Assembly: GCA_017881505.1 (NCBI GenBank)
Contig: JADGQW010000006.1
Span: 1-36,097, forward strand
Origin: Gemmatimonadales bacterium
GTDB lineage: Bacteria; Gemmatimonadota; Gemmatimonadetes; Gemmatimonadales; JACORV01
DNA: 36,097 nt
Reading direction: 5' to 3'
Each line of letters starts with the position of its first letter. Position 1 is the first letter of the stretch. The notes under the pieces were generated by a model. The model did not search any database and was not told the DNA's origin. It saw nothing but the letters and a program-made list of their open reading frames with translations. The translations under genes were made by a program, and so were the position numbers. Positions 1 through 36,097 of this stretch are shown one piece after another.

Positions 1-738
1 GGCGCACTCGGCGCCGCTGCGATCATCATTGCGTGCGCTGCTCCACGACCCGAGCCCATCCGGCCGGCCGCATCGGCCGAGCGGATCTTCTCTCCGTTGG
101 CGATCCGCCGGCCGCGTGGGACGTGGGGGTACGCGCACCCCTACACCCGTGAACAGATGACTGCCGCGCTCAGGCGGTACTTCCCCGAAGTCCTGCGCGG
201 CGATACCGGCACGATGCCGCTGCGATTCGTGCTGGACACCGATGGTCGGGTCGTGTCGACGTCGCGTGGCCGGTCGGCGGCTCCTCCCTTCCCATACGAG
301 CGGCTTGAGAACACGCAGATCGAGGACGTGGGCCCCGGCTACTACGGTCCGGCGCCGGTCCGGGTCGAAGTGCTGTGGCTGAAGCCCGACTCGCTGCTCG
401 GTGAGCCCAGACCGATGGCGGGCGCTGTATTCACCTCCATCCAATCCACTGGACCCTATCCAGACACGCTCACCCCTCGGCTCGAAGGGCAGGTCCGCAA
501 CGCCCTCAGCCTCAATACCGGCTTGATGCGCGGCCTGACTCCCGAGGACACCGCGTTTGTCTGGTTCGTGCTGTCGGCGTCCGGTGACGCGGTGCGGGCG
601 GGTCGCGCACCAAACTCGACAGAGATGCGGCAGGGGGCGCATCTGGCATCCCCTGGTGCGTACTTCACCAAGTGGTATCCACAGGGAGAGCTCGCGCCGT
701 GGGCGGTGGTTGTCGCCGCCGCCTGGATGAAGCCCTAG
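1..738 (+). CDS. Lipoprotein of unknown function, 5' end truncated by the window edge
   Basis: The ORF listed at 97 (TTG) is open in the same frame back to base 1. The upstream translation GALGAAAIIIACAAPRPEP contains a lipobox-like IIAC. The segment RYFPEVLRGDTGTMPLRFVLDTDGRVVSTSRG faintly resembles TonB_C/BlaR1-associated domains. Confidence 0.6.
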   Translation, partial: GALGAAAIIIACAAPRPEPIRPAASAERIFSPLAIRRPRGTWGYAHPYTREQMTAALRRYFPEVLRGDTGTMPLRFVLDTDGRVVSTSRGRSAAPPFPYERLENTQIEDVGPGYYGPAPVRVEVLWLKPDSLLGEPRPMAGAVFTSIQSTGPYPDTLTPRLEGQVRNALSLNTGLMRGLTPEDTAFVWFVLSASGDAVRAGRAPNSTEMRQGAHLASPGAYFTKWYPQGELAPWAVVVAAAWMKP

Positions 739-848
739 ACGTCGGATCTTCCCCGAGTCCGGGGCCTACCCCTCCTCGGCAGATGAGACCCCGGGGGCAC
801 CGTCCAGGCGCCCGTCCCGGCCGCGTTGCCCCCCCTCCGGGCCGGCCG

Positions 849-855
849 TAGATTG
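849..855 (+). promoter_or_regulatory. Candidate promoter of the murQ operon: TTG (826-828)-N20-TAGATTG (849-855)
   Basis: Same TTG-N20-TANNTTG pattern as at other operon starts in the window; the ATG lies at 866. Confidence 0.5.
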
Positions 856-865
856 CCGCCACCCG

Positions 866-1828
866 ATGACCGATCCCGCCAGCTTCCGCGACCCGCGGCT
901 CACCGAGCAGCGGAACCCCGCCACCGAGGAGATCGACCTCGCCACGCCCCTCGACATCGTCGAGCTGCTGAACCGCGAGGACCGCCGGGTCCCCGAGGCG
1001 GTGTGGGCGGTCCGGCACGACGTGGCGAAGGCGATCGAGCTGGTCGAGCACGCCTTCCGCGCCGGGGGCCGGCTCCTCTACGTCGGCGCGGGAACGAGCG
1101 GCCGGCTCGGCGTCCTCGACGCGTCCGAATGTCCTCCCACCTTCGGCACGCCCCCCTCGCTGGTGGTCGGCATCATCGCCGGGGGCGCGACGGCGCTGGT
1201 CCGCAGCATGGAGGGCGCCGAGGACGAGTTCGACGCGGGGGGCGACGCGGTGGAGGAGCGGCAGGTCGCCGCGCACGACGTGGTGTTCGGCATCGCGGCG
1301 AGCGGCACGACCCCGTACGTCCGCGGCGCGCTGAGCCGCGCCGCCGCGCGCGGTGCCACGACGATCCTCCTCGCCTGCTCGGACCCGCCCAAGGACCTGC
1401 TCCTCAACGTGGACCTCGCCATCCTCCCCAAGGTCGGCCCGGAGGCCCTCACCGGCTCCACGCGCCTCAAGGCGGGGACGGCGACCAAGCTGGTGCTCAA
1501 CGCCGTCACGACCGGGGCGATGATCCGGATGGGGCGCGCGTACGGGAACCTGATGGTGGACCTCATCTCGACCGCCGAGAAGCTCCGCGACCGGGGCGAG
1601 CGGATCCTGATGGAGGTGGCGGGGGTGAGCCGCGAGGAAGCGCGCGCCGCGATCGCCGGCGCCGACGCCAAGGTGAAGACGGCGATCGTGATGCTGCGGC
1701 GCGGCGTGCCGCGCGAGGAAGCGGAGCGCCTCCTCGAGGAGAGCGGCGGCTTCGTGCGGAAGGCCGTCGGCGCGCCGCCGGCCTCGCCGCGCGCCGGCGG
1801 GACGGGAGACGGTGGCGGCCGCCGCTGA
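866..1828 (+). CDS. murQ: N-acetylmuramic acid 6-phosphate etherase
   Basis: MTDPASFRDPRLTEQRNPATEEIDLATPLDIV and VGAGTSGRLGVLDASECPPTF are MurQ/SIS-domain signatures; 320 aa. Confidence 0.95.
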   Translation: MTDPASFRDPRLTEQRNPATEEIDLATPLDIVELLNREDRRVPEAVWAVRHDVAKAIELVEHAFRAGGRLLYVGAGTSGRLGVLDASECPPTFGTPPSLVVGIIAGGATALVRSMEGAEDEFDAGGDAVEERQVAAHDVVFGIAASGTTPYVRGALSRAAARGATTILLACSDPPKDLLLNVDLAILPKVGPEALTGSTRLKAGTATKLVLNAVTTGAMIRMGRAYGNLMVDLISTAEKLRDRGERILMEVAGVSREEARAAIAGADAKVKTAIVMLRRGVPREEAERLLEESGGFVRKAVGAPPASPRAGGTGDGGGRR

Positions 1829-2963
1829 GCCGCGCGCGCCGCTCCTCGCGGTGGGCGCGATGTCCGGGACCTCGCTCGACGGCGTGACCGTCGCGCTGGT
1901 GCGCATCGAGGAGCCCGCGCCCTACGACATCCGGGCCACCCTCCTCGCCCACCGGACCCATCCCTACACGGAAGCGCAGCGCGCGCGGCTCGCGGCGGCG
2001 GTCGAGGGGGGCGGGCCCCGCGACCTCGCCATCCTCCACGCCGACCTCGGCACCTGGTTCGCGGACGCCGTCGAGAAGCTGCTGCGCGAGACCGGCACCG
2101 CCGCCGCCGGCGTCGCCTTCGTGGCGTCGCACGGCCAGACGGTGTGGCACGAGCCGCGACGCGCGTCGCTGCAGCTCGGGAGCCCCGCCGCCATCGCGGA
2201 GCGGCTGCGCGTGCCGGTGGTCTCGGATTTCCGCTCCCGCGACGTGGCCGCCGGGGGCGAGGGGGCGCCCCTCGTCCCGCGCGCCGACCGCCTCCTCTTC
2301 GCGCGGATCGACGGCCCCCGGGCGCTCCTCAACATCGGCGGCATCGCCAACTTCACGGTCGTGCCGCGCCGCGGCGAGGCCGCGGACCTCCTCGCCTTCG
2401 ACACGGGCCCCGGCGTGATGGTGATCGACGCCTGCGTGCGCCGCCTCTACCCCGGCCGCCGCTTCGACGAGGACGGCGCCCTCGCGCGCAGCGGACGGGC
2501 GCTGGAGGGGATCGTCGCCGAGACCCTGGGCCACCCCTTCTTCGCCGCGCCGCCGCCCAAGAGCACGGGACGCGAGACCTTCGGGGAGCCGTTCGCCGTG
2601 GCGCTGCTGGAGCGGTGCCGCGCCGCGAGCGCGGAGCCCGCGGACGCGGTGGCGACCGCGGTCGAGGTGACGGCGCGGGCCATCGGCGCCGCCGCGCGCT
2701 TCATCCCCCCGGCCCTCACGCCCCTCGACGTGGTGCGCTCGGGGGGCGGCGCGAAGAACCCCGCTCTGGTGGACGCGCTGATCCGCTGCTGGCCGGGACC
2801 GAAGCACCGCGCGTTCGACGATCTCTTCTTCGACGGCGAAGCCAAGGAAGCGGTGGCCTTCGCCCTGCTCGGTTACCTCACCTGGACGGGCCGCCCCGGG
2901 AACGAACCGGGCGCCACCGGCGCCGCCGGGCCGCGCGTCCTCGGATCGGTGAGCCCGCCATGA
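1812..2963 (+). CDS. anmK: Anhydro-N-acetylmuramic acid kinase
   Basis: AVGAMSGTSLDGVTVALVRI, NIGGIANFTV, FDTGPGVMVID; GTG start overlapping the murQ end by 17 nt. Confidence 0.93.
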   Translation: MAAAAEPRAPLLAVGAMSGTSLDGVTVALVRIEEPAPYDIRATLLAHRTHPYTEAQRARLAAAVEGGGPRDLAILHADLGTWFADAVEKLLRETGTAAAGVAFVASHGQTVWHEPRRASLQLGSPAAIAERLRVPVVSDFRSRDVAAGGEGAPLVPRADRLLFARIDGPRALLNIGGIANFTVVPRRGEAADLLAFDTGPGVMVIDACVRRLYPGRRFDEDGALARSGRALEGIVAETLGHPFFAAPPPKSTGRETFGEPFAVALLERCRAASAEPADAVATAVEVTARAIGAAARFIPPALTPLDVVRSGGGAKNPALVDALIRCWPGPKHRAFDDLFFDGEAKEAVAFALLGYLTWTGRPGNEPGATGAAGPRVLGSVSPP

Positions 2964-4372
2964 TCCCCTGGGCAGAACTCGTCCTCCCGGCGCTGCGCTG
3001 GGACCCCGACAAGGGCTTCGCGCCGTGCCTCGCCGACGCCGAACGCGCCCTCGCGCTCGGCGTGGGGGGATTCATCCTCTTCGGAGGCGAGCGGGAGGCG
3101 ATCCGCGCGCTCGCGGCGCAGCTCCAGGCCGCCGCGCCCCACCCGCTCCTCATCGCCTCGGACCTCGAGCGCGGGGCGGGGCAGCAGGCGCAGGGGCTCA
3201 CGCAGCTGCCGCCGCTCCGCGCCCTCGCCCCCCTCGGCGCCGACGCGGTGCGCGAGGCGGCGCGGCTGACCGCGCGCGAGGCGCGCGACGTCGGGATCAA
3301 CTGGGTGTTCGCGCCGGTGGTGGACCTCGACGTCGAGGCCGCGAACCCGATCGTCCAGACCCGCGCCTTCGGCGACGACCCGGAGCAGGTCGGGGCGCTC
3401 GGCGCCGCGTGGATCATGGCGTGCCAGGCGGGCGGCGTCCTCGCGTGCGCCAAGCACTACCCAGGGCACGGCCGCACCGTCACCGATTCCCACGCCGGTC
3501 TCCCGATGGTCACGTCCTCGCGCCTCGCCCTCGACGCCGACCTCGTGCCCTTCCGGATGGCGGCGGACGCGGGCGTGGCCGCGATGATGACCGCCCACGT
3601 CGCCTACCCGGCGCTCGACCCGAGCGGCGCGCCGGCCACCTACTCGGCGGCCATCGTGAAGGAGCTGCTGCGCCGCGAGCTCGGCTTCGACGGGCTCGTC
3701 GTCACCGACGCGCTGGTGATGGAGGGCGCGCTGCAGGGCCTCGACGAGGCGCAGGGCGCGGTGAAGGCGCTGCAGGCGGACTGCGACCTCCTCCTCTATC
3801 CCAAGGACGTGGCGGCTGTGGCGCACGCCCTCGAGGCGGCGGCGGCGTCGGGCGCGCTCGACGCGGACCAATTGGAGGAGGCGGCGATCCGCCGCCGCGA
3901 AGCCATCGCGCGGGTGGCCGAGCCGATGACGCTGGCGCCGCGCGATTTCGCGGCGGGACGCGCGCAGGGGGAGGCCATCCGGCTCGCCGCCGTCGAGGTG
4001 CTGCGCGGCGCGATCCCCGCCGGGCTGCGCCGGGTGCGCGTGGACGTGATCGACGACGACGCGGGCGGGCCCTACCGGAACCCGCCGCGCGAGGCGTTCG
4101 GCGCGGCGCTGCGGGAGCGCGGCGTGGAGCTGGCCGACGACGGTGCGCGGGTGGTGCTCGTCTTCTGCGACGTGAAGTCGTGGAAGTGCCGCGCCGGCCT
4201 CTCCGCCGGGAACCAGGCGCTGCTCGCGCGCCTGGCGGGGGACGCCGCGGCGGTGGTGCTCTTCGGCCACGCGCGCCGCCTCGCCGACGTGCCCGGCGCC
4301 GCGCCGGTGCTCTGCGCCTGGAGCGGCGACACCGGGATGCAGGCCGCGGCCGCGCGGCGGCTGGCGGGCTAG
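2960..4372 (+). CDS. nagZ: Glycoside hydrolase family 3 beta-N-acetylhexosaminidase (NagZ-like)
   Basis: ATG at 2960 overlaps the anmK stop (ATGA). CAKHYPGHGRTVTDSHAGLPMV is the GH3 NagZ KH(F/Y)PGHG...DSH motif. The longer ORF call from 2144 is an upstream extension through anmK. Confidence 0.88.
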   Translation: MIPWAELVLPALRWDPDKGFAPCLADAERALALGVGGFILFGGEREAIRALAAQLQAAAPHPLLIASDLERGAGQQAQGLTQLPPLRALAPLGADAVREAARLTAREARDVGINWVFAPVVDLDVEAANPIVQTRAFGDDPEQVGALGAAWIMACQAGGVLACAKHYPGHGRTVTDSHAGLPMVTSSRLALDADLVPFRMAADAGVAAMMTAHVAYPALDPSGAPATYSAAIVKELLRRELGFDGLVVTDALVMEGALQGLDEAQGAVKALQADCDLLLYPKDVAAVAHALEAAAASGALDADQLEEAAIRRREAIARVAEPMTLAPRDFAAGRAQGEAIRLAAVEVLRGAIPAGLRRVRVDVIDDDAGGPYRNPPREAFGAALRERGVELADDGARVVLVFCDVKSWKCRAGLSAGNQALLARLAGDAAAVVLFGHARRLADVPGAAPVLCAWSGDTGMQAAAARRLAG

Positions 4373-4378
4373 CGCCGG

Positions 4379-6100
4379 ATGCGGGCCCTCGACTGGCTGG
4401 TCGTCGGCGCCTACCTCGCCGGAAGCCTCGGGCTCGGTCTCTACCTGGCCCGGCGCGGCTCCAAGTCGCTCAGCGAATACTTCCTCGGCGGGCGCGCCAT
4501 CCCCTGGTGGCTCGCCGGCGGCTCCATGGCCGCGACCACCTTCAACGTGGACACGCCGCTCTACGTGGCGGGCCTCGTCGCGCGGCGCGGCATCGCGGGG
4601 AACTGGGAGTGGTGGTGCTTCGCCGCCACCCACGTGGTCATGCAGGTCGTCATGGGCCGGCTGTGGAGCCGCGCCCAGGTGATGACCGACGCCGAGCTGA
4701 TCGAGCTCCGCTACCACGGCCGCGCCGCCGCGCTCCTCCGCGGCACCCGCGCCTTCTTCTTCGGCATCCCCCTCAACTGCATCGCCATCGGCTACGGGAT
4801 GCTGGCCATGCGGAAGGTGATGGTCGCCCTCGACGTCACCACCGTCCTCCACCTCCCCGGCGATCCGCAGCTCTGGTCGGTCCTGATCATCGTCGCGATC
4901 ACCCTCGTCTACGCCGCCGCCTCGGGGATGTGGGGCGTCGTGTGGACCGACTTCTTCCAGCTGGTCCTCAAGATGCTCGGCGCCCTCCTGGTGGCCGGCT
5001 ACGCCCTCGCCGAAGTGCACGGCCTCGGCGGCCTGCGCGCCGCGCTCGCCGCCGCGGGACACGCCGACGCGCTCCGCATCCTCCCGCGCGCCGGCTCCGC
5101 CGCCCTCCCGCTCGACACCTTCGCCGCCTACCTCCTCCTCCAGTGGTGGACGTACCGCGGCGCCGACGGCGGCGGGATGTTCGTGCAGCGCCTCTCCAGC
5201 GTGAAGGACGAGCGTGCCGCCGAAAAAGCATCGATGTTCTTCAACATATTGAACTACGTGGTGCGCACCTGGCCGTGGGTGGTGGTGGCGCTGGCGGCGC
5301 TGGTGGTGCTGCCGCCCCTCGCCGATCCGGAACTGGCGTACCCGCTGATGATGAAGCGCTACCTCCCGCCGGGGGTGCTGGGGCTGGTGTTCGCGAGCCT
5401 CATCGCGGCGCTGATGAGCGCGGTCTCGACGCAGATCAACTGGGGGGCCTCGTACACGGTGCGCGACCTCTACCAGCGGTTCCTCGCTCCCGAGGCGCCG
5501 CAGGCGCGGCTGGTGGCGGTGGGGCGTGCGGCGACGGTCGTCATCACCCTCCTCGCGGCCGCGGCGAGCTTCGCCATGCAGGACGTGGGGCGGGTCTTCC
5601 GGTTCATGGTGCTGTTCGGGAACGGCACCGGCGCGGTGCTGCTGCTGCGGTGGTTCTGGTGGCGGGTGAACGCGTGGGCGGAGTGGACGGCGTTGGTGGC
5701 GGGGACGGTCATCGCCATCCTGCTGACCGCGGTCCCCGCGCTCGCCGGGCTCTCCTTTGGCGTCAAGCTGGCGCTCACGGCCTTCGGCGCGGCGGCGCTC
5801 TGGGTCCCGGTGATGCTCCTGACGCCTCCCGAGAGCCCCGCGGTGCTCGACGCCTTCTACCGGAAGGCGCGGCCGGGAGGGCCCGGCTGGGCGCCGGTGC
5901 GCGCGCGTGTGACGGTCGCGGCGGCCTCACCGCTGGGACGGGACCTCACCGAGGCCGTCGGCGTGCTGGCGCAGATCCTCGGGGCGATGCTCGCCATCGG
6001 CGGCGTCGTGGTGGGCTCGACGGCGTGGGGTGTGGGTGGACTCATCGCGCTGGGCGCGGGGACGCTGTTGCAGCGGAAGGTGCGGCCCGCGGCGGGGTAG
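4379..6100 (+). CDS. Sodium:solute symporter (SSS) family transporter, possible amino-sugar/muropeptide permease
   Basis: Multi-TM 573 aa protein; N-terminal DWLVVGAYLAGSLGLGLYLARRGSKSLSEYFLGGRAIPWWLAGGSMAATTFNVDTPL is typical SSS; starts 6 nt after nagZ. Confidence 0.88.
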   Translation: MRALDWLVVGAYLAGSLGLGLYLARRGSKSLSEYFLGGRAIPWWLAGGSMAATTFNVDTPLYVAGLVARRGIAGNWEWWCFAATHVVMQVVMGRLWSRAQVMTDAELIELRYHGRAAALLRGTRAFFFGIPLNCIAIGYGMLAMRKVMVALDVTTVLHLPGDPQLWSVLIIVAITLVYAAASGMWGVVWTDFFQLVLKMLGALLVAGYALAEVHGLGGLRAALAAAGHADALRILPRAGSAALPLDTFAAYLLLQWWTYRGADGGGMFVQRLSSVKDERAAEKASMFFNILNYVVRTWPWVVVALAALVVLPPLADPELAYPLMMKRYLPPGVLGLVFASLIAALMSAVSTQINWGASYTVRDLYQRFLAPEAPQARLVAVGRAATVVITLLAAAASFAMQDVGRVFRFMVLFGNGTGAVLLLRWFWWRVNAWAEWTALVAGTVIAILLTAVPALAGLSFGVKLALTAFGAAALWVPVMLLTPPESPAVLDAFYRKARPGGPGWAPVRARVTVAAASPLGRDLTEAVGVLAQILGAMLAIGGVVVGSTAWGVGGLIALGAGTLLQRKVRPAAG

Positions 6101-6125
6101 CCTCCCGCCCGTCCCCGCGAACGGA

Positions 6126-6151
6126 ACGGGCGGCCCTCGCGAGCCGCCCGT
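6126..6151. terminator. Hairpin between convergent genes (possible bidirectional terminator)
   Basis: ACGGGCGGC-cctcgcga-GCCGCCCGT, 9-bp stem, between the symporter stop (6100) and the protease stop (6185). Confidence 0.5.
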
Positions 6152-6184
6152 GTCGTTCCGGATGTGTCGCTCGGCCCGGTCGGT

Positions 6185-7531
6185 CTACGGCTGCGCCAGG
6201 AGCGCCTGCCCGCGGCGGATGGGCAGCCCCACGATCTCCGTGCTGCTCTCGCCCCCCCGCCCTCCGAACATCACGCCGACCACGAGGCCGTTGCGGTCGA
6301 AGATTGGGCTCCCCGACGCCCCCGTGCCGCTGAACGCGTCCAATTCCAGCACCGAGTCGCTCGCCGCCGTCACGGTCCCCGTCACCATCTTCGCCCGCGG
6401 ACGCTGGCAGCTGCCACAGCCCCCGGGGAAGCCGATCAGCGCGATCGGCGCGCCCGCCTCGAGTGGATTTGTCGCGAAGCCCGCGATGGTCGGGAACGGC
6501 CCCGCGGACTCCACCTGGATCACTGCGAGGTCGGCGTCGGGCGCGATGCGCACGATGCGCGCCGGGAGCACCTCGGTCGAGCCCGAGAAGCGGATCGCCA
6601 CGTCCCGCGCCCGCTCCCCGTCGCGGTTCATCACCGTGTGGCGGTTCGTCAGCATCCGCCCCTTGGCGTCCACGCTGAACGCCGTCCCCTCGAAGATCTG
6701 CGTGGTGTCGCTGAACCGCACCACGATGACGGCGATGGCCGCCGCGTTCTGGCGCTGGATGGCCGAGTAGTCCACCCCCTGCGCCGTCTCGATGTCCCGC
6801 TGGCGGTGCTGGACGGTGGTGTACTGCGCCTGCAGGGCCGCCACGCGCGCCGGGTCCTTGGCCGCGGCGATCTCCCGCTGCAGCCGGGCCGCCTCGGAGT
6901 CGGCGGCGGCCTTGGCGCCCCGCAATGTGGTCAGCTCCCGGCCCAGCGAGTCGAGCTTGGTCCCGAGCTGCGCGGTCTCCTCGCGAGCCGTCCGCCCCTG
7001 CCAGACCAGGACCGCGGCGGCGCCCACCACCACGATGCCGAGCACGATGAGGAGGGAGCGGTACCGCGTCGCGGAAGCCCTCACCTCGGCGCGGAGGATG
7101 CCCGTGGCGCTCGGCCCGGCGGGCTTGGGGGGCGCGGCGGGGGCGGGGGCCTTCGCGGCGGTGGCCGCGCGGGCCGCCGCCGGCGGCGCCGCGACCTTCT
7201 CCATCACCTGTTCCGCCGCCTCGCGCACCAGCCGGACGCGGACCTCGGGGCCGTGCCCGCCGCAGCGGATGACGTCGCCGTCGGCCAGCGCCCGGTCGCC
7301 CTCGATGCGGTGGCCGTTGACGAAGGTCCCGTTGCGGCTGCCGAGGTCGCGGACGGTGTAGCCGTCCCCGCTCAGGACGACGGCGGCGTGCTTGGTGGAG
7401 GCGTCGAGATCCGCTTCGGCGTCGAACCGCACTTCGGCGAGGGGATCGCGGCCCAGGGCGATGAAGGACTTCTCGAAGGCGACCTTGCGGCCGGCGCGCG
7501 CGCCCGAGAGGAACTCGAACTCGATCCGCAT
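6185..7531 (-). CDS. FHA domain - transmembrane - trypsin-like serine protease
   Basis: N-terminal FHA (ALGRDPLAEVRFD...YTVRDLGSRNGTFVNGHRI), TM segment LLIVLGIVVVGAAAVLVW, then TNRHTV (His), DADLAVIQVE (Asp), GASGSPIFD (Ser). Confidence 0.88.
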   Translation of the reverse strand: MRIEFEFLSGARAGRKVAFEKSFIALGRDPLAEVRFDAEADLDASTKHAAVVLSGDGYTVRDLGSRNGTFVNGHRIEGDRALADGDVIRCGGHGPEVRVRLVREAAEQVMEKVAAPPAAARAATAAKAPAPAAPPKPAGPSATGILRAEVRASATRYRSLLIVLGIVVVGAAAVLVWQGRTAREETAQLGTKLDSLGRELTTLRGAKAAADSEAARLQREIAAAKDPARVAALQAQYTTVQHRQRDIETAQGVDYSAIQRQNAAAIAVIVVRFSDTTQIFEGTAFSVDAKGRMLTNRHTVMNRDGERARDVAIRFSGSTEVLPARIVRIAPDADLAVIQVESAGPFPTIAGFATNPLEAGAPIALIGFPGGCGSCQRPRAKMVTGTVTAASDSVLELDAFSGTGASGSPIFDRNGLVVGVMFGGRGGESSTEIVGLPIRRGQALLAQP

Positions 7532-7562
7532 CAGCGGCCGGCTCCCGCCGGCAGGGCGCGAC

Positions 7563-8557
7563 TCAGAAGGGCCACAACTTCTTCTTCTTGGGGGCGGGCT
7601 CCTTCTGGGCGGGCTCGGTCTTGCGCTCGCTCGTGCCCTTCGCGGCCCCGGGCTCGTAGACCGGCACCGGCTCCGTCGTGGACTCGGTGTCCAGCAGCGG
7701 GTAGACCTGGTGGCTGGGCGACTCGCTGCCGTCCGGCTCCGCGATCCCCGGGCCGCCGAAGCGGGCGACGATGCAGGTGATGTTGTCGGGGCCGCCGCGC
7801 TCGTTGGCCAGGTCGATCAGCCCCTTGCAGGCCGTCACGAGGTCGGGGGCGCCCGTCACGATCCGCAGGATGTCGTCGTTCTTCACCAGCCCGGAGAGGC
7901 CGTCCGAGCACATGATGAGGACGTCGCCCTTCCGCAGGTCCTGGCGGGTGAGGTCCACCTTCACCGCCGGGTCGGGGCCGAGCGCCTGGAGGATGATGTT
8001 GCGGCGCTCGCTGACCGCCGCCTCCTCCTCCGTCAGCTCCCCGGCGTCCACCAGCCGCTGCATCAGCGACTGGTCCTTCGTGATCTGGACGATCTTCCCC
8101 ATCCGGATCAGGTAGCCGCGGCTGTCGCCGATCTGCGTGAGGTAGAGCGCGCCGCCGAAGCACCCCGCCGCCGTCGTCGTCGTTCCCATCCCCCGGTTCT
8201 CGGGGTGGGCGCGGGCGTACTCGTAGATGCGGCTGTTCGCGATCTCCACCGCCTCCTTCAGGCGGTAGGCGAACCGCTGGTCGGTGACCTCGGGGTCGTT
8301 CCCCCACGCCTCGATCATGTGGTTGAAGACCGTCTCGGTCGCCATCTCGCTCGCCAGCTCGCCGGCGGCGGCGCCGCCCATCCCGTCGGCCACCATGAAG
8401 AGCGTGCCGCGCTTGCCGAGCTCGTGGCTCCGGATCTCGGGCTGCAGCGACGCCTCGCGGGTGGTGAGGTTGGCGACGAGGAAGCTGTCCTCGTTGTGGT
8501 CGCGGGCCATCCCGACGTCGGTGCGCCCGAAGACTTCGACGATGACGGGAGTGTCCG

Positions 8558-8561
<4 letters not shown>
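7563..8561 (-). CDS. PP2C-family Ser/Thr protein phosphatase
   Basis: RTDVGMARDHNEDSFLV, FMVADGMGGAAAGELAS, ITKDQSLMQRL, CSDGLSGLV, GGPDNITCIVARF. The ATG at 8561 overlaps the upstream kinase stop (ATGA). Lysine-rich C-terminus KKKKLWPF. Confidence 0.93.
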
Positions 8562-10191
<1,630 letters not shown>

Positions 10192-10195
<4 letters not shown>

Positions 10196-11250
10196 GACAT
10201 CTCGACCATCAGGAGTTTGTCACCCACGAGGATCTTGGAGTTCTTGCCCAGCGGCTGGTCGCCGCGGACCGCGACGGCCACGCCGTTGCGGCTCCCGGCG
10301 TCCGCCAGCACGAAGTCGGCGTCCTCGGACTTCACCGCCGCGTGCCCGCCGCTCATGGACGGATCGTACGGGAACACCCAGTCGCCCTTGTCCCTCCCGA
10401 GCGCCACGTCCCGGCCGGGGGAGAGGTGGAAGATATCGCGCACGCTCCCGTCCGCCCGGAGCTGCGTGAGGCACGCGATGTCCGCGCTCGGCACCAACGA
10501 CCCCATCCGCCGCGTGGCGTCCGCCTCCGGCGGGTGCGGGCCCGGGTAGCCGAGGCGCCGGAACCGCAGCAACTGCGAGCCGATGAGGACCAGGTCGCCG
10601 TCCACCAGCTTGTGCGGCCCCGTGAGGAACACCCACGTCCCGTTCCGGGACCCCAGGTCGCGGATGGAGAGCATCCCTTCCTTCCAGATCAGGAGGGCGT
10701 GCATCGGCGAGAGGTAGGCGTCGTCGGCGAAGGAGATGTCGGCGCCCGCGCGCCCGACGGTCGTCTCCTCTCCCGTCAGGGGGTGCCGGCTCCCCTTGGT
10801 GCCGTCCTCGGCCACCACGACGAGCTGCACCGGCGGCGCCCGCTTGGCGGTGAACACCGCCGTCGCCTCGTGGGGCGCGGAGACCCGGTCCCCCTTCCCG
10901 AGCGGCGTCGCGCAGTTCGGGCAGAACTTGAACGACGGGTCCGGGATGGCGGTGCCGCACTTGGTGCAGGTGATCGCGCTCGGATCCACCGCAGCCTCCA
11001 ACTTGGCGCCGCAGAATGCGCAGAAGGGGAGCGCCGTGTCCACTTCGTGGCCGCACGAGCTGCACTTCGGGACGACGGACGGGATCCCCGTGCCGGCGGT
11101 CGCGTAGACGCGCGTCGCCGGCATGCCGCTCGCGGCGGCGCCGACGGGCGTATTCATGGCCATCGCGGAGGCGCTGAGCGGCTTCCCGCAATCCATGCAG
11201 AAGCGGGAACCGGGGTCGTTTTGCCGGCCGCAGTGCGCGCACGTCGTCAC
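10192..11250 (-). CDS. Triple zinc-ribbon, double FHA-domain protein
   Basis: Three CxxC...CxxC ribbons (CAHCG..FCMDCG; CSSCG..FCAFCG; CTKCG..FCPNCA) and two FHA cores (MLSIRDLGSRNGTWV; FVLADAGSRNGVAV); GTG start. Confidence 0.9.
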
Positions 11251-11296
11251 GACTCGGGGGGCCTCCGCAAGGATCGGCGATGGCTGATGAGTTTGC

Positions 11297-11326
11297 CAAT
11301 ATAGAGTCCGTCCGGAGGGGGGTCAA
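11297..11326 (-). promoter_or_regulatory. Candidate promoter of the FHA/kinase operon: TTGACC-N17-TATATTG
   Basis: On the minus strand TTGACC (11326-11321), 17-nt spacer, TATATT(G) (11303-11297), 47 nt upstream of the GTG at 11250. Confidence 0.7.
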
Positions 11327-11336
11327 CCGAGCTAAA

Positions 11337-11367
11337 TTGACGGTGCGCCGAGAGTTGGTGTACGTTG
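11337..11367 (+). promoter_or_regulatory. Candidate promoter of the amidase gene: TTG-N21-TACGTTG
   Basis: TTGACG at 11337, TACGTTG at 11361-11367, ATG at 11376. Confidence 0.45.
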
Positions 11368-11375
11368 GGCACTCG

Positions 11376-13298
11376 ATGCCTACCCCACGCGCATGCCCCG
11401 CCGTTGCCCTCTTCGCGGCCACCCTGCTCCTTGCCCCCGCCGCCGCCGCCCAGGTCCGGGCGAGCCGGCGTCCGGTGCCGCTGCCCACCATCCCCGCCTC
11501 GCGGGGTGCCCTCCAGGTGCGGGTGGTCTACCCGCCCGCCGGCTCGCTCGTGACCGCCCGGGACTCGACGTTCGTCTTCGGGTCCGTGGGGAACGGCCTC
11601 GCGCACCTCGCGATCGACGGACACCCGGTCGCGGTGGCGCCGAACGGGGCGTTCCTGGCGTTCATCCCGCTGCCCAACGACACCGGCGCCTCGCTGCGCA
11701 TCGTGGCCACCCTCGGCGCCGACTCGGCTGTGCTCGTGCAGCACGTGCGCCTCCCGGCGCGTCCCGCCGTCCCCGCCAGCGCCCTCTGGATCGACGAGGG
11801 ATCCGCGGAACCCAGGGGCGAGCGCTGGGCCGAGGCGGGGGAGCCCATCCGCGTCTCCGTGCGTGCCGCGCCCGGCGCGGCGGTGTCGGTCCGCCTCCCC
11901 GACGGCCGGCTCTTCCCGCTGGCACCGGACACCCTGCGGGAATCGTCCCCGGGGACCTTCGAGCGGCAGGCGCCCCGCCCGGTGGCGCCCCCCGCGCTCC
12001 GCTATCGCGGCACCTTCCCGGCCGCGGCCCTCGGCGCGCCACTGCCCGAGGTCACCGCGCGAGAGGTGCCTCGATCAGACACGGGAGGCGCAGGCGCGAC
12101 CCTCCTCGCCGTCCTCGGCGCCGACACCGTGCGCACCGCGCTCGCCCTCCGCGTCACGCTCCTCGATCCCGACCGGCGTGCCGTCGTCCTGCTGAGCGAC
12201 GACACCACCGGCACCGAGGCGACCGACGGCGCCGTGGTGGGGACCCCTTCGCCCGATGGCACGTACCACTGGTTCTTCCGGAACGGCACCCGGGTCGCGG
12301 TGAGCGGCCGGACGGGGGATGCGCTCCGCGTGCGACTCTCCCACGCGGCGTCGGCGTGGGTGGGCCTCGATGGCGTGGCCGCGGTGCTCCCGGCGGGCAC
12401 GCCCCCCCCGGCGGCGCGGGTGACGCTGGTCCGCCTCGCCCCCGGCGCCTCGAGCGTCGCCGCCCGCTTCGCCCTGACCGCCCGGGTGCCCTTCCGGGTG
12501 GACGAGGACGATCGCGGCATAACCGTGCGGCTGTACGGCACGCAGTCGGACCTCGACTTCATCCAGTACGGGGGGACCGACCCCCTCGTCCCGCGGATCA
12601 CGTGGGCGCAGCCCTCGGACGACGAGTGCACGGTGACGTTCGAGCTCTCGAGGCCCCTCTTCGGATGGCGCGCGCGCTGGGAGGGGGAGAGCCTGGTGCT
12701 CGAGATCCGCCGCCCGCCGGTCGTGAATGCCGCGCGGCCGCTCCGGGGCCGGCTCATCGCGGTGGATCCCGGACACCCGCCGGTGGGCGCGAGCGGTCCC
12801 ACGGGGCTGCGGGAAGCGGAAGCCAACCTCGCCGTCGGCCTCGCGCTGAAGGCGATCCTCGAGCAGGCCGGGGCGCGGGTGCTGATGACGCGGACAGTGG
12901 ACACCGCCGTCGGACTGTACGAGCGCACGACGCTGGCGGAGCAGGGGGACGCGGAGATCCTCGTCTCCATCCACAACAACGCCTTCCCCGACGGCGTGAA
13001 CCCGTGGGCCAACAGCGGGACGAGCACCTACTACTTCCACCCGGGCAGCGCCCCCCTCGCGTTCCTCGTGCAGGACGCGCTGGTCGGGGAGATGGGGCTG
13101 CGGAACCTCGGGGTGGGGCGCGGGAACTTCGCGCTCGTGCGCCCCAGCTGGATGCCGGCGATCCTGACGGAAGGCGCGTTCCTGATGATCCCCGAGCAGG
13201 AGAACGGCCTCCGCACCCCGGCGTACCAGCGGGCGTACGCGCGCGGCATCGCCCTCGGCATCCAGGCGTACCTGCGGCGGTGGGCACCGGCGCGCTGA
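11376..13298 (+). CDS. N-acetylmuramoyl-L-alanine amidase (Amidase_3) with AMIN-like N-terminal region and signal peptide
   Basis: Signal peptide ACPAVALFAATLLLAPAAAAQ; catalytic region LIAVDPGHPPVGASGPTGLREAEANLAVGLALKAIL ... LVSIHNNAF ... ILTEGAFLMIPEQE. ATG at 11376 preferred over the ORF start at 11280. Confidence 0.9.
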   Translation: MPTPRACPAVALFAATLLLAPAAAAQVRASRRPVPLPTIPASRGALQVRVVYPPAGSLVTARDSTFVFGSVGNGLAHLAIDGHPVAVAPNGAFLAFIPLPNDTGASLRIVATLGADSAVLVQHVRLPARPAVPASALWIDEGSAEPRGERWAEAGEPIRVSVRAAPGAAVSVRLPDGRLFPLAPDTLRESSPGTFERQAPRPVAPPALRYRGTFPAAALGAPLPEVTAREVPRSDTGGAGATLLAVLGADTVRTALALRVTLLDPDRRAVVLLSDDTTGTEATDGAVVGTPSPDGTYHWFFRNGTRVAVSGRTGDALRVRLSHAASAWVGLDGVAAVLPAGTPPPAARVTLVRLAPGASSVAARFALTARVPFRVDEDDRGITVRLYGTQSDLDFIQYGGTDPLVPRITWAQPSDDECTVTFELSRPLFGWRARWEGESLVLEIRRPPVVNAARPLRGRLIAVDPGHPPVGASGPTGLREAEANLAVGLALKAILEQAGARVLMTRTVDTAVGLYERTTLAEQGDAEILVSIHNNAFPDGVNPWANSGTSTYYFHPGSAPLAFLVQDALVGEMGLRNLGVGRGNFALVRPSWMPAILTEGAFLMIPEQENGLRTPAYQRAYARGIALGIQAYLRRWAPAR

Positions 13299-16192
13299 CG
13301 CCGCGGCGCGCGGGTGCCGCCCGCCTGGCAGCGGCCGCGCTCGCCCTCGCGGCGGCTCTGGCGATGCGCACCCCCGCGCCGGCGGTGGCGCAGGCCGATC
13401 CGACGGGACGCTGGACCACGCTCGAGACCACGCACTTCCGCGTGCACGTGCGCCGCGGCGAGGAATCCCTCGGCGAACGCGTCGCCCGCGAAGCGGAGGA
13501 GGCGTGGGCCGCCCTCGCGACCCGCCTGCCGGCCCCGCACCGCCGCGTGGACCTCGTCGTCAGCGACAACGCCGACTTCGCCAACGGCTTCACCACCGTC
13601 TTTCCCTCGCCCCGGATCGTCCTGTACCCCGTGCCCCCGACGGGGGACGTGGAGCTGCAGCGCTACGATCGGTGGCTGCGGCTCCTCGTCACCCACGAGC
13701 TGACGCACGTCTTCCACCTCGACCTCGCGCGCGGCTGGTGGCGGCTGGGGCGCGCGGTCCTCGGACGCGCGCCGTTCCTCTTCCCGAACGCCCTCCTCCC
13801 CACCTGGCTCACCGAAGGGACCGCGGTCCACTACGAGTCGGCGTTGACGGAGGGAGGACGCGACCGCGGGAGTTTCCATCCCGCCGTCGTGGGCGCCCAG
13901 GCGGCGGAGCGGGGGGGCCTCACGATCGACGCGGCGAACGCCGCTTCGCCGCGCTGGCCCGGCGGCACGCGGCCGTACGCCTTCGGCGCCGCGTTCCTCG
14001 CCGAGCTCAGCCGGGAGGGGGGGGACAGCGCTGTCGCGCGGCTGGCGGTCGAGACGGCGCGCGCGCCGCTGCCGTACCTGCTCCTGAACCGTGCGGTGCG
14101 CCGCGCCGCCGGCGAAGGGGCGACCACGGCGTGGCGGGCGTGGCAGCGCGCCCTCGTCGGTCGAACGGAGGCGAGCGCCGGCGCGCCGGCCGTGGCCGGG
14201 GTGACGGGGCTGCGGAGCCTGGTGCCGCCTCGCGTCTCTCCCGACGGCAGGCGGATCCTGTTCGTCCTCGACGACGGCCGCGACGAGCCCCGGCTCGCCG
14301 TCCTGGATCGGGGGAGCGGGACGGTCCGCGCGCTGGCCCGGGTGAACGGCGCTCTCGGGGTGGCGTGGGACACGGCGGGCGGGGTGATCGCTTCGGAGTT
14401 CGAGTTCGACGGCCCGTACCGGTTGCGGGCGGAGCTCTTCCGCGTGAGCGCTGCCGGTCGCGAGCGCCGGCTCACCCGCGCCGGGCGGCTCCTCGACCCC
14501 GACGTCGGCGCCGACGGCTCCGTTCTCGCGGTGCGCCTGGATGCGGGAGCGAACGCCATCGTCCGCTGGTCCGCGGCCGGCGTGCGGACGCTTGCGGCGC
14601 CGGCACCCCTGGTGGAATGGGCGCAGCCGCGCCTCTCCCCCGACGGCCGCCTCGTCGCGGTGACGCGCGCGACGCGCGGCGACCTCGACGTCGTGCTGCT
14701 CGGTGCGGACGGGAAGGTCGCCCGCGAGGTCACCCGCGACGCCGCGGTGGATCAGATGCCGGCGTTCAGCCCCGACGGCGCATGGCTCTTCTGGGCGAGC
14801 GACCGGAGCGGGCGCTCGCAGCTCTACGCCACCCGTGTGGCCGACTCGTCCGCCGGCTGGTGGCGCGTCACCGCCGAGCCGTTCGGCGCGTACGCGCCCG
14901 CGCCCGCGACCGACTCCGTCTTCTTCCTCGCGTACCACAGCGACGGCTACCGGCTCGCGGCCGCGCCCTTCGACACGCTGGCGTGGACGCGGGTGGCGGG
15001 GACGGAGTGGATCCCCGGCGACTCCTTGCGAGGGCCAGAGCCCGCCGGAGGGGACTCCGCCGCCAGCGACTCCGCGCCGTCGGTGCCGATCCTCGCGCGC
15101 CATCCGTACCGTCCCTGGCCCGCGCTCCTGCCGCAGTACTGGCTCCCCCTCGGCGCGGTGCAGGGACGCTCCGGGTGGGCCGGCCTCTACACGAGCGGCG
15201 AGGACGCCCTGGGGCGGCACGCATACGCGGTGAGTGCGCTCGCCGGAACGGGACTCGCCTCGGGCACGTGGCGGGCGGCCTTCGGCTACCAGTACGCGGG
15301 ACTGTCTCCGGTGGTGCTCGACCTCGCCGTCTCGCGCGCCGAGGACGCGTTCACCGCGCGCCGCATCCCGCCCGACACCGGCGTGGTGGCGGGGTGCTGC
15401 CTGCGCACCGACGAGGCCTCGGCTGGCGTGACCGCGCGCCGGCGCCGGTTCCGCGGCGACGCCGCGGTGCGCGTGGGCGCGGAATACCAGCGCGAGTGGG
15501 ACGTGGAGCGGGCCGGGGTGGTGGTGAGCGCGGCCGCGAGCCACCTCGTGGAGCCGGCCTTCGCGATCTCGCCGCAGCGGGGGTGGCGCGCCTCGCTCTT
15601 CCTGCGGCGGCGCTGGCGGCTCGCGGAGACGGGGGGATACGGCGAGGGAGTCGTGCGCGGCGCGGCGTACCTTCCCCTGCCGGGCGGCGCGTTCGCCCGG
15701 CCCGTGCTCGCCGCGCGCGCCGCGGTGGGCTACCTGACGGGCACGGACTCGGTCCTCTTCGGCGTCGGCGGGCTCTCGGGAGGCGAGGTGCCGCTCCTCC
15801 CCGGCTTCGCGGCCGGGACCACCACGCGGGACTTCCCCGCGCGCGGCTTCGCGCCCGACGAGGCGGTGGGCCGCGGGGCCGCGGCGGCGAGCGTGGAATG
15901 GCGCGTGCCGGTCGCGCTGGTCGGAAGGGGCCTGGGCCTCGCGCCGGGGTCGCTCGACCGCCTCTCCCTCGCGGTGTTCGCCGACGGCGCGATGGCGTGG
16001 TCCCCTCTCGCGTGGCGAACGACCTTCCCCTGGCTCGCCGGCCGCACGACGCTGGCGTCGGCGGGTGTCGAGGGCGTGGCCGACCTGGGGGTGCTGTACG
16101 ACTATCCGGTCCGCCTGCGCGTCGGCGTCGCGCAGCGCCTCACCCCGCGTCGCGGCGCACAGGGGTACGTCGCGCTGGGCGCGACCTTCTAG
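13280..16192 (+). CDS. Secreted/outer-membrane protein: HExxH (gluzincin, MA-like) peptidase domain + TolB-type beta-propeller + C-terminal beta-barrel
   Basis: VTHELTHVFHLDLARG (HExxH) and LTEGTAVHYES (third ligand Glu); PD40-like repeats (VSPDGRRILFVLDDG, LSPDGRLVAVT, FSPDGAWLFWASDRSGRSQLY); C-terminal beta-rich region ending ...YVALGATF. GTG start at 13280 is a best guess. Confidence 0.8.
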   Translation: MGTGALTPRRAGAARLAAAALALAAALAMRTPAPAVAQADPTGRWTTLETTHFRVHVRRGEESLGERVAREAEEAWAALATRLPAPHRRVDLVVSDNADFANGFTTVFPSPRIVLYPVPPTGDVELQRYDRWLRLLVTHELTHVFHLDLARGWWRLGRAVLGRAPFLFPNALLPTWLTEGTAVHYESALTEGGRDRGSFHPAVVGAQAAERGGLTIDAANAASPRWPGGTRPYAFGAAFLAELSREGGDSAVARLAVETARAPLPYLLLNRAVRRAAGEGATTAWRAWQRALVGRTEASAGAPAVAGVTGLRSLVPPRVSPDGRRILFVLDDGRDEPRLAVLDRGSGTVRALARVNGALGVAWDTAGGVIASEFEFDGPYRLRAELFRVSAAGRERRLTRAGRLLDPDVGADGSVLAVRLDAGANAIVRWSAAGVRTLAAPAPLVEWAQPRLSPDGRLVAVTRATRGDLDVVLLGADGKVAREVTRDAAVDQMPAFSPDGAWLFWASDRSGRSQLYATRVADSSAGWWRVTAEPFGAYAPAPATDSVFFLAYHSDGYRLAAAPFDTLAWTRVAGTEWIPGDSLRGPEPAGGDSAASDSAPSVPILARHPYRPWPALLPQYWLPLGAVQGRSGWAGLYTSGEDALGRHAYAVSALAGTGLASGTWRAAFGYQYAGLSPVVLDLAVSRAEDAFTARRIPPDTGVVAGCCLRTDEASAGVTARRRRFRGDAAVRVGAEYQREWDVERAGVVVSAAASHLVEPAFAISPQRGWRASLFLRRRWRLAETGGYGEGVVRGAAYLPLPGGAFARPVLAARAAVGYLTGTDSVLFGVGGLSGGEVPLLPGFAAGTTTRDFPARGFAPDEAVGRGAAAASVEWRVPVALVGRGLGLAPGSLDRLSLAVFADGAMAWSPLAWRTTFPWLAGRTTLASAGVEGVADLGVLYDYPVRLRVGVAQRLTPRRGAQGYVALGATF

Positions 16193-16251
16193 GCCGACGG
16201 GTCACGCCCCTCCGGTTCAACCCGTGCGGGACGGGGTATCTTATAAGGAGT

Positions 16252-18504
16252 ATGACGAGCTTGCGGCGGTCCCTCGTGGTGGCGGCTCTCGCGGCGTCGG
16301 TCGCCTCGGGCGCTCGCGCCCAGTCGCCGGCGGAACGCGCAGGCCTCGACTCGCTGCGCGCCGCGATCCAGGCGGTCGGCGACTCCAGCGCCCTCCTGGC
16401 CCGGGAGCAGGAGCGCATCGCGGTCGCCCGCCAGAACCGGGAGGACCCGTTCCTGCACATGGAGCTGGGCTTCATCGCCTACCGCCTCGGCGAGATCACC
16501 GGGCAACGGAAGCACTACGACGACGGGGCGGGGGAGTTCGAGTGGGCGTCGGACCTCCGCCCCGCGTGGCCGCTCCCCTGGTACTGGCTCGGCGTGGCGG
16601 AGCTCGCCATCGGCGAGTCGTCGGTCATCCCCCTCGAGAATCTCCGGCAGGTCCTTGGCGCCGATCCGCTCTCGAAGGCGGCGCGGGCGTTCGCGCGGGC
16701 CGCCGAAGCCGACCCGGCCTTCACCCCGGCGCTCGTGGACCTCGGCACCACGGCGCTGCGCCAGCGCGTCGCGCCCCTCCTCACGGTCGCCCAGCGTGCC
16801 TTCCGCATGTCGGCGGGGACGGCCGCGGGCACCCGGCCGGCGGTCCTCCTGGTGCGGGGCCGGGTGGAGCGCGAGCTCGGGGCGAACGACTCCTCACTCG
16901 CGGCGTTCCGCGCCTACGTGGCGCACGGGGGCGATTCGACGCTCGGCGGCCTCGAGGTTGCGCGCAGCCTCTACGCGGTGGGCCGCCCCGACTCCGCCAT
17001 CGCGGCCTACTTCGCCGCGGCGACGCGCCGCCCCCTGAGCGACAGCGCCAAGGCCGAGTTCCGCCGCGAGATCTTCTGGATCGCGTCGTCCGCCGACCTG
17101 CGCGCCTACGACGGGCTCCCCGGGGACTCGGTGGGGCCGTGGCTGCGGCGGTTCTGGGGCCGGCGCGACCTGGCCGACGCACGCCACAGCGGCGACCGGC
17201 TGATCGAGCAGTTCCGGCGCTACGCCTACGTGCGCGAGCACTTCCGGCTGGGGACCCGGCACCGGCACTACGACATCGCGGAGATCTACCGCGATTCCAC
17301 GCAGGCGGAGTTCGACGACCGCGGCGTGATCTACCTCCGCCACGGTGAGCCTGATGCGCGGGCGACCCTCGTCACGGACGAGCCGAACGAGAGCTGGGCG
17401 TACCGGCGGCCGCCGCCGGAGGGCGACCTCATCTTCCATTTCGTGGCGCGCGGGCACGTCCAGGACTTCAAGCTGGTCGGCAGCCTCCTCGACGTGCTCG
17501 ACTTCAGCGTCTCGGGCAGTCTCGCCTCGCCGACCGACGTGCCGACGAGCGTGGTCGAGGGGCTGCTCGCCTCGCGCTCCGCCATCTCGCCGATCTACGA
17601 CCAGCTGGCGCGCGCCGGCGTGGGGGGCCGCTCGCGCCTCCTGGCGCAGGAACGCCAGGAGATGACGCGCGAAGTGCAGGTGGGGACGACCACCGACTCG
17701 TACCCGCTGCGCTTCCCGCACGACCTCAGGCCGGTGGTGTCGTCGTTCGCGGTGGCCCGCGACGACGGGGAGGGCGAGCTGCACGTGGTGTTCGCGATCC
17801 CGGCTGGGGCGCTGACGGAGTACGCGGTCGCGTCGGGCGGGGTGGGCTATCCGCTGCGCCTCCGCGTGGTCGTGTTCGACGCGCGGCAGCGGCAGGTCGG
17901 GGGCGTGGACACGCTGCGGATCTTCGGCGCGCAGGCCGGGCTTCCGGCGGGGAGCTACCTCTCCGGCCAGCTCGCCGTGGCGGTGCCTCCCGGCACCTAT
18001 CGCTTCCACTTCGTGGCGGAGGAGCTCCAGGCCGACGCCGGGGCGCTCGTGCCCGGGCGGGCGGTCGACGTGCCCGTGCGAGGCGGCGGGTTCGCCGCGA
18101 GCGACCTGGTCCTCGGGCGCATCGGGAGCGGGCTGGTGTGGCGCAGGCCCGAGGGGGAGGTGCCCCTCGACCCGCTCCTCCGGTACCCGCGGGACGGGAC
18201 GCTGGAGCTCTATTACGAGGTATACGGCCTGCCGGAGCGCGCCACCGTCGAGACCCACGTGGCGCTGTCGCCCCGCTCGAGGGGCTCCCTCTTCTCGCGG
18301 ATCTTCGGGCGCCGCGGCGGGGTCCGGCTCAACTACAATACCGAGACCGACGCCCCGGGCCTCTCGCGCGTGCGCCAGCGCATCGGCCTGACCGGCCTCG
18401 CGCCGGGGCGCTACGAGCTGGAGGTGACCCTCCGCGACGGCGCGTCGGGGGCGCAGGTGGTGCGCCGCCAGGCCTTCGAGATCGCTGCGCAGCGCGCGCC
18501 TTGA
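16252..18504 (+). CDS. GWxTD domain-containing protein with tetratricopeptide-like N-terminal half
   Basis: Signal peptide MTSLRRSLVVAALAASVASGARAQ; FRRYAYVREHFRLGTR ... DDRGVIYLRHGEPDARATL typical of GWxTD proteins; strong SD TAAGGAG before the ATG at 16252. Confidence 0.85.
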   Translation: MTSLRRSLVVAALAASVASGARAQSPAERAGLDSLRAAIQAVGDSSALLAREQERIAVARQNREDPFLHMELGFIAYRLGEITGQRKHYDDGAGEFEWASDLRPAWPLPWYWLGVAELAIGESSVIPLENLRQVLGADPLSKAARAFARAAEADPAFTPALVDLGTTALRQRVAPLLTVAQRAFRMSAGTAAGTRPAVLLVRGRVERELGANDSSLAAFRAYVAHGGDSTLGGLEVARSLYAVGRPDSAIAAYFAAATRRPLSDSAKAEFRREIFWIASSADLRAYDGLPGDSVGPWLRRFWGRRDLADARHSGDRLIEQFRRYAYVREHFRLGTRHRHYDIAEIYRDSTQAEFDDRGVIYLRHGEPDARATLVTDEPNESWAYRRPPPEGDLIFHFVARGHVQDFKLVGSLLDVLDFSVSGSLASPTDVPTSVVEGLLASRSAISPIYDQLARAGVGGRSRLLAQERQEMTREVQVGTTTDSYPLRFPHDLRPVVSSFAVARDDGEGELHVVFAIPAGALTEYAVASGGVGYPLRLRVVVFDARQRQVGGVDTLRIFGAQAGLPAGSYLSGQLAVAVPPGTYRFHFVAEELQADAGALVPGRAVDVPVRGGGFAASDLVLGRIGSGLVWRRPEGEVPLDPLLRYPRDGTLELYYEVYGLPERATVETHVALSPRSRGSLFSRIFGRRGGVRLNYNTETDAPGLSRVRQRIGLTGLAPGRYELEVTLRDGASGAQVVRRQAFEIAAQRAP

Positions 18505-18530
18505 CCCCTCTCTCCGCGCGCCCTAAGTTG
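18501..18530 (+). promoter_or_regulatory. Candidate promoter of the second kinase gene: TTG-N20-TAAGTTG
   Basis: TTG 18501-18503 (overlapping the upstream stop codon), TAAGTTG 18524-18530, ATG at 18570. Confidence 0.55.
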
Positions 18531-18534
18531 ACCC

Positions 18535-18550
18535 GCTAACGCGCGTTAGC
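18535..18550. promoter_or_regulatory. Perfect 16-bp palindrome GCTAACGCGCGTTAGC, candidate operator
   Basis: Directly downstream of the TAAGTTG element, at the expected transcription start. Confidence 0.55.
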
Positions 18551-18569
18551 CGAGGCCTCCGAACTCCAT

Positions 18570-20636
18570 ATGTTCTGCTCCCGCTGCGGTACGGAAGTCC
18601 AGGTGTCGAGCAAGTTCTGTCCCACGTGCGGACTGGACTTGATCACGATCACCCAAGGCATGACGTCCGCGCAGCCGACGGCGCAGCCCCCGCAGCCGGA
18701 CGAAGCGGAGATCGTGCGGGACGCGCTCAAGGACGAGTACGAGCTGGAGAAGGAGCTGGGGCGCGGCGGGATGGCGATCGTCTTCAAGGCCCGCGACAAG
18801 TCGCTCGAGCGCGAGGTCGCCATCAAGGTCCTGCCGTTCTCGCTCTCGTTCGACGCGGAGTTCGTCGAGCGGTTCCAGCGCGAGGCGCGCACCGCCGGCA
18901 AGCTCGAGCACCCGAACATCATCCCGATCTACCGCGTCGGCAAGTCGGGACGGGTCATCTACTTCGTCATGAAGTTCATCCGCGGGAAGTCCCTCTCCGC
19001 GGTCGTCGAGACGCGCGGCGCGCTCCCCGTGCCCGAGCTCAAGCGCGTGCTCATCGAGTGCTCCCGGGCGCTCGGCTTCGCGCACAAGCACGGCATCGTG
19101 CACCGCGACATCAAGCCCGACAACATCATGTTCGACGAGCTGGGCCAGGCGATCGTGACCGACTTCGGGATCGCGAAGGCCCAGTCCGGCGCCCGCCTCA
19201 CGGGCACCGGCATGTCCATCGGCACGCCGCACTACATGAGCCCCGAGCAGGCGCGGGCCCAGAACCTCGACGGCCGGAGCGACCTCTACTCCCTCGGCGT
19301 CGTGGGCTACCAGTGCCTCACCGGACACGTGCCCTTCGACGGCGAGGACAGCTTCTCCATCGGTTACAAGCACATCATGGAGGAGCTCCCCGTCCCGCCG
19401 CTGGAGAACGCCGACCAGCGGGAGCTCTTCACCGTCGTCCAGAAGATGATGGCGAAGAAGGCCGAGGACCGGTTCCAGACCGCCGAGGACGTGGTGCACG
19501 CCCTCGAATCCCTGGGCGGCCCCTCGGCGCGCGTCTCGATGACCGACATGGCGACGATGCCGACGCGGGCGATCGAGCCGATGAAGGCGCCGCCGCCGGC
19601 GATCTCGTTCGCCGCCACGACGCCTCTCCCGCGCGCGTCGGCGTCCATGGGCATCCCCGCCGACGTCGCCGCGGCCAATGCGGCGAAGGCCGCCGCGCCG
19701 GCGCCGCCGGCGGCGCCTCCCAAGGCGAAGCCCGCGCCCCGGCCCGCCCCGAAGCCGAAGAGCAAGGCGCCGTTCGTCGCGCTGGCGGCGATCGCCGTCG
19801 TCCTGCTCGCGCTGGGCGGCTACATGTTGTTCGGGCGCGGCACGCCGCAGGTCGCCGTGCAGCCCCCGGCCGACACGACGCACCCGGCCCCCGCGACGCC
19901 CGACACCGCCAAGGCGCGCGCCGACAGCATCGCCGCGGCCCAGATGGCTGCGGCGGCCCCGACGCCCTCGCGCACCACGCCCACGCGCACCGCGTCCTCG
20001 CGGGCCACCCCTCCGGCGCGCCCCGTCACGGCTGCGGTGCCTAGCGGGCCTCCCGGCACGCTGAGCGTCGCGGGCAATATTCCGCATGGCGCGACGATCA
20101 CGGTGGACGGCCGCCGCGGCAGCGCGCACGAGAAGCTGCCCCCGGGCCGGCACACCCTCCGCGTCGCGGCGTCCGGATTCCAGAACTACGAGGCGCAGGT
20201 GGACATCGCGTCGGGGCGCGTGACCTCGCACGCCGTCACGATGATCGCGGCCTCGACGGCGCCCGCTCCCCCGGTCGCGGCGACGCCCCAGGCCGCCGCG
20301 GGCGCGCCCGCCCCCGAGTGCGCCAACCCGACGTTCGGCGTCCTCAACACGCGGAACGCCTGCTACACCGTCCGGCCGACCTCGCGGACGCCGCCCCTCG
20401 CGGTGGCGCCTTCGTCGTGCACCGGAACCGTGACGCCGGCGACCGTCCTGCTGAAGGTGAGCCCCACAGGTGACGTGGCCCTCGCCTCGGCCAGCGCCCC
20501 CGCCTCCAATTGCAGCGCCTTCAACGCCGCCGCCCTCGCCGTGGCGCGCGATCTCTCCTTCACGCCCGCGACCAAAGGGGGGCAGCCCGTCGAGGCGTGG
20601 ATCAAGCTGAGCATCCGCCCGCAGCTGTCGCGTTGA
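18570..20636 (+). CDS. Zinc-ribbon Ser/Thr protein kinase with TM, PEGA and TonB_C-like C-terminal domain
   Basis: CSRCGTEVQVSSKFCPTCG; GRGGMAIVFKARD, HRDIKPDNIMF, VTDFGIAKA, GTPHYMSPEQA; TM APFVALAAIAVVLLALGGYMLFG; PEGA GTLSVAGNIPHGATITVDGRRGS...LPPGRHTLRVAASGFQ; C-terminal VLLKVSPTGDV...FNAAALAVARDLSFTPATKGGQPVEAWIKLSIRP. Confidence 0.93.
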   Translation: MFCSRCGTEVQVSSKFCPTCGLDLITITQGMTSAQPTAQPPQPDEAEIVRDALKDEYELEKELGRGGMAIVFKARDKSLEREVAIKVLPFSLSFDAEFVERFQREARTAGKLEHPNIIPIYRVGKSGRVIYFVMKFIRGKSLSAVVETRGALPVPELKRVLIECSRALGFAHKHGIVHRDIKPDNIMFDELGQAIVTDFGIAKAQSGARLTGTGMSIGTPHYMSPEQARAQNLDGRSDLYSLGVVGYQCLTGHVPFDGEDSFSIGYKHIMEELPVPPLENADQRELFTVVQKMMAKKAEDRFQTAEDVVHALESLGGPSARVSMTDMATMPTRAIEPMKAPPPAISFAATTPLPRASASMGIPADVAAANAAKAAAPAPPAAPPKAKPAPRPAPKPKSKAPFVALAAIAVVLLALGGYMLFGRGTPQVAVQPPADTTHPAPATPDTAKARADSIAAAQMAAAAPTPSRTTPTRTASSRATPPARPVTAAVPSGPPGTLSVAGNIPHGATITVDGRRGSAHEKLPPGRHTLRVAASGFQNYEAQVDIASGRVTSHAVTMIAASTAPAPPVAATPQAAAGAPAPECANPTFGVLNTRNACYTVRPTSRTPPLAVAPSSCTGTVTPATVLLKVSPTGDVALASASAPASNCSAFNAAALAVARDLSFTPATKGGQPVEAWIKLSIRPQLSR

Positions 20637-21133
20637 AGATCCACGACACCGCCTGGGTGGCCCCGGGCGCGGACGTGATGGGCGACGTGTCGCTGGGCGA
20701 GCACTCGAGTGTGTGGTACCAGTGCGTCCTCCGCGGCGACATCGGCCCCATTCTCATCGGCCCCCGGTCCAACATCCAGGATCTCAGCGTCGTCCACGTC
20801 CTCGAGGGCGTCGGCTGCACCGTCGGCGCCGACGTCGGGGTGGGACACCGTTGCATCCTGCACGCCTGCACGGTCGAGGACGGGTGCCTGATCGGGATGG
20901 GGAGCATCGTCCTGGACCACGCCCGGGTGGGCGCCGGCTCGGTCGTCGGCGCCGGAGCGGTGGTGCCGGAGGGGATGCAGATCCCGCCGGGATCCCTCGT
21001 CCTCGGCGTCCCGGCGAAGATCATCCGGCCGGTGGACGACGCGCTCCGGGGCCGCATCCGCCTCACCACGGAGCATTATGTCGAGCTCGCCCAGCGGCAT
21101 CGGGACGGAATGTACCAGCGATTCGAGGCGTGA
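20633..21133 (+). CDS. Gamma-class carbonic anhydrase family / left-handed beta-helix protein
   Basis: KIHDTAWVAPGADVMGDVSLGEHSSVWYQCVLRGDIGPILIGPRSNIQDLSVVHV...VGHRCILHACTVEDGCLIGMGSIVLD; probable TTG start overlapping the kinase stop (TTGA). Confidence 0.88.
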   Translation: MKIHDTAWVAPGADVMGDVSLGEHSSVWYQCVLRGDIGPILIGPRSNIQDLSVVHVLEGVGCTVGADVGVGHRCILHACTVEDGCLIGMGSIVLDHARVGAGSVVGAGAVVPEGMQIPPGSLVLGVPAKIIRPVDDALRGRIRLTTEHYVELAQRHRDGMYQRFEA

Positions 21134-21217
21134 CCGCCAGCGGCGCCTGTTGATGGTCGCTAGGTTTGTGATGTGCAAAGTGAAGAGTTGAGGCAGCGAC
21201 AGGGGATTCGCGGGGTG

Positions 21218-21246
21218 TTGCTCGCACCGCACAATCGCTTAGCTTG
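21218..21246 (+). promoter_or_regulatory. Candidate promoter of nrdJ: TTG-N19-TAGCTTG
   Basis: TTG 21218-21220, TAGCTTG 21240-21246; predicts a ~105 nt 5' UTR. Confidence 0.45.
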
Positions 21247-21305
21247 TCACCCCGCTTTTCTTTGCAGCCGCATCCACACCAACTCTGAGCGGATGTCGCA
21301 CCAGT

Positions 21306-21320
21306 CGGGACACTGTCCCG
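21306..21320. promoter_or_regulatory. 15-bp inverted repeat CGGGACA-C-TGTCCCG in the nrdJ leader, candidate operator
   Basis: Perfect 7+1+7 inverted repeat between the predicted promoter and the ATG at 21359. Confidence 0.45.
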
Positions 21321-21358
21321 GCATCGCGGCGTCGTAGGGCACGGGAGAGGGAAGCACG

Positions 21359-23893
21359 ATGGCTTTGAGCGATTCGGCCCGCCGGAAGGCGTTGCAGCTC
21401 AGTTCGAACGCGGTCACGGTGCTGCAGCGCCGCTACCTGGTCAAGGACGATGCCGGCCGGCCCGTCGAGGAGCCGTCCGACCTCTTCTGGCGTGTGGCGC
21501 GGACCATCGCGGCGCCGGACCTGACCTACGGCGCGTCCGAAGGGGCGGTGGAGGCGGTGGCGGAGGAGTTCTACCGCCTGATGGCCGAACGGAAGTGGAT
21601 GCCCAACAGCCCCACCCTGATGAACGCGGGGCGGCCCTTGGGACAGCTTTCGGCCTGTTTCGTCCTGCCGGTGGCCGACGCCCTCTCCGACGGCAAGAGC
21701 GGCATCTACGACACCCTCAGGGCCATGGCGCTGGTGCACCAGTCGGGGGGCGGCACGGGCTTCTCCTTCAGCCGCCTGCGCCCCAAGAACGACGTGGTGC
21801 GCTCCTCGATGGGCGTGGCCTCGGGCCCGATCTCGTTCATGAAGCTGTACGACGCTTCCACCGACGTGGTGAAGCAGGGCGGGACCCGCCGCGGCGCCAA
21901 CATGGGCATCCTGCGGGTGGACCACCCCGACATCCTCGAGTTCATCGGCTGCAAGGACGACACCACCCAGATCACGAACTTCAACATCTCGGTGGCGGTC
22001 ACCGACGCCTTCATGGAGGCGGTGAAGGACGGCCGGCCGTACGACCTGATCCACCCGCGCACCCACAAGGTCACGGGCCAGCTCGATGCCCGCGACGTGT
22101 TCGCGAAGATCGTCACCGGCGCCTGGAAGACGGGCGAGCCGGGCGTGTACTTCATCGACCGGGCGAACGCCTACAATCCGGTCCCGCACCTCGGCGCCTA
22201 CGAGGCGACGAACCCCTGCGGGGAGCAGCCTCTCCTCCCCTACGACGTCTGCAACCTCGGCTCGATCAACCTCGGCCTGTTCGTGAAGGACGGCGAGGTG
22301 GATTGGGAGGACCTGCGGCGCACGGTGCACCTGTGCACGCATTTCCTCGACAACGTGATCGACGCCAACCGCTACCCGATGCCCGAGATCGACGACCTGG
22401 CCAAGCGCATCCGGCGGATCGGGCTGGGCGTGATGGGCTGGGCGGACATGCTGGTCCGGCTGGGCGTGCCCTACCATTCGGCCGAAGCGGTCGAGTTCGG
22501 GCGGCAGGTGATGCGGTTCGTGGACGAGGAGTCGAAGGTCGCGTCGGAGAAGCTCGCCGAGTCCCGCGGCGTGTTCCCGGAGTGGGAGCGGAGCATCTGG
22601 GGCCCTGACGCCAGCTGTGCCCGCACCGCCGCCGGCGAGCGCGTCCGGCCGATGCGGCGCCTCCGCAACTGCAACATGACGACCGTGGCGCCCACGGGGA
22701 CGATCTCGATCATCGCCGGCTGCTCGAGCGGCATCGAGCCTCTCTTCGCCGTGGCGTTCCTCCGGAACCAGGCCGGCACGCTGATGACGGACGCGAACGA
22801 GGACTTCGTCCGCTTCGCCAAGGACGGGAACTGGTACTCCGACGAGCTGATGCAGAAGATCGCGGCGGAGGGCCACATCCACTTCCCGCAGGTGCCGGAG
22901 CTGCTGCAGCGGGTGTTCGTGACGGCGCACGACGTGATGCCGGAGTGGCACATCCGGATGCAGGCGGGCTTCCAGGAGTTCACCGACTCCGCCATCAGCA
23001 AGACCTGCAACTTCCCGCAGGAAGCGAAGCAAGAGGACGTCCGGCGGATCTACGAGCTCGCCTTCGAGCTGCAGTGCAAGGGCGTGACCGTCTATCGCGA
23101 CGGCAGCCGCGACATGCAGGTGCTCTCCACCGGCAAGACGGCGAAGGACGTGGCGCAGAAGGGGAGCGGGGCGCCGGCGCCGGGCGCGGCGGTGGACGGC
23201 GGCGAGCCGCCCTTCGAGATGGAGCGGGAGATGGCCGACCTGCGCGGGCAGGTGGCCGAGCTGGAGGCGGAGCTGGACCGCGTGCGGCGGCAGCTGCACG
23301 ACGCCGAGTCGGAGAACGCCCAGCGGCGGGCCAAGCGCTCGCGCCCCGACCTGCTGCGCGGCATGACGCGGCGGATCGAGACCCCCCTCGGCACCGCGTA
23401 CGTCACCATCACCGAGGACGAGAAGGCGCAGCCGTTCGAGATCTTCATCTCCCTCGGCAAGGCGGGCGCCCCCCTCATGGCGGACGTCGAGGCGATCGGG
23501 CGGCTCATCAGCCTGGGCCTCCGCTCCGGGATCCCGATGTCGGAGATCCACCGCCAGCTGCGCGGCATCTCCAGCGACCGGGTCATCGGCCTCGGCCCCA
23601 ACAAGGTCATGAGCGTGCCGGACGCCATCGGCATCGCGATCGAGAAGTGGATGCAGGAGAAGCACGAGGGCGTGCAGCAGGAGCTCCTGGCGCCCCCGGC
23701 GCCCGGCACCCTCTCCCCGCGGCCCGTGACCGTGAATCCCCCGTCGCCGCGCGCGGAGGAGGCCTTGGCCGAGCTGGAAGCGCCGCGCCGCGAGCAGTCC
23801 TTCGTCGGCGCGTGCCCGGACTGCGGCTCCCAGCTCGAGTTCGCGGAAGGGTGCATGAAGTGCCACGTGTGCGGCTACAGCGAATGTGGGTGA
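21359..23893 (+). CDS. nrdJ: Vitamin B12-dependent (class II) ribonucleotide reductase with TSCPD domain and C-terminal Zn/redox cysteines
   Basis: WMPNSPTLMNAGRPLGQLSACFVLPV, HQSGGGTGFSFSRLRPKND, NPCGEQPLLPYDVCNLGSINL, NCNMTTVAPTGTISIIAGCSSGIEPLFA; TSCPD region TPLGTAYVTITEDEKAQPFEIFISLGKAGAPLMADVEAIGRL; C-terminal CPDCGSQLEFAEGCMKCHVCGYSECG. Confidence 0.96.
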   Translation: MALSDSARRKALQLSSNAVTVLQRRYLVKDDAGRPVEEPSDLFWRVARTIAAPDLTYGASEGAVEAVAEEFYRLMAERKWMPNSPTLMNAGRPLGQLSACFVLPVADALSDGKSGIYDTLRAMALVHQSGGGTGFSFSRLRPKNDVVRSSMGVASGPISFMKLYDASTDVVKQGGTRRGANMGILRVDHPDILEFIGCKDDTTQITNFNISVAVTDAFMEAVKDGRPYDLIHPRTHKVTGQLDARDVFAKIVTGAWKTGEPGVYFIDRANAYNPVPHLGAYEATNPCGEQPLLPYDVCNLGSINLGLFVKDGEVDWEDLRRTVHLCTHFLDNVIDANRYPMPEIDDLAKRIRRIGLGVMGWADMLVRLGVPYHSAEAVEFGRQVMRFVDEESKVASEKLAESRGVFPEWERSIWGPDASCARTAAGERVRPMRRLRNCNMTTVAPTGTISIIAGCSSGIEPLFAVAFLRNQAGTLMTDANEDFVRFAKDGNWYSDELMQKIAAEGHIHFPQVPELLQRVFVTAHDVMPEWHIRMQAGFQEFTDSAISKTCNFPQEAKQEDVRRIYELAFELQCKGVTVYRDGSRDMQVLSTGKTAKDVAQKGSGAPAPGAAVDGGEPPFEMEREMADLRGQVAELEAELDRVRRQLHDAESENAQRRAKRSRPDLLRGMTRRIETPLGTAYVTITEDEKAQPFEIFISLGKAGAPLMADVEAIGRLISLGLRSGIPMSEIHRQLRGISSDRVIGLGPNKVMSVPDAIGIAIEKWMQEKHEGVQQELLAPPAPGTLSPRPVTVNPPSPRAEEALAELEAPRREQSFVGACPDCGSQLEFAEGCMKCHVCGYSECG

Positions 23894-23924
23894 TGAGTGA
23901 GGAGTGATAGGTGAGAGGTGATGG
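23890..23924 (+). repeat. Heptamer tandem array, five units GTGANNN
   Basis: GTGATGA GTGAGGA GTGATAG GTGAGAG GTGATGG, beginning at the nrdJ stop codon (23891-23893). Confidence 0.8.
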
Positions 23925-23926
23925 GT

Positions 23927-23959
23927 CCGGCCCCGTTGACGATGGGGCCGGCCTCTTTT
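23927..23959 (+). terminator. Rho-independent terminator of nrdJ
   Basis: CCGGCCCC-gttgacgat-GGGGCCGG followed by cctctttt. Confidence 0.8.
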
Positions 23960-23982
23960 CGGGAACCGCCACCGGAGGACCG

Positions 23983-24477
23983 ATGATGCGCCCGCGACTG
24001 CTCTTCGCCCTCGCGTCCCTCGCCGCCTGCGCGCCCGCAGGCGCTCCACCGCTCACCGATGCCCATCGTGCCGCCATCGCCGACAGCGTGCGGCTGGTGG
24101 CGGAGGGGATGCCCGCCCAGGTCGGTGAGCACGGGTATCGCGGCTTCGTCCCCTTCATGGACAGCGTCCCCGGCTACCTCTGGGCGTACAACGGGATGCT
24201 CCCCTTCGCGTCCTTCGACTCGATGACGGCGTGGACCCGGTCCGAGCCCGAGGCCGCCACGCGCGAAGTGTTCACCTGGGACACGATGCGCATCCAGGTC
24301 ATCGCCCCCGGCGTCGCCGGCTTCGCGGCCGGGTACAGCGAGACGCGGCCCGATAGTACCGGGGTCTCCAAGACGGAGAGAGGGTTCTTCACCGCGGTGG
24401 CGGTGCATCGCCCGAGCGGGTGGAAGTTCACGACCGCGCACACCTCGACACTGCCTCCGCCCCAGCCGCGACGCTGA
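23983..24477 (+). CDS. NTF2/SnoaL-like lipoprotein
   Basis: MMRPRLLFALASLAACAPAG signal with lipobox LAAC; fold-like pattern GMLPFASFDSMTAW...GFAAGYSETRPD...RGFFTAVAVHRPSGWKFTTAHTS. Start chosen downstream of the terminator. Confidence 0.7.
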   Translation: MMRPRLLFALASLAACAPAGAPPLTDAHRAAIADSVRLVAEGMPAQVGEHGYRGFVPFMDSVPGYLWAYNGMLPFASFDSMTAWTRSEPEAATREVFTWDTMRIQVIAPGVAGFAAGYSETRPDSTGVSKTERGFFTAVAVHRPSGWKFTTAHTSTLPPPQPRR

Positions 24478-24481
24478 CGGC

Positions 24482-24537
24482 GCGCACCTTGAGGCGCGCA
24501 CCGTGATGAGCGCACCGTGATCGCCACGGTGTGACAG
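24482..24537 (+). repeat. Heptamer/14-mer periodic array after the lipoprotein gene
   Basis: GCGCACC TTGAGGC GCGCACC GTGATGA GCGCACC GTGATCG CCACGGT GTGACAG; GCGCACC recurs at exact 14-nt spacing. Confidence 0.7.
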
Positions 24538-24540
24538 CAA

Positions 24541-24580
24541 GAGGGGCCGGCACCGGAGTAGATCCCGGCACCGGCCCCTC
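24541..24580. terminator. Hairpin between convergent genes, likely terminator
   Basis: GAGGGGCCGG...CCGGCCCCTC 10-bp stem with an inner CCGG/CCGG pairing. Confidence 0.65.
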
Positions 24581-24593
24581 GTTCGTCGGCGGA

Positions 24594-24628
24594 CTACGGT
24601 CAACGGTTCACGGTCAGCGGTCTACGGT
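24594..24628 (-). repeat. Heptamer tandem array, five units NNNCGGT (ACCGNNN on the transcribed strand)
   Basis: CTACGGT CAACGGT TCACGGT CAGCGGT CTACGGT; the last unit contains the stop codon of the tricorn-like gene. Confidence 0.8.
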
Positions 24629-27600
24629 CTCCGCGGCGTGCGGTTCTCGTACGCCGGTCGGCGCGGCGGCGCGACGGCGTGCTCCTGCAGCTGCCGCAGG
24701 CACTCCTGGATGGCCCGCTCGAGCTGCGGGTCGGTCCCCCGGGCCAGCTGCGTCGGATCGTCCACCACGGCGATGTCCGGTGCCACGCCCACGCCCTCCG
24801 GGAACCACTCCCCCGTCGGGCTGTAGAGCCGGAAGGTGGGCACGGTGACGCTGCCGCCGTCCACGAGGGGCGGGGCGCCGGTGATGCCGATGAGGCCGCC
24901 CCACGTCCGCTGGCCGATCAGCGGCCCGAGCCCCTTCTCCCGGAAGAAGTACGGGAAGGCGTCGCCGCCGGAGCCGCTCCATCCGTTGATGAGCATCACT
25001 TCGGGGCCGAAGTGCGCCGCCGGCGGCCACCGCCAGTCGGCGCCGTCGCGCACCGCCCAATAGCCCAGGACCGGGCGGTTCAGCATCTCGATGAACCGGT
25101 CGGGGATCTGCCCCCCGCTGTTCCAGCGCTCGTCGATGATCAGGGCGTCCTTCGTGAATTGCGCGATGAACTGCCGCTCCAGCTCCGTCTGCCCGTCGAT
25201 CCCGGTGCTGGGCACGTAGATGTAGCCCACGCGCCCGTTGGTGGCCTGCTCGACGCGGCGGCGGTTCCCCTCCATCCAGGCGAGGGTCCGCAGGCGCGTC
25301 TCGTCCCGCAGCGTCTCGACGACCACGTGCCGCGCGCCCTCCGGCGTGGGCCGGTCGTTCACGGTGAGGTCCACGGCGACGCCGGCCAGCCCCTCGAAGG
25401 CGGCCCACGGGTCCTTCGTCACGTCCATCGGGATGCCGTTCACGGCGAGCACGTACTCGCCCTCGTGCACGTTCACGCCAGGGCGCGCGAGGGGGGAGCG
25501 CGCCTCGCTGTCCCACGCCCCGCCGTCCACGATGTGGGCGATGCGGAACGCCCCGTTCTCCAGCGCCCAGTCCACGCCGAGGAGGCCTACGGCCCGCTCG
25601 GGCGCCGGCTCGAGGTCGCCGCCGCCGCGGTAGGTGTGCGAGCTGCTCAGCTCGCTGATCAGCTCGCCGATCACGAAGTTCACGTCCCAGCGCGTCACGG
25701 CGTCGCCGATGAGGCGGCCGTACCGCTCCCGCATCGCCGCCCAGTCCACGCCGTGCATGTTCGGATCGTAGAAGAAGTCGCGCTCGATCCGCCACACGTC
25801 GTTGAAGATCTGCCGCCACTCGGCGCGCGGGTCCACCGTCATCTCCATCTCGGCGATGCGCAGCGGCTTGTCGAGCTTCTGGTCGGCCTTGAGGTCGATG
25901 ATGTAATACCGGTGCTCCTGCGAGACGCCCAGCTTCTTGCCGTCGTACGTCATCTGGAAGCCGTCGGCGTCGGGGACGACCGTCTTCTCCTCGCGCTCCT
26001 TGAGGTCGTAGTACATGATCGGCGTCTTGGTGTCCGTCGAGCCCGCCGTCGGCGTCTTCCGATAGACCACTTTGCCCGACACGGCGTACAGCTCGGCGAA
26101 GTTGCCGCCGGTGATGGGGAGGACGACCGCGCGCTGCTCGAAGCCGGCGGTGTCGATCTCCACGGCTGCCGGGGGCTTGGGCGGCACGACCGGAGTCCCG
26201 GCCGCCGCCGGTGCGGCGGTGGCCCGGCCGCCGCGGGCCGGCGCGGCCGCGGGGGGCGTGACGGGCGGCGTGGCGGCGCTGTCGTTCCGCGTCCCTTCGG
26301 CGTCGTTGCGTGGCTCGAGAGGGGAGGGGACGTCACGCCGGAGCGCCACGGCGACGATGCTGGTCGCGTTCGGATAGACGAAGGTGTTGTCGAGGTCCGA
26401 GTAGACGGGGCGCAGCGTCCGGTTCGAGAAGAAGTAGAGGTACTTCCCGTCGGGATCGAAGACGGGCTGGGTGTCGTTGTAATAGCCGGAGGTGACCTGG
26501 GTGCTCCGCCCGGCGCGCGCGTCGTAGAGGAAGATCGCGTGAGCCTGCGTCTCGAGGTCCCTCTGGTAGGCGAGCCACCGGCTGTCGGCCGACCAGCTCG
26601 GCCGGAAGCCGTCGAGGTTCCCGAAGTACCAGTTCCGCGCCTGGTCCACCCGGGCCGTCTGCCCCGACTCGATGTCGAGGACGCGGATCGTCATCGTCTG
26701 GTCCACGAACGCGAGCTTCTTCCCGTCGGGGGACCAGTACGGGTGGAAGCGGTACCCCGGGCCGTAGGTGGTGAGCTTCCGCTCGGCGCCGCCGCCGGCG
26801 GGGCGCACGTACAGCTCGTACTCCCCGGACCGGTCGGACCAGTAGGCCACCTGCTGGCCGTCAGGCGAGTAGGCGGGATAGCGCTCCGCGGCGCCGGAGG
26901 TCTGCGTGATGTCGAGGACGGGGCCGTACTGCGCCGGCACGGAGAAGAGGTCGCCGCGGGCCTCGAAGATGGCCCGCTGGCCGGTCGGGGAGAGGGTCCC
27001 GCCCTGGATGAGGGACGCCACCCGCTCCGCGCGGGGCCGCAGCGTCGCGAGGTCGGTCACGACGGTCACGGTGACCTCGTGCGACTGCTCGGTGGCGAGG
27101 TCGAGCAGATAGAGCCGGCCGCCCGCCTCGAAGACGATGTCCGAAGGGCCGACGGCGGGGAAGGTGATGTCGAAGTCGGTGAAGTGGGTGATCTCGCGGA
27201 ACTGGCGCGTCTCGAGGCTGTACGCCCAGATGTTGTTGCGCGCGGCGGAGTCGCGGTCGGAGAGGAAGTACATCGTCCGGCCGTGCCACATCGGGTGGGC
27301 GTCGTTCCCCTCCCAGGTGGTGATCCGCTCCGACGCGAACGTCTGCAGGTCGAAGGTCCAGATGTCGGGGGCCCAGCCGCCGCGGTAGCGCTTCCAGGTG
27401 CGGAAGTCCTGCGCCATCGGCATGTAGGCGAGGGTCCGGCCGTCGGGGGAGATCGCGCCGAACTCCGCGTACGGCACCGGGAGCCGCTCGGGGAGCCCGC
27501 CCGTCGCCGGCACCTTGTAGAACTGCGAGTAGCGCTGGCGGCCCGACGCCATCGCGGTGGCGACGAGGAGGCTGCGGCCGTCGGGGTACCAGTCCACGAT

Positions 27601-27954
27601 GCGGTCGGCCATCGGGTGGTGCGTCACCCGCAGCGGCTCGCCGCCGTGGGCGTCCACCACGTAGACGTCCTGGTTGCCGTCGTAGTCGGCGCTGAAGGCG
27701 ATCTTCGTCCCGTCGGGGGAGAAGCGCGGGAAGCTCTCCTCACCCGGCGGCGAGCTGAGCCGCTGGGCGGCGCCGCCGGTCTTGGGGACGATCCAGATAT
27801 CGCCGGCGTAGACGAAGGCGATCTCGGTCGCCGAGACGTCGGGCTGCCGGAACATGCGGGCGCTGACCTGCGCCTCCGCGGCAGGGGCCGCGAGCAAGGC
27901 GAGGGACGCGAAGAGGACGGCGGACGCGAGGACGCTCACGGGCCGAAGGCGCAT
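24622..27954 (-). CDS. Secreted tricorn-type S41 serine protease with beta-propeller and PDZ domains
   Basis: Signal peptide VSVLASAVLFASLALLAAPAAEAQ; PD40/TolB repeats (FSPDGTKIAFSADYDGNQDVYVVD...); PDZ region LARPGVNVHEGEYVLAVNG; S41 core IIDERWNSGGQIPDRFIEML and NGWSGSGGDAFPYFFREKGLGPLIGQRTWGG. Confidence 0.92.
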   Translation of the reverse strand: MRLRPVSVLASAVLFASLALLAAPAAEAQVSARMFRQPDVSATEIAFVYAGDIWIVPKTGGAAQRLSSPPGEESFPRFSPDGTKIAFSADYDGNQDVYVVDAHGGEPLRVTHHPMADRIVDWYPDGRSLLVATAMASGRQRYSQFYKVPATGGLPERLPVPYAEFGAISPDGRTLAYMPMAQDFRTWKRYRGGWAPDIWTFDLQTFASERITTWEGNDAHPMWHGRTMYFLSDRDSAARNNIWAYSLETRQFREITHFTDFDITFPAVGPSDIVFEAGGRLYLLDLATEQSHEVTVTVVTDLATLRPRAERVASLIQGGTLSPTGQRAIFEARGDLFSVPAQYGPVLDITQTSGAAERYPAYSPDGQQVAYWSDRSGEYELYVRPAGGGAERKLTTYGPGYRFHPYWSPDGKKLAFVDQTMTIRVLDIESGQTARVDQARNWYFGNLDGFRPSWSADSRWLAYQRDLETQAHAIFLYDARAGRSTQVTSGYYNDTQPVFDPDGKYLYFFSNRTLRPVYSDLDNTFVYPNATSIVAVALRRDVPSPLEPRNDAEGTRNDSAATPPVTPPAAAPARGGRATAAPAAAGTPVVPPKPPAAVEIDTAGFEQRAVVLPITGGNFAELYAVSGKVVYRKTPTAGSTDTKTPIMYYDLKEREEKTVVPDADGFQMTYDGKKLGVSQEHRYYIIDLKADQKLDKPLRIAEMEMTVDPRAEWRQIFNDVWRIERDFFYDPNMHGVDWAAMRERYGRLIGDAVTRWDVNFVIGELISELSSSHTYRGGGDLEPAPERAVGLLGVDWALENGAFRIAHIVDGGAWDSEARSPLARPGVNVHEGEYVLAVNGIPMDVTKDPWAAFEGLAGVAVDLTVNDRPTPEGARHVVVETLRDETRLRTLAWMEGNRRRVEQATNGRVGYIYVPSTGIDGQTELERQFIAQFTKDALIIDERWNSGGQIPDRFIEMLNRPVLGYWAVRDGADWRWPPAAHFGPEVMLINGWSGSGGDAFPYFFREKGLGPLIGQRTWGGLIGITGAPPLVDGGSVTVPTFRLYSPTGEWFPEGVGVAPDIAVVDDPTQLARGTDPQLERAIQECLRQLQEHAVAPPRRPAYENRTPRRP

Positions 27955-28012
27955 ACGCTGCTCCGAAGGGGGGTGTAGGACGGAGAATCTAGGGCCAATA
28001 CGCGGGAGGCGC

Positions 28013-28019
28013 TAAGTTG
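28013..28019 (+). promoter_or_regulatory. Candidate promoter element TAAGTTG of the response-regulator operon, positioned for a leaderless transcript
   Basis: TAG (27990-27992)-N20-TAAGTTG, with the ATG at 28025, 6 nt after the element; no SD sequence. Confidence 0.45.
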
Positions 28020-28024
28020 GTGCC

Positions 28025-28702
28025 ATGCGCATCTTGGTGGTCGAGGACGACCGGAAGGTTGCCCGCTTCATCCAGCAGGGGCTGGAGGAGGAGGGGCACG
28101 CCGTGGACGTCGCGGGGGATGGCGAGGAGGGAGCGCTCCTCGCGCACGTCAACCCGTACGACGTCATGGTCCTGGACATCCAGCTGCCGAAGAAGAACGG
28201 CCTCCAGCTCGCGGCCGAGCTGCGCCGCGAGCAGGTGCGGACGCCGATCCTGATGCTCACGGCGCGCGACTCCACGGAGGACGTGGTGCGCGGCCTCGAC
28301 GCCGGCGCCGACGACTATCTCACGAAGCCCTTCGCCTTCGAGGAGTTGGTGGCGCGCCTCCGGGCCCTCGGCAGGCGATCGACCTCGACGCCGGCGGGCG
28401 GGGTGCTGCGACTCGCCGACGTGGAGGTGGACCGCACCCGGCACCGCGCCTCGCGAGGGGGCCGCGAGCTGGCGCTCACCCCGCGCGAGTTCCGCCTCCT
28501 TGCCTACCTGCTGGAGCGCCCCGACGAGGTCGTGACCCGCGTCGAGCTGCTCGAGAAGGTCTGGGACATGTCGTTCGACCCCGGCACCAACGTCGTGGAC
28601 GTCCACATCTCGAACCTCCGCCGCAAGCTCGAGGAGGGCGGGGCGCCGCGGCTCCTGCACACCGTCCGAGGGGTCGGGTTCTCGTTTCGGCCCGGCGTCT
28701 GA
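28025..28702 (+). CDS. OmpR/PhoB-family response regulator (CusR/CopR-like)
   Basis: MRILVVEDDRKVARFIQQGLEEEGHAVDVAGDG...VLDIQLPKKNG...LTARDSTEDVVRGLDAGADDYLTKPFAFEELVARLRAL; winged-helix C-terminus. Confidence 0.95.
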   Translation: MRILVVEDDRKVARFIQQGLEEEGHAVDVAGDGEEGALLAHVNPYDVMVLDIQLPKKNGLQLAAELRREQVRTPILMLTARDSTEDVVRGLDAGADDYLTKPFAFEELVARLRALGRRSTSTPAGGVLRLADVEVDRTRHRASRGGRELALTPREFRLLAYLLERPDEVVTRVELLEKVWDMSFDPGTNVVDVHISNLRRKLEEGGAPRLLHTVRGVGFSFRPGV

Positions 28703-30108
28703 TGCTCCGCTCCTTCCGCGTGCAGCTCGCCGTCCGCTTCGCCCTGACGATGCTCGTCGTCATCGCCGGTGTCGGCGTCGCGGCCACGTGGTCGTTGCGC
28801 GTGATCCTCCAGCGGGAGCTGGACGCGACGCTGCTGCAGCTCGCGGAGGTCGAGGTGCTCGCGGGGGCGTCCACGTCCGGCCCCGACTTCACCTTCCACG
28901 AGGGGGTGCTCCTCGCCCGCACCCGGCTGCCGAGCTCGGAGCTCACCCGCTACGGCGAGCTGTGGGATGCGGAGGGCGTGCCGGTGGTCCGGAGCGCGAA
29001 CCTCGGCGACCGCGACCTCCCGCTCCCGGCCACCGCGATGGCGGAGGCGCGCCGGGGCGTCCCGGGCCTCGCCACGCACACCTGGGGCGCTGACCGGCTG
29101 CGGTCGCTCGTCTACCCGCTCCGGCTCGTGGGGGCGATGCACGGCTCTCACTACCTCCAGGTCGCGGCGCCCCTGGCCCCCTTGGATGCCGTGATCTGGC
29201 GGTTCGCCGGCCTCGTGGCGGTCCTCGGATTCACCGGCGCGGCGGCCGCCTTCGGCGGAGCGTGGTTCTTCGCCCGGCTCGCCACCCGTCCGGCGGAACA
29301 GATCGCCGCCCAGGCGCAGGCCATCGAGGCGGGGACGCTGTCGGCGCACATCACGGCGCACGCCGAGGTGGTGGAGTACGCCAGCCTCGTCGCGGTGCTG
29401 AACGCGATGCTGGACCGCCTCCGCGCCGCGTTCGACGCGCAGCGCCGCTTCGTCGCCGACGCGAGCCACGAGCTGCGCTCCCCGCTGACCGTGATGCGCG
29501 GCGACCTCGACGTGGCGCTGCGGCGGGACCGGAGCGTGGAGGAGCTGCGCGCCGTCCTGGCGCGGATGCGGGAGGAGGTGGACGGGATGACCGCCCTGGC
29601 CGGCAACCTCCTGCTGCTCGCGCGCGCCGACGCCGGCCTCCCCGCGTCGGCTCTCGGCGAGGTGGACCTGGCCGACGTGGTCGACCGCGTGGTGGCGCGC
29701 TCAGCCGGGCCTGCGGAGGCGGCCGGCGTCGTCCTGACCGCCGCGGCGCAATCCGCCCCGGTGCACGGCGACGCGGCGCTGCTCGACCGCGCCGTCGGCA
29801 ACCTGGTCGAGAACGCCCTCAAGCACGCCCCACGCGGCGCGCGGGTCGCGGTCCGCTGCGCGGCGGCCGGCGGCGTGGCCACGCTCGAGGTGGAAGACGG
29901 CGGACCCGGGATCGCGCCGGAGCACGCCGAGCACGTCTTCGAGCGCTTCTATCGCGCCGACCCCGCTCGGGGACGGGACGCCGGCGCGGGGCTCGGCCTG
30001 CCCATCGCGCGCGCCATCGCGGAGGCCCATCGCGGCGCGCTCGTCCTCGCCCGCGCCACGCCGGGCGCGCTGTTCCGTCTGACGGTTCCGTTGGCCGGCG
30101 GGGGCTGA
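28702..30108 (+). CDS. Sensor histidine kinase (HAMP-HisKA-HATPase)
   Basis: FVADASHELRSPLTVMRGDLDVAL (H-box), NLVENALKHAPRG (N-box), VEDGGPGIAPEHAEHVFERFYRAD, GLGLPIARAIAEAHRG; ATG overlaps the upstream TGA. Confidence 0.94.
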   Translation: MLRSFRVQLAVRFALTMLVVIAGVGVAATWSLRVILQRELDATLLQLAEVEVLAGASTSGPDFTFHEGVLLARTRLPSSELTRYGELWDAEGVPVVRSANLGDRDLPLPATAMAEARRGVPGLATHTWGADRLRSLVYPLRLVGAMHGSHYLQVAAPLAPLDAVIWRFAGLVAVLGFTGAAAAFGGAWFFARLATRPAEQIAAQAQAIEAGTLSAHITAHAEVVEYASLVAVLNAMLDRLRAAFDAQRRFVADASHELRSPLTVMRGDLDVALRRDRSVEELRAVLARMREEVDGMTALAGNLLLLARADAGLPASALGEVDLADVVDRVVARSAGPAEAAGVVLTAAAQSAPVHGDAALLDRAVGNLVENALKHAPRGARVAVRCAAAGGVATLEVEDGGPGIAPEHAEHVFERFYRADPARGRDAGAGLGLPIARAIAEAHRGALVLARATPGALFRLTVPLAGGG

Positions 30109-30312
30109 CGGGCGGCGGCCACGCGCTCCAGGCCCCCGGGAAGGCCGTCCGGCACGAGCCGCAGTACGAAACCTCACGCACGCTTCAGACTCCCTTAACA
30201 GTCCCGTCCCTAGACTCCTCGACGCGTCGACCGCCGTGTCGGTGGTCGCACGGCGTCGCCATCGGCTCCATTCACCGGTCGCACGCGGTTCCACCTCGAG
30301 AGGAGTCGCCGG

Positions 30313-30615
30313 ATGACTGCTCGCTCCCTCGCAGGCCTCCCCCTGCCAGACGATCCGCGCCGCCGCGCCTTCGTGGTCACGGGGTTCGTCGTCGGCGCCC
30401 TGCTGGCTGGTGTGGCGATGTCGGTGTGCGTGGTGCTCCATGCCGGGACCGCCGAGCCGAGTTGGTGTCCCTTCGCGGCGACGGGGGGCTGGAGCGACTG
30501 GTTCCGCGCGATCGGACGGGCCGCGGTCGTGGGTGTGCTCGCCGGTGCGCTGGGAGGAGTTGCGGGGTACGTCGGCGCACGGCTCGGGTCGTATCACTGG
30601 ACGCCCCGGAGCTAG
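30313..30615 (+). CDS. Small membrane protein of unknown function (two predicted TM helices)
   Basis: 100 aa; hydrophobic AFVVTGFVVGALLAGVAMSVCVVLHAG and AAVVGVLAGALGGVAGYVGARLG; SD-like GAGAGGAG upstream. Confidence 0.65.
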   Translation: MTARSLAGLPLPDDPRRRAFVVTGFVVGALLAGVAMSVCVVLHAGTAEPSWCPFAATGGWSDWFRAIGRAAVVGVLAGALGGVAGYVGARLGSYHWTPRS

Positions 30616-30625
30616 TCGCGGACCC

Positions 30626-31942
30626 ATGCGTCGCCTGAGGAGCACGCTGATCGTGGTGGCCCTGTCCGGCGTCGCGCTGCCGGTGGCGGCGCAGCAGCCG
30701 GCCGATACCCTCGACCTGGCGCAGGCGATCGCCATCGCCCGCGCGCAGAACCCGCGTATCGCCGCCGCGAGCGCCGGCGTGCGCGCCGCGGGGGCGCGGA
30801 TCGGACCCGCGGGAGCCCTGGCGGATCCCACCGTCACGCTCGGAGCGATGAACTACATGCTCCCCGCCCTCTCGCCGCGCGGCGACCCGATGACGATGAA
30901 CCAGCTGACGGTGATGCAGATGCTGCCGATCAACGGCACCCTGCGGCTCCGGCGCTCCGCCGCCCGGTCCGACAGCGCCGGCACCGCGCTGCGGCGTGAC
31001 GCGCTGGCGCTCGACGTCGAGCACGAAGTGCGCACCCGCTATTGGGAGCTGTACCACACCGATCGCGCCCTGGAGACGATGGGCACCACCCTCGGGGCGC
31101 TGCGCGATCTGGTCGGCATCGCCACGGCGATGTACGCCGTCGGCAGCACCTCGCAGGCCGACGTCGTCCGGGCCCAGCTCGCCGTGACGCGGATGCAGCA
31201 GGACATCGCCGACATGGCACTGCAGCGGTTCACCGCCGCCGCGGCCCTGAACGGCCTCCTCGGCCGCGACCCGGAAGCGCGCATCGCGCTCCGCCCCGGG
31301 GTCGCGCACGAGATGCACGGCGGCGAAGTGATGGCCCTCGAGATGCCCCCGCTGCCGCCGACGGATTCGCTCGTCGCCTGGGCCGACACCGGCAACCGCG
31401 AGCTCGCGGCGCTGCGCACCGGCGTCTCCGCCGCGCGCGCCAACGAGGAGGCGGCCCGCCGGATGCTCATCCCCGATCTCACCGTCGGGCTCTCCTACGG
31501 CCAGCGGACCGGCTCGAACGACGTGGTCTCGGCCATGTTCGGGATCAGCGTCCCCGTCTTCGCACGGTCGCGGCAGCTCAGGATGCGCGACGAGTCCCGC
31601 GCGATGCGCGAGATGGCGGAGGACGAGGTCGCCGCGATGCGCCTGTCCGTCCGCACCGAGCTGGTGACCGCGCGCGCCGGGGCCGAGACGGCGCGGCATC
31701 AGGTGGCGATCTACACCGGGACGCTCGTGCCGCAGGCGGAAGCGGCGTACGAGGCCTCCCTCGCCGCCTATCGCGTCGGCCGGGTGGACTTCATGGCCGT
31801 GCTCGACGCGCAGATGGCCCTCCTGATGTATGAGCACGACGCCCACCGCTTCGAGTCCATGTATGGGACCGCGATCGCCGATATCGACCGGCTGACAGGC
31901 CGGCTCTACGTCGCGCCGATGCCGGGGATGGGGATGGAGTAG
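30626..31942 (+). CDS. TolC-family outer membrane efflux protein (CusC-like)
   Basis: MRRLRSTLIVVALSGVALPVAAQQPADTLDLAQAIAIARAQNPRIAAASAGVRAAGARI...; coiled-coil TolC pattern; followed by adaptor and RND pump. Confidence 0.88.
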   Translation: MRRLRSTLIVVALSGVALPVAAQQPADTLDLAQAIAIARAQNPRIAAASAGVRAAGARIGPAGALADPTVTLGAMNYMLPALSPRGDPMTMNQLTVMQMLPINGTLRLRRSAARSDSAGTALRRDALALDVEHEVRTRYWELYHTDRALETMGTTLGALRDLVGIATAMYAVGSTSQADVVRAQLAVTRMQQDIADMALQRFTAAAALNGLLGRDPEARIALRPGVAHEMHGGEVMALEMPPLPPTDSLVAWADTGNRELAALRTGVSAARANEEAARRMLIPDLTVGLSYGQRTGSNDVVSAMFGISVPVFARSRQLRMRDESRAMREMAEDEVAAMRLSVRTELVTARAGAETARHQVAIYTGTLVPQAEAAYEASLAAYRVGRVDFMAVLDAQMALLMYEHDAHRFESMYGTAIADIDRLTGRLYVAPMPGMGME

Positions 31943-31945
31943 GCG

Positions 31946-33139
31946 ATGAGAATGAAGACAGGACCATTCGCGATTCTGCTGCTCGTGGCGGCCATCGTGG
32001 TGCCGGGATGCTCGAAGGGGAAGGGCGGCGTTCCAGCGGTGGACCACAGCCAGCACGGCGGAGGGGCGATGCCCGCGGCCGGCCCCGGGCCCGTGACGGT
32101 CGCGCCGGAGGTCCGGGCGCGCCTCGGCATCCTCGTCGTGACGGCGGAGATGGGCACGCTCACGCGCGACCTCCGGCTGGTGGGCCGTGTGGTGCCGGCC
32201 GAGACGGCGCGGCGCACGGTCGCGAGCCGCGTGGACGGATTCGTCGAGCGGCTGGCGGTGGACTTCACCGGCCGGCCCGTGCACCGGGACGAGGTGCTCC
32301 TCGAGCTGTACAGCCCGATGCTGGTGGCGGCGCAGCAGGAGCTGCTTCTCGCGGTGCGCCTGCGGAGCGCGCTCGGCACCGGCTCGACCGCCGACGCGGC
32401 CCGGAACGCCGATTCCCTCGTGGCGGCCGCGCGCCGGCGCCTCCAGTACTGGGACATCAGCGACGACCAGATCGCGGAGCTGGAGCGGAGCGGCACCGTC
32501 CGCCGGACGCTCACGCTGCGGTCCCCGTCGGACGGAGTCGTGCTCCAGAAGAACGTGGTGCAAGGCCAGTCGGTGGCGGCCGGCGCTCCCCTGTTCGAGA
32601 TCGCCGACCTCGGCACCGTCTGGCTCGAGGCGGACGCCTTCGAGGACGACCTCGCCGCCGTGCGCGTGGGGCAGGTCGCGGACGCGTCCTTCGACGCCTA
32701 TCCGGGCGAGGTGATGCGCGGCCGCGTCGCGTACGTGTACCCGACGGTGGACCCGGCCAGCCGCACCGGCAAGGTGCGCGTGGAGCTGGCGAACGCCGGC
32801 GGCCGCATCCGACCGGGCCTCTTCGGCACGGTGCGCATCAGCGCGCCGGGCGTCCGCGGCGTCGTGATCCCGCGCCAGGCGGCGCTGGTGACCGGCGACC
32901 GCCAGCTGGTGTTCGTGGAGGATTCGGCGAACCGCTTCCAGCCCCGGCTCGTCGAGCTGGGTGCCGAGAACGACAGTCTCGTCGTGGTGAAGGACGGCCT
33001 GCGTGCCGGCGAGCGCGTCGTGTCCGCCGCCGCCTTCCTGCTGGACGCCGAGTCGAACCTGGGCGCGGCGATGGCGGGGATGGCCGGGATGGCGGGGATG
33101 ACCCCGGCCCCGGCGCCGCACGGCCCGACGAAGCGCTAG
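31946..33139 (+). CDS. cusB: RND efflux periplasmic adaptor (CusB-like) lipoprotein
   Basis: Signal LLLVAAIVVPGC; DLRLVGRVVPAETARRTVASRVDGFVERLAVDFTGRPVHRDEVLLELYSPMLVAAQQELL; LRSPSDGVVLQKNVVQGQSVAAGAPLFEIADLGTVWLEADAFEDDL. Confidence 0.92.
   Translation: MRMKTGPFAILLLVAAIVVPGCSKGKGGVPAVDHSQHGGGAMPAAGPGPVTVAPEVRARLGILVVTAEMGTLTRDLRLVGRVVPAETARRTVASRVDGFVERLAVDFTGRPVHRDEVLLELYSPMLVAAQQELLLAVRLRSALGTGSTADAARNADSLVAAARRRLQYWDISDDQIAELERSGTVRRTLTLRSPSDGVVLQKNVVQGQSVAAGAPLFEIADLGTVWLEADAFEDDLAAVRVGQVADASFDAYPGEVMRGRVAYVYPTVDPASRTGKVRVELANAGGRIRPGLFGTVRISAPGVRGVVIPRQAALVTGDRQLVFVEDSANRFQPRLVELGAENDSLVVVKDGLRAGERVVSAAAFLLDAESNLGAAMAGMAGMAGMTPAPAPHGPTKR
33071..33100 (+). repeat. 9-bp tandem repeat encoding the MAG MAG MAG M tail of the adaptor
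   Basis: ATGGCGGGG ATGGCCGGG ATGGCGGGG ATG. Confidence 0.8.
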
Positions 33140-33149
33140 GGGCGGAGCC

Positions 33150-36097
33150 ATGCTGCGGCGCATCATCGAGTGGTCCACCCGCAACCGCTTCCTCGTGGGG
33201 CTCGCCGTGGTGTTCGTGGCGGGCGCCGGCGTCTGGGCCATCCGGACGATCCCCCTCGAGGCGCTGCCCGACCTCACCGACGTGCAGGTGATCGTCCAGA
33301 CCGACTTCGCCGAGCAGGCCCCGCAGATCGTCGAGGACCAGGTCACCTACCCGATCACGACCCAGATGCTGAAGGTGCCGGGCGCCACGACCGTGCGCGG
33401 CTATTCCTTCTTTGGCATGAGCCTGGTGTACGTGATCTTCGCGGACGGGACCGATCTCTACTGGGCGCGCTCGCGGGTGATCGAGTCCCTGAACGGCCTG
33501 CGTGGCCGCCTCCCGGCGGCGGCGAACCCCACCCTCGGTCCCGACGCGACGGGGCTCGGCTGGGTGTACGAATACGTCCTCACCAGCGACCGGCACTCCC
33601 TCTCCGAGCTGCGCGCCATCCAGGACTGGTACCTCCGGTACGCCCTGACGTCGGTGTCCGGCGTCTCCGAGGTGGCCTCGGTCGGCGGCTACGAGAAGCA
33701 GTACCAGGTGGAAGTGGACCCGGTGCGGCTCCAGGCGTTCGGCATCCCCATCACCCGGGTGATGGACGCGGTGCAGGGCGGGAACACGGAGACCGGGGCG
33801 CGGGTGCTCGAGGTCGCCGGCCGCGAGTACATGATCCGCGCCCTGGGCTACGCGCAGGGGATCCCCGACCTGGAGAACGCGGTCGTGGGGACGACGGCGT
33901 CGGGCACGCCGGTGCGGGTGCGGGACGTGGCGCGCGTCGCGATCGGCCCCGACATCCGCCGGGGCGCCGCCGACCTGAACGGCAAGGGCGAGGCGGTGGG
34001 CGGGATCGTCGTGATGCGCTTCGGCGAGAACGCGCTCACGACCATCGAGCGGGTGAAGGCGCGCCTCGCCGAGGTGCAGCGCGGCCTGCCGGCGGGCGTG
34101 AAGGTGGTGCCCGTCTACGACCGCTCCGACCTGATCCACCGCGCCATCACGACCCTGCGGGAGAAGCTCACCGAGGAGTCGGTGGTCGTGGCGGCCGTCT
34201 GCGCCCTCTTCCTCCTCCACTTCAGCTCCGCGTTCGTGGCGATCCTCACGCTGCCCCTGGGCGTGATGATGAGCCTGCTGGTGATGCGGTGGATGGGCCT
34301 CTCGGCCGACATCATGAGCCTGGGCGGCATCGCCATCGCCATCGGCGCGATGATCGACGCCGCCATCGTGATGATCGAGAACCTCCACAAGCACCTGGAG
34401 CGGGCCGGCGGCTCCGAGAACGTGACGGGCGAACGGCGCTGGGAGATCGTGCGCGAGGCGGCGGGGGAGGTCGGCCCGCCCCTCTTCTTCTCGCTCCTGG
34501 TGATCACGGTGTCCTTCCTGCCGGTCTTCACTCTCGAGGCGCAGGAGGGCCGGCTCTTCAAGCCCCTGGCGTACACCAAGACCTTCGCGATGGCGGCGTC
34601 GGCGATCCTCGCGGTGACCGTCGTGCCCGTCGCGATGGGGTGGTTCATCCGCGGCCGCATCCGGCCGGAGCGGGCGAACCCGGTCAACCGGGGGCTGCAG
34701 GCCCTCTACCGCCCGGTGCTGCTGCTGGTGCTCCGGCACCCGTGGAAGACCGTGGCCGCCTGCGCGCTTCTCCTCGCGGCGACGGTCGTGCCGGCCCTGC
34801 GCCTCGGGTCGGAGTTCATGCCGCCCCTCGACGAGGGCACCATCCTCTACATGCCGACCACCATCCCCGGCGCGTCCATCGGCGTGGCCCAGCGGGCGAT
34901 GCAGGTGCAGGACTCGATCCTCGCGGCCTTCCCCGAGGTGGCGAGCGTGTTCGGGAAGGTGGGCCGCGCGAACACGGCCACCGACCCGGCGCAGCTCGAC
35001 ATGATCGAGACGACGATCGTGCTGAAGCCGCAGAGCCAGTGGCGGGCGGGGATGACGCGCGAGCGGCTGGTGAGCGAGATGGACACCGCGGTGAAGACCG
35101 TCGGCTACGTGAACGCGTTCACCCAGCCGATCCGCGGCCGGATCGACATGCTGGCGACGGGGATCCGCACGCCCGTCGGGGTGAAGATCTTCGGCCCCGA
35201 CCTGGGGGAGCTGGAGCGCATCGGCAAGGAGATCGAGGCGGCGGTGGGGATGGTGCCGGGGACGCGGAGCGTCTTCGCCGAGCGGGCGGTGTCGGGGTCC
35301 TACCTCGACATCCAGGTGGACCGGGAGCAGGCGGCGCGCTACGGCGTCAACGTGGCGGATGTCCAGCGCACCGTCGCGGCGGCGATCGGCGGGATGGAGG
35401 TGACGACCACGGTCGAGGGCCGCCAGCGCTTCAGCGTCAACGTCCGCTACCCGCGCGACCTTCGCGACTCGCCCACCGCCCTGGGTCGCATCCTCATCCC
35501 GGTGTCGCTGGGCTCGGTGGGCGGCGCCGAGGGCCCCGGCGTGACGGCTCCGACAGCGGGAGGCGGGGGGATGGGCTCGGGCTCCGCCCCGGCCGCGAGC
35601 GCTGCGTCGTCCAGCGGCATGGGCTCAGGCCCGGGGCGGGTGGTCCAGATCCCGCTGGCGCAGCTCGCCACCATCCGGCTCGTGAACGCGCCGATGCAGG
35701 TCAAGACCGAGAACGCCTTCCTCACGGCGTGGGTCCAGATCGACATGACGAGCCGCGACCTGGGGAGCTACGTGCGCGACGCCAAGGCGGCCGTGAACTC
35801 GGCCGTCACCCTCCCGCCGGGCTACACGCTGACGTGGAGCGGGCAGTACGAGTACATGCAGCGGGCCACCGAGAAGCTCAAGGTGGTCATCCCGCTCACC
35901 CTCCTGATCATCGTGGTCTTGCTGTACCTCAACTTCGGGAACGTGCGCGACCTCTCGATCGTGCTGATGTCGCTCCCCTTCGCGCTGATCGGCGGCATCT
36001 GGTTCCTGTGGGCGCTCGACTACGAGCTCAGCGTCGCGGTGGCGGTCGGCTTCATCGCGCTCTTCGGCGTCGCGGCCGAGACGGGGGTGGTGATGCT
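33150..36097 (+). CDS. cusA: Heavy-metal efflux RND permease (CusA/CzcA family), 3' end truncated by the window edge
   Basis: Open frame from ATG 33150 to the window end: MLRRIIEWSTRNRFLVGLAVVFVAGAGVWAIRTIPLEALPDLTDVQVIVQTDFAEQAPQIVEDQVTYPITTQMLKVPGATTVRGYSFFGMSLVYVIF; IMSLGGIAIAIGAMIDAAIVMIENLHKHLE; LPFALIGGIWFLWALDYELSVAVAVGFIALFGVAAETGVVM. Confidence 0.95.
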   Translation, partial: MLRRIIEWSTRNRFLVGLAVVFVAGAGVWAIRTIPLEALPDLTDVQVIVQTDFAEQAPQIVEDQVTYPITTQMLKVPGATTVRGYSFFGMSLVYVIFADGTDLYWARSRVIESLNGLRGRLPAAANPTLGPDATGLGWVYEYVLTSDRHSLSELRAIQDWYLRYALTSVSGVSEVASVGGYEKQYQVEVDPVRLQAFGIPITRVMDAVQGGNTETGARVLEVAGREYMIRALGYAQGIPDLENAVVGTTASGTPVRVRDVARVAIGPDIRRGAADLNGKGEAVGGIVVMRFGENALTTIERVKARLAEVQRGLPAGVKVVPVYDRSDLIHRAITTLREKLTEESVVVAAVCALFLLHFSSAFVAILTLPLGVMMSLLVMRWMGLSADIMSLGGIAIAIGAMIDAAIVMIENLHKHLERAGGSENVTGERRWEIVREAAGEVGPPLFFSLLVITVSFLPVFTLEAQEGRLFKPLAYTKTFAMAASAILAVTVVPVAMGWFIRGRIRPERANPVNRGLQALYRPVLLLVLRHPWKTVAACALLLAATVVPALRLGSEFMPPLDEGTILYMPTTIPGASIGVAQRAMQVQDSILAAFPEVASVFGKVGRANTATDPAQLDMIETTIVLKPQSQWRAGMTRERLVSEMDTAVKTVGYVNAFTQPIRGRIDMLATGIRTPVGVKIFGPDLGELERIGKEIEAAVGMVPGTRSVFAERAVSGSYLDIQVDREQAARYGVNVADVQRTVAAAIGGMEVTTTVEGRQRFSVNVRYPRDLRDSPTALGRILIPVSLGSVGGAEGPGVTAPTAGGGGMGSGSAPAASAASSSGMGSGPGRVVQIPLAQLATIRLVNAPMQVKTENAFLTAWVQIDMTSRDLGSYVRDAKAAVNSAVTLPPGYTLTWSGQYEYMQRATEKLKVVIPLTLLIIVVLLYLNFGNVRDLSIVLMSLPFALIGGIWFLWALDYELSVAVAVGFIALFGVAAETGVVM

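Follow-up and report, generated by a model that had tools for sequence, protein, structure and literature searches.

MarP of mycobacteria (Rv3671c, PDB 3k6y/3k6z) has an N-terminal membrane anchor and a C-terminal extracytoplasmic protease of trypsin fold, and it lacks a PDZ domain; it has four TM helices and no FHA domain (PMC4992679). The peptidoglycan hydrolase RipA is a MarP substrate (PMC6628586). DegS, DegP and HtrA, the S1C proteases, share the trypsin fold, the catalytic triad and the loop order with the protein described below, and DegS also has a single TM anchor. A kinase, a PP2C phosphatase and an FHA protein act together at the inner membrane in the threonine phosphorylation pathway of type VI secretion (PpkA, PppA, Fha), in which PpkA phosphorylates a threonine of TssL, an inner-membrane protein, and Fha binds the modified residue (PMC3953482). 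An FHA domain N-terminal to a trypsin-type protease is also on record: a survey from 2008 lists the FHA-FHA-Tryp protein NP_811686.1 of Bacteroides thetaiotaomicron, which was not characterised there (PMC2605481). In the open-access literature we found neither a characterised FHA-trypsin fusion or combination of FHA with a periplasmic protease, nor a paper linking phosphothreonine signalling to proteolysis outside the inner membrane.

The window, by which we mean the whole stretch of 36,097 nucleotides analysed, encodes a protein which combines features of these systems (Table 1). It resembles MarP in its N-terminal anchor, its C-terminal protease and the absence of a PDZ domain, and differs from it by possessing a single TM helix and an FHA domain. 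In comparison with DegS, DegP and HtrA it lacks the PDZ domain, and it has an FHA domain, predicted to be cytoplasmic, ahead of the TM helix. Unlike in the type VI secretion pathway, the FHA domain is fused to a protease, and no T6SS genes were noticed in the window. NP_811686.1 has two FHA domains instead of one and comes from another phylum. The closest FHA domains are those of GarA, OdhI and FhaB (NCBIfam FhaB, 8.7e-14; PDB GarA, 7e-17 with a profile), regulators which, in contrast to our protein, have no protease domain.

Table 1. Features of the FHA-TM-protease locus, with positions in the window
Feature	Position	Strand	Basis or remark
SIS-domain protein, etherase-like	866-1828	+	
Anhydro-MurNAc kinase AnmK	1812-2963	+	
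GH3 glycosidase	within 2819-4372	+	
Sodium/solute symporter	4379-6100	+	
FHA-TM-coiled coil-trypsin-fold protease gene, 448 aa	6185-7531	-	ORF, Pfam, AlphaFold model, 28 homologues
Trypsin-fold protease domain, residues 266-446	6194-6736	-	Pfam Trypsin_2; Foldseek DegP/DegS/HtrA1; MarP 3k6z
Triad codons H298, D334, S406	6638-6640, 6530-6532, 6314-6316	-	
CGSC, C372-C375	6407-6418	-	LD-equivalent loop; absent from 28 homologues and 54 other fusions
Coiled-coil stalk, residues 178-251	6779-7000	-	AlphaFold helices; heptad-like periodicity
Single TM helix, residues 159-177	7001-7057	-	Family hydropathy; continuous model helix 144-223
Ala/Pro-rich disordered linker, residues 105-141	7109-7219	-	pLDDT <50
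FHA domain, residues 1-100	7232-7531	-	Pfam FHA 2e-14; invariant columns
PP2C (Stp1/IreP-type) phosphatase	7563-8561	-	NCBIfam NF033484, 235.5 bits, cut-off 230
PP2C C-terminal tail motif VYPLLDTESTTEPVPVY	7656-7706	-	13/13 in families f1 and f3; candidate FHA ligand
Zinc-ribbon Ser/Thr kinase, one TM (about 9042-9091), extracytoplasmic tail	8558-10195	-	Pfam Pkinase 1.2e-50; TM by sequence; conserved position
Kinase juxtamembrane Thr333 (ATQLM)	9197-9199	-	Candidate phosphosite, possible docking point of the FHA domain
Zinc-ribbon protein with two FHA domains, first operon gene	10192-11250	-	Pfam; conserved position
Divergent N-acetylmuramoyl-L-alanine amidase (Amidase_3)	11280-13298	+	Pfam 2.5e-34; contexts

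As judged from sequence and model, this domain layout exceeds what chance would produce: there are two curated domain matches and a high-confidence model, and the arrangement is conserved in three families of the order. The reading frame starts with ATG. Pfam places FHA (PF00498) at residues 26-91 (E=2e-14; 54.2 bits, curated cut-off 20.7) and Trypsin_2 at residues 282-420 (E=1.7e-19; 71.4 bits, curated cut-off 27.6). The TM helix has a mean Kyte-Doolittle value of 2.75 and is the only TM candidate, with no second peak. The AlphaFold model, computed for a monomer from an input of 29 sequences (mean pLDDT 85.9, pTM 0.60), has pLDDT values mostly above 90 in the FHA and protease parts, and its helices 144-223 and 227-251 span the membrane and continue as a coiled-coil-like stalk; being a monomer model, it is silent on coupling. 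In the stretch of the stalk a hydrophobic periodicity of 3.4-3.6 residues beats that of shuffled sequences (p<0.05) in 21 of the 29 homologues. An earlier, sequence-only reading of this DNA had described an N-terminal FHA domain, one TM segment at about 6990-7060, a coiled-coil-like stretch, a complete His/Asp/Ser triad and a CGSC motif between the Asp and the Ser; all of these were found again by the above methods, and the gene, for which no strand had been named, lies on the minus strand.

The same reading called the protease HtrA-like, which holds for the fold. Foldseek groups the protease domain with DegP, DegS and HtrA1 (E about 1e-13, about 20% identity), whereas by sequence the best solved relative of this domain is MarP (3k6z, 4e-10). 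Pfam detected no PDZ domain, and the protease domain ends at residue 446 of 448. The protein fits neither family proper: it scored 33.7 bits with TIGR02037 (cut-off 416) and 21 bits with TIGR02038 (cut-off 423), the models of HtrA/Deg (S1C), and in the MarP model NF033740 it reached 47 bits against a cut-off of 250, with one TM helix, not four.

The FHA domain is most likely cytoplasmic and the protease extracytoplasmic, a topology suggested by residue statistics and by homology to extracytoplasmic proteases. In 24 of the 29 homologues Lys and Arg are commoner immediately ahead of the TM helix than immediately behind it, with the reverse in one, and the net charge is positive on the C side of the helix, too. 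Cysteine is rarer in the protease half than in the FHA half (odds ratio 7.7, Fisher p=1.4e-4). The residues expected to contact phosphothreonine (R28, S45 and N67) and also H48 and N72 are invariant in all 29 aligned sequences, thus the signature residues of FHA domains (GR, SxxH, NG) are kept throughout.

The protease gene is the last of an operon in which it is preceded by the genes of a soluble zinc-ribbon/FHA protein, a transmembrane Ser/Thr kinase and a PP2C phosphatase, in this order. The first two junctions are 4-nt overlaps (the ATG of the PP2C gene, lying within the listed ORF, overlaps the kinase stop) and the last is a 31-nt gap. Of 16 contexts within the order that were of sufficient length, 15 have the four genes side by side and in the same direction, a count that includes the kinase of locus L118, which was absent from the BLAST output and was found by inspection of ORFs. 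The zinc-ribbon FHA gene was not found in locus L128. Kinase, phosphatase and FHA genes are thus encoded and conserved together, as expected of a Ser/Thr kinase-PP2C-FHA signalling module, and with a kinase and a PP2C phosphatase in the same operon, control by phosphothreonine is the natural reading.

FHA domains recognise phosphothreonine and often also the residue at +3, and on these grounds two threonines encoded in the operon are new candidate ligands. The first is in the C-terminal tail of the PP2C phosphatase, where the pattern YPL[LI]D[TP]E[ST][TSD]T[EDQ]PVP[VI]Y occurs in 13 of 13 sequences from families f1 and f3, that of the window and those of 12 relatives; its sole invariant Thr is T296 (7674-7676), with Val at +3. 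The motif is absent from the eight PP2Cs of family f2, although this family keeps the FHA-protease. The second is in the linker between the kinase domain and the TM helix of the kinase, which can hardly be aligned apart from [AGK]T[QMAV]x[MLIV]. This motif, in short T-x-x-[MLIV], is present in 17 of 17 kinase linkers, compared to 3.1 expected from shuffles, and is also visible by eye in L118. It must be noted that this motif was defined post hoc and that the sequences are related, thus the enrichment is a lead, not proof.

We propose that the FHA-TM-protease serves as the output arm in a module for phosphothreonine signalling at the membrane, and put the probability of this reading at about one half. 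The domains, the intact triad, the phosphothreonine-contact residues, the single TM helix, the operon and its conservation are read from sequence and model, whereas we infer the topology, the FHA ligand, the direction of the signal and the substrate. A signal would lead to autophosphorylation of the kinase, including the conserved Thr of its juxtamembrane linker, and the cytoplasmic FHA domain would bind this phosphothreonine. Such docking could recruit the protease to the kinase or cluster it there, and the TM helix and the coiled coil might relay the event to the extracytoplasmic HtrA/MarP-like protease, which would then cleave envelope proteins. The PP2C phosphatase would return the system to its resting state; in some members of the order its own tail, which resembles an FHA ligand, may tether it. 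Because MarP cleaves RipA, and the operon lies between amidase and peptidoglycan-recycling genes, cell-wall proteins, together with the adjacent peptidoglycan amidase, are the first candidates for a substrate. The sequence-only reading had proposed that phosphopeptide binding by the FHA domain controls the extracytoplasmic protease. In outline the idea stands, on the invariant phosphothreonine-binding residues, the Lys/Arg bias, the depletion of Cys and the kinase/PP2C operon; the CxxC switch attached to it does not (see below).

In its most specific form the proposal is an inside-out receptor, in which the FHA-bound phosphorylated kinase activates the outer protease via the coiled coil, with the T-x-x-[MLIV] sites conserved in the kinase linker and in the PP2C tail as ligands. 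We hold this version tentatively, at somewhat below even odds. If true, it would link Ser/Thr kinase signalling directly to proteolysis of the envelope or cell wall; a conserved FHA-TM-protease encoded next to a kinase and a phosphatase of its own would provide a direct and testable route from intracellular phosphothreonine signalling to proteolysis beyond the inner membrane, in a phylum, Gemmatimonadota, whose cell-envelope biology has been little studied. The candidate phosphosites make the link to the protease accessible to peptides and point mutants.

The signal could also run in the opposite direction. The protease would sense a misfolded or damaged envelope protein and the FHA domain would recruit or release the kinase or the phosphatase, or else the protease would cleave the extracytoplasmic tail of the kinase. 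HtrA relatives such as DegS function in envelope stress sensing, the kinase does have an extracytoplasmic tail, and a coiled coil could transmit either way. On the other hand, Pfam finds no PDZ or other peptide-sensing domain in the protein, and the tails of the kinases cannot be aligned over the whole order, which speaks, if not decisively, against their being a conserved target of cleavage. All things considered we regard outside-in signalling as unlikely.

It is also conceivable, with a similarly low probability, that the FHA domain is a localiser only, parking a constitutively active protease at the phosphorylated kinase or at other marked sites with no change in catalytic rate. FHA domains usually work through docking, and the 37-residue disordered linker between the FHA domain and the TM helix does not suggest rigid coupling. 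The conserved coiled-coil stalk with its helical periodicity, however, is more than a tether needs.

The CGSC pair had been interpreted as a redox switch or disulfide of the protease. From the strands of the structural model and the alignments we infer that C372 and C375 sit in the loop following the conserved IGFP, the counterpart of loop LD in HtrA proteases, and MarP is a precedent for activity tied to a disulfide (PMC4992679). The genome encodes VKOR, DsbA-type and DsbB-type enzymes, and the two cysteines arise together in a half-protein otherwise nearly free of Cys (four in the 28 homologues after residue 190). At the level of the family, however, the switch is refuted, on a point that the sequence-only reading had itself named: neither Cys is conserved in any of the 28 aligned homologues, a set drawn from genomes of other genera in which the closest members are about 60% identical. 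The two nearest have a similarly shortened loop, GFPGGSGEVAV and GFPGGGGEPGAV (GGSGEV and GGGGEP), and among 55 distinct single-ORF FHA-protease fusions collected, the window's own is the one with a CxxC in the protease domain. The MarP-type disulfide, moreover, is reported at positions 214-397 and is not a CxxC in the LD-equivalent loop. We therefore consider a redox switch on the activation loop very improbable. The CGSC is probably a lineage-specific addition outside the family mechanism, and its appearance as a pair, in a genome with oxidising enzymes, suggests a disulfide in the window's lineage, which could pin the shortened loop.

A pseudo-enzyme or a pure binding platform is the least probable alternative for the protease domain, since His298 and Ser406 are invariant in 29 of 29 sequences, GxSGS is retained and the window protein has the canonical D334, even if the column of this Asp holds D in 25 and E in four sequences. 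The four with Glu (L014, L020, L025 and L030) all belong to family f2 and have an Asp just before it.

The output-arm reading concerns an architecture that, by sequence comparison, is old: it is conserved throughout an order of Gemmatimonadota, and Myxococcota and Planctomycetota have looser relatives. Three families of the window's order contain full-length relatives, the closest contigs being from Gemmatimonadota, and of 150 genomes sampled from the phylum, those of this order often had strong full-length matches and the others seldom did. FHA and protease are joined in one ORF at Planctomycetota loci (L049/L162, L172) and at five Myxococcota loci (L164-L168). A PP2C gene is located upstream on the same strand in three of the latter (L164, L165 and L166), and kinase matches lie beside the fusion at a Planctomycetota locus, thus the association either predates the phylum or was reassembled. 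Considering these fusions and the entry in the 2008 survey, the architecture is not new. A search of plasmids returned protease-domain matches only, mostly Deg-type where annotated, and none covered 80% of the query. The genome of the window has a second FHA-protease (L161:6010-7761, G000 contig C8), which contains two FHA domains and is about 34% identical to the first.

The surroundings of the operon are less constant. Of the 16 contexts of sufficient length, 12 have the Amidase_3 gene beside the operon; being divergent, and not adjacent in the other four, this gene may be a mere neighbour. On its opposite flank the operon adjoins the symporter gene in the window's own family only. In the window this symporter belongs to a peptidoglycan-recycling cluster (866-6100, plus strand). 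Further away the window contains another zinc-ribbon Ser/Thr kinase, which carries PEGA and TonB_C domains (18570-20636, plus strand), a Tricorn-type protease (24622-27954, minus strand), and a two-component system followed by an outer-membrane efflux protein and a CusB/HlyD-type adaptor (28025-33139, plus strand).
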